A stretch of 64,000 bases of DNA. It comes from Hoeflea sp. GTDB taxonomy: Bacteria > Pseudomonadota > Alphaproteobacteria > Rhizobiales > Rhizobiaceae. Within the stretch, counting starts at the first letter, position 1. Every line of letters begins with the position of its first letter. Location of the stretch: assembly GCF_030682515.1 (NCBI RefSeq), contig NZ_JAUXOD010000122.1:1-64000 (forward strand). Direction: 5' to 3'. The position numbers were made by a program, and so were the translations under genes. The notes under the pieces were generated by a model. The model saw nothing but the letters and a program-made list of their open reading frames with translations. It had not been told where the DNA came from and ran no database searches. Positions 1 through 64,000 of the stretch are shown in pieces.

Positions 1-1
1 C

Positions 2-544
2 GGCAACGTCATCGGCTCCAGCGGCTCGGTGATTCCGCTCTTCAAGGAGCAGATCCGCAGCGGCGGCCCGATCACCCTGACTCATGCCGAGACCACGCGC
101 TATTTCATGTCCATCGAGGAAGCCGCCCAACTGGTCATTCAGGCCGGAAGCCTGGCCCGCTTCAATGATGAGACAGGCAGGTTCCCGGGACGGATTTTCC
201 TTCTCGACATGGGCAAGCCGGTGCGGATCAGGGATCTGGCGGTCAAGATGGTGCGGTTGTCGAACCTGACGCTGTGCGGCGAAGCCAACCCGAATGGCGA
301 CATCGCCATCCGGGAGATCGGATTGCGCCCGGGCGAGAAAATGCACGAGGAGCTGTATTTCTCGGTCGAGGCGGCTTCGCCCACGTCCCACAAGAAGATC
401 TCGGTGGCGGCGGAATCCGCGCCCGCGGGCCTGGACCTCGACCAGATGCACCAGGAACTCGAACATTTGATAAAAGCCGAGGATCGCGACGCCCTTGTCG
501 CGTTCTTGCACCGCGTGGCGGGCATGGGGGCCGAGGCCGAGTAA
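2..544 (+). CDS. Polysaccharide biosynthesis protein, CapD/FlaA1-type nucleoside-diphosphate-sugar epimerase/dehydratase, C-terminal part (truncated by window start)
   Basis: Frame stays open to base 2 (GNVIGSSGSVIPLFKEQI); motifs GPITLTHAETTRYFMSIEEAAQLV, LDMGKPVRIRDLAVKMVRLS, GLRPGEKMHEELY. Confidence 0.88.
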   Translation, partial: GNVIGSSGSVIPLFKEQIRSGGPITLTHAETTRYFMSIEEAAQLVIQAGSLARFNDETGRFPGRIFLLDMGKPVRIRDLAVKMVRLSNLTLCGEANPNGDIAIREIGLRPGEKMHEELYFSVEAASPTSHKKISVAAESAPAGLDLDQMHQELEHLIKAEDRDALVAFLHRVAGMGAEAE

Positions 545-588
545 GGCCGGGCTGGCACGGCGCCAGATCCGGTTGACGGCGGACGGGC

Positions 589-1941
589 CTACTGCGTTGC
601 CCAGCCCTGGCCGGTGGCCACTTGAAGGCTGATCCAGGTGGTGGCGAGCGACTGCACCGATTGCGCCAGCGACAGCCGGGCGGCGGCGCGGGAGCGTTCC
701 GCATCCAAGAGCGTGAGCAGCGTCGTGGTGCCGCCCGAATAGGTGAGCTGCGACAGCTCGACCGCGCGGGCATAGGACTGGGCCGCCGCTCTCTGGCTGA
801 CAAGCGCGCGCTGGGTGCGCTGCGCGGTGCCGAGTGCGGACTGGGTCTCCTCGACCGCCGCCAGGATGCGCGCGCGCCAGGCGAGCTCCGCCTGCCGCGC
901 CCGGCTGATCGCCTGGTCGCGATCGGCGCGAAGCTTGGGCTGGCTGAGAACCGGCAGCACCAGGGTCGGCCCGAACGACCAGCTGTTGGCCGACGAGGCG
1001 GTGATGTCTCCGGACAGGGTGATCGACGGATAGAGCTGCGCTTCGGCCACGCCAATGGCGGCCACCGCGGCCGCGAGCTCGCGTTCGGCTGCGCGGATGT
1101 CGGGCCGGTTGCGCAGCAGGTCCGCCGGCACCCCTGCCGCCAGGCCGGCTTTCGGCCGGGGCTGCGCCGCGCCCTTCTGCAGCGCCGCGCGCAACGGACC
1201 CGCCGGCTCGGCCAGCAGCGTGGCGATGGCATAGACCGCCGAATCGAAGCCGCTTTCAAGCGCGGGCAGCGAGGCGCGCGCCTCTTCCAGCAGGGCCCGC
1301 GCCTGGACGCGGTCGAGCTCGGTGGCTGTGCCGGCGTCCTCCTGGGCGCGCACAAGCTCGAACGTCCGCTCGCGGGTGGCGATGGTCTGCCGCGTCAGCT
1401 CCAGCGTCTCCTGGAAGTAGCGGGCGTCGACATAGGCGCCGGTGAGGCTCGCCAGAAACGCCAGGCGCGCCGTGCCGATGTCGTAGTCCGCACTCTCGGC
1501 CTGGGCCCGGGCCCGCTCGACGGCCCGGCGCTGGCCGCCGAACAGGTCGAGCACGAGGGAGGCATTGAAGACGGCGCTGCTGGTCGTGACGGTGGGGGAG
1601 GCGGACCCGCCGGAGCGGACCGAGGCTCCGCTCAGATTGCCGCTGACGGTGCCGGCGCCGGTGGAGCGAAGCCCGGCGCGCGCCTCCTCGACGCGTTCGA
1701 TCGCGGTCTGGATGCTGAGATTCTGCGCCAGACCGCGCTCGACCAGAGCATCAAGCTGCGGCGCGCCCAGGCCCTGCCACCATTTGACCAGGGAAACATC
1801 GCCCGCGGAGGCCGTGCCGCCGTCGACATAGCTCGCGGGCGTGGCCGCATCGAGCCCCTTGTAGTCGGGACCAACGGACGCGCAGGCGCACAGGCTGAGC
1901 AGGCTGGCGGTGAGGATGGAGGTGCGGGGAAAAGGGATCAT
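589..1941 (-). CDS. RND efflux outer membrane lipoprotein (NodT/OprM family)
   Basis: Lipobox LSLCACASVGPDY; two OEP repeats; PADLLRNRPDIRAAERELAAAVAAIGVAEAQLYPSITLSG. Confidence 0.92.
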   Translation of the reverse strand: MIPFPRTSILTASLLSLCACASVGPDYKGLDAATPASYVDGGTASAGDVSLVKWWQGLGAPQLDALVERGLAQNLSIQTAIERVEEARAGLRSTGAGTVSGNLSGASVRSGGSASPTVTTSSAVFNASLVLDLFGGQRRAVERARAQAESADYDIGTARLAFLASLTGAYVDARYFQETLELTRQTIATRERTFELVRAQEDAGTATELDRVQARALLEEARASLPALESGFDSAVYAIATLLAEPAGPLRAALQKGAAQPRPKAGLAAGVPADLLRNRPDIRAAERELAAAVAAIGVAEAQLYPSITLSGDITASSANSWSFGPTLVLPVLSQPKLRADRDQAISRARQAELAWRARILAAVEETQSALGTAQRTQRALVSQRAAAQSYARAVELSQLTYSGGTTTLLTLLDAERSRAAARLSLAQSVQSLATTWISLQVATGQGWATQ

Positions 1942-2051
1942 GAAGGGCGGTCTCGCTGGTCAGAACTGGGAGCAGTCTCTGGTGGTGCGAACCTGACAGA
2001 TGGTATCATCCGTTTGGGGCAGACCACGAGGGCATGTCAGGGTCTGTCTCA

Positions 2052-2076
2052 TTGCACGAAAATGCATAGTGTGCAA
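2052..2076. promoter_or_regulatory. Inverted repeat TTGCAC-N13-GTGCAA upstream of TetR gene (candidate operator)
   Basis: Perfect 6-bp arms in the divergent intergenic region between the OMF and TetR genes. Confidence 0.5.
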
Positions 2077-2113
2077 TATTTGCATTGTGGGAAAATTGAC
2101 GGCTGGAGGAATC

Positions 2114-2695
2114 ATGGAGACTGCTTTGCGAGAGCGACGGCGGGTACAGACAGCCCGGGAGATCCATGTTGCTGCGATGGAGCTCTGCCAGGAACTGGGG
2201 CTGGAAGCGGTGACGACCGAGGCCATCTCCAGCCGTGCCGGCATCAGCCTGCGCACCTTCTTCAACTATTTCCCCAACAAGGAGGCGGCGATTGTCAATC
2301 GTCCGCCCGAGTTCCCCCGGGAAGCGGTGCGAGTGTTCACCGAGGGCGGCGGCACCTTGCTCGAGGACATGCGCGGGCTGCTGATTGCCCAATTCATCCA
2401 GATCGATGCCAACAGGAAGTTGGGGCGTCTGTTCCAGGCGCTGCTGCGGGACAATCCCGGCCTGCAGAGCGCCCATGAAGCCTCCATGCGCGGCTTGATC
2501 GCCGAACTCAAGGCCATTCTGGCCACACGACTCGATCCCGACACCGACCACCTGGCGGATATCCTGGCCGTCGTGGTCGTGTGTGCGATCAAGAAGGGTC
2601 TTGAGTCCTGGATCCTTGATGAGGACAGGTCGTTGTCCGAGAGCATCGACGAGATCCTGGCCGACCTCAAGCAGCTTGGACTGGTGTTGCGCTGA
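2114..2695 (+). CDS. TetR/AcrR family transcriptional regulator
   Basis: N-terminal HTH ...AMELCQELGLEAVTTEAISSRAGISLRTFFNYFPNKEAAI; ATG at 2114 preferred over the upstream 2000 start. Confidence 0.9.
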   Translation: METALRERRRVQTAREIHVAAMELCQELGLEAVTTEAISSRAGISLRTFFNYFPNKEAAIVNRPPEFPREAVRVFTEGGGTLLEDMRGLLIAQFIQIDANRKLGRLFQALLRDNPGLQSAHEASMRGLIAELKAILATRLDPDTDHLADILAVVVVCAIKKGLESWILDEDRSLSESIDEILADLKQLGLVLR

Positions 2696-2707
2696 CCGGA
2701 CCCGGGC

Positions 2708-3667
2708 TCAGCTGTAGATGCGGTCATCCACCGGCGTGCGGGCGATCAGGCCGGTCAGGCCCGAAAGCATGGCCGCCTCGGCGCGGTTCTGCTTGGCGTG
2801 CGGGTTCCAGACCACGTGCACGTCGATCGCCGGCGGCGCCTTATAGGGCGGCAGCCGCCACAGACGGCCGCGCTCCACATCCTCGCGCACCACATGCAGG
2901 GGCAGGGGGCCGATCCCGAGGCCGGCGATGATCATGCGCCGCACCTCCTCGAGATTGGGCGAGGTGCCGACAATGCGGGCGTCGAGCTGGGCCTCGGCGC
3001 GCATCTTGGCGACGGGACGGAGGGCATCGTCCATCTGGTCCGTGACGAAGCTCACCGAGGACTGGCCGGCGAGATCGGCCATGGTGACGCCTTCGCGGCC
3101 GAAAAGCGGATGGGTCGGGCCGCAGAACAGGCCGAAATACTCGCGAAACAGCTGCCGGTATTCGAGCGCCGGACTGCAGTCCATCACCAGGCAGATGGCG
3201 AGCGAGGCGCGGCGCGCCGCAACCGCCGTCAGCGCCCCCCGGCTGGCCATCACCTCGATCGACAGCGTCGCGCGGGGGTGATCGGTATGGAACTTGGTCA
3301 GTGTCGCATCCAGGAGGGGGCTCACCACATGGCTGGCGATCACGATGCGGACATGGCCGCTGACCTCGTCCTCGACATCGCGGATCACCGTTCCCAGACG
3401 CAGGATGGCGCCATGGATGTCGATCACCTCGTCATACAGGAGCCGCCCGGCAGCAGTGAGTTCGAACTTTCCGGGCTTGCGGTTGATCAGCCGCTTGCCG
3501 AGCCGGTCCTCGAGCCGCTTCAGCGCGCTTGAAACGGTCGGCTGCTTCAGGCTCAGCCGTTCGGCGGCTTCCGTGACGGATCGGGAATCGGCCAGCACAA
3601 GGAACGTGCGCAGCAGATTCCAGTCGAGGTCGCGGGCCAGTCGTTCGGGCGGCGTGAGGCTGATCAT
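2708..3667 (-). CDS. LysR family transcriptional regulator
   Basis: NLLRTFLVLADSRSVTEAAERLSLKQPTVSSALKRLEDRLGKRLINR; divergent from ABC operon. Confidence 0.92.
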   Translation of the reverse strand: MISLTPPERLARDLDWNLLRTFLVLADSRSVTEAAERLSLKQPTVSSALKRLEDRLGKRLINRKPGKFELTAAGRLLYDEVIDIHGAILRLGTVIRDVEDEVSGHVRIVIASHVVSPLLDATLTKFHTDHPRATLSIEVMASRGALTAVAARRASLAICLVMDCSPALEYRQLFREYFGLFCGPTHPLFGREGVTMADLAGQSSVSFVTDQMDDALRPVAKMRAEAQLDARIVGTSPNLEEVRRMIIAGLGIGPLPLHVVREDVERGRLWRLPPYKAPPAIDVHVVWNPHAKQNRAEAAMLSGLTGLIARTPVDDRIYS

Positions 3668-3673
3668 TTCATT

Positions 3674-3718
3674 ATTGATATCATCAATGGCCGGAATATC
3701 AATTATCTATTTGATCAA
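3674..3718. promoter_or_regulatory. Candidate LysR operator region with repeated ATTGAT/ATCAAT half-sites
   Basis: ATTGAT-ATC-ATCAAT at 3674-3688, then ATCAATTATCTATTTGATCAA up to 3718, between divergent LysR and ABC genes. Confidence 0.45.
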
Positions 3719-3775
3719 TACGCTCTGAGCCAACATCATGGTCGCAACAAGAAGACGCCGGGGAGCGTTCTGACC

Positions 3776-4642
3776 ATGAGCATTGAACAACGCGAGGCGC
3801 GGCAGCCGTGGATCCTGCTGACGCCGGCTCTGACGGCCGTCACCTTGCTGCTGATCGTGCCGCTGATGTTCATCGTCGTCTATTCCTTCTGGCTCAAGAG
3901 TGCCGTGGGCGCCGACACGCCGGGCTTCTTTCTCGACAACTGGCAGGAAGCCCTGACCGACCGCTTCTATCGCGACATCCTGCTCAACACGCTCAAGATT
4001 TCCGCCATCACCACCATCGCCTGCGCGGCTCTCGGCTATCCGGCGGCCTATTTCATCGCCCGCTCGAAGGGCAACAAGGTGGTGCTGCTGGTGCTGCTGA
4101 TGCTGCCGTTCTGGATCAGCTACATCATCCGGACGATGAGCTGGATCAACATCCTGGGCGTCTCCGGCGCGCTCAATTCGGCTTTGATGTGGATCGGGAT
4201 CATCAATCAACCGATCCAGATGCTCTACAACGAAACCACGGTGATCCTGGGGCTCGTCCATTTCCTGCTGCCGTTCATGGTGCTCAACATCTTCGTGAGC
4301 CTCGACGGCATCGACACCAATCTCGAGGATGCAGCCTCCTCGCTCGGCGCCACGCGCTGGCAGGGCTTCCTGCAGGTCACGCTGCCGCTGTCTCTGCCGG
4401 GCCTGGCCGCGGGCGGGCTGCTCTGCTTCGTGCTGTCGGCCGGCACCTACATCACCCCGGTGATCCTCGGGGGCCCGCGTGACGCCATGTTCGCCAACCT
4501 CGTCTACGAGGCGATAATAGGGCAGCTCGACTGGCCGCTGGGCTCGGCGCTGTCGCTGCTGCTGCTCATGGTGCTGGGCGTGCTGGTGCTGATCTACAAC
4601 CGCTATCTCGGCATGGCGCAGCTGGCGAAGGGGCTTGGCTGA
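3776..4642 (+). CDS. Polyamine-type ABC transporter permease (PotB-like)
   Basis: EAA motif EDAASSLGATRWQGFLQVTLPLSLPGLAAG; multiple TM segments; YSFWLKS N-terminus. Confidence 0.9.
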   Translation: MSIEQREARQPWILLTPALTAVTLLLIVPLMFIVVYSFWLKSAVGADTPGFFLDNWQEALTDRFYRDILLNTLKISAITTIACAALGYPAAYFIARSKGNKVVLLVLLMLPFWISYIIRTMSWINILGVSGALNSALMWIGIINQPIQMLYNETTVILGLVHFLLPFMVLNIFVSLDGIDTNLEDAASSLGATRWQGFLQVTLPLSLPGLAAGGLLCFVLSAGTYITPVILGGPRDAMFANLVYEAIIGQLDWPLGSALSLLLLMVLGVLVLIYNRYLGMAQLAKGLG

Positions 4643-5427
4643 TGGGCTGGCGTCTGATCCGCATCTACACGATCCTGGTCTATCTCTTCATGTTCCTGCC
4701 GATCGCGGTGGTGGTGCTGCTGTCGTTCAACGCCAACCAGTTCGGCAGCTTCCCGATGACCGGCCTGTCGACCCGCTGGTTCGAGGTCCTGTGGAACAAC
4801 GACGCCATCATGCGCGCGTTCCGCACCTCGATCGTGCTCGGGCTGATGACGGCGGCGATCTCGACCGTTCTGGGCGTGCTCGCGAGTCTCGCCCTGGTGC
4901 GCTACCGGATTCCGGGCCGCAACCTGATCACCACGCTCTTGATCGCGCCGATCCTGGTGCCCGAAGTGGTGCTCGCCGTGTCGCTGCTGCTGTTTTTGAA
5001 TTTCCTCAATTTCGGCAAGAGCTTCACCCTGCTTCTGGCCGGCCATGTGATCTTCACGCTGCCCTTCGTCATCCTTGTGGTGCAGGCGCGGCTGGTCAGC
5101 ATCAAGCGCGACGTCGAGGAGGCGGCGCTGAGTCTCGGCGCTTCGCCGAGGCAGACCTTCTTCGCGATCACGCTGCCGCTGTTGATGCCGGCAGTGGCCG
5201 CGGGCGGCCTGTTCGCCTTCACCATCAGCTTCGACGACATCACCGGAACCCTGTTCTGGAAGCCGGGCGGGATCGAGACCGTGCCGACCCAGATCTTCTC
5301 GATGCTGCGCAATTCGATCTCGCCCGAAATCAACGCGCTCGGCACGGTCATGATCGTGCTGACGGTCGGGCTGCCGCTGATCGGCGCGGCGATCGCCCGG
5401 AAACTTGCAACAAGAAGCGGTCTGTAG
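4642..5427 (+). CDS. Polyamine-type ABC transporter permease (PotC-like)
   Basis: EEAALSLGASPRQTFFAITLPLLMPAVAAGGLFAFTISFDDI; start overlaps previous stop. Confidence 0.9.
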   Translation: MGWRLIRIYTILVYLFMFLPIAVVVLLSFNANQFGSFPMTGLSTRWFEVLWNNDAIMRAFRTSIVLGLMTAAISTVLGVLASLALVRYRIPGRNLITTLLIAPILVPEVVLAVSLLLFLNFLNFGKSFTLLLAGHVIFTLPFVILVVQARLVSIKRDVEEAALSLGASPRQTFFAITLPLLMPAVAAGGLFAFTISFDDITGTLFWKPGGIETVPTQIFSMLRNSISPEINALGTVMIVLTVGLPLIGAAIARKLATRSGL

Positions 5428-5463
5428 CCGCCGGATCACCCTAACCAGAGACGGAGAACGAAT

Positions 5464-6609
5464 ATGGACGACACACAACGGTATGAACGGCTGCGCGAGC
5501 GGTTCCAGAACGGCGACATCAGCCGCCGCAATTTCTTTGGCCTTCTCGGCGCCGCGGGCGCGGCCTACGGCCTGCAGATGCCCTTCGCCCGCCAGGCCTT
5601 CGCCCAGAGCGACGTTTCCCAGGTCCGCTTCGACGGCTGGGGCGGCGTCGTCTCCGAAGCCTTCCGCAAATTCGCCTTCGATCCCTATACCGAAGCCACC
5701 GGCATCACCGTCATCGACGGCACCTTCCCCGGCGGCGACGAATACCTGGCGCTGGTGCGCGCCAGCCAGCCCGGCGAATACAACATCGCCCATTTGTCAG
5801 GCGTATTCGACTATGCCCGCTACCACAGCTTCGAACTGAACAGCGAGTTGAACCTCGCCAACATCCCCAACATGGCCAATGTCATGCCGGCGCTGATGAA
5901 CGCGTTCAAGTCGATCACCCCCGACAGCTTGAGCGCCGCCCCCTACAACTACGGCACCACCGGCCTTGCCTACAATCGCAAGCACATCAGTGACGAGGAG
6001 ATGAAGGAAAAGGGCGCCAAAATCCTCATCGACGAGACCTACAAGGGCAAGATCGGCGGCTGGAGCGACTGGCGCACCCGCATGTGGTATGCGGCGTTGC
6101 AGACGGGCCAGGATCCGAACGACATCCAGGATCTCGACGCCGCCTGGGACGCCGTGCGCAAGCACCGCGACGTCGCGCTCAAATACTGGGCTTCGGGCGC
6201 CGAGCTGATGAGCCTGATGGCCGAGGAGGAGATCTACGTCACCGAAGGCTGGTCCGGCCGCATCCATGCGCTGCAGGAACAGGGCCACGACATCGGCTAC
6301 TACGACCCGCCCAAGAGCTTCGGCTGGCAGGAATGCCTGTTCGTCATCAAGGGCAGCCCGATGGCGGCCTGTGAGGAGCTGATCAACTTCATGCTCGACA
6401 AGGACACCTCGATCGCGGTGGCCGAAGGCCAGAGCTATCCGCCGGCGCTCGACCCGACCAAGGTCGATCTCGGCGAGAAGATCCCAAAGCTTCCGGCCTT
6501 TGACGCCACCGGCACGCTTTCGGGCCTGACTTTTGCCAATCCGGCCTACTGGAACGGCAACGAGGCCGAATGGTCGAAGGAATTCGGCCGCGTCCAGCGC
6601 GGCTACTAG
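5464..6609 (+). CDS. Polyamine-type ABC transporter substrate-binding protein (PotD/PotF-like)
   Basis: Tat-like SRRNFFGLLGAAGAAYGLQMPFARQAFA leader; YNYGTTGLAYN and VTEGWSGRIHALQ segments; between permease and ATPase genes. Confidence 0.88.
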   Translation: MDDTQRYERLRERFQNGDISRRNFFGLLGAAGAAYGLQMPFARQAFAQSDVSQVRFDGWGGVVSEAFRKFAFDPYTEATGITVIDGTFPGGDEYLALVRASQPGEYNIAHLSGVFDYARYHSFELNSELNLANIPNMANVMPALMNAFKSITPDSLSAAPYNYGTTGLAYNRKHISDEEMKEKGAKILIDETYKGKIGGWSDWRTRMWYAALQTGQDPNDIQDLDAAWDAVRKHRDVALKYWASGAELMSLMAEEEIYVTEGWSGRIHALQEQGHDIGYYDPPKSFGWQECLFVIKGSPMAACEELINFMLDKDTSIAVAEGQSYPPALDPTKVDLGEKIPKLPAFDATGTLSGLTFANPAYWNGNEAEWSKEFGRVQRGY

Positions 6610-6617
6610 GCCAGCTT

Positions 6618-6651
6618 CCGGCCCCGTCAGGTTGATGGGGCCGGCTTTTTT
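6618..6651 (+). terminator. Intrinsic-terminator-like hairpin between substrate-binding protein and ATPase genes
   Basis: ccggcccc-gtcaggttgat-ggggccgg followed by cttttttta. Confidence 0.7.
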
Positions 6652-6673
6652 ACCAAACCGGAGGCAGGATGCC

Positions 6674-7762
6674 GTGAGCGCAGTTTCCCTGAGCCAGATC
6701 GTCAAGCGGTTCGGCGACTACACCGCCGTGCACCAGATGTCGCTGGAGATCGAGGAGGGCAGTTTCGTCACGCTTCTGGGGCCTTCCGGCTGCGGCAAGA
6801 CGACGACCTTGCGCATGATCGCGGGCCTGCTCGATCCCACCCAGGGCGACATCACCATCAAGGGCAGGCGGGTCAATGACGTGCCGATCCACAAGCGCAA
6901 TCTGGGCCTGGTGTTCCAGAACTACGCGCTGTTTCCCCACAAGACGGTGGCCGAGAACGTGGCCTTCGGCCTGAACTACCGCGACGTCGCCAAGGATGAG
7001 GTCAAGCGCAGGGTGGCCGCTGCACTCGAGCTGGTGCAACTGCCCGAACTCGGCGCGCGGTACCCCAAGGAGCTTTCGGGTGGCCAGCAGCAGCGCATCG
7101 CGCTCGCCCGCGCCATCGTCATCGAGCCCGACGTGCTGTTGCTCGACGAACCGCTGTCGGCGCTCGACGCCAATCTGCGCGAGGACATGCGCGTCGAATT
7201 GAAGCGCATCCAGCAGAGCATCGGCGTGACCACGGTCTTCGTCACCCACGACCAGACCGAGGCGCTGGCGATGTCGGACCAGATCATCGTCATGTCGGAA
7301 GGCCGGGTCGAACAGGTCGGCGCGCCCGAGGATGTCTACAACACGCCCGCCACGGAATTCGTGGCCAGGTTCCTCGGCGCCTCGAACCTCTTGGATGCAA
7401 GATGCACCGAGAGTGCGCCGGGTCGCGTCCTGCTCGATCTGCCGGGTTTTCCGCGGATCGACATCCCCAAGGAACGCGCCCCCAGGGTCTCGGGACCCGG
7501 TCCCGTTCGTCTCGTGATCCGCGCGGAGAAACTTCATCTGAAAGCCCCGGGCTCCCCTGCGGAAGGCATGCTGAGCGTCGATGCGGTCGTCGGCAATGTC
7601 GACTACCAGGGCCAGTCCGCGCGCTATTTCGTCCGCGTCGGCGATCACCAGATGCAGGCCGTCAACATGATCGAGGACCACCCCTTTGCCGAAGGCGAAA
7701 GGGTGACCCTCCAGTTCCGCGCCAAGGACTGCGCCGCCCTGCCGGTGGAGAGCCGTCCGTGA
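6674..7762 (+). CDS. Polyamine-type ABC transporter ATP-binding protein (PotA-like)
   Basis: Walker A GPSGCGKTTTLRMIAG, signature LSGGQQQRIALARA, Walker B LLLDEPLSALD, C-terminal TOBE; likely GTG start at 6674. Confidence 0.9.
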   Translation: MSAVSLSQIVKRFGDYTAVHQMSLEIEEGSFVTLLGPSGCGKTTTLRMIAGLLDPTQGDITIKGRRVNDVPIHKRNLGLVFQNYALFPHKTVAENVAFGLNYRDVAKDEVKRRVAAALELVQLPELGARYPKELSGGQQQRIALARAIVIEPDVLLLDEPLSALDANLREDMRVELKRIQQSIGVTTVFVTHDQTEALAMSDQIIVMSEGRVEQVGAPEDVYNTPATEFVARFLGASNLLDARCTESAPGRVLLDLPGFPRIDIPKERAPRVSGPGPVRLVIRAEKLHLKAPGSPAEGMLSVDAVVGNVDYQGQSARYFVRVGDHQMQAVNMIEDHPFAEGERVTLQFRAKDCAALPVESRP

Positions 7763-7853
7763 CATTTCAGATTGATCTGCCCGGCCACGCCCGCGTCCGG
7801 CGGCCGGTGAGCGCTGCGGCCAGCCTTGTGACAAGGGTATGGGGAGAGGCGGC

Positions 7854-8876
7854 ATGAAGGCGGTGTTCGACGCGCGCCAGCGAGCCCATGACCCCAAGCA
7901 CTTCATCGCCACCGGGCGGCTCAAGGCCAATCCGGAGCAGCCGCAGCGCATCGAGGAACTGAGCCGCGGCGCCCGTGCAGCCGCGTGCGACTTCATCGCG
8001 CCAACCGACCACGGCGCCGGTCCGATCGCGGAGATCCATTCGCCCGAATACCTCACCTTCCTCGAGACCATTCATGGCCGCTGGGTGAGCGCCGAGGGGG
8101 CCTCCGACGAGGTGATCCCCAACATCCATCCCGACCGGCGCACCGCGAGCTATCCGAGTTCGGACGCCGGCCAGGCGGGCTTCCACCAGGCCGACACCTC
8201 GTGCCCGATCGCCGCCGGTACCTGGCAATCGGCCTACTGGTCGGCACAATCGGCCTTGAGCGCCGTGGACAGGGTGCTGGACGGGGACCGCACGGTCTAC
8301 GCTCTGTGCCGCCCGCCGGGCCACCATGCCTTCGGCGATCTGGCCGGAGGATTCTGCTTTCTCAACAATGCGGCGATTGCCGCCCAAGCCCTGCTGCGCG
8401 CCGGCCGCCGCCCGGCCATCCTCGATGTCGACGTGCATCACGGCAACGGCACGCAGGGCATTTTCTACGAGCGCCGCGATGTGCTGACCGTCTCCATCCA
8501 TGCCGACCCGGCGCGGTTCTATCCGTTCTTCTGGGGCCATGCCGCCGAGCGCGGCGAGGACGAGGGACGGGGCTACAATTTCAACCTGCCGCTGCCGCGC
8601 GGCACCGGTGACGCGGACTATCTGGTAGCGCTCGACGCCGCGCTCGCCCGGATCCGCGCCTTCGGCGCCGACGTGCTGGTGCTGGCGCTCGGGCTCGACG
8701 CCCATGAGAACGATCCGTTCCATGGCTTCAGGGTGACGACGCCGGGCTTCGCGCGGATCGCGGCCAGGATCGCAGGGCTGGACCTTCCCGCTGTCATCGT
8801 GCAGGAAGGCGGCTATCTGTCGGCGGATCTCGGCGACAATCTGACGAGTTTTCTCAAAGGTTATGAGGCGGGATGA
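7854..8876 (+). CDS. Histone deacetylase family protein, acetylpolyamine amidohydrolase-like
   Basis: CRPPGHHAFGDLAGGFCFLNNAAIAA; LDVDVHHGNGTQGIFY; LALGLDAHENDP; ATG at 7854. Confidence 0.88.
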   Translation: MKAVFDARQRAHDPKHFIATGRLKANPEQPQRIEELSRGARAAACDFIAPTDHGAGPIAEIHSPEYLTFLETIHGRWVSAEGASDEVIPNIHPDRRTASYPSSDAGQAGFHQADTSCPIAAGTWQSAYWSAQSALSAVDRVLDGDRTVYALCRPPGHHAFGDLAGGFCFLNNAAIAAQALLRAGRRPAILDVDVHHGNGTQGIFYERRDVLTVSIHADPARFYPFFWGHAAERGEDEGRGYNFNLPLPRGTGDADYLVALDAALARIRAFGADVLVLALGLDAHENDPFHGFRVTTPGFARIAARIAGLDLPAVIVQEGGYLSADLGDNLTSFLKGYEAG

Positions 8877-10000
8877 GCACGAGCAGCGACATTCTGGTGA
8901 TTGGCGGCGGCATTGCCGGCATCAGCGCGGCGGCGCAAATGGCGGGGGATGTCACCGTGACCGTGCTCGAGGCCGAGCCGGTGATCGGCCATCATTCCTC
9001 CGGCCGGTCCGCGGCGATCTTCATCCGCAATTACGGCAACGCCACGCTGCGCGCGCTCAACGCTGCCTCGGCGCCGTTTCTGGCGTCACCGGAAGGCGTG
9101 TCCGACTCGAGCCTGCTGTCGCCGCGCGGCGAGCTGCTGGTGGCGACCGAGGAGGACATGGGCAAGTTCGAGGCCTATCTCGATGGCAGCGACGGGCTGG
9201 AGCGGCTGACGCTCGCCCAGGCGGTCGAACTGGTACCGATCCTGCGGCTTGACGCCATCGCCTCGGCCGCGATCGAATGGGATGCGCAGGACATCGATGT
9301 CGACCGCATGCTGCAGGGCTTTGCCCGCAAGCTGCGACGGCACGGCGGCAGCATCGTCACCGGAGCCCCGGTGCAGTCGATTACCCGCAGCGATGGCGTC
9401 TGGTCGGTGGCGACGCCTGCGGGAACCTTCACCGCCCCGGTGCTGATCAATGCCGCCGGCGGCTGGGCCGATGCTGTGGCGCAGATGGCCGGCGTCCGGA
9501 CTCTTGGCCTTCAACCGCTTCGCCGTTCGGCCGCGCTGATCCCCGCGCCCGACGGCCACGACATCACACGCTGGCCGCTCTTCGCCAATGCCGGCGACCA
9601 GTGGTACGCCAAGCCCGAGGCCGGCAAGCTGATGATCTCGCCCGCCGACGAGGACCCGGTCGACCCGCACGACGTCTGGGCCGACGACATGGTGATCGCC
9701 GAAGGGCTGCACCGCTACGAACAGGCCGTGACCGCGCCGGTCACCCGGGTCGAGCATTCCTGGGCCGGCATGCGCACCTTCGCCCCCGACCGGACACCGG
9801 TGGTGGGATTTTCGCCCGAGGACAACGGCTTCTTCTGGCTCGCGGGCCAGGGCGGCTACGGCATGCAGACGGCGCCGGCCCTGTCGCAACTGGCTGCAGA
9901 TTTGTGTCTGGGCCGGCTTTCCACCCTGCAGCCCGTCGTAATAGAAGCATTGAGCCCCGGGCGGGCGGCATTGAGTTTTCAACAAGGACAAAACACATGA
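8873..10000 (+). CDS. FAD-dependent oxidoreductase (DAO/glycine-D-amino acid oxidase family)
   Basis: N-terminal GGGIAGISAAAQMAGDVTVTVLEAE; C-terminal WAGMRTFAPDRTPVVGF and GFFWLAGQGGYGMQTAPALSQLAA. Confidence 0.9.
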   Translation: MSTSSDILVIGGGIAGISAAAQMAGDVTVTVLEAEPVIGHHSSGRSAAIFIRNYGNATLRALNAASAPFLASPEGVSDSSLLSPRGELLVATEEDMGKFEAYLDGSDGLERLTLAQAVELVPILRLDAIASAAIEWDAQDIDVDRMLQGFARKLRRHGGSIVTGAPVQSITRSDGVWSVATPAGTFTAPVLINAAGGWADAVAQMAGVRTLGLQPLRRSAALIPAPDGHDITRWPLFANAGDQWYAKPEAGKLMISPADEDPVDPHDVWADDMVIAEGLHRYEQAVTAPVTRVEHSWAGMRTFAPDRTPVVGFSPEDNGFFWLAGQGGYGMQTAPALSQLAADLCLGRLSTLQPVVIEALSPGRAALSFQQGQNT

Positions 10001-10344
10001 CAGACATCAAACGCATTGAAACCGGACCGCGCATGAGCCAGGCCGTCGTTCATGGCGGCCTCGTCTATCTCGCAGGCCAGGTCGGCGCCCCCGGCGCCAG
10101 CGTCACGGATCAGACCAAGGACATTCTCGCCACTATCGACCGGCTTCTCGCCTCCGTCGGCTCCGACAAGAGCAAGATCCTGCAGACCACGATCTGGATG
10201 GCCTCGATGGACGATTTCGCCGAGATGAACGCTGTCTGGGACGCCTGGGTGTCGCAGGGCAATGCGCCGGCGCGCGCCACCGGCGAAGCACGGCTCGCCA
10301 CGCCCGACTACAAGGTCGAGATCATCTGCATCGCGGCTCTCTGA
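9997..10344 (+). CDS. RidA family protein (YjgF/YER057c/UK114)
   Basis: VYLAGQVG, DQTKDILATIDRLLASVGSDKSKILQTTIWM, PARATGEARLATPDYKVEI; ATGA overlap with FAD gene. Confidence 0.92.
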   Translation: MTDIKRIETGPRMSQAVVHGGLVYLAGQVGAPGASVTDQTKDILATIDRLLASVGSDKSKILQTTIWMASMDDFAEMNAVWDAWVSQGNAPARATGEARLATPDYKVEIICIAAL

Positions 10345-10368
10345 GCCGACAGCAACGCTCGCAAACCC

Positions 10369-10400
10369 GTCCGGCCGCCTCTCCCGGGAGGCGGCCGGAC
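10369..10400. repeat. Perfect 13-bp-stem hairpin after ridA (possible terminator without U-tract)
   Basis: gtccggccgcctc-tcccgg-gaggcggccggac. Confidence 0.55.
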
Positions 10401-10579
10401 CCGTGCGATCTGCCGGTTTCCTGGCCGACTCGAGGCCCGAAATGCCCGGCCACACGCTTCGGAATCCGCAAAATTTCCCCCAAAAGTTTGATTTCTTGCG
10501 TCGGGATGACTAGATAATCCCTATCGTTTAGCGTTGCGCCTTGCCGCGATGCCTCTTTGTGCAGCCCCGGCTCAGTGCC

Positions 10580-10617
10580 GTTTCAGCCTGCGCGAACCAA
10601 TAATCGGGGACTGAAAC
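10580..10617 (+). promoter_or_regulatory. 5' leader inverted repeat GTTTCAG-N24-CTGAAAC ending 2 nt before the start codon of the NAGGN amidotransferase
   Basis: Perfect 7-bp arms; the looped region includes the GGGGA Shine-Dalgarno candidate. Confidence 0.4.
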
Positions 10618-10619
10618 TG

Positions 10620-12395
10620 ATGTGTGGAATTGCCGGAGAAATCCGTGTCGATGGTGCGTTTGCCGATACTCAAGCCGTTGCGCGCATGACCGACGCCATG
10701 GCTCCGCGGGGGCCGGATGGAAGCGGCATCATTGCCCAGGGCCGCGTCGCCTTCGGCCACCGGCGGCTCAAGATCATCGACCTGTCCGAGAAGGCGGCCC
10801 AGCCGATGATGGACGCTTCGCTCGGGCTCACCATCGTCTTCAACGGCTGCATCTACAATTATCCCGAACTGCGCGCAGAGCTGATCGCCGAAGGCTACGA
10901 CTTCTTCTCCCACGGCGACACCGAAGTCGTGCTCAGGGCCTATCACAAATGGGGCGAGGCCTGCGTCGAGCGCTTCCACGGCATGTTCGCCTTCGCCATC
11001 CATGAGCGCGACACTGGCGACGTGGTGCTGGCCCGCGACCGCTTCGGCATCAAGCCGCTCTATTATGCGCAGGATGCAAGCCGCATCCGATTCGCCTCCT
11101 TCCTGCCGGCGCTCCTGAAGGCCGGCGGCATCGACACCGGCATCGACCGCGAGGCGCTGCACACCTACATGAGCTTTCACGCCGTGGTGCCGCCGCCGCG
11201 CACCATCCTGAAGGGCGTTCGCAAGCTGGCCCCGGCCACCACAAGGCGCATTGCCTCGGATGGAACATCGACCGACCGTCTGTACTGGTCTCCGCCCTAT
11301 GAACGGCGGAGCGAGGACGTTGGCCTGACGCGCAATGACTGGCGCGATCGGGTGCACGACGCGCTGCGGCTCGCCGTGCGCCGCCGCATGGTGGCCGACG
11401 TCCCCGTCGGCGTACTCCTCTCGGGCGGCGTCGATTCGAGCCTCATCGTCGGGCTGCTGGCCGAGGAAGGCCAGAAGGACCTGATGACGTTTTCGATCGG
11501 CTTCGAGGAGGCCAATGGCGAGAAGGGCGACGAATTCGTCTATTCCGACCTGATCGCCAAGACCTTCAACACCGACCATCACAAGATCTTCGTGCCGTCC
11601 GCCGACCTGATCAGCCATCTGCCCGACACCATTGCCGCCATGTCGGAGCCGATGGTGTCCTACGACAATATCGGCTTCTTCCTGCTGAGCCGCGAGGTCT
11701 CCAAGCACATCAAGGTGGTGCAGTCCGGCCAGGGCGCCGACGAGGTGTTCGGCGGCTATCACTGGTATCCGCCGCTGGCCAAATCCAACGATGTCGTCGG
11801 TGATTATGCCAAGGGGTTCTTCGATCGCAGCCACGCGACTTTGAAAACCCAGCTTGGCGACCAGTGGATAGCCGACAGCGATGTGAGCCGCGCGCTGGTC
11901 AGCGAGCATCTGCTGGGCCCCGGCGCCGCCACCCCGGTCGACCGGGCGCTGAGACTCGATTCCCACGTCATGCTGGTCGATGATCCGGTCAAGCGGGTCG
12001 ACAACATGACGATGGCCTGGGGCCTCGAGGCACGCGTGCCGTTCCTCGATCACGAGCTGGTCGAGCTGGCCGCGACCATCCCGCCCGAGTTCAAGTTGAA
12101 CGACAACGGCAAGGGCGTGCTCAAAGATGCCGCGCGTCTGGTCGTGCCGCACGAGGTGATCGACAGAAAGAAGGGCTATTTCCCGGTGCCGCAGCTCAAA
12201 TATATCCAGGGCGAGTATCTCGACATGGTCAAGGATTCGCTCGGCTCCCAGGCCGCCCGCGAGCGCGGCCTGTTCAGGCAGGACTATCTCGACACGCTGT
12301 TCGCCGATCCTGCAAGCCACATCACGCCGCTGCGCGGATCGGAACTGTGGCAGGTGGCGCTTCTCGAAATGTGGCTTCAGACCCACGGAGTGTGA
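10620..12395 (+). CDS. N-acetylglutaminylglutamine amidotransferase (asparagine synthase-like)
   Basis: MCGIAGEI Ntn-GATase N-terminus; VPVGVLLSGGVDSSLIVGLL synthase domain; adjacent to the two other NAGGN-trio genes; ATG at 10620. Confidence 0.9.
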   Translation: MCGIAGEIRVDGAFADTQAVARMTDAMAPRGPDGSGIIAQGRVAFGHRRLKIIDLSEKAAQPMMDASLGLTIVFNGCIYNYPELRAELIAEGYDFFSHGDTEVVLRAYHKWGEACVERFHGMFAFAIHERDTGDVVLARDRFGIKPLYYAQDASRIRFASFLPALLKAGGIDTGIDREALHTYMSFHAVVPPPRTILKGVRKLAPATTRRIASDGTSTDRLYWSPPYERRSEDVGLTRNDWRDRVHDALRLAVRRRMVADVPVGVLLSGGVDSSLIVGLLAEEGQKDLMTFSIGFEEANGEKGDEFVYSDLIAKTFNTDHHKIFVPSADLISHLPDTIAAMSEPMVSYDNIGFFLLSREVSKHIKVVQSGQGADEVFGGYHWYPPLAKSNDVVGDYAKGFFDRSHATLKTQLGDQWIADSDVSRALVSEHLLGPGAATPVDRALRLDSHVMLVDDPVKRVDNMTMAWGLEARVPFLDHELVELAATIPPEFKLNDNGKGVLKDAARLVVPHEVIDRKKGYFPVPQLKYIQGEYLDMVKDSLGSQAARERGLFRQDYLDTLFADPASHITPLRGSELWQVALLEMWLQTHGV

Positions 12396-12402
12396 GACCG
12401 TC

Positions 12403-14250
12403 ATGACGGACAAGACCAAGGACGGGACGAGGAGCGGCGCGCGCGAGCGCCAGGGGCGCGACGCCTTTGCGCATCGGCTTATCCGCATGCGCGAGCAGGG
12501 CTTGAAGCCGCCGGTCCCGCCCCATGGCGAGGAAGCGGCGCGAATGACGAAGGAAGTCGCGCTCGATTGCGGCTGGGGCCGACTGGTCTTCGCCCAGACC
12601 TTCGACAATCCCGAGGCGATGGTGTCTGCTCTGAGCAGTGAACAGCCGGACCGGCGCGACATCGCCGTCTATGTGCGCGACCCGCACGTGCTCCTGGCCA
12701 ACGCGCCGCAGGAGCTGTTTCTCGATCCCTCGCACACCTTCCGGCTCGACCTGTCGCGCTACCGCGCCTCGCGCAAGTCGCCGAAGGGCTTCTTCATCAG
12801 GCGCCTGACCTCGCAGTCCGATGCCGACGCGATCAACCGCATTTATGCGGCGCGACAGATGGTTCCGGTGCCGCCGGAGTTCTTCTGGTCGAAACGCGAT
12901 GCGCGCTCGATCATCTATTTCGTGGCCGAGGACGAGCAGACCGGGGAAATCCTTGGCACCGTCACCGGCGTTGACCACATGCGCGCCTTCAACGATCCCG
13001 AGCAGGGAGCCTCGCTGTGGTGCCTGGCCGTCGATCCCGCGGCCCGGCATCCCGGCATCGGCGAGGCGCTGGTCCGGCGCCTGGCCGAGTATTTCACGCC
13101 CCGCCGCGCAGCCTTTCTCGATCTTTCGGTATTGCATCACAACGAACAGGCGATCGCGCTTTACGAAAAGCTCGGCTTCCAGCGCGTCTCGTTCTTCTCG
13201 GTCAAGCGCAAGAATCCGATCAACGAGGGTCTCTACACCGGGCCCGAGACCGATGCCGCCTTCAATCCCTATGCGGCGATCATCGTCAAGGAAGCCCGGC
13301 GCAGGGGCATCCGCGTCGAGCCGGTCGATGCCGAGGCCGGCTATTTCCGCCTGACCCAGGGCGGCCGCACGGTGCTGTGCCGCGAGAGCCTCACCGAGCT
13401 CACCTCCGCCGTGGCAATGTCGATCTGCGATGACAAGGCGATGACCCGGCGCCTGGTGTCGGCCGCCGGCGTCCGGGTTCCGGCCCAGCTCGATGGCAAT
13501 GGCAGTCCAGGCGAGATCGCCGACTTCGTCCGGCGCTGCGGCCGCATCGTCGTCAAGCCGGCCCGCGGCGAGCAGGGCAGGGGTATCTCGGTCGGCGTCT
13601 CCGATCCTGAGGACGTCAAAGCGGCGATCGAGGCCGCGAGGACCGTGTCCGAAACGGTGCTGCTGGAAGACTACATCGAGGGCGAGGACCTGCGGCTCGT
13701 TGTCATCAACTACCGCGTGGTGGCCGCCGCCATCCGCCGTCCGCCGTCAATCGTGGGCGACGGAGAGCGCACGGTGAGGCAGCTGATCGAGGCGCAGAGC
13801 CGGCGCAGGGCCTCGGCCACGGGCGGCGAGTCGCGCATCCCGCTCGATGCCGAGACCGAGCGCACCGTGCGCGAGGCGGGCTACGGCCTCGATGACGTGC
13901 TGCCGGCGGAGACGGAGATTTCCGTCCGCAAGACCGCCAATCTGCACACCGGCGGCACCATCCACGATGTCACCGACATCGTTGACACGACGCTGGTCGA
14001 TGCGGCGATCGCGGCTGCGCGCGCCATCGACATTCCGGTCACCGGCATCGACCTGATGGTGAAGTCGCCGAGCCTGCCGGACTATGCCTTCATCGAGGCC
14101 AATGAACGGCCCGGGCTTGCCAACCACGAACCGCAGCCCACGGCGGAACGGTTCATCGACCTGCTGTTTCCCCTGTCGATGCCTGCGGCCGCGCGCCAGA
14201 CATTTCAGAAGGAACGTGAGGGGCACAAGGAACGCGAAGGAGGCAACTAG
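12403..14250 (+). CDS. N-acetylglutaminylglutamine synthetase (GNAT + ATP-grasp fusion)
   Basis: GNAT-like LWCLAVDPAARHPGIGEALVRRLAEYF and LSVLHHNEQAIALYEKLGFQR, then ATP-grasp RRCGRIVVKPARGEQGRGISVGV and TGIDLMVKSPSLPDYAFIEANERPGLANHEPQPTAERFID. Confidence 0.9.
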   Translation: MTDKTKDGTRSGARERQGRDAFAHRLIRMREQGLKPPVPPHGEEAARMTKEVALDCGWGRLVFAQTFDNPEAMVSALSSEQPDRRDIAVYVRDPHVLLANAPQELFLDPSHTFRLDLSRYRASRKSPKGFFIRRLTSQSDADAINRIYAARQMVPVPPEFFWSKRDARSIIYFVAEDEQTGEILGTVTGVDHMRAFNDPEQGASLWCLAVDPAARHPGIGEALVRRLAEYFTPRRAAFLDLSVLHHNEQAIALYEKLGFQRVSFFSVKRKNPINEGLYTGPETDAAFNPYAAIIVKEARRRGIRVEPVDAEAGYFRLTQGGRTVLCRESLTELTSAVAMSICDDKAMTRRLVSAAGVRVPAQLDGNGSPGEIADFVRRCGRIVVKPARGEQGRGISVGVSDPEDVKAAIEAARTVSETVLLEDYIEGEDLRLVVINYRVVAAAIRRPPSIVGDGERTVRQLIEAQSRRRASATGGESRIPLDAETERTVREAGYGLDDVLPAETEISVRKTANLHTGGTIHDVTDIVDTTLVDAAIAAARAIDIPVTGIDLMVKSPSLPDYAFIEANERPGLANHEPQPTAERFIDLLFPLSMPAAARQTFQKEREGHKEREGGN

Positions 14251-15413
14251 TGTCACGCCTGGCCATCGACCACGAGTACATGCTCCGGATCCTGGAGAAG
14301 CTGCTCAGGATTCCAAGCCCGACCGGCTACACCGACACTATCGTGCGCTGTGTCACCGAGGAACTTGAACGCCAGGGCCTGACGGTGGAGCTGACGCGGC
14401 GCGGCGCGATCCGCGCCATCCGCCCCGGCAAGCGCGCGGAGGGGGCGCGCGCCATCGTCTCCCATCTCGATACGCTCGGCGCCCAGGTCAAGCAGCTCAA
14501 GGACAATGGCCGGCTCGAGCTGGTGCCGATCGGCCACTGGTCGGCCCGCTTCGCCGAGGGCGCACGGGCGACGGTGTTCGCCGACAGCGGCACCTATCGC
14601 GGCACCATCCTGCCGCTCAAGGCCTCGGGCCACACCTTCAACGACGAGGTCGACACCGCGCCCGTCGGCTGGCAGCATGTGGAACTGCGCATCGACGCGC
14701 TGTCGCGCAACAGGGCCGACATCCATCGCCTCGGCATCGAGATCGGCGACATCATCGCCATCGATCCGCAGCCCGAATTCCTCGACAACGGCTTCATCGT
14801 CTCGCGCCACCTCGACGACAAGGCCGGCGTCGCCGTGATGCTGGCGGCGCTGAAGGCACTACAGGACGAGGGCGCCGTCACCCCCGTCGACATCCATTTC
14901 CTCTTCACCATTGCCGAGGAAGTGGGTGTCGGCGCCTCCTCCGTGCTCAGCCACGATGTCGCCTCCATGCTCGCGGTCGACAACGGCACGACGGCGCCCG
15001 GACAGAATTCCGACGAGTTCGGCGTCACCATCGCCATGGCCGACCAGACCGGGCCGTTCGACTACCATCTCGCCCGCAAACTCGTGAATTTGTGCAAGGA
15101 CAACGAGATCCGCTACCAGAAGGACGTGTTCCGTTACTACCGGTCGGATTCGGCCAGCGCGATCGAGGCGGGCGCCGATGTGCGCACGGCGCTGATCACC
15201 TTCGGCGTCGACGCCTCGCACGGCTACGAGCGCATCCACACCCATGCGCTGCGCTCGCTCGCCGAGCTCATCACTGCCTATGCCGTGAGCCCGGTGGTGA
15301 TCAAGCGCGACTTCAAGGAAACCTCGGGCGTCAAGGGCTTCACTCGCCAGCCGGCAGGCGAGGCCGAGCAGGACCTGTCTCCGGTGATCGCCGACGAGGC
15401 CCTGGGCGACTAG
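14250..15413 (+). CDS. Osmoprotectant NAGGN system M42 family peptidase/hydrolase
   Basis: M42 features AIVSHLDTLGAQVKQLK, SRHLDDKAGVAVMLAAL, FTIAEEVGVGASS; third member of the NAGGN trio; GTG start overlapping previous stop. Confidence 0.88.
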   Translation: MSRLAIDHEYMLRILEKLLRIPSPTGYTDTIVRCVTEELERQGLTVELTRRGAIRAIRPGKRAEGARAIVSHLDTLGAQVKQLKDNGRLELVPIGHWSARFAEGARATVFADSGTYRGTILPLKASGHTFNDEVDTAPVGWQHVELRIDALSRNRADIHRLGIEIGDIIAIDPQPEFLDNGFIVSRHLDDKAGVAVMLAALKALQDEGAVTPVDIHFLFTIAEEVGVGASSVLSHDVASMLAVDNGTTAPGQNSDEFGVTIAMADQTGPFDYHLARKLVNLCKDNEIRYQKDVFRYYRSDSASAIEAGADVRTALITFGVDASHGYERIHTHALRSLAELITAYAVSPVVIKRDFKETSGVKGFTRQPAGEAEQDLSPVIADEALGD

Positions 15414-15416
15414 CCG

Positions 15417-16280
15417 TCACGGCCGATTCCACCGCGCCTGGGGAACGCCCCTAACACTGTCGTCGTCGAAAGTCAGGAAGGCGAGGCGGCCGCCCTGGCC
15501 GCCGTCGCGCTTGGAGGTCACGACGATCCTGTCGCAGCGCGCGCCATGGAAGGCGAGTTTCGTCGGGTGCATGACGGGCAGGGCGACATCGAAGAGATGC
15601 GTTGCCTCGGGCGAGAACACGCTGAGCGCCGCGCCATCGACGGCGGCGATCCAGTAGCGGCCCACAGCATCGAGCGCCGCACCGTCGGGCCGGCCGGCCA
15701 TGGCCGTCATGTCGGCGAACAGGACCGGTTGATCCGCCATCGCGCTTCCCGGATCGAGCGCCGCCGTCCAGATGCGCTGCACGTCCGGGTGGGAGTCCGA
15801 GTAGTAGAGCCTTAGGCGTGCCGCGTCGACGCCCATTCCGTTGGGGATGGTCAGCCCGTCGATGACCGGCGTCAGCGTCAGGCCGGCGTCCACGCGCCAG
15901 ATCGCGCCCGCGCCGCGGGTGAGATCGAGCGGCATGGTCGAGACCCACAAGGTGCCGCCCGGGTCGACGGTCGCATCGTTGAAGCGATGGCCGCCGCGGG
16001 TCTGATCGAGCATCCTCGTGAGCGCTCCGGTCTGCGGCTCAAAGCCGAACAGGCCGGTTTCCATGCCGATCACCGGACGACCCGCACCGTCAAGCACCAC
16101 GAAACCCGGCTCTTCCGGCATCTCCCAGGAGATCGTCTCGCCGCTGTCGATCACGGACCGGCAGAGCCTGCGTCCGGTGATGTCGACCCACCAGACAAGG
16201 CCTGCCGCCTCGTCGACAGCCGGGCTTTCGCCGAGTTCCGCCGTGGTGCCTGAACTGAAACGGGCAGGGCTCTGGCTCAT
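15417..16280 (-). CDS. SMP-30/gluconolactonase/LRE family protein
   Basis: LGESPAVDEAAGLVWWVDI, HRFNDATVDPGGTLWVSTM, PNGMGVDAARLRLYYSDSHPDVQRIW, GRPDGAALDAVGRYWIA. Confidence 0.92.
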   Translation of the reverse strand: MSQSPARFSSGTTAELGESPAVDEAAGLVWWVDITGRRLCRSVIDSGETISWEMPEEPGFVVLDGAGRPVIGMETGLFGFEPQTGALTRMLDQTRGGHRFNDATVDPGGTLWVSTMPLDLTRGAGAIWRVDAGLTLTPVIDGLTIPNGMGVDAARLRLYYSDSHPDVQRIWTAALDPGSAMADQPVLFADMTAMAGRPDGAALDAVGRYWIAAVDGAALSVFSPEATHLFDVALPVMHPTKLAFHGARCDRIVVTSKRDGGQGGRLAFLTFDDDSVRGVPQARWNRP

Positions 16281-16340
16281 GGGATGTCGTCGCACCTTCC
16301 GGGGTGGTCCTTGCTTTCGAAGTGGCAGTCTAGATCGAAC

Positions 16341-16370
16341 TTGACAACGAGGAAAATATCCAATTAATAC
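16341..16370 (+). promoter_or_regulatory. Sigma70-like promoter for TRAP operon
   Basis: TTGACA at 16341 and TTAATA/TAATAC at 16364-16370, 17-18 bp spacing, upstream of the dctP-like gene. Confidence 0.55.
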
Positions 16371-16394
16371 ACTAGTGCAACTAATATTTTAGTT
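16370..16394. promoter_or_regulatory. Operator-like palindromes overlapping the TRAP promoter
   Basis: CACTAGTG (16370-16377) followed by AACTAA-TATT-TTAGTT (16379-16394). Confidence 0.45.
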
Positions 16395-16428
16395 GGGTTA
16401 CGCTCAAATGAATTCGGGAGGATATCAA

Positions 16429-17409
16429 ATGAAAATGACGAGTGGTGCGCTCGGCCTCTGTGTGGCCGCGGCGCTGTCGCTGGGACTGGCCCTGCCGTCC
16501 CATGCCGAGGTGACGCTGAAGATCGGGACCGTGCTGGCGCCCGAGGATCCGATGGGCCAGGGCCTCGAGAAATTCAAGACCGATGTCGAGACCGCCACAT
16601 CGGGCGCGGTTAAGATCGAGGTCTTTCACAGCTCGCAACTGGGCGACACCACCGAGATGATCGACCAGGCCCGCGCCGGCGCCAGCGTCGGCACCATCAC
16701 CGATGTCGCGCGTCTGTCGAGCTTCGTGCCGTCGCTGGCCATCATGTCGGCGCCGTTCCTGTTCGACACCTATGACCAGGCCGACACATTCTCGCTGTCG
16801 CAGGAATATCTCGGCTGGGGCGACGAGCTCAAGGAAAAGTCCGGTCTCGTGATGCTGGCGTCCAACTGGTACCAGGGCCCGCGCCACCTGCTCACGCAGA
16901 AGCCGATCGCGGCTCCCGCCGATCTTGCCGGGATCCGCATGCGCACCATCGGCGCGCCGATCTGGATCGAGACGATCAAGGCCATGGGCGCCGAGCCCAC
17001 GCCGATGGCCTGGGGCGAAGTCTACTCAGCCCTGCAGCTGGGCGCCCTTGACGCGGCCGAAGCCCAGCCGACGGCGATTACCGGCGCCAAGCTGTTCGAG
17101 GTGGTCAAGAACGTCACCAAGACCGGCCACATCCAGCTTGTCACTGCGCTGGTGGTCTCGGCCGAGGCCTGGGACAAGATCGCGCCCGAAAACCAGAAGC
17201 TCGTCCGCGACCTGGCGGTGGACTCCGGCCGCTACGCGTCCGATCTCACCATCAAGCTCGGCGCGGAATCGCTTGACAAGGTGGCGGCGTCCGGCGTGGC
17301 CGTGAGCGATGTCGACCTGGCGCCGTTCAAGGACGCGGTGAAGGGGGTCTATGCCACCCTCAACCTCGAGAACGAAGCCAGGATCGTGGATCAGGTTCTC
17401 GGGCGCTAA
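16429..17409 (+). CDS. TRAP transporter substrate-binding protein (DctP family)
   Basis: Signal peptide; LKIGTVLAPEDPMGQGLEKFKTDVE; WYQGPRHLLTQKPIAAPADLAGIRMRTIGAPIW; GEVYSALQLGALDAAEAQP. Confidence 0.92.
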   Translation: MKMTSGALGLCVAAALSLGLALPSHAEVTLKIGTVLAPEDPMGQGLEKFKTDVETATSGAVKIEVFHSSQLGDTTEMIDQARAGASVGTITDVARLSSFVPSLAIMSAPFLFDTYDQADTFSLSQEYLGWGDELKEKSGLVMLASNWYQGPRHLLTQKPIAAPADLAGIRMRTIGAPIWIETIKAMGAEPTPMAWGEVYSALQLGALDAAEAQPTAITGAKLFEVVKNVTKTGHIQLVTALVVSAEAWDKIAPENQKLVRDLAVDSGRYASDLTIKLGAESLDKVAASGVAVSDVDLAPFKDAVKGVYATLNLENEARIVDQVLGR

Positions 17410-17410
17410 A

Positions 17411-17506
17411 ACGCGTCGCAACTCTATGGAACCGGGCGACGCGCTTTATCTTTTAATTCTGCATGTCGTTATCGCAAAATCGCTGCGCACTTTTGCGCGA
17501 CATGCA
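17411..17506. repeat. RIME-like mosaic of two palindromes in TRAP operon intergenic region (first also terminator-like)
   Basis: CGCGTCGC(17412)...GCGACGCG(17443)+ctttatctttt, then TGCATGTCG(17460)-ttat-CGCAAAA...TTTTGCG-CGACATGCA(17506). Confidence 0.65.
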
Positions 17507-17559
17507 CCAGCGCGCCCGGGCCACCTTTTCCACACTCAGGACCTCACAGGAACACACCC

Positions 17560-17997
17560 ATGTTGAGACGGATCGAGTTTGCATCCGCTTCGCTGCTGCT
17601 GGCGGGCATCGTCTTGCTGGTCGGCGGCGGATCCGTTGCCCGCGGCTTCGGTTGGCCGCTGATCTGGTCGGTGGAAATCGCCCAGCTGATGTTCCTCTGG
17701 CTCTGCGTGCTCGCCATCGATCTGGCCATGCAGGACGAGCGGCATTTCGGCCTCTCGATCCTCCTCGACAATGTGCCGCCGCGGCTGCGCAAGCTGATCG
17801 AGGGCGCCAATATCGTCATCATGATCGGCCTCCTCGTCTTCCTGCTCTTCTATGCCTGGAAGAATGTGATCCTGATGCATCCCCGCCTGGATGGCGCCCT
17901 GCAGATGCCGGGCTCGATCTTTCATGCCTCGATGGTTCTCGGCTTCGCGCTTCTGGTGCGCACGCTCGCAGCCAAGCTCATCAAACTTACGCGATAA
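17560..17997 (+). CDS. TRAP transporter small permease (DctQ family)
   Basis: Four TM segments; WSVEIAQLMFLWLCVLAIDLAMQDERHFGLSIL; between dctP- and dctM-like genes. Confidence 0.88.
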   Translation: MLRRIEFASASLLLAGIVLLVGGGSVARGFGWPLIWSVEIAQLMFLWLCVLAIDLAMQDERHFGLSILLDNVPPRLRKLIEGANIVIMIGLLVFLLFYAWKNVILMHPRLDGALQMPGSIFHASMVLGFALLVRTLAAKLIKLTR

Positions 17998-18012
17998 CGG
18001 GCGGGACACATC

Positions 18013-19296
18013 ATGCTGCTTCTGATTGCCGGCCTGTTCGCCTTCTTCCTGATGGTGGGCATGCCTGTCGCCTTCGCGCTGGCGCTGGCGTCCATTCCGG
18101 TATTCGTGCTCACCGGCACCATGCCGCCCACGGTCGCCGTCCAGAAGATGGTGACGGCGACACAGAGCTTTCCGCTGCTGGCGGTTCCCTTCTTCATTCT
18201 TGCCGGAAACCTGATGAACGCGACCGGAATCACCCATCGCCTCGTCAATTTCGCCCGCAACCTGACCGGATGGATGGCCGGGGGCCTGGGCCAGGTCTCG
18301 ATTGTGCTCAGCATGCTGATGGGCGGGATTTCGGGATCTGCCGTCGCCGACGCCGCCATGGAGTCCCGGCTGCTCGGCCCGGGCATGATCAACCAGGGCG
18401 GCTATTCGAAGGCCGCCGCGGCGGCCGTCATTGCCTTCGGGTCGATCATCACCGCGACCATCCCGCCCAGCATCGGCCTCATCCTGTTCGGGTTCATCAA
18501 TGAAGTCTCCATCGGCCGGCTGTTTCTCGCCGGCGTCATTCCCGGCATTTTCCTGACGCTCATCCTGATGGTCACGGCCTGGCTGGTCGCCAAGAAGAAC
18601 GACTACGCGCCCGACTTAAAGGAACTGCCGAGCTTCAGGGACCTGCTTGCGAGCTTTCTCGACAGCATCTGGGCGATCGCCTTTCCGATCATTCTGATCG
18701 TCGGCTTCCGCTTCGGCTTCTTCACCGCCACCGAGGCCGGCGCCTTCCTTGCCTTCTACGCCCTGTTTGTCGGCTTCTTCATCCACCGCGAACTCACGCT
18801 GGAGGCGCTCTACGCCGCCATGAAGGAGACCGTGTCGGATCTCGGCATGGTGATGCTGCTGATCATGATGGCCGCGGTCCTCGGCTACGCCGTCACCATC
18901 GAACGCGGGCCGCAGCAGATCACCGAATTCGTCACCGCGCTCACCAGCGAGCCGGTGCTGGTCCTGCTGCTGGTTGCCCTCCTTCTGGTGGTCAGCGGCA
19001 TGTTTCTCGAGGGGGCGGCCAACATCCTGCTCATCACGCCCATCGTGCTGCCGGTGCTGGTGCATGCCGGCTACGACCCGGTGCACATGGGCATTCTGAT
19101 CGTGACCCTGATCAATCTGGGCGGGCTCACGCCGCCGGTGGGGATCATCATGTTCACGGTCTGCGGCATCCTCGACGTCAAGACCGGCGCCTTCGCGCGG
19201 GCGTCAATCCCCTATTTCGCCGCCATGATCGTCTTCTTCGTCCTGCTCGTTATTTTTCCGCAGCTGTCGCTACTCTTGCCCGGCAGGCTTATGTAA
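18013..19296 (+). CDS. TRAP transporter large permease (DctM family)
   Basis: VPFFILAGNLMNATGIT, GGISGSAVADAAMESRLLGPGMI, TATIPPSIGLILFGFI, NLGGLTPPVGIIMFTV. Confidence 0.93.
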   Translation: MLLLIAGLFAFFLMVGMPVAFALALASIPVFVLTGTMPPTVAVQKMVTATQSFPLLAVPFFILAGNLMNATGITHRLVNFARNLTGWMAGGLGQVSIVLSMLMGGISGSAVADAAMESRLLGPGMINQGGYSKAAAAAVIAFGSIITATIPPSIGLILFGFINEVSIGRLFLAGVIPGIFLTLILMVTAWLVAKKNDYAPDLKELPSFRDLLASFLDSIWAIAFPIILIVGFRFGFFTATEAGAFLAFYALFVGFFIHRELTLEALYAAMKETVSDLGMVMLLIMMAAVLGYAVTIERGPQQITEFVTALTSEPVLVLLLVALLLVVSGMFLEGAANILLITPIVLPVLVHAGYDPVHMGILIVTLINLGGLTPPVGIIMFTVCGILDVKTGAFARASIPYFAAMIVFFVLLVIFPQLSLLLPGRLM

Positions 19297-19310
19297 GTGG
19301 GGAGCCAACA

Positions 19311-20057
19311 GTGATCAACGGACCATCCAATGAGCGCAAAATGACCGCAAATCCGCTCTCGGCGGCATTGACCACCGCCCACGAGGAACAGTTTCGCCCC
19401 AGTTCGCAGGGCTCGGCGTCGGCCAGGGTCTATTCCGGCATCCGCGCGCAGATCATCTCGCTCGAGCTGCAGCCCCATTCCAATCTGGTCCGCACCGAGA
19501 TCGCCGAAAGCTATGGCGTCAGCCAGTCGCCGATCCGCGAGGCAATCCACCGGCTCGAGCAGGAAGGGCTGGTGGTCTCCTATCCGCAGTCGCGCACGGT
19601 GGTGGCCAAGATCGACGTCGATCACGCCCGCGAGACCCAGTTCTTGAGGATCTCCATCGAACTGGAGGTCGCCCGCACCCTGGCGCGGCTGGCGCGGCCG
19701 GAGCTGCTCCGTCCGGCGCGCCGGATCCTCGCCATGCAGAAGATGGCCGGAGACGATTTCGACATCGACGAGTTCACCACGCTCGACAGGCTGTTTCACC
19801 TCTCCCTTGCCGAGCCCGCCGGCGTCGCCTCGCTCCATCACCTGGTCTCCAGCCGGTCCGGCCACATCGACAGGCTGCGCCGGCTCAACCTGCCCGATCC
19901 GGGCAAGATGGTCTCGGTGCTCCAGCACCATGGCGAAATCCTCGATGCCATCGAGGCGGGCGACCTGGCTGCGACCGAGGCCGCCGTGCGCAGGCACCTG
20001 AGCGGGACGCTCGCCGCGGTGCCGCAGATCATGGAGCAGTATCCCCAGTATTTCTGA
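19311..20057 (+). CDS. GntR family transcriptional regulator (FadR-C/FCD subfamily)
   Basis: wHTH RTEIAESYGVSQSPIREAIHRLEQEGLV; FCD C-terminal helical domain; start could be 19341. Confidence 0.9.
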   Translation: MINGPSNERKMTANPLSAALTTAHEEQFRPSSQGSASARVYSGIRAQIISLELQPHSNLVRTEIAESYGVSQSPIREAIHRLEQEGLVVSYPQSRTVVAKIDVDHARETQFLRISIELEVARTLARLARPELLRPARRILAMQKMAGDDFDIDEFTTLDRLFHLSLAEPAGVASLHHLVSSRSGHIDRLRRLNLPDPGKMVSVLQHHGEILDAIEAGDLAATEAAVRRHLSGTLAAVPQIMEQYPQYF

Positions 20058-20116
20058 GGCGGCACCGGCCCGCCTGTATCGCCGGACGCCGTGCAACGAC
20101 CTGATGGGACCAACCG

Positions 20117-21850
20117 ATGACCCGAAAGACTGCCACAGATCTTCGCTCCGCCCGCTGGTTCGCGCCCGACGACCTGCGCAGCTTCGGCCACCGGTCGCGG
20201 ATGATGCAGCTGGGCTACAGCGAGGAGGACTTCATCGGCAAGCCGCTGATCGGCGTGCTGAGCACCTGGTCCGAACTCAACACCTGTCATTCGCACTTTC
20301 CCGAACGGGTCAAGGATGTGAAGCGCGGCATCGCCCAGGCCGGCGGCTTCGGCGTCGAGATGCCGGCGCTGTCGGTCGACGAGAGCTTCACCAAGCCCAC
20401 CTCGATGCTCTACCGCAACATGCTGGCGATGGAGACCGAGGAGATGATCCGGTCGCACCCGCTCGACGGCGTGGTGCTGATGGGCGGCTGCGACAAGACC
20501 ACGCCGGGCCTCGTCATGGGCGCGATCTCGGCCGGCGTGCCGATGATCTTCCTGCCCGCCGGGCCGATGCTGCGCGGCAACTATGCCGGCAAGATCCTGG
20601 GCTCTGGCTCGGACGCCTGGAAATACTGGGACGAGCGCCGCGCGGGAAACATCAGCGACGAGGAGTGGATTGGCGTCCAGGGCGGCATCGCCCGCTCGGC
20701 CGGCACCTGCATGACCATGGGCACCGCCTCGACCATGACGGCGATCGCCGACGCGATGGGGCTCACCCTGCCGGGCGCCTCCTCGATCCCGGCGGTTGAT
20801 TCCAACCATCAGCGCATGGGCTCGGCCTGCGGCCGCAGGATTGTCGACATGGTCTGGGAAGACCTGACGCCCGACAGGATCGTCACCGAAGCGGCCTGCC
20901 GCAACGCCGCCATCGTCGCCATGGCGACCGGCTGCTCGACCAACGCGGTGGTGCATCTCATCGCCATGGCGCGGCGCGCCGGCATCAACCTCACCCTGGA
21001 CGATCTCGATGCGTTGGGACGGGTGACGCCATTGCTGGCCAATGTCCGGCCCGCGGGCAAGGACTACCTGATGGAGGATTTCTTCTATGCCGGCGGATTG
21101 CGGGCGCTGATGAAGCAGATCGAGGACCGGCTCGATGGCTCGGCCATGACCGTGACCGGCAAGACCCTGGGCGAGAATCTCGTGGGCGCGGAGGTCTACA
21201 ACCACGATGTCATCCGGCCACTGTCGAACCCGGTCTACAAGGAAGGCTCGCTCGCCGTCCTGCGCGGCAATCTCTGTCCCGACGGCGCGGTGATCAAGCC
21301 GGCCGCCTGCGATCCGAAGTATCATTTTCACGAGGGACCGGCGCTGGTCTTCGACAGCTATCCTGAGATGAAGGCGGCGATCGACGACGAGACGCTTAAG
21401 GTGACGCCCGATCATGTCCTGGTGCTGCGCAATGCCGGGCCGCAGGGTGGCCCGGGCTTTCCCGAATGGGGCATGCTGCCGATCCCCAAGGCGCTGATCA
21501 GGCAGGGCCATCGCGACATGCTGCGGATCTCGGACGCCCGCATGTCGGGCACGTCCTATGGCGCCTGCGTGCTGCATGTCGCGCCCGAGAGCTATGTCGG
21601 CGGCCCGCTGGCCCTGCTGAAGACCGGCGACATCGTCCGGCTCGATCTTGCCAACCGGCGGCTCGACATGCTCGTCGATGAGGCCGAGCTCGCACGCCGC
21701 AAGGCCGCCTGGACGGCGCCCCCGCCGCGCTACGAGCGCGGCTACGGCTACCTGTTCGAGCGCCACGTGACCCAGGCCGACCAGGGCTGCGACTTCGACT
21801 TCCTGCAATCCGATTTCGGCCGCACGGCGGGCGAACCCGACATCTACTGA
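20117..21850 (+). CDS. IlvD/Edd family dehydratase (probable sugar-acid, arabonate/xylonate-type dehydratase)
   Basis: GVLSTWSELNTCHSHFPERVKDVKRGI, GGCDKTTPGLVMGAIS, TCMTMGTASTMTAIADAMGLTLPGASSIPAVDSNHQRMG, DARMSGTSYGACVLHVAPES. Confidence 0.9.
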   Translation: MTRKTATDLRSARWFAPDDLRSFGHRSRMMQLGYSEEDFIGKPLIGVLSTWSELNTCHSHFPERVKDVKRGIAQAGGFGVEMPALSVDESFTKPTSMLYRNMLAMETEEMIRSHPLDGVVLMGGCDKTTPGLVMGAISAGVPMIFLPAGPMLRGNYAGKILGSGSDAWKYWDERRAGNISDEEWIGVQGGIARSAGTCMTMGTASTMTAIADAMGLTLPGASSIPAVDSNHQRMGSACGRRIVDMVWEDLTPDRIVTEAACRNAAIVAMATGCSTNAVVHLIAMARRAGINLTLDDLDALGRVTPLLANVRPAGKDYLMEDFFYAGGLRALMKQIEDRLDGSAMTVTGKTLGENLVGAEVYNHDVIRPLSNPVYKEGSLAVLRGNLCPDGAVIKPAACDPKYHFHEGPALVFDSYPEMKAAIDDETLKVTPDHVLVLRNAGPQGGPGFPEWGMLPIPKALIRQGHRDMLRISDARMSGTSYGACVLHVAPESYVGGPLALLKTGDIVRLDLANRRLDMLVDEAELARRKAAWTAPPPRYERGYGYLFERHVTQADQGCDFDFLQSDFGRTAGEPDIY

Positions 21851-21865
21851 ATATTGGGGGCTTTG

Positions 21866-22591
21866 ATGAGCGACTATATCCTCTCCGACGAGACCCGCGC
21901 CCGGCTGAAGCGCGTCTCCACCGCTTCGATCGCCACGCAGCTGTTCAAGCGCGGCCTGCGCAACCAGTTCATTCAGGGCGTGGTGCCGGTGTCGCCGAAA
22001 TCCGAGACCATGGTCGGCCAGGCGTTTACGCTGCGTTACATCCCGGCGCGCGAGGATCGCAATCCGCTCGAGGTGTTCCGCAACGCTGATCACCCGCAGC
22101 GGGTGGCGATCGAGACCTGTCCCCCCGGCCATGTTCTGGTGATGGATGCGCGCAAGGACGCGCGCGCGGCCACCGCCGGCTCGATCCTGATCACGCGGCT
22201 TGCACTGCGCGGCGCGGCGGGCGTCGTCTCCGACGGCGGCTTCCGCGATGCGGAGGGCATCGGCGCGCTCGACATGCCGGCCTATTTCGCACGGCCCTCG
22301 GCGCCGACCAACCTGACCCTGCACGAGGCGCTCGACATCAATGTGCCGATCGCCTGCGGCGACGTCGCGGTGTTCCCCGGCGATGTGGTGGTCGGCGACC
22401 GCGACGGCGTCATGGTCATTCCGGCCCATCTCGCCGACGAGATCGCCGAGGTTTGCGCCGGCATGGAAAGCTTCGAGGATTTCGTGCTCGAAGAGGTGCG
22501 AAACGGCACGCCGATCATCGGCCTCTATCCCTGCACGATGGAGGAAAATCAGCAGAAATTCGATGCCTGGCGCGAGAGGACCGGCCGTTGA
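21866..22591 (+). CDS. RraA-like family protein (aldolase/HMG-CHA aldolase-type fold)
   Basis: VSTASIATQLFKRGLRNQFIQGV, GSILITRLALRGAAGVVSDGGFRD, GDVVVGDRDGVMVIP; start ATG 21866. Confidence 0.9.
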   Translation: MSDYILSDETRARLKRVSTASIATQLFKRGLRNQFIQGVVPVSPKSETMVGQAFTLRYIPAREDRNPLEVFRNADHPQRVAIETCPPGHVLVMDARKDARAATAGSILITRLALRGAAGVVSDGGFRDAEGIGALDMPAYFARPSAPTNLTLHEALDINVPIACGDVAVFPGDVVVGDRDGVMVIPAHLADEIAEVCAGMESFEDFVLEEVRNGTPIIGLYPCTMEENQQKFDAWRERTGR

Positions 22592-22603
22592 GCCGGGATC
22601 TCC

Positions 22604-23119
22604 CTACGTCGCGATAATGGCGCGCAGCATCCAGAGAGCCTTCTCGTGGAAACCCAGACGCTCGGTCAGCATGTCCTCGGTGACCATGTCGTCATTGTCG
22701 CCGGCCTTGGCTGCCGCGACGCGCATGTCGCGCACGGCCTGCTCGTGCTCCGAAATCAGGTCGGACACCATCTCCTGCGCCGAGGCATGATCGACCTCGG
22801 ACTTGCTGGGCGCGAAGGACTTGGTCATGCCGAAGCTGACGGGCGCCAGATGGCCGAGCGCCCGGATCCGCTCGGCAATGATGTCGGTTGCCGCGAACAG
22901 GGCGTTGTAATGCTCTTCGGTCAGATCGTGGATCGGCTTGAAGACCGGGCCGACCACGTTCCAGTGATAGACATGGCTCTTGATCGTCAGGCGGTAGGTG
23001 GCGGCCAGGATCTCCGAAAGGTCGGCTGACATCGTCTTGCGATAGTCCGCCTTGAGCCCTGTGTGGATGCTGTCCTGAGTGGTCTCGGGGGAAAGACTTG
23101 CGATGGCTGATTTGCTCAT
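22604..23119 (-). CDS. Dps family DNA starvation/stationary phase protection protein (ferritin-like)
   Basis: LAATYRLTIKSHVYHWNVVGPVFKPIHDLTEEHYNALFAATDIIAERIRALG. Confidence 0.9.
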   Translation of the reverse strand: MSKSAIASLSPETTQDSIHTGLKADYRKTMSADLSEILAATYRLTIKSHVYHWNVVGPVFKPIHDLTEEHYNALFAATDIIAERIRALGHLAPVSFGMTKSFAPSKSEVDHASAQEMVSDLISEHEQAVRDMRVAAAKAGDNDDMVTEDMLTERLGFHEKALWMLRAIIAT

Positions 23120-23166
23120 GGGTGACTGTCCTTCATGTTCATCTGGCGGAAATTCTGGCGAGGTGC

Positions 23167-23418
23167 TCAGTTTGACGCGATGTTGCCGGAAGTGTCCGCG
23201 GGAAGCGGCTGCTCGGCCATTTCTGTGAGGGCCGGCACTTCGACAGGCACCGAATAGGCCTCCGGCCCGATGGTGCCCTTGTCATTGAAGAACACGCCGA
23301 AAAGGATCCAGCCGGCCACCACTGCAAGGGTCAGGCTGACGACAAGAATCACGAGAACCTGCTTGCCAAGTCGGCCCTGGCGCACCTTTGTGGGATCTTT
23401 TGGTTCCGGCATCTTCAA
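23167..23418 (-). CDS. Small single-TM protein of unknown function
   Basis: QVLVILVVSLTLAVVAGWILFGVFF TM segment; in tandem between dps and holin-like genes. Confidence 0.6.
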   Translation of the reverse strand: MKMPEPKDPTKVRQGRLGKQVLVILVVSLTLAVVAGWILFGVFFNDKGTIGPEAYSVPVEVPALTEMAEQPLPADTSGNIASN

Positions 23419-23541
23419 TGCTCCTTCTCACTTCAGCCGTGGCTGGTGCGTCTTGCCCCCATCCGGATCGGGGAGGAGGAAAAAAGCGCGTTTTAAACAA
23501 AGGCCGCAGCGCATGGATGCGTACGGCCGGGAGGCATGGAT

Positions 23542-23955
23542 CTAGTCGCGGCCGGACCGGACGAGGGAGCCCGCAATCGCGCCGATCACGACGCCGGCGA
23601 CAATCGCCATGGTCTTGTTCTGCGCAATCAGGTTCGAGGCGCTCGATGCGGCCATGACCGTGGCGGCGCTGGTGGCCGCCAGTCGCTGCCGCCGCATGGC
23701 CCTGCGGTGCACCACGGCGCGAACAACAAGCGCCACCAGCCCCAGCACGATGGACAGGGCTGCGGCGGACAACAGGCCGATCACGAATCCATGGCTCTGC
23801 GCGATGAAGGCGGCGAAGGCGCCCAGCAGCGACATGCTCGCCAGCACCATCATCAGGGCGATCACCGCGATAAGCACGGCGTCGCGCTTGAGCTGCCGCA
23901 CCTTGGCGCCGGCAAAGGCGGAGAGAATGGTCGTCAGGGGAAAGGCCGAGAACAT
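23542..23955 (-). CDS. Phage-holin-family/YqjE-like membrane protein
   Basis: Two hydrophobic hairpins (DAVLIAVIALMMVLASMSLLGAFAAFIA...VIGLLSAAALSIVLGLVALVV); 7 bp downstream of a DUF883 gene, as in yqjD-yqjE pairs. Confidence 0.7.
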   Translation of the reverse strand: MFSAFPLTTILSAFAGAKVRQLKRDAVLIAVIALMMVLASMSLLGAFAAFIAQSHGFVIGLLSAAALSIVLGLVALVVRAVVHRRAMRRQRLAATSAATVMAASSASNLIAQNKTMAIVAGVVIGAIAGSLVRSGRD

Positions 23956-23962
23956 GCGGCCT

Positions 23963-24298
23963 CTACCTGCGCAGCAGGATAGCGGCCAGGAAGCCTGCAG
24001 CGATCGCCACGCCCAGCGACTGCATCGGCTTCTCGCGAACCGTAGTGCTCACCTGCTTTTCGGCGCGGGCAAGCTGGTCCGAAAGATCAGCCACAAGCCG
24101 TTCGCCGCTCCTGAGAACTTCGTCCACACGTGACTCGGCCGCTTCACGCGCCTCTCCGGCCTTGATCGAGCCCGCGCCGGCAAGCGCTTCGCCAAGGGCC
24201 GCCAGTTCGGCGCGGATGCGCGCGGTGCGTTCGGCGATATCGTCCATCACCGGGTTGTCCGATCCGCTCGAACGGGTGCTCTTGCTCGATGTAGCCAT
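23963..24298 (-). CDS. DUF883 family protein (ElaB/YqjD-like)
   Basis: C-terminal REKPMQSLGVAIAAGFLAAILLRR anchor with amphipathic helix. Confidence 0.85.
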   Translation of the reverse strand: MATSSKSTRSSGSDNPVMDDIAERTARIRAELAALGEALAGAGSIKAGEAREAAESRVDEVLRSGERLVADLSDQLARAEKQVSTTVREKPMQSLGVAIAAGFLAAILLRR

Positions 24299-24329
24299 AA
24301 TGCAATCTCCTTGTTGATTTCACCTCCCC

Positions 24330-24354
24330 AACGCCCGAGGCCGCAATAGGTTCC
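24330..24354 (-). promoter_or_regulatory. EcfG-type promoter for DUF883-holin-like pair
   Basis: GGAAC-CTATTGCGGCCTCGGG-CGTT on minus strand (N16). Confidence 0.82.
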
Positions 24355-24370
24355 GGCCGAACAGTGAGAG

Positions 24371-24416
24371 TTGAAAAAAAATAAAACGACCGCCGGATTG
24401 CTCCGGCGGCCGTTTT
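24371..24416 (-). terminator. Intrinsic terminator downstream of PRC-barrel gene
   Basis: minus strand: aaaacggccgccgga-gcaa-tccggcggtcgtttt then atttttttt. Confidence 0.88.
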
Positions 24417-24436
24417 GCAATCTGCACTGAACTGGC

Positions 24437-25390
24437 TTAGCCAGCCGGCGCACGCATGATCACGGAATCGCGGTCAGCGTTCCAGCTCTCCTGGGAGTAT
24501 TCCGGCTGCGCTTCCAGCTGTTCCTTGGTGAACGGCGTGAAGACGGTCAGGCCGCCGTCAGCGTCGGCGCGGATGTCGAGGTTCTCGGGCGAAATCGCCA
24601 CTTCCTTTACACCCATGCCCAGAAAACCGCCGACATTGAGAACGAAACCTTCGATCTGGTTGTCGGTGCTGATCAGCACTTCGCCGACTTCGCCGATGTT
24701 CTCGTTATTCGAGCCATAGACGGTGCGGCCGGTCAGATCATCGGCGGTGATGTCGGTGGGGGTCACCTGCGTCATCGTCATGCGATCGATGACCTGGGTC
24801 TGCTGCTCGGCGGGAGCAACAGCACCGGTGCCCGTGCCGGTGGCGACGTTCGGATCGGTGCCGGTCGCAGGGGCCGGAGCAGTGCCGGTCATCGTGTTCT
24901 GGGTGGCATTCATGCCTTCCGGCTGCGACTGGGCTTCGGTGTAGACATGGGTGCGGTCGAAGGCCGGTGCGGCTTCCAGCTGCTCGCGGGTCATGTTGGC
25001 GACAATCCAGCGCTGGCCGTCGCGGTCGGCCCATGAAACGGCGCTGTATTCGACTTCCACATCCTTCTGACCGATGCCGAGAAAACCGCCCACGCCGATG
25101 ATGACGGAGGACACTTCGCCTTCAGGGCTGACGACGATGTCGTTGATCTTGCCAATCGAGGATGCGTCCATTGCAGACGACTCATAGACGTTGGCGCCGA
25201 TGAGGTCGGTTGCAAGCGTCGGGCCGTGCATGTCGCCGGCTGCATCCGTCATGACGTTGGTGTCAGTGGTTGCATTCATTTCGGTGGTGGCTGCGGGGTT
25301 GGTGTCCGTTGTGGCCGGTGCGGTCTGGGCGAAGGCCGACGTGGCTACAAGTGCGGTCAAGGCCGTGCTGGCCAAAAGCATCTTAAACAT
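24437..25390 (-). CDS. Secreted protein with two PRC-barrel domains
   Basis: Signal peptide; two repeats: LIGANVYESSAMDASSIGKINDIVVSPEGEVSSVIIGVGGFLGIGQKDVEV and LTGRTVYGSNNENIGEVGEVLISTDNQIEGFVLNVGGFLGMGVKEVAI. Confidence 0.87.
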   Translation of the reverse strand: MFKMLLASTALTALVATSAFAQTAPATTDTNPAATTEMNATTDTNVMTDAAGDMHGPTLATDLIGANVYESSAMDASSIGKINDIVVSPEGEVSSVIIGVGGFLGIGQKDVEVEYSAVSWADRDGQRWIVANMTREQLEAAPAFDRTHVYTEAQSQPEGMNATQNTMTGTAPAPATGTDPNVATGTGTGAVAPAEQQTQVIDRMTMTQVTPTDITADDLTGRTVYGSNNENIGEVGEVLISTDNQIEGFVLNVGGFLGMGVKEVAISPENLDIRADADGGLTVFTPFTKEQLEAQPEYSQESWNADRDSVIMRAPAG

Positions 25391-25479
25391 GGTAAATTCC
25401 TCTTTGCATCGAAAGGTGTGCGCCGGGCTGGTCCGTGTGTGAGAGCGCGGGGCCGGCTCGGCGGCGGTGACACAAGAGA

Positions 25480-25504
25480 AACGACGGCCTCTGCCGTTGG
25501 TTCC
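25480..25504 (-). promoter_or_regulatory. EcfG-type promoter for PRC-barrel gene
   Basis: GGAAC-CAACGGCAGAGGCCGT-CGTT on minus strand (N16). Confidence 0.82.
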
Positions 25505-25525
25505 CGCAGGCGACGGTTTTTTTGG

Positions 25526-26647
25526 TCAGCTGGAGGGGGAGGCCGGTTCGCGCACTGTCGGATTCGGACGAGGCGGGTTCATCAGGAACGAGTTGCGCAT
25601 CACGGCATGGCCGATGAGCAGGAACGGAACCGCAAGCAGCCCGCCGATCGGACCCCAGAGCCAGATCCAGAAGGCCAGCGACAGGAACACCAGGAACGGG
25701 CTGAGAGTGACCGATCGGCCGATGACCTGCGGCGTGACGAACTGCGCCTCGAACATGTTGAGCGTGAGGTAGGCGAGCATCGGCATGAAGATCGCGGGCG
25801 GTGAATCCCAGGTCGCCAGTCCGACACCCAGCAGGATCCCGGCCATGACCGCCGGACCGATATAGACGACATAATTGAGCAGGAACGCCAGCATGCCCCA
25901 GAGATAGGGCTGCGGCACGCCGAGCAGCCACATCACCGCCGCGGTGCTGAGCCCGAGGCCCGCGTTGATGACGGTGATGGACAGCAGGTAGCGCGAGACG
26001 AACCATTCGGCGTCCCGGAACATGCGGGCGGTGCGAAGCCGCGACCGCCGGCTGAAGCAAAGGGACAGGACGCTCACGCGCATCGAATGACGGGTGGCGA
26101 GGAAGAAATAGAGGCTTGCCAGGAACAGGATGATCTGGGCAACCAGGGCAGGGGCGAGGGTGGCGATATCCTGTACCGTCGAATTATCCTCGATTTCGAC
26201 AGTCATCTGGGCTTTTCCGCCGGATATGGAGCGGATCTGTTCCTGGACGCCGCCCAGCGTTTCGAAGACCGTGCGCCAGTCGAGCAGGTGGCGCTGCATT
26301 TCCCGCCAGATTTCCGGCAACCGTTCCATCCAGATCGACAACGGCATGGAAAACAGCGTGAGCGCGGAGGCAATCAGTCCAAGGAACAACAGCACCACGA
26401 TCGCCGCCGACAAGGCCGGCGGGATGTAGCGCTCGAGCGCGGCGGCAACCGGCGAGGCCATCAGCCCGGTGATGATGGCAAGGCTGATGGGAGCCAGCAG
26501 AGACCGGGCCTGATCAAGAGCCGCGAAGGCGATCACGAGGCCTATGACGATGATGGAAATCCGGGATATCGATTGCAGGCTGGCGTCCATGCCGGACCTG
26601 GCCGCTATCCGCACCACCGGCGGTTCCAGGCGATACATGTGCTTCAT
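25526..26647 (-). CDS. AI-2E family transporter (PerM-like permease)
   Basis: Multi-TM; YLLSITVINAGLGLSTAAVMWLLGVPQPYLWGMLAFLLNYVVYIGPAV; TLSPFLVFLSLAFWIWLWGPIGGLLAVPFLL. Confidence 0.9.
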   Translation of the reverse strand: MKHMYRLEPPVVRIAARSGMDASLQSISRISIIVIGLVIAFAALDQARSLLAPISLAIITGLMASPVAAALERYIPPALSAAIVVLLFLGLIASALTLFSMPLSIWMERLPEIWREMQRHLLDWRTVFETLGGVQEQIRSISGGKAQMTVEIEDNSTVQDIATLAPALVAQIILFLASLYFFLATRHSMRVSVLSLCFSRRSRLRTARMFRDAEWFVSRYLLSITVINAGLGLSTAAVMWLLGVPQPYLWGMLAFLLNYVVYIGPAVMAGILLGVGLATWDSPPAIFMPMLAYLTLNMFEAQFVTPQVIGRSVTLSPFLVFLSLAFWIWLWGPIGGLLAVPFLLIGHAVMRNSFLMNPPRPNPTVREPASPSS

Positions 26648-26672
26648 GCCGGTTCCCCTATCAATCAAGCAC

Positions 26673-26697
26673 AATGCGGAAACAGCCTGATTGTTCC
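26673..26697 (-). promoter_or_regulatory. EcfG-type promoter (one mismatch) for AI-2E permease gene
   Basis: GGAAC-AATCAGGCTGTTTCCG-CATT on minus strand (N16). Confidence 0.6.
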
Positions 26698-26743
26698 GCG
26701 CGAGCGCGGAAATGAGGCGGATCGGGAACGCGCGCCGGACAGG

Positions 26744-28426
26744 CTATTTTCTGGCGGATCGGGGGGTCTTGGGCCGGGACGTCACCCGCTCATAGGGCAC
26801 GCTGATCGTCACGTTGATACCGTACTCGGTCTTCACCGAAGTGATCGAACCGCCCATCTCGCCCCTGATGGTCGCGTCGAGGAGCTTTGTCCCGAACCCG
26901 CCCTTGGAAAGTGGGGCCTCGGCGCCTTGCGCGACCAGCGGCTCCTCGCTGCGCTCGGACCAGGTCAGGACCAGGTCCGCCTTGTTGCCCCGGCTCCAGG
27001 TGACCGTCCAGGCAATGTCGAGCACGCCGCCGGGGAATCGTGCGGATCCATATTTGAGCGCATTGGTCGCCAGCTCATGGAACGCCAGCCCGAACGCCTG
27101 CGCCGCCGATTCATTGAGCTCAACCTTTGGACCGGCGAACTTGTCGTCGATGGGATCATCGCCGAAGAGCTGCTTGAGTTCCTGGACCAGCAGCGTTTCG
27201 AGATCAGCACCCTGCCAGGCCGTGCGCGCCAGCAGGTCCTGCGAGGCAGCCATCGCCTGCAGCCGCGCGGAAAACGACTGTGTGAACTCCGGCAGCCCCT
27301 CGGAGGCGCGCGCCGTCTGCCGCGAGATGGCCAGAACCCGGGCGATCATGTTCTTGATCCGGTGCTTCATCTCCTGCAGCAGCAGTTCGCGCTCGGTGAG
27401 CGCGCGTTCCGTCTCCTCGCGAAGAATCTCGCCGACTTCGATGGTTCGCTGCTGCGAATGGGACGAAGCAGCCAGCGCCGCGGCGAGGAAGACCGCGGCA
27501 ACCATCAGCATGAAGGATCGGGTCTGGTCGACCGGCGGACTGTAGATTTCGGAAGGCTGGATCTCCAGCGTCCAGATCCGGCCGGCCACGGTCAGCGAGG
27601 TTCTGACTTTCTGAGCAACGCCGAAACCGCTCCCGGGATCCCCGTCGGACCGGAAGATCAGACTGGTGTCCGCCGGCTCTCCGTCCCAGGCCGTGATGTG
27701 GACGGGCAAGACCGGCAGCCGGTTCAGCGCCGATTTAAACAGGTCGCCGATGCGAAACGGCGCGAAGACAAAACCGACGGGAAGTCCGCTCTCCGCCGCG
27801 ACGAACGGCGTGTACATCACGAAGCCCGCCTGCGGGTCGCTCGACGTCTCGCTGACCAGTTGAACCCTGCCCGTCGCGCGCAGCCGCTCTTCTGTCACTG
27901 CCGCCAGAATCGCCGCACGGCGGACCGGGCTTGAGTACATGTCGTATCCGAGCGCAGCGAGGCTTCGGCTGGTCTGGGGCTCCATCAGAACGATGGGGGT
28001 CCGCATCTCCTCGCTGGTTTCGGGCCAGGGGGCGCGGGCGATGCCGTAATTCCGCTCGAGCTCCCGCGCGATGGTTGCATCCGACTGCGCGCCGGCGGGC
28101 AGGTACCGCGCGAAACCGATGCCCTGGACGCCGCTGAACTGCTCGCTTCTCTGCAGATGCCGCACGAAGATCTTGAACGCTTCGGCGCTTGGAACTTCAC
28201 CGGTGGCCTCGAACAGCGCCTCCGTGGACTTGACCAGCAGGATATGGCTCTCGATCCGGTCGCTCAGTCGCTGAACCGCATTTTCGGCCGTGGCCGAAAA
28301 GCTCATCTTGTTGGCGTGGTCGATCGTGTACCAGGACGCCGCCGCCGTCAGCAGGCCGACAAGCGAGACCACTGCAAATATCAGGATTGGCTGGACACGG
28401 TACAGCACGCGCAAGACCTTCTTCAA
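26744..28426 (-). CDS. CHASE-domain sensor histidine kinase, HWE/HisKA_2 type
   Basis: Extracytoplasmic CHASE-like region (EAFKIFVRHLQRSEQFSGVQGIGFARYLPAG); LLLQEMKHRIKNMIARVLAISRQTARASEG; LAFHELATNALKYGS; WSERSEEPLV. Confidence 0.88.
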   Translation of the reverse strand: MKKVLRVLYRVQPILIFAVVSLVGLLTAAASWYTIDHANKMSFSATAENAVQRLSDRIESHILLVKSTEALFEATGEVPSAEAFKIFVRHLQRSEQFSGVQGIGFARYLPAGAQSDATIARELERNYGIARAPWPETSEEMRTPIVLMEPQTSRSLAALGYDMYSSPVRRAAILAAVTEERLRATGRVQLVSETSSDPQAGFVMYTPFVAAESGLPVGFVFAPFRIGDLFKSALNRLPVLPVHITAWDGEPADTSLIFRSDGDPGSGFGVAQKVRTSLTVAGRIWTLEIQPSEIYSPPVDQTRSFMLMVAAVFLAAALAASSHSQQRTIEVGEILREETERALTERELLLQEMKHRIKNMIARVLAISRQTARASEGLPEFTQSFSARLQAMAASQDLLARTAWQGADLETLLVQELKQLFGDDPIDDKFAGPKVELNESAAQAFGLAFHELATNALKYGSARFPGGVLDIAWTVTWSRGNKADLVLTWSERSEEPLVAQGAEAPLSKGGFGTKLLDATIRGEMGGSITSVKTEYGINVTISVPYERVTSRPKTPRSARK

Positions 28427-28602
28427 CGGATTCGGCTCAATCCGCTAAGGCGTTTGAGCCGCCATGGCAAGCGTGATTCCAAAAGGCAGGATCGGGTAAA
28501 CATGCAAGCCGTTCTTTGCGCCGGAGCAAGCCGGGCGAGGAAAATCAGCTGCACGGATAGGGGGAAAACCAGAATCCGTCTATGACACAGGTTAAGCGGG
28601 GA

Positions 28603-29403
28603 TCAGTTGGAAGCGATTTTGTTGATCAGGTCCGGCATGCCGGGTTTGGTGGAGAAGTCCATCAGGAACCGGTCGTCGAAATCCGCAAAACTCACCGACC
28701 GGCGGATTTGCGGGAAAGAGACGAAGCCCTTCTCGATGCGCATCAGGTTTTCCTTGCAAAGCCGCCCGATCGACCGGTTGACGTGGACTGTCGACAGGCC
28801 CATGCAATCGCCAATCTGTTCCTGTGTCAGCTGGAGTTCGAACCCCTTGCCGCTCGCCTGGCCGACCTGCTCGAGCCGGGTCCACAGTTCCAGGAGGAAG
28901 TGCAGGATGCGTTGCGCGGCGGTGCGTGCGCCGAGCGAGACCTTGTGCTCGGCCAGAATGTTGGCATGGCGCACCGTCATCCAGTCAAGGCCCGATGCGA
29001 GCACCGGAAAGCGGCGGTGGATCTCGAGGATGCGAACCGGCTCGATCAGCGCCAGCGAGGACTTTGTCAGCGCGGCTGCGGAATAGATCGATGACGTGTT
29101 GAAGCTGACATGCAGGCCGATGAAATCGCCGGGCAGCGAAACGCCGATGATCAGCCGTCGTCCGCCCGCGGTGATCCGGTAGCGCATGACCCAACCGCTG
29201 CGGACCAGAAAGGTGAGCCGCATCACCTCGCCGTCGTGGATGAACGCATCGCCCTTGTCGACCGAGGCCTGGTTGACCTGCATGGTTTCCAGGTAATCGA
29301 CCTCTTCGGCGGTGAGCAGCATGGACCGACCCAGCCGCCTGACCAGCGGACTGGCGTCTTCGGGGATGGCACTCCGGCTTTCTGATGGCATTGTCTGGCT
29401 CAC
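28603..29403 (-). CDS. Crp/Fnr family transcriptional regulator
   Basis: cNMP-binding-like N-terminus; LQLTQEQIGDCMGLSTVHVNRSIGRLCKENLMRIEKGFV HTH. Confidence 0.88.
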   Translation of the reverse strand: MSQTMPSESRSAIPEDASPLVRRLGRSMLLTAEEVDYLETMQVNQASVDKGDAFIHDGEVMRLTFLVRSGWVMRYRITAGGRRLIIGVSLPGDFIGLHVSFNTSSIYSAAALTKSSLALIEPVRILEIHRRFPVLASGLDWMTVRHANILAEHKVSLGARTAAQRILHFLLELWTRLEQVGQASGKGFELQLTQEQIGDCMGLSTVHVNRSIGRLCKENLMRIEKGFVSFPQIRRSVSFADFDDRFLMDFSTKPGMPDLINKIASN

Positions 29404-29434
29404 GAAAAAGACCCGGCAGTCAGTCTGCCGGGTC
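29404..29434 (-). terminator. Intrinsic terminator downstream of CsbD gene
   Basis: minus strand gacccggcag-actga-ctgccgggtc followed by tttttc; 10-bp perfect stem. Confidence 0.85.
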
Positions 29435-29448
29435 CTTCATATAGGCGA

Positions 29449-29646
29449 TTAGCTTCGGCCAAGCCAGCTGTCGATTTCCTTTTCGGCTTCGTCACGGGTC
29501 TTGCCGTAACGGGCCTGGATCTTGCCGGCCAGCTCGTCGCGGCGGCCTTCGACCACGTCGAGGTCATCGTCGGTGAGCTTGCCCCACTGCGCCTGAGCCT
29601 TGCCGCGATATTCCTTCCATTTGCCTTCAACAATATCCCAGTTCAT
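29449..29646 (-). CDS. CsbD family stress protein
   Basis: MNWDIVEGKWKEYRGKAQAQWGKLTDDDLDVVEGRRDELAGKIQARYGKTRDEAEKEIDSW. Confidence 0.93.
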   Translation of the reverse strand: MNWDIVEGKWKEYRGKAQAQWGKLTDDDLDVVEGRRDELAGKIQARYGKTRDEAEKEIDSWLGRS

Positions 29647-29713
29647 AGAAATTCTCCTTGTCATCATTTGTCTGGTAGCCGCTGTCCGCTTTCGCCAACC
29701 GGCTCGCTACATC

Positions 29714-29738
29714 AACGCCGAACCGGATTTTTGGTTCC
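29714..29738 (-). promoter_or_regulatory. EcfG-type promoter for CsbD gene
   Basis: GGAAC-CAAAAATCCGGTTCGG-CGTT on minus strand (N16). Confidence 0.85.
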
Positions 29739-29804
29739 AGGTTCGCCGGTCGAAAACAGAAGCGTGTGGCTCGAGGCAGCGTGTCCCTGCTGCCCCAAAC
29801 GCAG

Positions 29805-29829
29805 CGGCGGCGCCGCGAAGGCGCCGCCG
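29805..29829 (-). terminator. Strong hairpin downstream of DUF2383 gene (probable terminator)
   Basis: cggcggcgcc-gcgaa-ggcgccgccg; only a weak T-rich tail. Confidence 0.55.
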
Positions 29830-29850
29830 GCTCTCAGCTCTCGGGTCGGA

Positions 29851-30342
29851 TCAATCCTCAAGGGCGTGATGGCGGGCATCAAGGCGTCGGATGACATCCT
29901 CGATTTCGGAGCGATGCTTCAACAGCAGCGCTTGCGCCGCGTCGAAAACGCCGGCCGGAACCGAATCCCTGTTCTTGGCAAGCGCTTCGATCGCATCGTC
30001 ATAGGAAGACACGATGCGGCGTTCGCCGTCGACGACGGCAGGGAGAACGTCGCCGTCCAGATCGGTGAAGAACGCCCTGGTGCGGACCACGCCTTCGTGA
30101 ACCGTCGACATGAACGACCCGTCTTCCGAGGGGTGCCGGCCGTGGGCGACCAGGAACTGGGCCAGTTCGCCCGCCTGGCGATCCGTCGTCTCACGGGTTG
30201 TTTCCAGCACGGTCCTGATTTCCGGTTCCGCCTTCTCGAGCATCACGTCATAGCCGTGAACGGCATCAATGAGGGCGATATGGGTATCGCCCACGGCATC
30301 CAGAACCTCGGCTGTGACTACGTCTATCGTTTCGCTACTCAT
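29851..30342 (-). CDS. DUF2383/PA2169-like four-helix-bundle protein
   Basis: All-helical; DAVHGYDVMLEKAEPEIRTVLETTRETTDRQAGELAQFLVAHGRHPSEDGSFMSTVHEGVVRTRAFF. Confidence 0.75.
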   Translation of the reverse strand: MSSETIDVVTAEVLDAVGDTHIALIDAVHGYDVMLEKAEPEIRTVLETTRETTDRQAGELAQFLVAHGRHPSEDGSFMSTVHEGVVRTRAFFTDLDGDVLPAVVDGERRIVSSYDDAIEALAKNRDSVPAGVFDAAQALLLKHRSEIEDVIRRLDARHHALED

Positions 30343-30448
30343 GATAAACCTCTTGTGCAGGTGTTTTGCTTGGGGATGGTTTGGGTAACTTTCTTCCGGG
30401 CAGGGTCGTCCCGGGGTCTTCCTGTCCTGGCTTGGGCGCAGGGACCGA

Positions 30449-30787
30449 TCAGTTCAACCGACGGGTCTCGTCGGTCGGGCCCGATTGGGCAAGGGCCGGG
30501 CTGGTCATCTCGGGATTGATCAGCTCAAGCACGACTTCAAGGTCGCCCTCGGCGGAAACATCCCAGACGATCTCGGCATCTTCGTAAAACAGCGCCGGAT
30601 CGATCTCGACACATTTGCCCAGGGCGTGGCCCTGCTCCACCGTGATCATCATGCGGATGGACGGAGACAGGTCCGCCTCGCACTGCCGGACGGTCTCGTA
30701 GGCGACAACCGGTGCGGGCTGCTCTGCGCAAGTCTGGTAATCATCGCTGCAGGCGATCAGAATCATGAAGGCTGCTATGTGTTCCAT
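30449..30787 (-). CDS. Hypothetical protein, putative signal peptide
   Basis: Open frame MEHIAAFMILIACSDDYQTCAEQPAPVVAYETVRQCEADLSP...; preceded by EcfG-type promoter. Confidence 0.65.
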   Translation of the reverse strand: MEHIAAFMILIACSDDYQTCAEQPAPVVAYETVRQCEADLSPSIRMMITVEQGHALGKCVEIDPALFYEDAEIVWDVSAEGDLEVVLELINPEMTSPALAQSGPTDETRRLN

Positions 30788-30810
30788 GACGCTTCTCCTT
30801 TGAGGAGATT

Positions 30811-30835
30811 AACGCCCGGCCCTGCGGGAAGTTCC
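30811..30835 (-). promoter_or_regulatory. EcfG-type promoter for hypothetical gene 30449-30787
   Basis: GGAAC-TTCCCGCAGGGCCGGG-CGTT on minus strand (N16). Confidence 0.82.
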
Positions 30836-30905
30836 GCACGGGAGAATTTTCCGGATCAATGCCCCGTCGCCGATGGATGGCGGAAAGGCCTGCGGACCTG
30901 GATTT

Positions 30906-31913
30906 TCAGCTGAGTTCGTACTGGCTGTCGGGAATGGTCAGCTCGTAGAGGATCTGGGAGTCGCTCGACTCGTGACGCACGCCCGCCGACAGGGCCTGGG
31001 GCACGATGCGTTTGAGCACGGTGCCGGAAAACCCTGTCCCGTGGGCAGGTGGCAGCCCGCTGGCGATGGGCGCCAGCAGGAATTTTTCCGTCCAGGTGAT
31101 GATCAGTTCGTTCTCGTTGCGGTCGTTGAGGTGCTTGTGCGCCGACAGCACGATTTCGCCCCCCGCGGGTCCAAGGGCGCCCGTGGCCAGGGAATTGATC
31201 GTCAGCTCGTGCAGAGCCAGCCCGAGGTGCAGCGCCGCATTGGGAAGCAGGTAGGCATCCTCGCCCACCATCGAAAAGCCGGCCGGCGTGTCGCCGACCA
31301 GCGGCCGCAACTGGGATTTCGTGAGTTCGAAAAGGGCGGCGCCCCGCCAGTCCGATGCGGTCACCAGATCCTGCGACTGGGCCATGGACTGGATCCGGTT
31401 GCGGAACGCGAACAGGAATTCGTCTAGATCGTGCGCGGACCGAGCGGTTTGCGAGGCGATCGACTGAATGATCGCCAGCAGGTTTTTCGACCGGTGGTTC
31501 AGTTCGCGCAGCAGCGTCCGCAGCACGGTTTCCCGGTACTTCAGGTCGTCAATGTCCAGGATCGTCGTCACGACGCCGATCACCGCGCCGGTGTCGTCCC
31601 TGTCGGGATCCATGTGCAGGAGATACCAGCGCCGCTTCTGGTTGGCTTCGCGCTGGACTTCGAGCTTAGAGGCTTCTCCGGAAGAGAGCACCTCGCGCTT
31701 GGCGGAAGCAATTCTTGCCGCCTGCACCTCGCCAAACAGAGCCTGGTCGGACTTGCCGATCACATCGGCCTCCCGTGGCCACAATTCGGGCAGGTTGGCG
31801 CAGAAACCGATGATGAGGTCGGTATCCTGGTAAATCATCGACACGCCAGCATTCCGCAATCCCGCCAGCACGAAGTTCAGCCGATGGGACTCCTTGGGTG
31901 AATTCAGGGGCAT
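30906..31913 (-). CDS. PAS-domain sensor histidine kinase, HWE/HisKA_2 type
   Basis: PAS-like N-terminus; LRTLLRELNHRSKNLLAIIQSIASQTARSAHDLDEF; LHLGLALHELTINSLATGAL; likely start 31913. Confidence 0.87.
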   Translation of the reverse strand: MPLNSPKESHRLNFVLAGLRNAGVSMIYQDTDLIIGFCANLPELWPREADVIGKSDQALFGEVQAARIASAKREVLSSGEASKLEVQREANQKRRWYLLHMDPDRDDTGAVIGVVTTILDIDDLKYRETVLRTLLRELNHRSKNLLAIIQSIASQTARSAHDLDEFLFAFRNRIQSMAQSQDLVTASDWRGAALFELTKSQLRPLVGDTPAGFSMVGEDAYLLPNAALHLGLALHELTINSLATGALGPAGGEIVLSAHKHLNDRNENELIITWTEKFLLAPIASGLPPAHGTGFSGTVLKRIVPQALSAGVRHESSDSQILYELTIPDSQYELS

Positions 31914-31975
31914 CGAGCACTCTTTACCGTGTTGGCCTGGGGCAACGTTTCGGCCGGGATCCATCGGGACGGACC

Positions 31976-32004
31976 GCGGGCGCCGGAACCCAAGCCGGCG
32001 CCCG
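31976..32004. repeat. Perfect 11-bp-stem hairpin between DUF1328 and kinase genes
   Basis: gcgggcgccgg-aacccaa-ccggcgcccgc (no T-tract). Confidence 0.5.
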
Positions 32005-32055
32005 CTTCCATGGTGTGGCGCGCTGCCTTGAGGGGAAGGTCAGCTGGCCTCGGGG

Positions 32056-32220
32056 TCAGGCTTTCCGGATGAAATTCATGACCAGCGAAATAACCAGAAG
32101 CGCCACGAACAGGAAGAACAGAATCTGGGCGATACCTGCCGAAGCTCCGGCGATGCCGCCAAAACCCAGAACACCTGCGATGATGGCGACGACGAGAAAG
32201 ACGAGAGCATAATAAAGCAT
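32056..32220 (-). CDS. DUF1328 (YtjA-like) small membrane protein, 54 aa; below the ORF-track size cutoff
   Basis: Own translation: [54 protein letters not shown]. Confidence 0.92.
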
Positions 32221-32251
32221 CGATAAACTCCTTTGTCATTGATGCTCGCTC

Positions 32252-32276
32252 AACGTTTCTCGTTTCAATTGGTTCC
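32252..32276 (-). promoter_or_regulatory. EcfG-type promoter for DUF1328 gene, -35 inside the last codons of phyR
   Basis: GGAAC-CAATTGAAACGAGAAA-CGTT on minus strand (N16); GGA ACC AAT TGA = phyR C-terminal G-T-N-stop. Confidence 0.85.
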
Positions 32277-33089
32277 AGTCATCGGCGGAACCTCATCGGC
32301 AGGATCATTGGCGGAATTGAAAAACAGCGCCTGGCTGATCAGAGCCTTGACCATATCCGGGTTGAAAGGCTTGGTCACCAAGAATGCCGGCTCCGGCTTT
32401 TCGCCGGTCAAAAGGCGTTCGGGAAAGGCGGTGATGAAAATAACCGGAAGCGTCTCGTCCTTGAGGATGTCGTTGACCGCATCGATCCCGGAGCTTCCGT
32501 CAGCCAGCTGGATATCGGCCAGGATCATCTTGGGTCGGGTGCGCTTGTATAGCTCGAGCGCCTCCATCCGGGTCCGGGCAATCCCGGTGACGCGATGACC
32601 AAGCGTTTCCACCATGTCCTCGATGTCCATGGCGATCAGCGGCTCATCCTCGATGATCATGATGTCGGTAGCGACCTGCTCGGATATTTCCCGTGCCGCC
32701 TGGTCGAGGAGACCGGAAAGCCCGGCGCCGTCGACCTCGAGGATTTCAGCGCATTGATCGGGAGTGAAGCCCTCCACCGCGATCAGAAGGAACGCCTTGC
32801 GGGCCTGCGGGGTCACCGCCTCCAGATTGGCGGCTGCCTTTTTCTCCCAGCCGAAGGGGGTCACGGTCTCGGGCATTGGAACCGACAGGCTGTCGAAGAG
32901 TTGAGAGTAGAGCTTGTAGAGCGCAACGCGATCATCGCCGGAAACGGGAAACACGGAGAGATCGGCGATAAGCGCTTCGAGTGTTGCGGCGACAAAAGCG
33001 TCACCGGATGTTTGCGACCCGGTTACCGCGCGCGAAAAGCGACGTAGATAAGGAAGATGCGGCGCGATGCGCATGGATAATGTCGTCAT
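32265..33089 (-). CDS. phyR: PhyR-type response regulator (sigma-like N-terminus + receiver), general stress response
   Basis: ECF-sigma-like domain without DNA-binding function followed by IMIIEDEPLIAMDIEDMVETLGHRVTGIARTRMEALEL...KMILADIQLADGSSGIDAV...PVIFITAFPERLL; next to nepR-ecfG. Confidence 0.94.
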   Translation of the reverse strand: MTTLSMRIAPHLPYLRRFSRAVTGSQTSGDAFVAATLEALIADLSVFPVSGDDRVALYKLYSQLFDSLSVPMPETVTPFGWEKKAAANLEAVTPQARKAFLLIAVEGFTPDQCAEILEVDGAGLSGLLDQAAREISEQVATDIMIIEDEPLIAMDIEDMVETLGHRVTGIARTRMEALELYKRTRPKMILADIQLADGSSGIDAVNDILKDETLPVIFITAFPERLLTGEKPEPAFLVTKPFNPDMVKALISQALFFNSANDPADEVPPMTGTN

Positions 33090-33133
33090 TTTTTACCCCT
33101 TGATTGTCCACAGAAAGTGGCGACAACACAACA

Positions 33134-33158
33134 AACGCACGATTTGAAAAAAAGTTCC
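33134..33158 (-). promoter_or_regulatory. EcfG-type promoter for phyR
   Basis: GGAAC-TTTTTTTCAAATCGTG-CGTT on minus strand (N16). Confidence 0.88.
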
Positions 33159-33166
33159 CGCATCGT

Positions 33167-33191
33167 GGAACTTTTTTTTAGGCGGCGCATT
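33167..33191 (+). promoter_or_regulatory. EcfG-type promoter for nepR-ecfG (one mismatch to CGTT)
   Basis: GGAAC-TTTTTTTTAGGCGGCG-CATT on plus strand (N16; also GGAAC-N18-TT). Confidence 0.78.
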
Positions 33192-33233
33192 ATATGGTCA
33201 ATGTGTTGATTCAAAAATGGGCTGGCAAGGGGT

Positions 33234-33428
33234 ATGATGACCAAAAACAGCAACGGCGCACCCGCTGCGGGCAGGCGATCCAATCATGAAGCGAGCGATG
33301 CAATCGCCTCGCAGCTGAAGCGCTATTACAAATCCGTGGAACAGGAGCCGATCCCCGATTCGCTGCTCGACCTGCTCGAGAAGCTTGATCAGGCGGAGCG
33401 TGCCGGCATAGCCGATGGCGCAAACTGA
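33234..33428 (+). CDS. nepR: NepR anti-sigma factor
   Basis: IASQLKRYYKSVEQEPIPDSLLDLLEKLDQAE core; immediately upstream of ecfG. Confidence 0.92.
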   Translation: MMTKNSNGAPAAGRRSNHEASDAIASQLKRYYKSVEQEPIPDSLLDLLEKLDQAERAGIADGAN

Positions 33429-33429
33429 G

Positions 33430-34014
33430 ATGAGCGCGCCCCAATCCATCGCAGCCGATGCCGCGACGCCGTACTCCTTCAAGCGCGAGATGCTCGCCGC
33501 GTTGCCGGGTCTGCGGGCCTTTGCAGTGTCGCTGGCGCGCCGTCACGACCGTGCCGATGACCTGGTGCAGGAAACGGTGATGAAGGCCTGGGGCAAGCAG
33601 GAGAGTTTCCAGCCGGGAACGAACATGCGCGCCTGGCTGTTCACCATCCTGCGGAACGAATTCTACAGCCAGATGCGCAGGAAGGGCCGGGAGCTTCCCG
33701 ATCCCGACGGCGTGTTCGCCGGCAACCTCGCCACCCATCCCGAGCAATACGGCAAGCTCGACATGGCCGACTTCAAGGCGGCGCTCGACACCTTGCCCGA
33801 CGACCAGCGCGAGGCGATCATCCTGATCGGCGCGTCGGGATTTGCCTATGAGGAAGCAGCCGAGATCGCCGGCGTGGCCGTGGGCACGATCAAGAGCCGC
33901 GTCAACCGCGCGCGCAACAGGTTGCGGGAACTGCTCGGCATCGAAGGCGAGGGCGACTACGGCCCCGACAGCACCTCGGCGCCGCTGGTCAACAAGGGTT
34001 CCGCCGGCATGTAG
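33430..34014 (+). CDS. ecfG: EcfG-family ECF sigma factor (general stress response)
   Basis: PGLRAFAVSLARRHDRADDLVQETVMKAWGKQESFQPGTNMRAWLFTILRNEFYSQMRRKGRE; LPDDQREAIILIGASGFAYEEAAEIAGVAVGTIKSRVNRARNRL; alternative ATG at 33415. Confidence 0.93.
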   Translation: MSAPQSIAADAATPYSFKREMLAALPGLRAFAVSLARRHDRADDLVQETVMKAWGKQESFQPGTNMRAWLFTILRNEFYSQMRRKGRELPDPDGVFAGNLATHPEQYGKLDMADFKAALDTLPDDQREAIILIGASGFAYEEAAEIAGVAVGTIKSRVNRARNRLRELLGIEGEGDYGPDSTSAPLVNKGSAGM

Positions 34015-34035
34015 ATGCACCGGACCGCAAGCCGC

Positions 34036-35433
34036 TCAGTCGGCGGCGTCCGGTCCGGTCATGGCGAGCGGCACCACCCACCGGTCATAATCCTTTTCAT
34101 CGACACCTGCGTCCATTGCGGCCCTACGCAGGGTCAAGCCCTCCGCATGGGCGCGCTTGGCGATGGCTGCGGCCCGGTCGTAGCCCACATGCGGCGCCAG
34201 CGCCGTGACCAGCATCAGCGATTGCGCCATCAGGCTTTCGATCCGCGCCAGGTCGGGTTCGATCCCGGCCACGCACTTGTCGGTGAAGGACCGCGCCGCG
34301 TCGCCCAGGAGCCGGATCGACTGCAGCACGTTGAGGATGATCACCGGCTTGAACACGTTCAGTTCGAAATTGCCCTGGCTGCCCGCGAAGGTCACGGTCA
34401 CGTGGTTGCCGATGACCTGCGCGCAGACCATGGTCAGCGCCTCGGATTGCGTCGGGTTGACCTTGCCCGGCATGATCGACGAGCCCGGCTCGTTCTCCGG
34501 CAGGATCAGTTCGCCCAGTCCCGAGCGCGGGCCTGAGCCCAGGAACCGGATATCCTGGGCGATCTTGAACAGCCCCGCCGCCAGCGTGTTGAGCGCGCCT
34601 GACAGCTCCACCATGGAATCGTGGGCGGCGATGGCCTCGAACTTGTTGGCCGCACTCGTGAACGGCAGGCCCGTCAGCCGCGCCACATGGGCGGCGAAGC
34701 TTTCGGCGAAGCCCGCGGGCGCGTTCAGCCCGGTGCCCACGGCGGTCGCGCCCTGGGCGAGCGGATAGAGCCGCGGCAGGCAGGCCTTGAGCCGGGCGAT
34801 GCCCGCCTGCACCTGTGCGGCGTAGCCCGAGAATTCCTGGCCGAGCGTGATCGGGGTGGCGTCCTGAAGATGGGTGCGGCCAAGCTTGACGATCCCCTGC
34901 CAGGCCTTGCTCTTGGCATCGAGCGCCACGTGAAGGTGCGACAGCGCCGGGATGAGCCGGTCGGCAAGCTCCCGCGCCGCGGCGATATGCATCGCCGTGG
35001 GGAAGCTGTCGTTGGAGGATTGCGAGCGGTTGACATGGTCGTTGGGGTGGACCGGGGATTTCGATCCGGCAACCCCGCCCAGCACCGCAATGGCGCGGTT
35101 GGCGATCACCTCGTTGACATTCATGTTGGTCTGCGTGCCCGAGCCCGTCTGCCAGACCCTGAGCGGGAAATGCGCGTCGAGCGCCCCGTCGGCGACCTCG
35201 GCGGCGGCGGCCGCAATGGCGTGGCCGATGGACGGCTCAATCAGCCCCGCTTCCATGTTGGCAAGCACCGCCGCCTGCTTGACCAGGCCTAGCGCATGGA
35301 TGAGCGGCAGCGGCATAGTCTCGTCGCCGATGCGGAAATTGTCGAGGCTGCGCTCGGTCTGCGCCCCCCACAGCCGGTCCGCCCTGACCTCGATGGGTCC
35401 GAAGGAATCGGTTTCGGTGCGTGTGCCGGTCAT
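34036..35433 (-). CDS. fumC: Fumarate hydratase class II
   Basis: [73 protein letters not shown]. Confidence 0.95.
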
Positions 35434-35651
35434 GGGCTCTCCCTTTCTGTCTCGAGCGCGGTCGCGGCGCTGCATCATGAATCCACGGTCAACCGGCCGT
35501 CTGGCGAGGACGAAGTCCAGGCCTTGGCATCGGCGCCTGGCATGCTATCACAACCTTTCTCCCACGGCGGGCGTCGGATTGCCATTGGCAGTGTGGGGTC
35601 GAGCAAGAGGCAGGGCGGCGTGACGCGCCCGGACTGTGACAGGAACCAGGC

Positions 35652-36047
35652 ATGAAACGCGGATACCGGCAGCTGATTGACGAGGCCGAAGCCAGGATCG
35701 AAACGCTGACGATCAAGGCGGCGTCAGCACTTCACGGCAGCGGCGATGTCACCTTTGTCGACCTGCGCGATCGCCGGGAGCTTGAGCGCGACGGCCGTAT
35801 CCCCGGCGCGTTCAACTGTCCGCGCGGCATGCTCGAATTCTGGATCGATCCGGAAAGCCCCTACCACAAACCCGTTTTCGCCGAACCGAAGCGGTTCGTC
35901 TTCTATTGCGCCAGCGGCTGGCGGTCGGCGCTGGCGACGCTTGCCGCCCAGGAAATGGGGCTCGGGCCGGTCTGTCATGTCGCGGGCGGCTTCTCGGCTT
36001 GGAAGCAGGCCGGCAAGCCGACCGAAGCGGTGGACCGCAAGGCCTAA
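35652..36047 (+). CDS. Rhodanese-like domain protein
   Basis: VTFVDLRDRRELERDGRIPGAFNCPRGMLEFW; FVFYCASGWRSALATLAAQEMGLGPVCHVAGGFSAWKQAG. Confidence 0.92.
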   Translation: MKRGYRQLIDEAEARIETLTIKAASALHGSGDVTFVDLRDRRELERDGRIPGAFNCPRGMLEFWIDPESPYHKPVFAEPKRFVFYCASGWRSALATLAAQEMGLGPVCHVAGGFSAWKQAGKPTEAVDRKA

Positions 36048-36152
36048 TGCATGTCGCGCTCAAATGTATTCATTTGAGCGATGACGTACATGCATTGATT
36101 CAAAGTGCTACAGCGACCTTTGCGCATCCGATTGGATGCGCGGCGCTGTAGC
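36046..36152. repeat. RIME-like mosaic of two palindromic units
   Basis: Unit 1: AATGCATGT-cg-CGCTCAAATG-TATT-CATTTGAGCG-atgacgt-ACATGCATT (36046-36096). Unit 2: GCTACAGCG-acctt t-GCGCATCC-GATT-GGATGCGC-gg-CGCTGTAGC (36107-36152). Confidence 0.75.
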
Positions 36153-36255
36153 CGGTTCCCGCAGACGATCCCGGCGCCGGGCAGGGGCCCTTGCGCCGGG
36201 CAACGTCGTCACTGTCTGGCGACCGAGAAGTAAGCAAGAGCTTACTGATGGCCGG

Positions 36256-37443
36256 TCACCGCTTCGTGTAGGTGCCGAACTTCACCCAGGTGCCGCCGCG
36301 GCGGGAGGAGTCCACGCAGGCCGTGACGAAGGCCACCCCGGCAAGCCCCTCGGCAATGCCGGGAAAGGTCACCCCCTCCGGAACCGGCTTGCCATCCCGG
36401 CGGGCGACGATGGCTTCGGCGGCTTCACTGTAGATGGTGGCAAAGCCCTCGAGATAGCCTTCCGGATGGCCCCCGGGAATGCGGCTGACCCGCTGGCCGG
36501 CGGCAGTGGCACCGGCGCCGTTGCGGGTAAGAAGCCGCTTTGGCTGGCCCAGCGGCGTGTACCAGAGATAGTTCGGGTCCTCCTGGGCCCATTCAATCCC
36601 GCCCTTTTCGCCGTAGACCCTGAGTTTGAGCGCGTTCTCGTTGCCCGGCGCCACCTGGCTGCACCAGAGCATCCCCTTGGCGCCGCCCGCAAACCGCATC
36701 AGCACATGGCCGTTGTCATCGACCTTGCGGCCTTCGACGAAACTGTCGAGATCGGCGCAGAGCTCCTCAAGCTCGAGGCCAGACACGAAGCTCGCCAGGT
36801 TGAAGGCGTGGGTGCCGATGTCGCCGGTCGAGCCGCCGACGCCCGAGCGCGCCGGATCTGTGCGCCATCCGGCTTGCTTCTGTCCGGTTTTCTCGAGGTT
36901 TTCCGTGAGCCAGTCCTGCGCATATTCGACCTGTACCAGCCGGATCGGCCCGAGCTCGCCGCTTTCGACCATCGCCCGCGCCTGGCGGATCATCGGGTAA
37001 CCGGTGTAATTGTGCGTGAGCACGAACAAGGCGCCCGATGTCTCCGCAGCCTTGGCGAGCTTGCGCGCGTCGGCAAGCGTCGAGGTCAGCGGCTTGTCGC
37101 AGATCACATGGATGCCGCGCTTCAGGAATTCGCGCGCCACGGGGAAGTGCATGTGGTTAGGGGTGACGATCGCCACCGCCTCGATGCCGTTCTTAAGCCG
37201 TGCTTCCCGCTTGGCCATTTCCACGTAATCGCCATAGGCGCGGTCGGCGGCGACGCCGAGATCGGCGGCCGAGGCCTTGGACTTCTCCGGCGTCGAGGAG
37301 AATGCGCCGGCGACAAGTTCATAGCGGTCATCGATGCGCGAGGCGATGCGGTGCACGCCGCCGATGAACGCGTCGCGCCCGCCGCCGACCATGCCGAGTC
37401 GGATCCGCCGGGAGGCGGTGGTGGTGGAGCCTTCGATAGCCAT
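36256..37443 (-). CDS. Gfo/Idh/MocA family oxidoreductase
   Basis: IRLGMVGGGRDAFIGGVHRIASRIDDRYELVAGAFSS; VTPNHMHFPVAREFLKRGIHVICDKPLTSTLADARKL; ATG at 37443. Confidence 0.93.
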   Translation of the reverse strand: MAIEGSTTTASRRIRLGMVGGGRDAFIGGVHRIASRIDDRYELVAGAFSSTPEKSKASAADLGVAADRAYGDYVEMAKREARLKNGIEAVAIVTPNHMHFPVAREFLKRGIHVICDKPLTSTLADARKLAKAAETSGALFVLTHNYTGYPMIRQARAMVESGELGPIRLVQVEYAQDWLTENLEKTGQKQAGWRTDPARSGVGGSTGDIGTHAFNLASFVSGLELEELCADLDSFVEGRKVDDNGHVLMRFAGGAKGMLWCSQVAPGNENALKLRVYGEKGGIEWAQEDPNYLWYTPLGQPKRLLTRNGAGATAAGQRVSRIPGGHPEGYLEGFATIYSEAAEAIVARRDGKPVPEGVTFPGIAEGLAGVAFVTACVDSSRRGGTWVKFGTYTKR

Positions 37444-37457
37444 GATCTTCCCTCCGC

Positions 37458-38513
37458 TCAGGAAATGCCGAGCATGCGGCGGTTGGCGTCGTCGTCGGTG
37501 CCGCCATCGGCGAAATCGTCGAAGGCGCGCTCGGTGACGCGGATGATGTGGTCGGAGACGAACTGCGCGCCTTCGCGGGCCCCGTCCTCGGGGTGCTTCA
37601 AACAGCATTCCCATTCGACCACGGCCCAACCATCGAAATCATTGGCCGCCATCTTCGAGAAGATCGCGCCGAAATCGACCTGTCCGTCGCCGAGTGAACG
37701 GAAGCGGCCGGCCCGGTCGACCCAGGACTGGTAGCCCGAATAGACGCCCTGCCGACCGGTCGGGTTGAACTCGGCATCCTTGACGTGGAACATCCGGATC
37801 CGGTCCTTGTAGATGTCGATATTGTCGATGTAGTCGAGGCACTGCAGCACATAGTGCGAGGGATCGTAGAGCATGTTGCAGCGGGCGTGATTGCCGACGC
37901 GCTCGAGGAACATCTCGAAGGTCACGCCGTCATGCAGGTCTTCGCCCGGATGGATCTCGTAGCAGACATCGACGCCGCAGTCCTCGGCGTAGTCGAGGAT
38001 CGGGCGCCAGCGCCTGGCAAGCTCGTCGAAGGCGGTCTCGACCAGGCCCGCAGGCCGCTGCGGCCAGGGATAGATATAGGGCCAGGCGAGCGCGCCCGAA
38101 AAGCTCGCCATCGCATTCAGGCCCATGTGGCGCGAGGCGGAAAGCGCCATCCTGACCTGGTTGACCGCCCATTCCTGCCGCGCCTTCGGATTGCCGCGCA
38201 CCTGCGGCGCCGCAAAGCCGTCGAAGGCCTCGTCATAGGCGGGGTGCACGGCGACCAGCTGGCCCTGCAGATGGGTCGACAGCTCTGTCACCTCGACGCC
38301 GTTCGCCCGCGCCACGCCCTTGAACTCGTCGCAATAGTCCTTCGACGAGCCTGCCTTCTCAAGATCGATCAGGCGGCCGTCCCAGCTCGGAACCTGCACA
38401 CCCTTGTAGCCGCAGTCGGCGGCCCATTTGGTGATCGAGTCCCAGGAATTGAACGGTGCCGCGTCGCCGGCGAACTGCGCCAGGAACAGCGCTGGACCCT
38501 TGATGGTTTTCAT
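37458..38513 (-). CDS. Sugar phosphate isomerase/epimerase (AP endonuclease 2-like TIM barrel)
   Basis: DSITKWAADCGYKGVQVPSWDGRLIDL; GVDVCYEIHPGEDLHDG; NMLYDPSHYVLQCLDYIDNIDIYKDRIRMFHVKDAEF. Confidence 0.9.
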   Translation of the reverse strand: MKTIKGPALFLAQFAGDAAPFNSWDSITKWAADCGYKGVQVPSWDGRLIDLEKAGSSKDYCDEFKGVARANGVEVTELSTHLQGQLVAVHPAYDEAFDGFAAPQVRGNPKARQEWAVNQVRMALSASRHMGLNAMASFSGALAWPYIYPWPQRPAGLVETAFDELARRWRPILDYAEDCGVDVCYEIHPGEDLHDGVTFEMFLERVGNHARCNMLYDPSHYVLQCLDYIDNIDIYKDRIRMFHVKDAEFNPTGRQGVYSGYQSWVDRAGRFRSLGDGQVDFGAIFSKMAANDFDGWAVVEWECCLKHPEDGAREGAQFVSDHIIRVTERAFDDFADGGTDDDANRRMLGIS

Positions 38514-38663
38514 TGGTTTTCTCCTCCAGAATTCGGTTATGCCGCCGCTTGGGGTCTCTTCGTCGATCAGGCCGGGGTGAGGGCGCCGGGCGGTGCGTGT
38601 CGCGCGTCGGATGCCAGTGACGCTTCAAACCCGGCTCGCGTGGCCCTTCCCCGTCCCGGCTCT

Positions 38664-39509
38664 TCAGGTGACTCCAAGGGAATTGGTGATGTGTCTGTAC
38701 CCTTCCCGATACACTGCCTCCGGGGTTTCTGCAAAGTCCCTCCAGACCTTGGTGGCCGCAGCGAGATCCGGCAGCCCCCTGCCGAAGCTCTCGATGGCCA
38801 GCCATCCGTCATAGCCGATGGAGCGGATCGCCGCATAGGTCTCCTGCCACGGAATATTGCCGCGCCCAGGCACGCCACGATCATTTTCGGAAATGTGGAT
38901 ATGGGCGACGCTGCCGGCATTGCGGGTCAGCGCGCCGATGGGATCGGTCTCTTCGATGTTGGCATGGAACGTGTCATACATCGCGCGAATGCTGGGATGG
39001 CCGATCTCGCCGAGATGGGCCGCCAGGCTGTCCATGGTGTTGACCAGATAGCATTCGAAGCGGTTCAGCGCCTCGAGCGCAACCGTGATACCGAGCCCCG
39101 CGGCATGGTCGCCGATCTGGCGCTGCGAGGCGACCGAATTGGCAAATTCCTGCGCCGTCGGGCCTTCCCCCGAGAAATGCCCCAGGGTCGAATGCAGCGG
39201 GCCGCAGATCAGGCTTGCGCCGAGCGCATGGGCCTTGTCGAGCGTCGCGCGCATGTAGTCCACGCCTCGGGCGCGTTGCGCCGCATCGCCGATCAGGTTC
39301 ATGGAGGGGTCGCCCATGGCCGAAACGGCGGTGCGGTCAAGCCCGATGTCGTCAAGCAGCAGGGCGAGGTCCCTGTAATGCCGGACGTCGCCCTCGAACA
39401 CGGGAACCTCCACGCCGTCAAAACCGGTGGCCTTTATATCGCGCAGCAGCGCTTCGTGGTCGTGGCCAACATGCGTGGTCCACAAGAACATGTTCATCCC
39501 GATCTTCAT
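38664..39509 (-). CDS. Sugar phosphate isomerase/epimerase (ketose 3-epimerase-like TIM barrel)
   Basis: MKIGMNMFLWTTHVGHDHEALLRDIKATGFDGVEVPVFEG; VALEALNRFECYLVNTMDSL; SVAHIHISENDRGVPGRGNIPW. Confidence 0.9.
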   Translation of the reverse strand: MKIGMNMFLWTTHVGHDHEALLRDIKATGFDGVEVPVFEGDVRHYRDLALLLDDIGLDRTAVSAMGDPSMNLIGDAAQRARGVDYMRATLDKAHALGASLICGPLHSTLGHFSGEGPTAQEFANSVASQRQIGDHAAGLGITVALEALNRFECYLVNTMDSLAAHLGEIGHPSIRAMYDTFHANIEETDPIGALTRNAGSVAHIHISENDRGVPGRGNIPWQETYAAIRSIGYDGWLAIESFGRGLPDLAAATKVWRDFAETPEAVYREGYRHITNSLGVT

Positions 39510-39550
39510 CGAGGCCCCCCAACGGACTGCAATGCCTGTTTTGGTCAATC

Positions 39551-39561
39551 TGGTAATACCA
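39551..39561. promoter_or_regulatory. TGGTNNNACCA palindrome (candidate FadR-subfamily GntR operator)
   Basis: TGGTAATACCA exact, upstream of the 39509 start. Confidence 0.65.
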
Positions 39562-39689
39562 AATTGTTCCGACGGATAAAATCATCATGTTTGTTATCGG
39601 GATGCAAGGCCAAAAACAGCCGTAAACGAGACTATATGTTCTGGAAAGCCAAATTTGGAGGCTTGATTAGATTTAAAATTGGCTTTAAT

Positions 39690-39700
39690 TGGTCTAACCA
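39690..39700. promoter_or_regulatory. TGGTNNNACCA palindrome (candidate FadR-subfamily GntR operator)
   Basis: TGGTCTAACCA exact, upstream of the 39761 start. Confidence 0.65.
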
Positions 39701-39760
39701 GAATGAACATCGGAAACCAGCGGCGGGGGAGGTGGAGTCCTGCTGCAAGGGAGGATCATC

Positions 39761-40648
39761 ATGCACCTGTCGACCCATAACTGGATGCGCGCCGAGCCGC
39801 TGGAGGTGACGCTGCGCCGGATCAAGAAATTTGGCTATGAAAGCATCGAGATTTCGGGTGAGCCAACCCAGTACGACATCAAGGAGACCCGCGCCCTGCT
39901 CAAGGAGCACGGCATCCGCTGCTGGGGCGCGGTGACGCTCACGCTCGGCGAACGCAACCTTGCGGCCAAGGACGAGGGGCAGCGGGCCCGCACGGTCGAT
40001 TACGTCAAGAGCGTGCTGACCATGGTCAGCGAACTCGAAGGCGAGGTGATCACGCTGGTCCCGGCCACCGTCGGCAAGGTCCAGCCCGATGCGACCGAGG
40101 AAGAGGAATGGCGCTGGCTGGTGGAGGCCACCAAGGAGTGCTTCGCCCATTCCCAGAAGGTCGGCGTGAAGGTCGCCATCGAGCCGCTCAACCGCTTCGA
40201 GACCTACATCTTCAACCGGGCCGCCCAGGCGCTGGCGCTTGCCGATGCGGTGCACCCGGATTGCGGCGTGTGCCTGGACGCCTACCACCTCAACATGGAG
40301 GAATCCAACATCTATGACGCCATCCGCCTGGCCGGAAAGCGTCTTTTCGACTTCCACATCGCCGACAACAACCGCTTCGCCGCCGGGCTCGGCCATCTCG
40401 ACTGGCCGAAGATCGTCGCAACGCTCAAGGAGATCGGCTATGACGGCGCGCTGACCAACGAGTTCGTCGCTCCCGTCGACCGCACGCCTGCCGCGATCTA
40501 TCCCGACATGGTCGAGCGCGAGCCGGTCGACATCTCGCCCGAGCAGCTCAAGTTCATCCAGGACCATGGATCCAGCCTGCTCACCGAAAAGTTCTATTCG
40601 GACCAGATGCGCATAACGGCGGAAACGATCCTGCCGCTGATCAAGTAA
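39761..40648 (+). CDS. Sugar phosphate isomerase/epimerase (TIM barrel)
   Basis: LEVTLRRIKKFGYESIEISGEPTQYD; VAIEPLNRFETYIFNRAAQALALADAV; DAYHLNMEESNIYDAI; FDFHIADNNRFAAGLGHLDWPKIVATLKEIGYDGALTNEF. Confidence 0.9.
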   Translation: MHLSTHNWMRAEPLEVTLRRIKKFGYESIEISGEPTQYDIKETRALLKEHGIRCWGAVTLTLGERNLAAKDEGQRARTVDYVKSVLTMVSELEGEVITLVPATVGKVQPDATEEEEWRWLVEATKECFAHSQKVGVKVAIEPLNRFETYIFNRAAQALALADAVHPDCGVCLDAYHLNMEESNIYDAIRLAGKRLFDFHIADNNRFAAGLGHLDWPKIVATLKEIGYDGALTNEFVAPVDRTPAAIYPDMVEREPVDISPEQLKFIQDHGSSLLTEKFYSDQMRITAETILPLIK

Positions 40649-40708
40649 ACCGAAAGAGGCGTCCACCGGGGCGGAATGCTCCGCCGCCGGGGTGCGAGGG
40701 TCCCTGTC

Positions 40709-41878
40709 ATGAAAATCAAATCCGTCCATGCGCGGTGGATCCAGATACCGATCGAGCAGGCGCGGCAGCACACCAGCGATTTCGGCACGCTGCGGACGTT
40801 CGACGCGGCCATCCTGCGCATCGAGACCGACGACGGCGTCGTCGGCTGGGGCGAGGGCAAGAACGCCGCCGGCAGCTCCGGCAACTACGCCACGCTTGTC
40901 CGCCTGCTCAACGAGGATTTCGGGCCGCGCATCATCGGACGCGACCCGGCCGACATCTCCTTCATCTGGGAGGATCTCTACAATGGCGTGCGGTCGCAGA
41001 AGGCGGCGATGGCCGGCCACGCCATGCCCGAAATGGCCCGGCGCGGCCTGACCGTTGCCGCCATCAGCGCGATCGACATCGCCTTGTGGGACATTCTCGG
41101 CAAGGCCGATGGCAAGCCGGTGTGGAGGCTTCTGGGCGGGCGCAAGGCCGAACGGATGCAGGCCTATGCCTCGGGCGGCTGGGCGAGCGCCGACAAGATC
41201 GGCGAGCAACTGCAGTCCTACATCGACCAGGGCGGCTTCCGCTCGGTCAAGATGCGGGTGGGCGCGATGGATTCCTCCCCCCATGTCTCGGCCGAGCGCG
41301 TCAAGGCGGCGCGCAAGGCGCTCGGGCCGGATGTGGAGCTGGCCGTGGACGCCCACGGCACCTACACGGTCGCGGGCGCCAGGCGCTTCGCGCACATGGT
41401 CGCCGATTGCGACCTGGCCTGGTTCGAGGAGCCGGTCATCGCCGACGACAAGGCGGGCATCGCCGAAGTCCGCGCCTCGGTCTCGGTGCCGATTGCCACC
41501 GGCGAAAGCGAGGCGACCCGGTTTGCCTTCCGCGACCTTGCCGTGAGGCGCGCGGCGGACATCTTCCAGCCCGACCCGGCCTTCTGCGGCGGCATCACCG
41601 AAGCCATGCGCATCGGTACGCTGGCCTCGGCCTTCAATCTGCGCCTGTCGCCGCATCTGTGGGCGGGCGCGCCGTGCTTCTTTGCCGGGCTGCACGTCTG
41701 TGCGGCGTCGCCCGCGAGTTTCATCGTCGAGTTTTCCCTTGGCGCGAACCCGATGATACATGATATCATCGACGAGACGGTCGAAGCTCGCGACGGGATG
41801 ATCGAGTTTCCCGACAAGCCGGGCCTCGGCTTCACGATGAACGAAGCCATCCTGCAGAAATACACAATAGCCTTATGA
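40709..41878 (+). CDS. Enolase-superfamily enzyme (mandelate racemase/muconate lactonizing family)
   Basis: ISAIDIALWDILGKADGKPVWRLLGG; FRSVKMRVG; AVDAHGTY; WFEEPVIADD; PIATGE; start probably 40709. Confidence 0.92.
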   Translation: MKIKSVHARWIQIPIEQARQHTSDFGTLRTFDAAILRIETDDGVVGWGEGKNAAGSSGNYATLVRLLNEDFGPRIIGRDPADISFIWEDLYNGVRSQKAAMAGHAMPEMARRGLTVAAISAIDIALWDILGKADGKPVWRLLGGRKAERMQAYASGGWASADKIGEQLQSYIDQGGFRSVKMRVGAMDSSPHVSAERVKAARKALGPDVELAVDAHGTYTVAGARRFAHMVADCDLAWFEEPVIADDKAGIAEVRASVSVPIATGESEATRFAFRDLAVRRAADIFQPDPAFCGGITEAMRIGTLASAFNLRLSPHLWAGAPCFFAGLHVCAASPASFIVEFSLGANPMIHDIIDETVEARDGMIEFPDKPGLGFTMNEAILQKYTIAL

Positions 41879-42606
41879 CCAGCACCGAAAGCGAATTCCT
41901 TCCCGGCCTCGTGGCCTACATCGTCGAGACAGCCGGCGCCAACGGCGACAAGGCGCCTTCCGAGCGGGAACTCGCGGAACATTTTGCGGTCAGCCGGGGC
42001 CAGGTGCGCGAATCCCTGGCGATCCTCGAAGCCCTGCAGCTGATCGAGCGGCGCGCCAAGTCCGGGATCTATCTGACCATGGATTCAGCGGGGCTGAATG
42101 CGATGGTGCTGCTCGCCAGGGCCGGCGTTCAGCTCAAGCCGCGCCAGATCTTCGAAGCGGTCGAGCTGCGCAAGATCCACGAGATCAAGGCCGCAGAACT
42201 CGCGGCGCAGCGCGCCACCGCCGAGAACCTCGAGCGGCTGCGCGATATCCTGGAGCGTTCGGAACGCCAGATCGAGGCTGGCCTCGGCCTGCATCGGCTC
42301 GATGGGGAATTCCATCTGGAGATCGTCCGCGCCACCCAGAACGACATGTTCTACAAGATCTGCTCGAGCTTCTATGCCGCGAGCGAGCAGCGCCTGCCGA
42401 TCTATTTCGGCAAGGCAGAACGCAACATCAAGTCGCACAACGAGCACAAGCAGATCTATGACGCCCTGTCCCGCCGCGACAGCATCCTGGCGCAGGCCCT
42501 GATGAACACCCATCTCGGCCGCGCCCAGAGCTACTGGACGGAAATTCTCGATGCCAGCGGCGAACAGCAGGCCCAGGCTTCCCAACTGCCGCCGGCGCTT
42601 GTCTGA
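41875..42606 (+). CDS. FadR-subfamily GntR transcriptional regulator (FCD)
   Basis: GDKAPSERELAEHFAVSRGQVRESLAILEALQLIERRAKSGIYL; helical FCD domain. Confidence 0.92.
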   Translation: MTSTESEFLPGLVAYIVETAGANGDKAPSERELAEHFAVSRGQVRESLAILEALQLIERRAKSGIYLTMDSAGLNAMVLLARAGVQLKPRQIFEAVELRKIHEIKAAELAAQRATAENLERLRDILERSERQIEAGLGLHRLDGEFHLEIVRATQNDMFYKICSSFYAASEQRLPIYFGKAERNIKSHNEHKQIYDALSRRDSILAQALMNTHLGRAQSYWTEILDASGEQQAQASQLPPALV

Positions 42607-42636
42607 AAGCTGCTTCTCAAACCCGGGGCCGATCGG

Positions 42637-43626
42637 ATGCCAGCCATGATCTTTTCGACCCATCCGCTTCACCCCGAGGTGACCGCCGAGTTGCGCACGC
42701 TGGGCGACCTCGTGATCGCCAGCGCGCCGTCTGAGGCGGCGATCCTGAACGAAAGCGCCGGCGCGTCGATCATTGTCGTGCGCGCGCCGATTCCACCCGA
42801 GATTTTTACCCGCGAGAAGGCCCTCAAGGCTGCGGTCAGGCACGGGGCAGGTCTTGACATGATCCCGCTCGACGCCGCCACGCAGGCCGGCGTTCTGGTG
42901 GCCAATGTGCCGGGCGTCAACGCCGTCACGGTGGCCGAGCATTGCATCTGGTCGGCACTCGCGCTGCTACGCCGCTATCCCTCCGTCAGCGCCGACCTCA
43001 GAACCGCCGGCTGGGCCGTCGCCCGGGCGCATTCCGACCACGGCCGTGAACTCAGCGGGCGCACGATCGGCATCGTCGGGATGGGCAATGTCGGCACCGC
43101 GCTGTTCCGGATCGCGCGCGGCGGCTTCGGCATGAAGGTGCTTGCCGTCACCAGCAGGCCGGAAGACCTGCCCGACGGCGCCGAGGCCGCCGACTTGCCC
43201 ACGGCTCTGGCGCACAGTGACGTGGTTGTCCTCGCCTGTCCCCTGAACGACAGGACCCGCGGCATGATCAGCGCCGGCGAACTGGCGCTGATGCAGCCCG
43301 GCGCAGTGCTCGTCAATGTCGCGCGCGGCCCGGTGGTAGATGAGCGGGCGCTGCTTGACGCCCTGCGGGCCAATGCCATCGGCGGGGCCGTGCTTGATGT
43401 GTTCGACCAGCAGCCCCTGCCGGGCGACCATCCCTTGCTGTCGCTGCGCAACGTCATCCTCACCCCGCACATGGCCGGCATCACCGAGGAAAGCATGCTG
43501 CGCATGGGGCAGGGCGTGGTGATGGAGACGCGGCGCATTCTCGCAGGCCAGAAGCCCGTGAATTTCTGCAATCGGGAGGTCTGGCAGGAGTACCGCGCCC
43601 GTTTCGGCGCGCACGGTCTGGAGTGA
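42637..43626 (+). CDS. D-isomer-specific 2-hydroxyacid dehydrogenase
   Basis: GRTIGIVGMGNVGTALFRIARGGFGMKVLAV; LMQPGAVLVNVARGPVVDERALLDAL; GAVLDVFDQQPLPGDHPLLSLRNVILTPHMAG. Confidence 0.93.
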   Translation: MPAMIFSTHPLHPEVTAELRTLGDLVIASAPSEAAILNESAGASIIVVRAPIPPEIFTREKALKAAVRHGAGLDMIPLDAATQAGVLVANVPGVNAVTVAEHCIWSALALLRRYPSVSADLRTAGWAVARAHSDHGRELSGRTIGIVGMGNVGTALFRIARGGFGMKVLAVTSRPEDLPDGAEAADLPTALAHSDVVVLACPLNDRTRGMISAGELALMQPGAVLVNVARGPVVDERALLDALRANAIGGAVLDVFDQQPLPGDHPLLSLRNVILTPHMAGITEESMLRMGQGVVMETRRILAGQKPVNFCNREVWQEYRARFGAHGLE

Positions 43627-43640
43627 GAGCCTCCGATTCT

Positions 43641-43682
43641 GGAGCGGCTCAGCGGAAGACCGGGTCTTCCGAGAACCGCTCC
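43641..43682. terminator. Nested palindrome between convergent genes (possible bidirectional terminator or repeat)
   Basis: ggagcgg...cggaagacc-g-ggtcttccg...ccgctcc. Confidence 0.5.
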
Positions 43683-43722
43683 AGCCCCGGGAGGGGCGGG
43701 AGCGACGCCAAGGGGCGCGAGC

Positions 43723-44793
43723 TCAATCCAGATCCAAATTGCGCCCGGTGGACGGGTCGAACGACAAGACCTTCGCAGGCCTCCAGCCGAACCTGACCAC
43801 CTCGTCGATCTGAACCTTCGTCTGCGCCGAGACGGTGGCATGCAGATGCGTGCCGTCGATATCGAGCGTCAGGATCTTGATCACGCCGTGGTTCTCGATG
43901 TCGAAGACCCGGGCCGACCCCGGTCCGCTGTCGTCCAGCACCACGTCCTCGGGCCGGATGCCGAAGCTGATCCGGGCGCCGTCCGATCCATGGATCCGGA
44001 TCACCGGCAGGGTGAACCCGCCTGCATCGAGAACCGCAGCGCCGCCCCGCAGAGTGCCGTCGAGCAGGTTCATCGGCGGCGTGCCGACCGACCGCGCCAC
44101 GAAGGTGTTGATCGGCCTGGCATAGATCTCGGACGGGGTGCCGACCTGCACCAGCCGACCCTTGTTGAGCACGCCGATCTTGTCTCCCATCGACATCGCC
44201 TCGACCTGATCGTGGGTCACGAACACGAAGGTCGCGCCCAGCTCGCTGTGCAGCTTCTTGAGCTCAACCCTCAGCACATCGCGCAGGTTGGCGTCGAGCG
44301 CCGACAACGGCTCGTCCATCAGGAACACGCGCGGCTTGCGCACGATCGCCCGGCCGATCGAGACCCGCTGCATCTCGCCGCCCGACAGCCGCTCCACCTT
44401 GCGGTCGAGCAGCCTTGTGATCTGCAGCGTCTCGGCGACGCGGTCGACCCGGTCCTTGATCTCGGCTGTGGTCAGGTTGTGGGTGCGGGACTTGAGCGGG
44501 AACTCGAGATTGCCGCGCACCGTGAGCCGCGGATAGAGCGAGTATTGCTGCAGCACCAGCGCCACGTCGCGCTCGGCGGCGTTCCAGCCGGTGGCGTCCT
44601 GCCCGTCGATGATGACCTTGCCCGAATTGGGTTTTTCGAGCCCGGCGATCACCCGCAATGTGGTGGTCTTGCCGGCGCCGGTCTGACCGAGCAGCACGAA
44701 GAACTCGCCGTCCTTGATGTCGAGGTCCAGATCGCGCAACGCGGTGTTTGGGCCGAACTTCTTGGTGACGCCCTGCAATGCGATGTCGGCCAT
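43723..44793 (-). CDS. Sugar ABC transporter ATP-binding protein (MalK/UgpC-like), copy 2
   Basis: GQTGAGKTTTLRVIAG; LSGGEMQRVSIGRAIV; FLMDEPLSALDANLRDVLRVELKKLH; TOBE region. Confidence 0.92.
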   Translation of the reverse strand: MADIALQGVTKKFGPNTALRDLDLDIKDGEFFVLLGQTGAGKTTTLRVIAGLEKPNSGKVIIDGQDATGWNAAERDVALVLQQYSLYPRLTVRGNLEFPLKSRTHNLTTAEIKDRVDRVAETLQITRLLDRKVERLSGGEMQRVSIGRAIVRKPRVFLMDEPLSALDANLRDVLRVELKKLHSELGATFVFVTHDQVEAMSMGDKIGVLNKGRLVQVGTPSEIYARPINTFVARSVGTPPMNLLDGTLRGGAAVLDAGGFTLPVIRIHGSDGARISFGIRPEDVVLDDSGPGSARVFDIENHGVIKILTLDIDGTHLHATVSAQTKVQIDEVVRFGWRPAKVLSFDPSTGRNLDLD

Positions 44794-45881
44794 CAGTTGG
44801 CTCCCCGCAGATTGAGGCCGGTGGCCGTGTCGAAGAAATGCGTCTGCGCCGGATCCAGCCGGGCCCAGACCTTCTGGCCTTGGCCCTGGACGAAGCCGCT
44901 TGCCGTGCGGGCGCGCAGCACCGTGTGGCCAAGGCGCACATCGACGATGTCATGGCTGCCCAGGGGTTCGATATTGGTTGTTTCCACTTCGAGATAGCCT
45001 TCGGTCGGTTGATGCTCGAGCAGCACCGCTTCAGGGCGAGCGCCCAATGCGAGGTCGGCCTGCGTGCCGCGCACACGGGCCAGTGCGTCGTCGGGAAAGC
45101 CGAAGCTGGCGTCAGCGCCGGTGAGCGTCACGCTGTTTCCCTCGATGCGCGCGCCGTTGACGTTCATCACCGGCGAGCCCACGAACTTGGCCACGAACAG
45201 GTTGGTCGGATGCAGATAGACCTCGTCCGGCGCCCCCACCTGCTGCAGCACGCCGTCATGCAGGATGACGATGCGGTCGGCCAGGCTCATCGCCTCGATC
45301 TGGTCGTGGGTGACATAGACCGAGGTCGAGCCGCGGGCGATGTGCAGGCGCTTGATTTCGGCGCGCATCTGCTCGCGCAGCTTGGCGTCGAGCACGCCCA
45401 GCGGCTCGTCCATCAAGAGCGCCTGCGGCCGGCGGACGAGCGCACGCGCGATCGCCACGCGCTGCATGTCGCCGCCCGACAGCGCGGAGGGCTTGCGGTT
45501 GAGATGCTCGGCGATCTGCAGGATCTCGGCCACCTCGTTGACGGCCTTGTCGCGCTCGGTCGCGTTCATCCGCACCGCGCGCAGCGGGAAGGAAATGTTC
45601 TCGCGCACGTTCATGTGCGGATAGAGCGAGAAGGACTGGAACACGAAGGCGATGTCGCGATCGGCGGCCTTGCGGTCCTGCACCTCCGTGCCGTTGATCA
45701 GGATCTTGCCCGAGGTCACGGATTCGAGCCCGGCGATGGCGCGCAACGCGGTGGTCTTGCCGCCGCCCGACTGGCCCAGCATGACGACGAATTCCCCGTC
45801 GGCGATGGTCAGGTTCAGGTTTTTCAGGACCTGCAGTTGACCGAAGAACTTCTGCACGTTCTGAATGTCGATCTGCGCCAT
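44793..45881 (-). CDS. Sugar ABC transporter ATP-binding protein (MalK/UgpC-like), copy 1
   Basis: GQSGGGKTTALRAIAG; LSGGDMQRVAIARALV; LLMDEPLGVLDAKLREQMRAEIKRLH; true start 45881. Confidence 0.92.
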   Translation of the reverse strand: MAQIDIQNVQKFFGQLQVLKNLNLTIADGEFVVMLGQSGGGKTTALRAIAGLESVTSGKILINGTEVQDRKAADRDIAFVFQSFSLYPHMNVRENISFPLRAVRMNATERDKAVNEVAEILQIAEHLNRKPSALSGGDMQRVAIARALVRRPQALLMDEPLGVLDAKLREQMRAEIKRLHIARGSTSVYVTHDQIEAMSLADRIVILHDGVLQQVGAPDEVYLHPTNLFVAKFVGSPVMNVNGARIEGNSVTLTGADASFGFPDDALARVRGTQADLALGARPEAVLLEHQPTEGYLEVETTNIEPLGSHDIVDVRLGHTVLRARTASGFVQGQGQKVWARLDPAQTHFFDTATGLNLRGAN

Positions 45882-46153
45882 CAGAGGCTCCCTGCCGACT
45901 TGGGGCCGGTCTTGTGGGCATGGTCGTTGATCTCCAGCACATCGAGCGCTTCGTCGATAGAGCTCTCCTCGACCTCCGGGTCCGGGGCGATCTTGGAGGT
46001 GATCATGAAGGCAATGAGGCCGAAGAGAGTCATGGTGACGCCGTAGATGTGCAGGAACTCGCTCCAGGGCTGGCACAGCGAGATGATCCCGAAGATCATC
46101 AGGCCCTGGGCCGCCGGGACAAGGTAACGCTGGTTGATGCTGCGAAAACTCAT
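45881..46153 (-). CDS. Small (90 aa) two-TM membrane protein inside the sugar ABC operon
   Basis: Internal start in ORF 45881-46855: MSFRSINQRYLVPAAQGLMIFGIISLCQPWSEFLHIYGVTMTLFGLIAFMITSKIAPDPEVEESSIDEALDVLEIND; translationally coupled to flanking genes. Confidence 0.75.
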   Translation of the reverse strand: MSFRSINQRYLVPAAQGLMIFGIISLCQPWSEFLHIYGVTMTLFGLIAFMITSKIAPDPEVEESSIDEALDVLEINDHAHKTGPKSAGSL

Positions 46154-47109
46154 TTGCGGATCGCTCCGAAGGACATGCCGCGCAGGAGATGGTTGCGCAG
46201 GAGGAAAGTGAAGATCGCCACCGGCAGCAGGAACAGGAGCGTGCCAGAGGCGATGACCGTCCAGTCGGGCAGGCCGGATCCGACCTGGCTCGGGATGAAG
46301 GGCGGCGCGGTCTGGGCGCGGCGGTTGGTCATGATCAGCGCGAAGGCATATTCGTTCCACGCGGTGATGAAGCAGAACACGGCCGTGGCGGCGATGCCGG
46401 TGGCGGCTTCCGGAAGGACGATCTTGAAGAAGGCCTGCATGCGCGTGTAGCCGTCGACCAGCGCCGCCTCCTCGTATTCCTTCGGAATCTCGTCGATGAA
46501 GCCCTTCATCAGCCAGACGGCGAAGGAGAGATTGAAGGCGGTGTAGAGGATGATGAGGCCCCAGTGCGTGTCGTTGAGGCCGACCGCGCGATACATCAGG
46601 AACATCGGAATCGCCACCACCACGGGGGGCAGCATGCGGGTCGACAGGATGAAGAAGAGCAGGTCCTGCTCCCCCTTCACCTTGAAGCGCGAGAAGCCGT
46701 AGGCCGTGAACGTGCCCATGCCCACGGCGAGCACCGTCGAGGTGATGGCGACGATGAGCGAGTTCATGAAGCGGCTCGGATAGCCCGACAGCTGCACTTC
46801 GCCCCGGCCCGAGCGCACCACCTTCTCGCCGCCGTCGAAAACCAGCCGTTCCCACCAGGGAGCTGCCTCGTACTCCTCCTGCGTGGGCGGCGCGCGCAGT
46901 TGCGAGCGCTTCGTGAACAGCTTCACGAAGGGAGAGATTTCCGGCGTGAAGACGATGGTCGGCGGGATCGTGGTCGCCAGGTTGCGCGGCTTGAAGGCGG
47001 TCGATGCGATCCAGTAGATCGGCGCAAGGAAGATCATCGTGATGATCAGGACCAGTACGATCGCCAGGCGATTGGTGGTCCTTTCGCCACTGGTACGGAC
47101 AGCGGCCAT
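46150..47109 (-). CDS. Carbohydrate ABC transporter permease (MalG-like)
   Basis: EEAALVDGYTRMQAFFKIVLPEAATGIAATAVFCFITAWNEYAFALI. Confidence 0.92.
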   Translation of the reverse strand: MAAVRTSGERTTNRLAIVLVLIITMIFLAPIYWIASTAFKPRNLATTIPPTIVFTPEISPFVKLFTKRSQLRAPPTQEEYEAAPWWERLVFDGGEKVVRSGRGEVQLSGYPSRFMNSLIVAITSTVLAVGMGTFTAYGFSRFKVKGEQDLLFFILSTRMLPPVVVAIPMFLMYRAVGLNDTHWGLIILYTAFNLSFAVWLMKGFIDEIPKEYEEAALVDGYTRMQAFFKIVLPEAATGIAATAVFCFITAWNEYAFALIMTNRRAQTAPPFIPSQVGSGLPDWTVIASGTLLFLLPVAIFTFLLRNHLLRGMSFGAIRK

Positions 47110-47110
47110 C

Positions 47111-48016
47111 TCAGCGTTCCTTCACTTTGTTGAGATACTTCACGTAGATGTTGGTGATCGCCAGGACCATGATCAGAACGATGTAGGCGAGCGCGCAGGA
47201 CATGCCGGTCTGCCATTCCTGGAACGCCATCTTGTAGAGCCGGATCGAGATCACTTCCGTGGTCGGCTGGCTGGTCAGGATGTAGGCGAGGTCGAAGGTC
47301 TTGAAGGCCTCCATGGTGCGGAAGATGATGGCAATCATCAGGATCGGCGCGACCAGGGGCAGGGTGATGCGGAAGAACGTGTAGAGCGAGCCGGCCCGGT
47401 CGATCGCCGCCGCCTCGTAGAGATGCTTGGGCACCGCCGAGAGGCCCGCCAGCGACAAGAGCATCACGAAGGGCGACCACATCCAGATGTCCGTGAGCGC
47501 GACCGCGTAGAGCGCCATGTCCGGGTTGGACAGCCACTCGAAGGTGCCGAGGCCGAAAGCGTAGTTGATGATGCCGAAGGACGGGTCGTAGAGCAGCTTC
47601 CAGAACAGGCCGACGACCGCCATCGACAGCATCATCGGCAAGAGCAGCAGCGTCGTGAGCAGGCCCTTGAAAGGGATGTCGCGGTTGAGCAGCAGCGCCA
47701 CGCCGAAGCCCACCACCACCTGGCCGACAACCGACACGATCACGTATTTGGCCGTGATGGTGAAGTTGTTCCAGATGAACGGGTCGGCCAGGAGGTCGCG
47801 GTAGTTCTGCAGCCCGACGAAATTGGCTGGCGCGCTGGATGAGGCACGGAAATCGGTGAACGAATAGCCCAGCGAATAGAGCAGCGGGAAGATGTTGAAC
47901 ACGATCAGGAACACGATCGTCGGGATGATGAACAGGTTGCGGATCGCAATGTCGCTCATGCCGCGGGATGCGGCGCGCGATCTGGGATCCAGCGTCGTCA
48001 GGACTGCAGTGGCCAC
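47111..48016 (-). CDS. Carbohydrate ABC transporter permease (MalF-like)
   Basis: YEAAAIDRAGSLYTFFRITLPLVAPILMIAIIFRTMEAFKTFDLAYILT; GTG start at 48016 (or 48022) after AAGGAGG suggested. Confidence 0.9.
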   Translation of the reverse strand: MATAVLTTLDPRSRAASRGMSDIAIRNLFIIPTIVFLIVFNIFPLLYSLGYSFTDFRASSSAPANFVGLQNYRDLLADPFIWNNFTITAKYVIVSVVGQVVVGFGVALLLNRDIPFKGLLTTLLLLPMMLSMAVVGLFWKLLYDPSFGIINYAFGLGTFEWLSNPDMALYAVALTDIWMWSPFVMLLSLAGLSAVPKHLYEAAAIDRAGSLYTFFRITLPLVAPILMIAIIFRTMEAFKTFDLAYILTSQPTTEVISIRLYKMAFQEWQTGMSCALAYIVLIMVLAITNIYVKYLNKVKER

Positions 48017-48088
48017 AGCCACCTCCTTTTTGAAATGCAGAGACGAAAACGGAGGGGGCGGGTACGCCCCCTCCGGCAACACATGGAA

Positions 48089-49399
48089 TTACTGGACCCG
48101 GTTGTACTTCTTGAACGTGGCGTTCCAGTCGCCTGCAAGCGCGTCGAGCGCGTCCTTGGCGGTGCCCTCGCCCCCGGTGATGTAGGGATAGAGGCGCTGG
48201 TTCATCTGGATCAGCAGCTCTGCATATTCCGGCGTCGCCCAGAAGTCCTTCACCTTGAACATGGTCTCGTAGAAGGCCTTGTTGTAGGGCGTCGCGTTCT
48301 GGAACTCCTCGGATTCGAGCACCTTGGCCGATGCCGTGTAGCCGCCAAGTTCGGCCCAGCGCTTCTGGACGTCGTCCTTGATGAACCATTCCAGGAACTT
48401 CATCGACTCTTCCTTGTTCTCGGAATACGAGATCACGGAAATGCCCTGGCCGCCGAGAGCTGCGAACTGGTGTCCGTCCGGGCCCGCCGGGTTGGCGAAG
48501 AAGCCGGTGCCGGCTGCGTTCGGGTTCGACGCCTCGTTCACCAGCGCCGGGAAGAAGGCGAAGTAGTTCATGCTCATCGCCGCCAGGTTCTCGGTGATCG
48601 CCTGGTTGTTTTCGACGAAGAAGGTTTTCGCCCAGCCCGGAGGCGTGAAGCCATAGAGCTCGCGGTACATTTCCACGGCCTTGATGTTCTGCTCCGAGTT
48701 GATGATGCCGTCGACCTTGTAGGTGGCATAGTCGCCAAGCTCGCCGCCATAGGAGAAGATCGCGTTCTCGACGCCCATGACGAGGCCGTCATAGGAGTTG
48801 TCGGTGTAGATCGCGATGCCGTAGCGCTTCTCGTCGGGGCGGTGGAAGAATTCGGCGATGTCGCGCATCTGCGCCCATGTGGCCGGCGGTGCGAGATCGT
48901 AGCCGTACTTGGCCTTGAACGCTTCCATCTCCTTGGGGTCTTCGAACCAGTCCTTGCGATAGGACCAGCCGACAGCGTCGCCCTCGGCCGGGATCGACCA
49001 GTACTTGCCCGAGTCCGACGGATATTCGGCGTAGTATTTGACCGTCGCCGGCGCCATCACTTCCGTCAGATTGTGCTTCTGGAAGAACTCGGTCATGTCG
49101 ACATAGTGGCCGGCTTCCGATGCGGCTCCGATCCACTGCGAGTCGCCCACGACCATGTCGTAGGCCGAACCCTTGGCGTTCAGCTCGGTGAACGTCTTTG
49201 TCTGGAAATCCGACCATGGCGTGGTTTCCACCGTCACCTGGACGCCGGTTTCGGCCTCATATTCGTTGACCAGTTCCTGAAGATAGTTGGCCGGATCCCA
49301 TTCGGCCCAGAATATTGTCAGTTCCTGTGCCAGCACCGAGGTGCTGCTGGACAGGGCCAGGGCAAACCCTCCGGCAATGCCTATAAGCTTCTTGCGCAT
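48089..49399 (-). CDS. Carbohydrate ABC transporter substrate-binding protein
   Basis: Signal peptide MRKKLIGIAGGFALALSSSTSVLAQ; ELTIFWAEWDPANYLQELVNEYEAETGVQVTVETTPW. Confidence 0.92.
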   Translation of the reverse strand: MRKKLIGIAGGFALALSSSTSVLAQELTIFWAEWDPANYLQELVNEYEAETGVQVTVETTPWSDFQTKTFTELNAKGSAYDMVVGDSQWIGAASEAGHYVDMTEFFQKHNLTEVMAPATVKYYAEYPSDSGKYWSIPAEGDAVGWSYRKDWFEDPKEMEAFKAKYGYDLAPPATWAQMRDIAEFFHRPDEKRYGIAIYTDNSYDGLVMGVENAIFSYGGELGDYATYKVDGIINSEQNIKAVEMYRELYGFTPPGWAKTFFVENNQAITENLAAMSMNYFAFFPALVNEASNPNAAGTGFFANPAGPDGHQFAALGGQGISVISYSENKEESMKFLEWFIKDDVQKRWAELGGYTASAKVLESEEFQNATPYNKAFYETMFKVKDFWATPEYAELLIQMNQRLYPYITGGEGTAKDALDALAGDWNATFKKYNRVQ

Positions 49400-49554
49400 T
49401 ATGATCTCCTCCCATTGATGCACATTCGGTTGTCAGTCGCCGGCGGGGCGGATGGGGTTTCATGGCGTTCCTGCCGCAAGCCCAGGCCGTTGCCGGTATC
49501 AATCACTCCTTCGGCGGTATTTGTGACCCTCCACTGTCACGGTTGATCGAAAAT

Positions 49555-49565
49555 TGGTATTACCA
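49555..49565. promoter_or_regulatory. TGGTNNNACCA palindrome (candidate FadR-subfamily GntR operator) upstream of sugar ABC operon
   Basis: TTGGTATTACCAA; core TGGTATTACCA exact. Confidence 0.65.
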
Positions 49566-49731
49566 AAATCCGAGATGGTCAAGCACTTCCGTTTTCCGGG
49601 TATGATGTCTTTTTCTGTTTATTATGTCAGAAAATGCGGTATAACATAGAAAAATTGGTATTTATTGAGCAATTGAAGCGGCTGCCGCTGCATTACGGAA
49701 CACGGACAAAGCCATGATTGGTAAGACCAGA

Positions 49732-50391
49732 TCAAGCCTCGCTTTTTGTCGCCACCTGCAGGCCCGCCTCGGCGACCGCTGCTCTGACCAGCGCGCAGGC
49801 CGCCCATTTCGCAACCTCGGACGATTGGTCGGAAGACAGTCTCCAGATGTCCTTGAGCACGGTGTAGACCTCGATGCCGAAGATCAGCGAGAGCGCCTGG
49901 GCGAGCCGGTCGAAGCTTTCGTCGGGCAGCTTGCCGCGCAACGGCGCCAGGGCGTCCCCGAGCAGGTCCATGCGATGGCCGCGGGTGAATCTTGGTTCCT
50001 CTCCCAACGTTCCGCCCTGCGCGCGCGCCCATTGGTCGAGCGACAGGCGCAGTGCCGCCTTGAAGGTCGCCTCGAATTCGGCGATGCGCGGCAGGGACTT
50101 TTCAAACAGATCGAGCACGCGCGCTTCGGCGTCCAGCGACTTGCCCTTCCAGGTCAGGATCGGTCCCAGGGCCTCGTCCACCACCGCGTGCACCAGCGCC
50201 ACTTCGCTCGGGAAGTAGCGGTAGGCGGTGGCGCGCGAGACTTCGGCCGCCTCCGCGACCTCGCTGACCGACGGGGTCAGGCCCGCCTGCATCAGCCGGC
50301 TCGCCGTTTTCACCATCAGTTTCCGGGTGCGGGCGCGGGGGCCGCGTTCCGGGGTCAAAGTTGGCTGTGTTGACTTCGTTGAGATGTTCAT
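49732..50391 (-). CDS. TetR family transcriptional regulator
   Basis: KLMVKTASRLMQAGLTPSVSEVAEAAEVSRATAYRYFPSEVALVHAVV; start 50391. Confidence 0.88.
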   Translation of the reverse strand: MNISTKSTQPTLTPERGPRARTRKLMVKTASRLMQAGLTPSVSEVAEAAEVSRATAYRYFPSEVALVHAVVDEALGPILTWKGKSLDAEARVLDLFEKSLPRIAEFEATFKAALRLSLDQWARAQGGTLGEEPRFTRGHRMDLLGDALAPLRGKLPDESFDRLAQALSLIFGIEVYTVLKDIWRLSSDQSSEVAKWAACALVRAAVAEAGLQVATKSEA

Positions 50392-50392
50392 A

Positions 50393-50422
50393 CCAATATG
50401 ATACTTGCGTCTCATAAATTGG
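50393..50422. promoter_or_regulatory. Candidate TetR operator between tetR-like and Tm-1-like genes
   Basis: CCAA-TATGA-tacttgcgtc-TCATA-aa-TTGG inverted repeat. Confidence 0.45.
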
Positions 50423-50498
50423 CAACCGGTATTTTGCGGTCTGCCGGGCGGCGGCCGAGTGTCAGGGAGCGGACGGGCCGGCGTCAGGGGAGGAAGAC

Positions 50499-51689
50499 TT
50501 GAAACATGTCTACGTGGTCGGCACTGCCGACACCAAGGGCGCCGAGCTCGCCTTTCTGGCCGACAGGATCGCCCAGGCCGGCCTCGCCGTGCTGCGCGTC
50601 GATGTGGGCACGCGGGCGCCGTCGATCCATGTCGATGTCGCGGCAAGCGAGGTGGCGCGGCATCATCCGGATGGCGCGGGCGCAGTGCTGTCCGGTGACG
50701 ACCGCGGCGCCGCCGTCAGCGCCATGGCCACCGCATTCTCGCGATTTGTCGAGGGCCGGTCCGACATTGCCGGCATCATCGGTATTGGCGGCGGCGGCGG
50801 CACGTCGATCATCACCGCCGGAATGCGCGGCCTTCCCTATGGCATGCCCAAGGTCATGGTCTCGACGCTCGCGTCGGGCGATGTGGCGGCCTATGTCGGT
50901 ATTTCCGACATCATCATGATGCCGTCCGTCACCGATTTCGCCGGGCTCAACCGGCTGAGCCGCATGGTCCTGCACAACGCCGCCGAGGCCATCGCGGGGA
51001 TGGCGCGCGCCCCCTACCAGGACGCCGGCGGGCATCCGTCCATCGGCCTGACCATGTTCGGCGTGACCACGCAGGGCGTCACCGCCACCGTCGAGCATCT
51101 CAAGGACAGGTACGACTGCATGGTCTTCCATGCCACCGGCGTCGGCGGCCGGACGATGGAGAAACTCGTGGACGATGGCGTGCTCTCGGGCGTCCTCGAC
51201 ATCACCACAACCGAAGTCTGCGATCTGCTGGTTGGCGGCGTGCTGCCCGCCACGCCCGACCGCTTCGATGCGATCGCGCGCACGGGCGTGCCCTATGTCG
51301 GCTCCGCCGGCGCTCTCGACATGGTCAATTTCTGGGCGCCCGACACGGTGCCGGCTGCCTTTGCCGGGCGCCGCTTCTACCACCACAATTCCAACGTCAC
51401 CCTGATGCGCACGACGCCGGAGGAGTGCCGCCGGATCGGGGCGTGGATCGGCCGCAAACTCAGCGCCTGCAGCGGGCCGGTGAGGTTTCTGATCCCTGAG
51501 AAGGGCGTGTCCGCGCTCGACACCGAAAACGGCGCGTTTTTCGACCCGGAAGCCGACGAGGCGCTGTTTTCGTCCCTCGAGGCCGCCTTCGAGCCATCCG
51601 CCAACCGGCGCATCGAGCGTCTGCCGCTGCACATCAACGACCCGGCCTTCGCCAGGGCTGCCGCCGACGCCTTCCTGTCCATCATCTGA
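50499..51689 (+). CDS. Tm-1-like ATP-binding domain protein (UPF0261 family)
   Basis: [84 protein letters not shown]-like [18 protein letters not shown]. Confidence 0.92.
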
Positions 51690-51700
51690 AAGATCCCACC

Positions 51701-52549
51701 ATGCCAGCCATTCCCCGCAAGGACATCCTCAGCCGACTGACCGCCATGGCAGTGGACGGGGTCCCCATCATCGGCGGCGGCGCCGGCACCGGCCTGTCGG
51801 CCAAGGCCGAGGAGGCGGGCGGCATCGACCTGATCATCATCTACAATTCCGGCCGCTACCGCATGGCGGGCCGCGGCTCCGCGGCGGGCCTGCTCGCCTA
51901 CGGAAACGCCAACGAGATCGTCAAGGAAATGGCCGTGGAAGTGCTGCCGGTGGTCCGCCACACGCCGGTGCTGGCGGGCGTCAACGGCACCGATCCCTTC
52001 ATCCTGATGCCGCAGTTCCTGGCCGAACTCAAAGCCATGGGGTTTTCCGGTGTGCAGAACTTTCCCACGATCGGCCTGTTCGACGGGGCCATGCGCCAGA
52101 GTTTTGAGGAAACCGGCATGGGCTACGGGCTCGAAGTCGACATGATCGCCCTGGCGCATAGTCTCGACATGCTGACCACGCCCTATGTGTTCAACCCCGG
52201 GGAAGCCGAAGCGATGACGCGCGCCGGCGCCGACATCATCGTTGCCCACATGGGCGTCACCACCGGCGGCAGCATCGGCGCGACCTCGGCCAAGAGCCTC
52301 GATGACTGCGTGCGCGAGATCGACGCGATTGCCGCCGCTGCGCGCGGGGTGCGCGGCGACATCCTCGTCCTGTGCCATGGCGGGCCGATCTCGATGCCCG
52401 ATGACGCCGCCTACGTCCTGTCGCGCTGCAACGGCTGCCACGGATTCTACGGCGCGAGCTCGGCCGAGCGGCTGCCGGCCGAAACCGCCATCCGCGACCA
52501 GATCCGCACCTTCAAATCCCTGCCAAACCTGAAGGAAACCAAAGCATGA
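51701..52549 (+). CDS. Phosphoenolpyruvate hydrolase-like TIM-barrel protein (homologous to the C-terminal half of Tm-1)
   Basis: [107 protein letters not shown]. Confidence 0.9.
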
Positions 52550-52959
52550 GCGAGAGCTTTTTCATCTATCCCGACGAAGTCGACCGCTTCGCCTTCGACT
52601 GGGGCCATCTGACGGTCACCTGCGGCCCGTCCGTCAACGGGGCAGGGAAGTTCTCCGCCGGCGTCGTCCATGTGCCCCCCGGCCAGGGGCACTCCCGCCA
52701 CAATCATCCGGGCTCCGAGGAGATCATCTATGTGCTCGAGGGGGCGGGGGAGCAGATGGTCGAGGACACCGAGGGCAATCCGGTGACCGAACAGGTGCGC
52801 GCCGGCTGTACCATCTTCGTGCCCGAAAGCCGGTTCCACTCGACGCTCAACACCGGCGACGCGCCGATGAAGCTGTTCGTGGTCTACAGCCCGGCGGGTC
52901 CCGAGGAACTGCTGCGCCAGCTTCCCGATTTCCGCCTCGTCCATCCGCCGCACGCCTGA
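52546..52959 (+). CDS. Cupin domain protein
   Basis: [75 protein letters not shown]. Confidence 0.92.
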
Positions 52960-52974
52960 CCCCGGGAGAACTCC

Positions 52975-54174
52975 ATGATGACCCCCATCGCGCCCCTGCA
53001 TGCTGCCTCGCCGGAAGACCTGCCCTACCGCTTCGACGCCCTTGATGCCGCCATGGAGGCGGCGGGGCTCGACGCGCTGGTCGCCACCTCCAAGCACAAT
53101 GTCCGCTACCTGCTCGGCGGCTACCAGTTCATCTTCTTCGCGGCCATGGACGCCATCGGCCAGAGCCGCTACCTGCCGGCCTTCGTCTATATCCGCGGCG
53201 ACGCCGGCAAGACCGGCTACTTCGCCAACAAGATGGAGATCCACGAACATCGGGTCGCCCCCTTCTGGGTGCCCGAGTTCCGCCCCGACCACTGGGGCTC
53301 GGTCGACACCATGCAGGCGGTGGGCGGGTATCTGCAGAAATGCGGCATCGCCAGCGGCCGGATCGGCTTTGAGGCGGGCTTCATGCCCAAGGACGGCTTT
53401 GACGCGCTGTCGGGCGCTCTGCCGCAGGCGCGGTTCACTGATGCCAGCATGCTCATGACCCGTCTCAGGATGATCAAGACCAGGCCCGAACTCGACCTCT
53501 TGCGCGAGGCGACCGCGCGCATCAGCGCCTCGATGCAGGCCACGATCAGGGCCGCGCACGCGGGCACGACGAAGTTCGAAATTATCGAACGGCTGCGCCA
53601 GGAGGAGAGCGCGCGCGAGCTGACGTTTGAGTATTGCCTGCTGACGCTCGGCGCCAGCCATGTCCGCGCCGGCTCCGGCCAGGCCTGGAACCGGGGCGAG
53701 GTGATGTCGATCGATTCAGGCGGCAACCTCCATGGCTATATCGGCGACATCTGCCGCATGGGCGTGCTGGGCGAGCCCGATGCGGAACTGAACGACATCC
53801 TGGCCGAGGTGGAAGCCGTGCAGCAGGCGGCCTTCGCGCAGATTGCGCCCGGCAAGACCGGCGCGGAGATGATCGCGGCCGGAGAAGTCGAGCTCCGGCG
53901 CGGCCCCAACGCCGCCCACAACGATTTCTTCGCCCATGGCATGGGACTGATCAGCCACGAGGCGCCGTTCCTGATGACCAATCATCCGGTCGCCTATCAG
54001 GGCTCGGATGCTCACACGCCCTTCGAGCCGGGCATGGTGTTGTCGGTGGAGACGACGATGCAACATCCCACGCGCGGCTACGTCAAGCTCGAGGATACGG
54101 TGATCCTGACCGAGACCGGCCATGAAGTGTTCGGCGCCGACAATCGCGGATGGACTGTCAGTGACCCGGACTGA
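52975..54174 (+). CDS. M24 family peptidase/creatinase-like (Xaa-Pro peptidase fold) protein
   Basis: KHNVRYLLGGYQFIFF; MIKTRPELDLLREATARISASMQATIRAAHAGTTKFEI; SIDSGGNLHGYIGDICRMGVLGEP; HGMGLISHEAPF; GMVLSVETTMQHPTRGYVKLEDTVILTETGHEVF. Confidence 0.9.
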   Translation: MMTPIAPLHAASPEDLPYRFDALDAAMEAAGLDALVATSKHNVRYLLGGYQFIFFAAMDAIGQSRYLPAFVYIRGDAGKTGYFANKMEIHEHRVAPFWVPEFRPDHWGSVDTMQAVGGYLQKCGIASGRIGFEAGFMPKDGFDALSGALPQARFTDASMLMTRLRMIKTRPELDLLREATARISASMQATIRAAHAGTTKFEIIERLRQEESARELTFEYCLLTLGASHVRAGSGQAWNRGEVMSIDSGGNLHGYIGDICRMGVLGEPDAELNDILAEVEAVQQAAFAQIAPGKTGAEMIAAGEVELRRGPNAAHNDFFAHGMGLISHEAPFLMTNHPVAYQGSDAHTPFEPGMVLSVETTMQHPTRGYVKLEDTVILTETGHEVFGADNRGWTVSDPD

Positions 54175-54272
54175 GCGCCGAGGCGCCTGCCGACGGGGGC
54201 AATGACCATAGCTTAAGGCCCGGCCCTGGCGCCGGGCGACTTCAAGAACGACCAACCAGGAGGAGATAGAGA

Positions 54273-54860
54273 ATGGGTGGCAAGAAGATACTGATGCTGA
54301 CGGGGGAATTCACGGAGGAATACGAGATCTTCGTGTTCCAGCAGGGCATGGAGGCCGTGGGGCATACGGTCCACGTCGTCTGTCCGGACAAGAAGGCAGG
54401 GGACCGGATCAAGACCTCCCTGCATGATTTCGAGGGCGACCAGACCTACACCGAAAAGCCCGGCCATTATGCCGACATCAACAAGACCTTCACGGAAGTG
54501 AAGGTCGAGGACTACCACGCCGTCTATGCGGCGGGCGGCCGCGGCCCCGAATATATCCGCACCGACAAGCGGGTGCAGGCCATGGTCCGGCATTTCCACG
54601 AGTCCGGAAAGCCGATCTTCACGATCTGCCATGGCGTCCAGATCCTGATGGCGGTGCCGGGCGTGCTGACGGGCAAGAAGGTGGCAGGTCTCGGCGCCTG
54701 CGAGCCCGAGATCACCGCCGTCGGCGGCACCTATATCGACGTGAAGCCGACGGAAGCCTATGTCGACGGCAATATGGTCTCGGCCAAAGGCTGGACCGGG
54801 CTTGCCGCCTTCATGCGCGAATGCCTGAAGGTGCTCGGCACCAAGATCACGCACAGCTGA
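54273..54860 (+). CDS. DJ-1/PfpI family protein
   Basis: KKILMLTGEFTEEYEIFVFQQGMEAVGHTVHVVCPDKKAG; AVYAAGGRGPEYIRTDKRVQAMVRHFHESGKPIFTICHGVQILMA. Confidence 0.92.
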   Translation: MGGKKILMLTGEFTEEYEIFVFQQGMEAVGHTVHVVCPDKKAGDRIKTSLHDFEGDQTYTEKPGHYADINKTFTEVKVEDYHAVYAAGGRGPEYIRTDKRVQAMVRHFHESGKPIFTICHGVQILMAVPGVLTGKKVAGLGACEPEITAVGGTYIDVKPTEAYVDGNMVSAKGWTGLAAFMRECLKVLGTKITHS

Positions 54861-54874
54861 GCGGTCGTCCAAGC

Positions 54875-54911
54875 GCCGCCGCACGGGGCCTTCAGGGTCC
54901 CGTGCTGCGGC
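54875..54911. terminator. Bidirectional terminator-like hairpin between convergent operons
   Basis: GCCGC-c-GCACGGG ... CCCGTGC-t-GCGGC. Confidence 0.6.
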
Positions 54912-54932
54912 CTTTGACGATCGGCGCGGCGA

Positions 54933-55796
54933 TCAGGCCTCGCCGGCCCTGTTCAGCACGAAGTCGAAACGGGATTTCCACATCGTGTCGCCGTCGGAGC
55001 CGGGCTCGAATGCGGTCAAGAGCGACGCCTTGACGCCGAACACCGCGTCCGATGTGAGCCAGGGGTCGTCGGCCACGAAGGTGTGGGTGACGACCGTCTC
55101 GAACCCATCCGCCGAGACGATGAAATGCATGTGCCCCGGCCGGTTCGGGTGGCGCCCGAGCGCAGAGAGCATCTGCCCGACCGGACCGTCATCGGGGATC
55201 GGGTAGGACACCGGCCGGATGCCGCGAAACGCGTAGGCCCCGTCCTCGCCGGTCACGAACACGCCGCGATTGTTCCATTTGGGCTGGATGTCGGGCTGCT
55301 GGACGTCATAGAAGCCGTCGGCATTGTCGCACCAGACATCGAGCGTCGCGCCCTTCACCGGCTTGCCGTCGAGGTCGAGAACCCGGCCCTCGAACAGGCA
55401 GCTCTCGCCCTTGCCGTCGAGCGAGATCATCTCGCCCATGGCGCGCACCGGCGCGCCCTCGACATGAAACGGGCCCAGCACGGTGTTCTCGGTCGCCCCC
55501 GAGGGCCTGCGATTGTTGATCGCATCGACCAGCATCGACAGGCCGAGCACGTCCGACAGCAGGATGAACTCCTGCCGGTTGCCGTCGCACATCTGCCCGG
55601 TGCGGGTGAGGAAGCCGATCGCCGTCGCCCATTCCGCCTGGGTCAGCTCGACGTCCTTGGCAAACGCATGCAGGTGCTTGACGAGCGAGCCCATCACCTG
55701 GCGCAGGCGCGGATCGGCCTGATCGCTCATGCGGGCGTTGACGCTTTCGACGGACGCGGCCTCGGTGAAATAGTCGATACCCTTTGCCGTGCTCAT
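54933..55796 (-). CDS. Intradiol ring-cleavage dioxygenase, probable hydroxyquinol 1,2-dioxygenase
   Basis: LSMLVDAINNRRPSGATENTVLGPFHVEGAP; GKPVKGATLDVWCDNADGFYDVQQPDIQPKWNNRGVFVTGEDGAYAFRGIRPVSYPIPDDGPVGQML; RPGHMHFIVSADGFETVVTHTF. Confidence 0.9.
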   Translation of the reverse strand: MSTAKGIDYFTEAASVESVNARMSDQADPRLRQVMGSLVKHLHAFAKDVELTQAEWATAIGFLTRTGQMCDGNRQEFILLSDVLGLSMLVDAINNRRPSGATENTVLGPFHVEGAPVRAMGEMISLDGKGESCLFEGRVLDLDGKPVKGATLDVWCDNADGFYDVQQPDIQPKWNNRGVFVTGEDGAYAFRGIRPVSYPIPDDGPVGQMLSALGRHPNRPGHMHFIVSADGFETVVTHTFVADDPWLTSDAVFGVKASLLTAFEPGSDGDTMWKSRFDFVLNRAGEA

Positions 55797-57583
55797 GCCA
55801 CGTCCTCCTTGTCTTGCGAGACGCCCGGCGCACGGCCGAGGACCGAACTCATCACACGCATCAATTCGCCCGCCGGGTCGTCCGGCAGAACCATCGCGCG
55901 CCAGGCCACATGGTGGTCCGGGCGGACCAGCACGCAGCCGCTTTCGGCCGTTTCGCGCGCGGTCGCCCAGTCGCCGTGATGGTCGACCCATGTCCGCCGC
56001 GGGCCGATCACATGCACCACAATGCTGAGACCAAGCGCCTTGCCGACGGTCTCTGCGGCTTCCGTCCAGCGTTCGCCGGAAATCCCGGTCAGGACCGTGA
56101 ACTTTCCCTTGCCGGTGAGGTCGAGCGTGGAGTGCTGCTTGCCGGCCTGGTCATAGACCCAGGCATGGGGAAGGCGCGCGCCCGGCCATGTGGTCGGCTG
56201 GTAGTGCAGTTCCCTGTCCCTGGTGAAGTCCGGCTCCGGCTGGCCGTCGGTCACCGCCGCCGCTGAGGCATAGCGCTGGTTCATCTCAACGCCATGGGCA
56301 TCAAACTCGTATTTCTTGAACTCGAACGCCTTGCGCAGCGCCTCGCGCTGTTTCTCCGCGGCGTTCGTCGCGTCGCAGCGTGCATCCATCGACGCCTGGA
56401 TCTTCTCGATGTCGGTGCCGCCATCCATCCCGAGCGCCTCGAAGATCGGGCCGAATTCGGCGATCGACTGGTTGGCGCGGGTGACGATCTGTTTGGCGAC
56501 CGGCGCACGCTCCTGCGAATAGGTGTCGAGGAGCGCTGGGCCCGCCTCGCCGCGGATGACGGCGGCAAGCTTCCAGGCGAGGTTGAAGCCGTCCTGGATC
56601 GAGGTGTTGGAGCCGAGCCCGTTCGACGGCGGATGCCGGTGTGCGGCGTCGCCCATGATGAAGGCGCGCCCCTTCTGCATGTGGGTCGCGTACATGTTGT
56701 TGACGGTCCAGGTGTTGGCCGACAAGAGTTCGATCTCGAGATCCGGGTCGCCAACAAGCTGGCGCGCCACGCCGGTGGCGATCTCGGGGGTGACTTCCGG
56801 AGCGGGCTGGTTGATGTCGTAGCCCCAGACGATCAGCCATTCGGTCCATGGCCGCACCATGCGCACCAGCCCCATGCCGATGCCGCCGACGTCGGCGCCG
56901 GGCTGCATCACCCAGTAGAGGACCGAGGGGCGGTGGGCCACATATTTGGAGAGGTCCGCGCGAAACAGGATGTTCATCGATCCGCCGACGCCCATCTTGC
57001 CCTCGAACGGAAGGCCCAGGTCCTCGGCAACCTTGGAATTGCCGCCGTCGGCACCGATCAGATATTTCGAGCGGATGGTGATCTCTTTGCCTGTCAGGCG
57101 GTCGAGGCAGGTGGTCGTCACGCCGTCAGCGTCCTGGACATGGGAGAGGTACTGGGTCGACATCCGCGCCTGCGTGCCGCGCGAGCAAGCTGTCTTGAAC
57201 AAGAGCGGCTCCATCAGCGTCTGCGGCAGGTCGTTCATCATCGTGGGCGACGACAGATGGTGCTCCGCCCGCGATAGCGGATGGCTGCCCCAGCTCTTCA
57301 TCCGGCCGATCTCCTCGCCGGCGAGGCTCTCGCAGAACACGTTCTCGCCCATTAGGTCCTGCGGCGTGCAGTGCATGTAGGCTTCCGCCTCGACCTCGGG
57401 TCCGAGGTCGCGCAGCACCTCCATCGTGCGCTGGTTGGTGATGTGGGCCCGCGGCGTGTTGGCGAGCCATCGGTAGCGATTGACCACCATGTTCTCGACG
57501 CCATAGGACGACAGCAGCGCCGCGGTGGCCGAGCCGGCCGGCCCGGTTCCGATGATGAGTACGTCCGTGGTGATATCCGCCAT
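55793..57583 (-). CDS. FAD-dependent aromatic hydroxylase (TfdB/phenol hydroxylase-like flavin monooxygenase)
   Basis: DVLIIGTGPAGSATAALLSSYGVENMVVNRYRWLANTPRAHITNQRTMEVLRDLG; DG motif YLIGADGGNSKVAEDLGL; GDAAHRHPPSNGLGSNTSIQDGFNLAWKLAAVI; true start 57583. Confidence 0.9.
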   Translation of the reverse strand: MADITTDVLIIGTGPAGSATAALLSSYGVENMVVNRYRWLANTPRAHITNQRTMEVLRDLGPEVEAEAYMHCTPQDLMGENVFCESLAGEEIGRMKSWGSHPLSRAEHHLSSPTMMNDLPQTLMEPLLFKTACSRGTQARMSTQYLSHVQDADGVTTTCLDRLTGKEITIRSKYLIGADGGNSKVAEDLGLPFEGKMGVGGSMNILFRADLSKYVAHRPSVLYWVMQPGADVGGIGMGLVRMVRPWTEWLIVWGYDINQPAPEVTPEIATGVARQLVGDPDLEIELLSANTWTVNNMYATHMQKGRAFIMGDAAHRHPPSNGLGSNTSIQDGFNLAWKLAAVIRGEAGPALLDTYSQERAPVAKQIVTRANQSIAEFGPIFEALGMDGGTDIEKIQASMDARCDATNAAEKQREALRKAFEFKKYEFDAHGVEMNQRYASAAAVTDGQPEPDFTRDRELHYQPTTWPGARLPHAWVYDQAGKQHSTLDLTGKGKFTVLTGISGERWTEAAETVGKALGLSIVVHVIGPRRTWVDHHGDWATARETAESGCVLVRPDHHVAWRAMVLPDDPAGELMRVMSSVLGRAPGVSQDKEDVA

Positions 57584-57585
57584 GT

Positions 57586-58665
57586 TTATTCCTCCCTTGA
57601 TGGTTTGGACCGATCGGCAAGCTTTCCGCCCGAAAGCCGGCGCCGGATCGGGAACAACTGAATGCCGCTCTTGTCGCTGATCAGGCCCCACAGCCCGCGC
57701 GGCGCAAACAGCATGATGACGATGCCGATCCCGCCCAGCGCGATCAGGTACCAGGACCCGTAATCGGCAAACAGGGTCTGCAGCGCGAAGAACACCAGCA
57801 CGCCGATGATCGGGCCCTCGATGGTGCCGATGCCGCCGATCACCACGATGAAGATCACGAAGGCGGTCCAGTCGATCACCGAGAACGCGCTGTCCGGGCT
57901 GATCCGGCCGTTCTGCAGGAAGATCAGGCCGCCGGCGAGACCCGTGCCGAAGGCGGCGATCAGGAAGACCATCCATTTCATCCGCGCCGCATCGACCCCG
58001 ACCGATTTGGCCGCCTCCATGTTGTCGCGCACGGCTGCAAGCGCCAGGCCGCGCTTGGTTCGCAGGAGCCAGTAGATGCCGCCGATGGTGGCCACCAGCA
58101 GCGCGAGCGCCAGCCAGTAGGCAAGGATGTCGCGCGCCGCCGAATCGCGCACGTCGAACACGCTCTGGATCCACGTCACGCCCCACATCACCTCGCGGGC
58201 CTCGCGCGGCATCGACGTGCCGGTGCCGCCGCCGACCGACCGCCACTGCGCCACCACCAGCCGCGCCACCTCGGCCACCACCCAGGTTCCGATGGCGAAA
58301 TAGGCGCCCTGCAGGCGAAACGCGAAAAACGCCGTGGGAATGGCCAGCAGCAGCGCGCCGACGCCCGACAGCAACAGTGCCGCAATCGGGTTCAGTCCCC
58401 ACAGGATAACGGAGCCGAACAGCATATAGGCGCCGAAGCCGACGAAAGCCTGCTGCCCGACGCTCACCAGCCCGCCATAGCCCGCAAGCAGGTTCCAGAA
58501 CTGGGCCAGCACCAGCATGGTGAAGATGAAGAACAGGTCCTGGATCAGTCCGCGCCCGGCGAAGGCGGGGAGCACGATCGCCACGACCACAAGGCAGGCC
58601 GCGGCAATGGCCCCGAAGGTCGATGTCCGGGTGCGGGTGGAGACGAGATAGGGGGGTGTGCGCAT
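57586..58665 (-). CDS. Branched-chain amino acid-type ABC transporter permease (LivM-like)
   Basis: LLAGYGGLVSVGQQAFVGFGAYMLF; GLALAAVRDNMEAAKSVGVDAARMKWMVFLIAAFGTGLAGGL. Confidence 0.92.
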   Translation of the reverse strand: MRTPPYLVSTRTRTSTFGAIAAACLVVVAIVLPAFAGRGLIQDLFFIFTMLVLAQFWNLLAGYGGLVSVGQQAFVGFGAYMLFGSVILWGLNPIAALLLSGVGALLLAIPTAFFAFRLQGAYFAIGTWVVAEVARLVVAQWRSVGGGTGTSMPREAREVMWGVTWIQSVFDVRDSAARDILAYWLALALLVATIGGIYWLLRTKRGLALAAVRDNMEAAKSVGVDAARMKWMVFLIAAFGTGLAGGLIFLQNGRISPDSAFSVIDWTAFVIFIVVIGGIGTIEGPIIGVLVFFALQTLFADYGSWYLIALGGIGIVIMLFAPRGLWGLISDKSGIQLFPIRRRLSGGKLADRSKPSREE

Positions 58666-59528
58666 CAGTCGTTCGCCCTCGGAAACAGTCCCCGCGGCCG
58701 GACCAGAAGCACCAGCAGGAAGGCCAGGTGTCCGGCCAGTATCTGCCATTCGGGATTGATGGCGGCCCCCAGCGTCTGGGCCACGCCGATGATGATCCCG
58801 CCTGCGAGCGTCCCCCACAGCGAGCCGAGTCCGCCGATGATGACGGCCTCGAAGGCATAGATCAGCCGCGCCGGACCGATGGTCGGATCGAAATTGGAGC
58901 GCGTGCCCAGATAGAGCGCGGCGATGGTGACGACGACCATGGCGATGCCGGTGGCCTGGGCGAAGACCCGCTGCGGCTTGATGCCCATCAGGCCTGCGGT
59001 GACCGGATCATCGGAGGTGGCGCGGAACGCGCGTCCGAGCGAGGTGCGGTAGAACAGCCATTGCAACGCCAGGATCACCCCGATCGCTGACAGCAGGGTC
59101 AGAAGCGGCATCAATCCGACCGTGACCGGGCCGATGGGCAGCGACGCGGTTTCGAGAGTGCCTGCGGGAATGCGGCGGCTGTCGGCGGAGAAGCCCTCCT
59201 GCAGCACGTTCTGGATCACCACGGAGAGGCCAAAGGTGACCAGCAGCGGCGGCAGGATATCAGCGCCGAGCACCCGGTTGAGCACGAAGCGCTGCAGGCC
59301 GTAGCCTATGGCGAACATCACCGGCATGGCGACAAGCGCCGCCACGAACGGATTGAGCCCGAGCATCGAGACGATGACCAGCAGCAGATAGGCAGCGAGC
59401 ACGATCAGGTCGCCATGGGCCAGGTTGACCAGCCGCATGATGCCGAACACCAGCGAAAGCCCCGCCGCAAACAGCGCATAGAGGCCTCCGAGCAGGATCC
59501 CCTGCACGATCGTGTCCACCCAGATCAT
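58665..59528 (-). CDS. Branched-chain amino acid-type ABC transporter permease (LivH-like)
   Basis: MIWVDTIVQGILLGGLYALFAAGLSLVFGIMRLVNLAHGDLIVLAAYL; LGRAFRATSDDPVTAGLMGIKPQRVFAQATGIA; true start 59528. Confidence 0.92.
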   Translation of the reverse strand: MIWVDTIVQGILLGGLYALFAAGLSLVFGIMRLVNLAHGDLIVLAAYLLLVIVSMLGLNPFVAALVAMPVMFAIGYGLQRFVLNRVLGADILPPLLVTFGLSVVIQNVLQEGFSADSRRIPAGTLETASLPIGPVTVGLMPLLTLLSAIGVILALQWLFYRTSLGRAFRATSDDPVTAGLMGIKPQRVFAQATGIAMVVVTIAALYLGTRSNFDPTIGPARLIYAFEAVIIGGLGSLWGTLAGGIIIGVAQTLGAAINPEWQILAGHLAFLLVLLVRPRGLFPRAND

Positions 59529-60232
59529 GCGGCCACTCCAAAATAGGCCTTGTGAATGGCGTCGCGGCTCAGCTCCTCCGGCGTCCCCTCGAGCGTCACC
59601 TTGCCTTCCATCATGCAGTAGACCCGGTCGGCGACCTTGAGGGCCTGGCCGATGTCCTGTTCGACGATGATGACGGACGCTCCGGCTTGTCTGATCCGGG
59701 GCAGCGCCGCGTAGATGTCGCGGATGATGACGGGCGCGAGGCCCAGCGAAAGCTCGTCGCAGAGCAGGACCCTGGGATTGCTCATCAGCGCCCGGCCGAT
59801 CGCCACCATCTGCTGCTGGCCGCCCGACAGCGCATTGCCGGGCGCGGTGCGGCGCTCCTTCAGCATCGGGAACATCCCATAGACCGCGTCGAGGTCCCAG
59901 GCGCCGTTGCCGCTGCTCCGGTAGGCGCCGATCATCAGGTTCTCCTCGACGCTGAGCGACGGGAACAGGCGGCGGCCTTCGGGCACCATGGAGATGCCGA
60001 GCGCGACGATGTCGTCGGCCGGAAGCGCCCCGATCGGCCGGCCATCGAGCAGCACCATGCCCGGCTCCTGCCTGAGCACGCCCGACAGCGAGCGCAGCAG
60101 CGAGGACTTGCCCGCGCCATTGGCGCCGATGATGGCGACGCATTCGCCTTGATCGAGCCTTATATCGACCCCGAAGAGGGCCTGGAAATCGCCGTAATGG
60201 GCTGTCAGCCCATGGGTTTCAAGCAGCGCCAT
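59525..60232 (-). CDS. Branched-chain amino acid-type ABC transporter ATP-binding protein (LivF-like)
   Basis: GANGAGKSSLLRSLSG; VPEGRRLFPSLSVEENLMIGAY; LSGGQQQMVAIGRALM; true start 60232. Confidence 0.93.
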   Translation of the reverse strand: MALLETHGLTAHYGDFQALFGVDIRLDQGECVAIIGANGAGKSSLLRSLSGVLRQEPGMVLLDGRPIGALPADDIVALGISMVPEGRRLFPSLSVEENLMIGAYRSSGNGAWDLDAVYGMFPMLKERRTAPGNALSGGQQQMVAIGRALMSNPRVLLCDELSLGLAPVIIRDIYAALPRIRQAGASVIIVEQDIGQALKVADRVYCMMEGKVTLEGTPEELSRDAIHKAYFGVAA

Positions 60233-60966
60233 CAGACCTCGATCCCCAGGTAGATTTCCTGCACGTCCTTGGACGCCATGATCGCCTCCGGCTCGCCAAG
60301 GCCGATGATCTTGCCGAAATCCAGCACCAGCAACCGCTCGACCACGCGGTTGAGCGCGTGCAGCACATGCTCGATCCAGATGATCGTCACGCCCTCGCGG
60401 TGCAGCGCACGGATGGTGTCGACCAGCGCGATGCACTCGCCCTCCGTCAGGCCTCCTGCGATCTCGTCGAGCAGCAGAAGCTTCGGATCCGTGGCCATGG
60501 CGCGGGCGAGTTCAAGCCGCTTGCGCTGCAGCAGCGAAAGGCTGCCTGCCAGCACATTGGCCGAGCCGATCAGTTCGGTGCGCTCGAGGATCCCGGCGCA
60601 GGCCTGTTCGGCCTCGCCTTCACTGCAGGGCCGGCCGTGGGTGGCCGCCACCAGCAGGTTCTCGAACACGGTGAGCTTGTCGAAGGGTTGCGGGATCTGG
60701 AACGAGCGCCCGACGCCGGCGATGCAGCGCTGCATCGGCGGCACCCTTGTCACATCCTCGCCCATGAACAGGATCGACCCGCTGTCGGGGCGAAGATTGC
60801 CGGTGATGAGGTTGAACAGCGTCGACTTGCCGGCGCCGTTCGGACCGATGATACCCAGCGCCTCGCCCGGCGGCACCGCAAAGCTCACGTCATCCGTCAC
60901 CGTGAGCGCGCCGAAGCTTTTCGACACGCCCTCGAGTTTCAGGATCGGTTCCGCCGGGTTGGTCAT
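60232..60966 (-). CDS. Branched-chain amino acid-type ABC transporter ATP-binding protein (LivG-like)
   Basis: GPNGAGKSTLFNLITGNLRPDSGSI; VGRSFQIPQPFDKLTVFENLLVAA; LLLDEIAGGLTEGECIALVDTIRALH; true start 60966. Confidence 0.93.
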   Translation of the reverse strand: MTNPAEPILKLEGVSKSFGALTVTDDVSFAVPPGEALGIIGPNGAGKSTLFNLITGNLRPDSGSILFMGEDVTRVPPMQRCIAGVGRSFQIPQPFDKLTVFENLLVAATHGRPCSEGEAEQACAGILERTELIGSANVLAGSLSLLQRKRLELARAMATDPKLLLLDEIAGGLTEGECIALVDTIRALHREGVTIIWIEHVLHALNRVVERLLVLDFGKIIGLGEPEAIMASKDVQEIYLGIEV

Positions 60967-61040
60967 GGATCGGGCTTTCAAGCGAGTTTCGGCGATAGTG
61001 TTGAGTGCCGCTCCGCGTTGCGGGGCGGCACGGTTTGGGA

Positions 61041-62321
61041 TCAGGACAGCGCTTCCATCACGCCCTGTGTGGGGATGTTGGGTGCGGTCTTGTTGTCGAC
61101 GACGACGAGATCGAAGGTGCCGTCGTCCTTGCGGCGCCACTGCCCGCCCACCAGCGGTGTCTTACAGACGTTCTTGGCCGCGAACGGCGGAACGCCCTCG
61201 CCGTTCCAGGCGACGCGGCCGACAATGGTGTTGAGATCGCTCTTGGCGATCGTCTCGGCCATGCCTTCGGCATTGGTCGGGTCATCCGCCCGCTTGATGA
61301 CGTCAGCCGCCATCTCGAACAGCGAATGAACAAAACCGATCGGCTGGGTCCACGGACGCCCGGTGGCCTCGGTGAAGGCGGCGGCAAGTTCGGCACAGCT
61401 CTGGCCGGTCAGCGAGGAGCTGAACGGATGGTTGGCCGACCACCAGACTTCAGACGACAGGTTGTGCCCCGCGGCACCCAGCGTTTCCACCGATTGCGGG
61501 AACAGGATCGCCTTGGCCACCGTGATCGCCTTCGGCGCGTAGCCCTGCTGGCTCGCCTGGTTGCGGAAGGTGGTGAAGTCCGGCGGGATCACCACGCCGG
61601 TGACGATGTCGACGCCCGCCTGCTTGAAGGCGTTGATCTGCGCCGTGAAGTCGTCCGTCAGGTTCTGGAACCGGCCCGGATCGGTGGTCTCGTAGCCCGC
61701 GGCGGCGAAGCCCGGCGCCACGCCGACATTCGGATCGCCCCAGGCGTTGCCGTCGGCATCGTTGGGGAACAGGCCGCCCACCTTCTTGTTGGTGTCGAGC
61801 TGGTTCCACATGTTGGTGAACACCGCGATGACGTCTTCGAGGCCCCAGAAATAGTGATAGGTGAAATCGAACGGCTTCCAGCTTTCGGGATTGCCGGGAT
61901 TGCCCTGCTGGCCGATGAACCACGGCTGCCAGGGCGCCTTGGTCGAAATCGTCGGCACCCCTTCGCTTTCGCACACGGTCGAGACCGGGTTGGTGGTTTC
62001 CGGTGTTGAGGCCACCAGCATCAGGTTGACCTCGTTGTTGATGATCAGCTCCTGGGCCACGTCGGCCGCGCGGTTGGGGTTGGACTGGCTGTCCTTGACG
62101 ATGACTTCGACATCCATGCCCTGTTCGGCCACATAGCGGTTGAACATGTCGATGGTGAAGGCGTCGGCTTCGGCAAAGCCTGCCAGCGGGCCGGTCTGCG
62201 GGCTGACATAGCCGATGCGGATCTTCCTGTTCTGCGCGATGGCCGGCATCGCCAGCCCGCCCGCGGCGATGATGAGTCCCCCGGCGGCGGCTGTCTTGAT
62301 AATGCGTCTGCGTGTGATCAT
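61041..62321 (-). CDS. ABC transporter substrate-binding protein (Leu/Ile/Val-type, Tat-like leader)
   Basis: MITRRRIIKTAAAGGLIIAAGGLAMPAIAQNRKIRIGYVSPQTGPLAGFAEADAF. Confidence 0.9.
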   Translation of the reverse strand: MITRRRIIKTAAAGGLIIAAGGLAMPAIAQNRKIRIGYVSPQTGPLAGFAEADAFTIDMFNRYVAEQGMDVEVIVKDSQSNPNRAADVAQELIINNEVNLMLVASTPETTNPVSTVCESEGVPTISTKAPWQPWFIGQQGNPGNPESWKPFDFTYHYFWGLEDVIAVFTNMWNQLDTNKKVGGLFPNDADGNAWGDPNVGVAPGFAAAGYETTDPGRFQNLTDDFTAQINAFKQAGVDIVTGVVIPPDFTTFRNQASQQGYAPKAITVAKAILFPQSVETLGAAGHNLSSEVWWSANHPFSSSLTGQSCAELAAAFTEATGRPWTQPIGFVHSLFEMAADVIKRADDPTNAEGMAETIAKSDLNTIVGRVAWNGEGVPPFAAKNVCKTPLVGGQWRRKDDGTFDLVVVDNKTAPNIPTQGVMEALS

Positions 62322-62362
62322 CTGCTTCTCCTCCCGTGAACGTTTGCTTCTGGATGTCTGCT

Positions 62363-63430
62363 TCAGTGTTCGGGCCTCTGCCCTTCCCAGGCGGCCTGCA
62401 GCAGGGCGCGGATGTCGTCCTGCGTGAAGGGCCGCGGATTTGCGTAGGAATTCTGCACGGCGATCTCCGCCGCCTGATCGAGATCCGTCTCACTCAAGCC
62501 GAGATCGGCAAGCCGCAGCGGCGCGCCGGCGGCCTTCGCGAAATCCCAGAGCCCCGCGCCCGGCGTGGCGCCGAAGATCGCCTCCATCGGTTTGAGCGCG
62601 TCGGTCGCCGCCGCGTTGAAGCTCGTCGTGTGCGGCAGCAGGATGGCATGGGTCTCGGCGTGCGGCGTGTTGAAGGTACCGCCGATCGTGTGGGCGAGCT
62701 TGTGGTGCAGGGACATGGCGACATAGCCGAGCGCCGTCGAGCAGAGCCACGCGCCGTAAAGCACCAGCGCGCGCGCCTCGGGGTCGCGCGGCGTGTCGCC
62801 GAGCACCGGCAATCCGGCCTTGAACGCCTTCATCGCCTCCACCGCCATCAGGCTCGTGACCGGATTGGCGTCCGGCGCATAGAGCGCCTCCACGCCATGG
62901 GCGATGGCGTTGAGCGCCGAGGTCACGGTCATCTGGGAGGGCAGGGTCAGCGTCAGGTCGACATCATAGATCACCGTTTCCGGCCGGATCGAGGCGTTGC
63001 GGCGGGTGGTCTTCCGCCCGTTCTCGGTCTCGCCCAGGATGTCGGTCATCTCCGAGCCGGCATAGCTCGTGGGAATCGCGATCTGGTTGACGCCGGTGCG
63101 GCTGGCGATCGCCTTGCCGAGCCCGATGGTGGAACCGCCGCCGAGTGACACCACGCAGTCGGCGCCGCTCTGCCTGAAGGCGGCGAGCGCCTTTTCGGTG
63201 ACCTCGACCGGCGTGTGCATGGCTGCCTCGCAGAAGGTCCCCGCCGACAGCGCGCCGAGCTGGGCCGCAAGCGCTTTGGCGTCATCGGCCTGGTTCGGCG
63301 TCGACAGCACCAGCGCCTGCCTGCCGCCCAGGCGCTCGACTTCCTGGGCTGTCCGCGCAAGCGTTCCCGAGCCGAAGACGACGCGGGTCGAAATGCCGGG
63401 GAAGGTGAAGCCTTGCGCGGGCAGTGTCAT
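62363..63430 (-). CDS. Maleylacetate reductase-like iron-containing alcohol dehydrogenase
   Basis: FPGISTRVVFGSGTLARTAQEVERLGGRQALVLSTPNQ; GADCVVSLGGGSTIGLGKAIASRTG; ATSYAGSEMTDILGETENGRKTTRRNASIRPETVIYDVDLT; MSLHHKLAHTIGGTFNTPHAETHAILLPHT; true start 63430. Confidence 0.92.
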   Translation of the reverse strand: MTLPAQGFTFPGISTRVVFGSGTLARTAQEVERLGGRQALVLSTPNQADDAKALAAQLGALSAGTFCEAAMHTPVEVTEKALAAFRQSGADCVVSLGGGSTIGLGKAIASRTGVNQIAIPTSYAGSEMTDILGETENGRKTTRRNASIRPETVIYDVDLTLTLPSQMTVTSALNAIAHGVEALYAPDANPVTSLMAVEAMKAFKAGLPVLGDTPRDPEARALVLYGAWLCSTALGYVAMSLHHKLAHTIGGTFNTPHAETHAILLPHTTSFNAAATDALKPMEAIFGATPGAGLWDFAKAAGAPLRLADLGLSETDLDQAAEIAVQNSYANPRPFTQDDIRALLQAAWEGQRPEH

Positions 63431-64000
63431 GGCTTGTCCTCCGTCAGGTCCGGTCCCGCAGTGACCGTGCGCAGAAGGTCGGAAAAGGCGGCAATCTCGT
63501 CCTCCGAGACCACATGGTCCCGGCCCGGGAACACGGCCGAGCGGACGCGCGCGCCCTGGCGGAGAAGCGCGTCTTCCGCCTTCCGCCAGGCCCAGAGCGG
63601 CACCCAGGGGTCGGCGTCGCTGTTGGAGAGATAGACCGGGATCGAGGCCATCGGCGTTTCCGGCAGGCCGGGGTCCGGCGCGCCGACTCGGCAACCGGTC
63701 AAGAGCGCGGCCGCGTCCGCCCTGCCGCCGCGCAGCAGATATTCGGTGGCAAGGCAGGCGCCCTGCGAGAACCCGGCGATGACCAGCGGCCGGTCGGGCA
63801 GGGTGTCGGCGGCGGAAGCGACTTCGGTTCTGACAAGCGCCAACGCCGCATCGAGCTGTGTGGCGGTGGTCCCGGTCAAGGGGTCCACCGCCCTCGCGTC
63901 ATACCAGGCCGGCGCTGGCGCCTGCGGCAGGACGAAATGCACATCGGGTGCGTCAAGCCTTGCAATCACCTCCTCCTGCATCTGCGCGGCGGTCTGGCCG
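63427..64000 (-). CDS. Alpha/beta hydrolase (carboxylesterase/phospholipase-like), 5' end beyond window
   Basis: PLVIAGFSQGACLATEYLLRG nucleophile elbow; YLSNSDADPWVPLWAWRKAEDAL; PGRDHVVSEDE; frame open to window edge. Confidence 0.85.
   Translation of the reverse strand, partial: GQTAAQMQEEVIARLDAPDVHFVLPQAPAPAWYDARAVDPLTGTTATQLDAALALVRTEVASAADTLPDRPLVIAGFSQGACLATEYLLRGGRADAAALLTGCRVGAPDPGLPETPMASIPVYLSNSDADPWVPLWAWRKAEDALLRQGARVRSAVFPGRDHVVSEDEIAAFSDLLRTVTAGPDLTEDKP

Follow-up and report, generated by a model that had tools for sequence, protein, structure and literature searches.

Eight predicted EcfG-type promoters in a contiguous block at the phyR-nepR-ecfG switch of Hoeflea, a putative enlarged general-stress-response locus

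The core locus of the alphaproteobacterial PhyR-NepR-EcfG system has divergent phyR and nepR-ecfG units, EcfG promoters on both, and an HWE kinase nearby (PMC8103513). Both switch units are described in a review as driven by the general stress response (GSR) (PMC8103513). The S. meliloti rpoE2 locus (SMc01504-SMc01509) combines the switch with a PAS/HWE kinase and an adjoining RpoE2-dependent DUF883 gene (PMC6180224). The dependence of that gene, SMc01509, was established by experiment and its promoter is published (PMC6180224); the published sequence is the one that precedes the DUF883 gene next to rpoE2. In the R. etli ecfG1-phyR-tcrY-ReC64 locus an EcfG-dependent transcript likewise adjoins the switch, with ReC64, beside phyR-tcrY, an EcfG-driven sRNA having a RACE-mapped start (PMC3892343). 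The EcfG consensus published for Rhizobium and Sphingopyxis is GGAAC-N16-CGTT (PMC3892343, PMC7083833). The Hoeflea sp. locus described here resembles all three loci.

The window, i.e., the whole 64,000-nt stretch of DNA analysed, was originally predicted to hold the PhyR-NepR-EcfG core switch, and this was borne out. The three proteins are canonical by Pfam/NCBIfam models and solved homologues, and each is single-copy in the genome, where no further convincing phyR or ecfG copy was found. The switch comprises:

32265-33089, minus strand: phyR, anti-anti-sigma response regulator, 274 aa, phospho-acceptor Asp192 (PRK09191, 374 bits; 4g97_A, 1e-115)
33134-33158, minus strand: phyR EcfG-type promoter, GGAAC-T7..-CGTT, about 44 nt ahead of the phyR start; in 9/9 Hoeflea loci
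33167-33191, plus strand: nepR-ecfG EcfG-type promoter, -10 box CATT; in 9/9 Hoeflea loci
33234-33428, plus strand: nepR, anti-sigma factor, 64 aa (PF18557, 2e-15; NepR chains 5uxx_B and 4qic_B)
33415-34014, plus strand: ecfG, ECF15-type sigma factor, 199 aa (Pfam/NCBIfam; 5uxx_A, 5e-70)

PhyR joins a sigma-like domain to a receiver that carries a conserved Asp (PF22029, PF22233 and PF00072; NF006623 over its cut-off), and Asp192 lies within LADIQL. Its alignment with 4g97 spans 261 residues, and it also aligns with the PhyR of 4qic. NepR is a short NepR core ahead of ecfG that scores 56 bits with PF18557 against a cut-off of 25.7; its score with the NCBIfam NepR equivalog is under the cut-off. 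EcfG displays sigma2 and sigma4 with no further domains, has the nepR-phyR context, and is close to a solved EcfG, 5uxx_A, which belongs to the same PDB entry as the NepR chain 5uxx_B. The start of ecfG overlaps the nepR end by 14 nt. The two switch promoters lie back to back and form the inverted repeat AAAAAAAGTTCC-N8-GGAACTTTTTTT, and the divergent -35 boxes are 5-9 bp apart in most Rhizobiaceae loci where both promoters occur.

The remainder of the block, with Dps as its last collinear gene, reads from the switch outward as follows:

32252-32276, minus strand: DUF1328 EcfG-type promoter; in 9/9 Hoeflea loci
32056-32220, minus strand: DUF1328 small membrane protein, 54 aa (PF07043)
30906-31964, minus strand: PAS-HWE histidine kinase, 352 aa, HRSKN at 157 (PF07536; best HWE match in the genome)
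30811-30835, minus strand: four-cysteine gene EcfG-type promoter; in 7/8 Hoeflea loci and 26/30 sampled Rhizobiaceae family members
30449-30787, minus strand: four-cysteine protein, 112 aa, four invariant cysteines (13, 20, 36, 59)
29851-30342, minus strand: DUF2383 four-helix protein (family match)
29714-29738, minus strand: csbD EcfG-type promoter, with the Crp-like regulator and CHASE-HWE kinase downstream; in 8/8 Hoeflea loci
29449-29667, minus strand: CsbD-family protein (PF05532)
28603-29403, minus strand: Crp/Fnr-type regulator, without its own EcfG site
26744-28426, minus strand: CHASE-HWE histidine kinase, HRIKN at 355 (PF07536; second-best HWE match in the genome), without its own EcfG site
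26673-26697, minus strand: AI-2E gene EcfG-type promoter, -10 box CATT; in 8/8 Hoeflea loci
25526-26647, minus strand: AI-2E family membrane protein, with ATG 26647 as the corrected start
25480-25504, minus strand: PRC-barrel gene EcfG-type promoter; in 8/8 Hoeflea loci, N16 or N17
24437-25390, minus strand: two-PRC-barrel-domain protein (PF05239, two stretches)
24383-24416, minus strand: hairpin resembling an intrinsic terminator, 15 pairs followed by a T run, at the end of the PRC unit
24330-24354, minus strand: DUF883 gene EcfG-type promoter; in 8/8 Hoeflea loci
23963-24298, minus strand: DUF883-type (ElaB-like) membrane-anchored protein, homologue of S. meliloti SMc01509
23542-23955, minus strand: membrane protein of 137 aa with four hydrophobic segments, following DUF883 after 7 nt
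22604-23119, minus strand: Dps-type ferritin, without its own EcfG site

The eight GGAAC-N16-C(G/A)TT sites that had been predicted in the block were recovered, identical in position and strand, all with 16-bp spacing and each upstream of a gene in the correct orientation. When other spacings (N13-N20) were tried in the block, only one further match, N14, was found. The 64-kb window holds 10 N16-17 matches, against a mean of 1.52 in shuffled sequence (sd 1.25, largest 5), and the two matches outside the block (4798-4822 and 61183-61207) are within ABC-transporter gene coding sequence. A genome-wide scan with a shuffled background and a survey of related genomes had been proposed as checks on the prediction. 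Over the 4.67-Mb genome, N16-CRTT has 109 matches and the reversed pattern 52. Strict N16-CGTT sites number 75, of which six are in the block within 8.9 kb, a density reached in 0/20,000 uniform-placement simulations (scan-type; P < 5e-5). About 36 further genes, scattered over the genome, also have this consensus upstream; among them are sod, ku and trehalose phosphatase, which are typical general-stress genes, as well as DUF892, PRC-barrel and DJ-1/PfpI genes.

In the survey of relatives the block was conserved across Hoeflea. Among nine Hoeflea loci, 66/67 orthologous upstream regions retain an EcfG-type site, a count that alone is unbiased because the sites used to measure box conservation were themselves picked by consensus match. 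The sites are kept while the aligned spacers have only 53% identity to those of the window. As conserved GGAAC-N16/17-CGTT motifs upstream of genes, they are classed as putative EcfG-dependent promoters. In H. marina (L009) the block is on the opposite side of the switch, still adjacent. In three Hoeflea loci (L004, L007, L008) the place between the four-cysteine gene and csbD, held by DUF2383 in the window, is taken by a stress gene of pyridoxamine-oxidase-like type that has an EcfG site of its own. Sites in 71 other Rhizobiaceae loci occur at 0.26-1.7 per kb up to 5 kb from phyR and near background level farther out. Several other gene orders in this family place CsbD, DUF883, DUF1328, four-cysteine and HWE kinase genes close to phyR, mostly behind sites of their own. 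In most alphaproteobacteria sampled, clustering is limited to the switch promoters. The block has undergone reordering, has crossed to the other side of the switch and has gained other EcfG-preceded genes, with adjacency retained.

The term "island" in the original prediction is not to be taken as a mobile element. A mobile genomic island was rejected: the window contains no tRNA, the genes of the block include no mobility gene, and the block is conserved across Hoeflea. No Rfam family matched in the window.

The last codons of phyR contain the -35 box of the promoter for DUF1328. In Rhizobium loci a site at this same place directly precedes the kinase. The PAS-HWE kinase of Hoeflea and the kinase next to rpoE2 in S. 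meliloti share 34% identity over 241 aa. For the Hoeflea kinase the DUF1328 promoter is the only upstream site (about 250 bp away) and probably serves this gene behind DUF1328 as well. The HRxxN motif marks PhyR kinases. Both block kinases carry an HWE domain with this phospho-acceptor motif (HRSKN and HRIKN), and both may act on PhyR.

The gene behind 30811-30835 had been called hypothetical. Its predicted promoter was confirmed as an EcfG-type site, and its product can now be assigned to an undescribed four-cysteine family restricted to Rhizobiaceae. In L008 no strict match is found upstream of the gene. Protein family searches with the four-cysteine protein found no family, a PDB search (with a fair model, mean pLDDT 82) no match at E <= 0.001, and a search of phages no homologue; among plasmid records it is found in one Shinella replicon, without annotation. 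This family is predicted to be a near-constant target in Rhizobiaceae.

The first start of the AI-2E ORF, TTG 26674, overlaps the -10 box of its own promoter; the true start is likely ATG 26647, preceded by AGGGGAA. Downstream of 24330-24354 a "DUF883/holin-like" unit had been proposed. The DUF883-type assignment stands, for a short protein that scores slightly under the Pfam cut-off. The holin-like label for the 137-aa protein was rejected as it has no supporting family, the family search having given no convincing match, and the likeness of this protein to S. meliloti SMc01508 is positional only. An 83-aa ORF (23167-23418) lies between dps and the rest of the block, and EcfG control of dps is possible by read-through only. 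No EcfG site was found within 250 bp upstream of the Crp, CHASE-HWE kinase or Dps genes; EcfG control of Crp, both kinases and Dps, none of which has a clear site of its own, would come by read-through.

It is highly probable that the block is the general-stress-response locus of Hoeflea, made up of the switch and eight local EcfG promoters. By analogy with relatives, EcfG would use these sites and stress would trigger them. Phosphorylated PhyR would pull NepR off EcfG, and EcfG-RNA polymerase would then fire the eight promoters. Two of these, for phyR and nepR-ecfG, would amplify the switch, and six would drive single genes or short operons. The DUF1328 transcript would probably continue into the PAS-HWE kinase, and that of csbD possibly into the Crp-like regulator and then the CHASE-HWE kinase. 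The four-cysteine gene would be read together with DUF2383, and DUF883 with the 137-aa gene and possibly on to dps, while the AI-2E and PRC-barrel genes would have one promoter each.

Chance matches in a GC-rich genome could be considered, as many genome matches fall within coding sequence (29/67 strict sites outside the contig, an approximate split because genes were called by a simple codon-usage script). However the window excess over shuffles, the cluster simulation, the 66/67 conservation and the placement of all eight sites upstream of genes in the right orientation leave this explanation a negligible probability, and it was rejected. Another ECF sigma factor, or several, might instead be the main user of the sites, given that the genome has others and that the AAC of the -35 box is common among ECF promoters (PMC7083833). 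This is very improbable: the motif matches the published EcfG consensus (PMC3892343, PMC7083833), and the single EcfG of the genome is encoded in the block.

A different question is whether closeness itself has been selected, giving a compact regulon that responds first, or one with parts kept together under transfer and rearrangement. The block that crossed the switch in H. marina and remains adjacent, the several Rhizobiaceae gene orders that keep block genes near phyR, and the pyridoxamine-oxidase-like gene in the DUF2383 place all point this way. However inheritance from a common ancestor with local inversions can yield the same picture, about 36 further predicted targets are dispersed, and only switch promoters cluster in most alphaproteobacteria sampled, so that selection for closeness seems rather unlikely. 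Somewhat more doubtful is the combined proposal that the switch and the targets closest to it form a compact regulon, open to rearrangement but kept together by selection, and that the four-cysteine protein belongs to this core as a stress-response factor of Rhizobiaceae not described before, e.g., a thiol-sensing feedback component or effector. The rearranged loci offer a natural set for asking whether the distance of a target from the sigma-factor gene matters.

Read as a general-stress-response locus, the block provides a core regulon for the stress response of Alphaproteobacteria that is cleanly defined by sequence, in a genus, Hoeflea, for which no description of it was found in the literature searched. 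The original prediction that the switch sits beside a block of its own targets is supported by sequence and by analogy; its novelty was overstated, as adjacent targets are on record in relatives. What sets Hoeflea apart from the core locus is an unbroken run of about 9 kb in which six additional EcfG-type promoters precede other genes. In S. meliloti one adjacent target unit is recognised versus six in Hoeflea, and the annotation of 16.5 kb at the rpoE2 locus names no CsbD, DUF1328, PRC or AI-2E gene. In R. etli the neighbour is an sRNA; the Hoeflea window gave no Rfam match. Given the S. meliloti and R. etli precedents, targets beside the switch are already known and the Hoeflea locus is a larger version; thus the arrangement enlarges a known one and is no new kind of system.

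A pattern scan of the window (contig C68 in a draft genome totalling 4.67 Mb) placed eight EcfG-type sites (GGAAC-N16-C(G/A)TT) in the block at 23542-34014, at the positions named in the original prediction. Seven are oriented leftward and one rightward. The sites and the genes that they precede, from the switch outward, are:

33167-33191, rightward: nepR-ecfG
33134-33158, leftward: phyR
32252-32276, leftward: DUF1328 and PAS-HWE kinase
30811-30835, leftward: 112-aa protein of no assigned family and DUF2383
29714-29738, leftward: csbD, Crp-like regulator and CHASE-HWE kinase
26673-26697, leftward: AI-2E family gene
25480-25504, leftward: PRC-barrel gene, the unit ending in a strong terminator-like hairpin
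24330-24354, leftward: DUF883, 137-aa membrane protein, 83-aa ORF and dps

The block is bordered by FumC, convergent with ecfG, and by an RraA-like gene convergent with dps. PhyR, NepR and EcfG are all canonical and each is found once in the genome; PhyR matches a Hoeflea MAG's protein at 94% identity and the PhyR proteins of other Hoeflea at 75-89%, which places the genome in that genus of Rhizobiaceae.

The sites are confirmed as far above chance, against both shuffled sequence and uniform placement. Shuffled windows contain the pattern 1.5 times on average and never reach 10; the two window matches beyond the block are inside transporter coding sequence. Strict sites (N16-CGTT) number 75 genome-wide, with six in an 8.9-kb stretch of the block versus 0.14 expected there, and none of 20,000 genome-wide uniform-placement simulations put six in any 8.9-kb stretch. 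The 67 strict sites off the window's contig are upstream of a predicted gene (36), in coding sequence (29) or unassigned (2). Thus six of about 42 well-placed strict sites fall in 0.2% of the genome. Genes behind the 36 outside sites include those for superoxide dismutase, Ku, trehalose phosphatase, DUF892, DUF302, PRC-barrel, DUF1328 and DJ-1/PfpI proteins, a typical general-stress list. Two other stretches of this genome (L143, L139) have strict sites with no called gene behind them, possibly small RNAs or missed small genes. In addition, on contig C99 (about 1327-3756) a further HWE kinase and an EcfG-type site lie about 2 kb apart.

The block is conserved in related genomes: across nine Hoeflea loci, a site on the correct strand and at a similar distance is present in 66 of 67 orthologous upstream regions. 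Spacers and flanks show only about half identity to those of the window, and it should be noted that the near-perfect identity of the boxes is partly built in, as sites were picked by consensus matching. In 71 other Rhizobiaceae loci the pattern is dense up to 5 kb from phyR and beyond this drops near the reversed-pattern control. A class-wide sample (20 loci, 386 kb) gave 54 matches versus 10 controls, mostly close to the switch itself, and large blocks thus characterise Hoeflea and some relatives rather than the class as a whole. Locus L098, from another alphaproteobacterial family, is possibly an independent block, as eight EcfG-type matches lie no more than 10 kb from its nepR.

Gene order around the switch varies. 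Three Hoeflea loci (L001-L003) are collinear with the window, and three others carry a pyridoxamine-oxidase-like stress gene (PF16242), preceded by an EcfG site of its own, at the place that DUF2383 occupies in the window, between the four-cysteine (112-aa) gene and csbD:

L004, 13275-13865
L007, 6289-6882
L008, 14151-14730

The window's genome has only a distant relative of this gene, located elsewhere. In H. marina the block is on the opposite side of the switch, and other genera arrange the genes in still other ways, in some cases placing targets between phyR and nepR-ecfG. These orders fit a cluster in which genes are added, lost and shifted while it remains at the switch. The closeness may have been selected, or may reflect shared ancestry with local inversions.

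Use of the sites by EcfG is supported by experiments in relatives. The published promoter of the RpoE2-dependent S. meliloti gene SMc01509 (PMC6180224) is found letter for letter, in a S. meliloti record, upstream of the DUF883 gene near rpoE2; the protein of this DUF883 gene is 36% identical to the DUF883 protein of the window. The R. etli sRNA ReC64, adjoining phyR-tcrY, has its start at the place expected from its EcfG consensus and disappears when ecfG1 is missing (PMC3892343), and a review describes both switch units as driven by the general stress response (PMC8103513). Together with the canonical single-copy switch and the conserved sites, these proven EcfG/RpoE2 targets support the original prediction that the switch adjoins a contiguous run of its own targets.

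Stress kinases phosphorylate PhyR, which takes NepR off EcfG (PMC8103513); freed EcfG would then produce more of its own switch and of the neighbouring units. No EcfG site of their own precedes the Crp-like regulator, the CHASE-HWE kinase or dps, and the sole site for the PAS-HWE kinase is that of DUF1328, about 250 bp upstream. Thus these four genes would respond only with transcript read-through. The promoter at 32252-32276 (DUF1328/kinase) has its -35 box within the last phyR codons. Rhizobium loci have a site at the same position with the kinase directly behind, which makes control of the PAS-HWE kinase by this promoter plausible; if so, the sensors belong to the feedback.

The phyR and nepR promoters are divergent and back to back, forming an inverted repeat, AAAAAAAGTTCC-N8-GGAACTTTTTTT, nearly kept in other Hoeflea. 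This near-perfect repeat (33139-33183) has A/T tracts immediately following each -35 box, also conserved in Hoeflea. In most of the Rhizobiaceae loci having both promoters, 5-9 bp separate the two -35 boxes, and use of one promoter might influence its partner through occupancy.

The 112-aa protein (30449-30787, minus strand) has no Pfam or NCBIfam match and represents an undescribed, Rhizobiaceae-restricted family with four invariant cysteines, nearly always behind an EcfG site (26 of 30 sampled Rhizobiaceae loci, just upstream). It is present in 87 of 151 Rhizobiaceae genomes, and among 191 alphaproteobacterial genomes outside that family a single one gave a match, a weak one. Its predicted model (mean pLDDT 82) mixes strands and helices and found no match in the PDB. 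That it acts in thiol chemistry or feedback would be a guess. In Sphingomonas melonis, an EcfG-regulated gene of then unknown function adjoining ecfG is NepR2, a feedback regulator (PMC6599016), a precedent by which unknown genes in such blocks deserve testing.

No paper describing the Hoeflea block was found in the literature searched, which took in few subscription journals. The novelty of the block is modest: loci of this kind are known, and this is a larger example.
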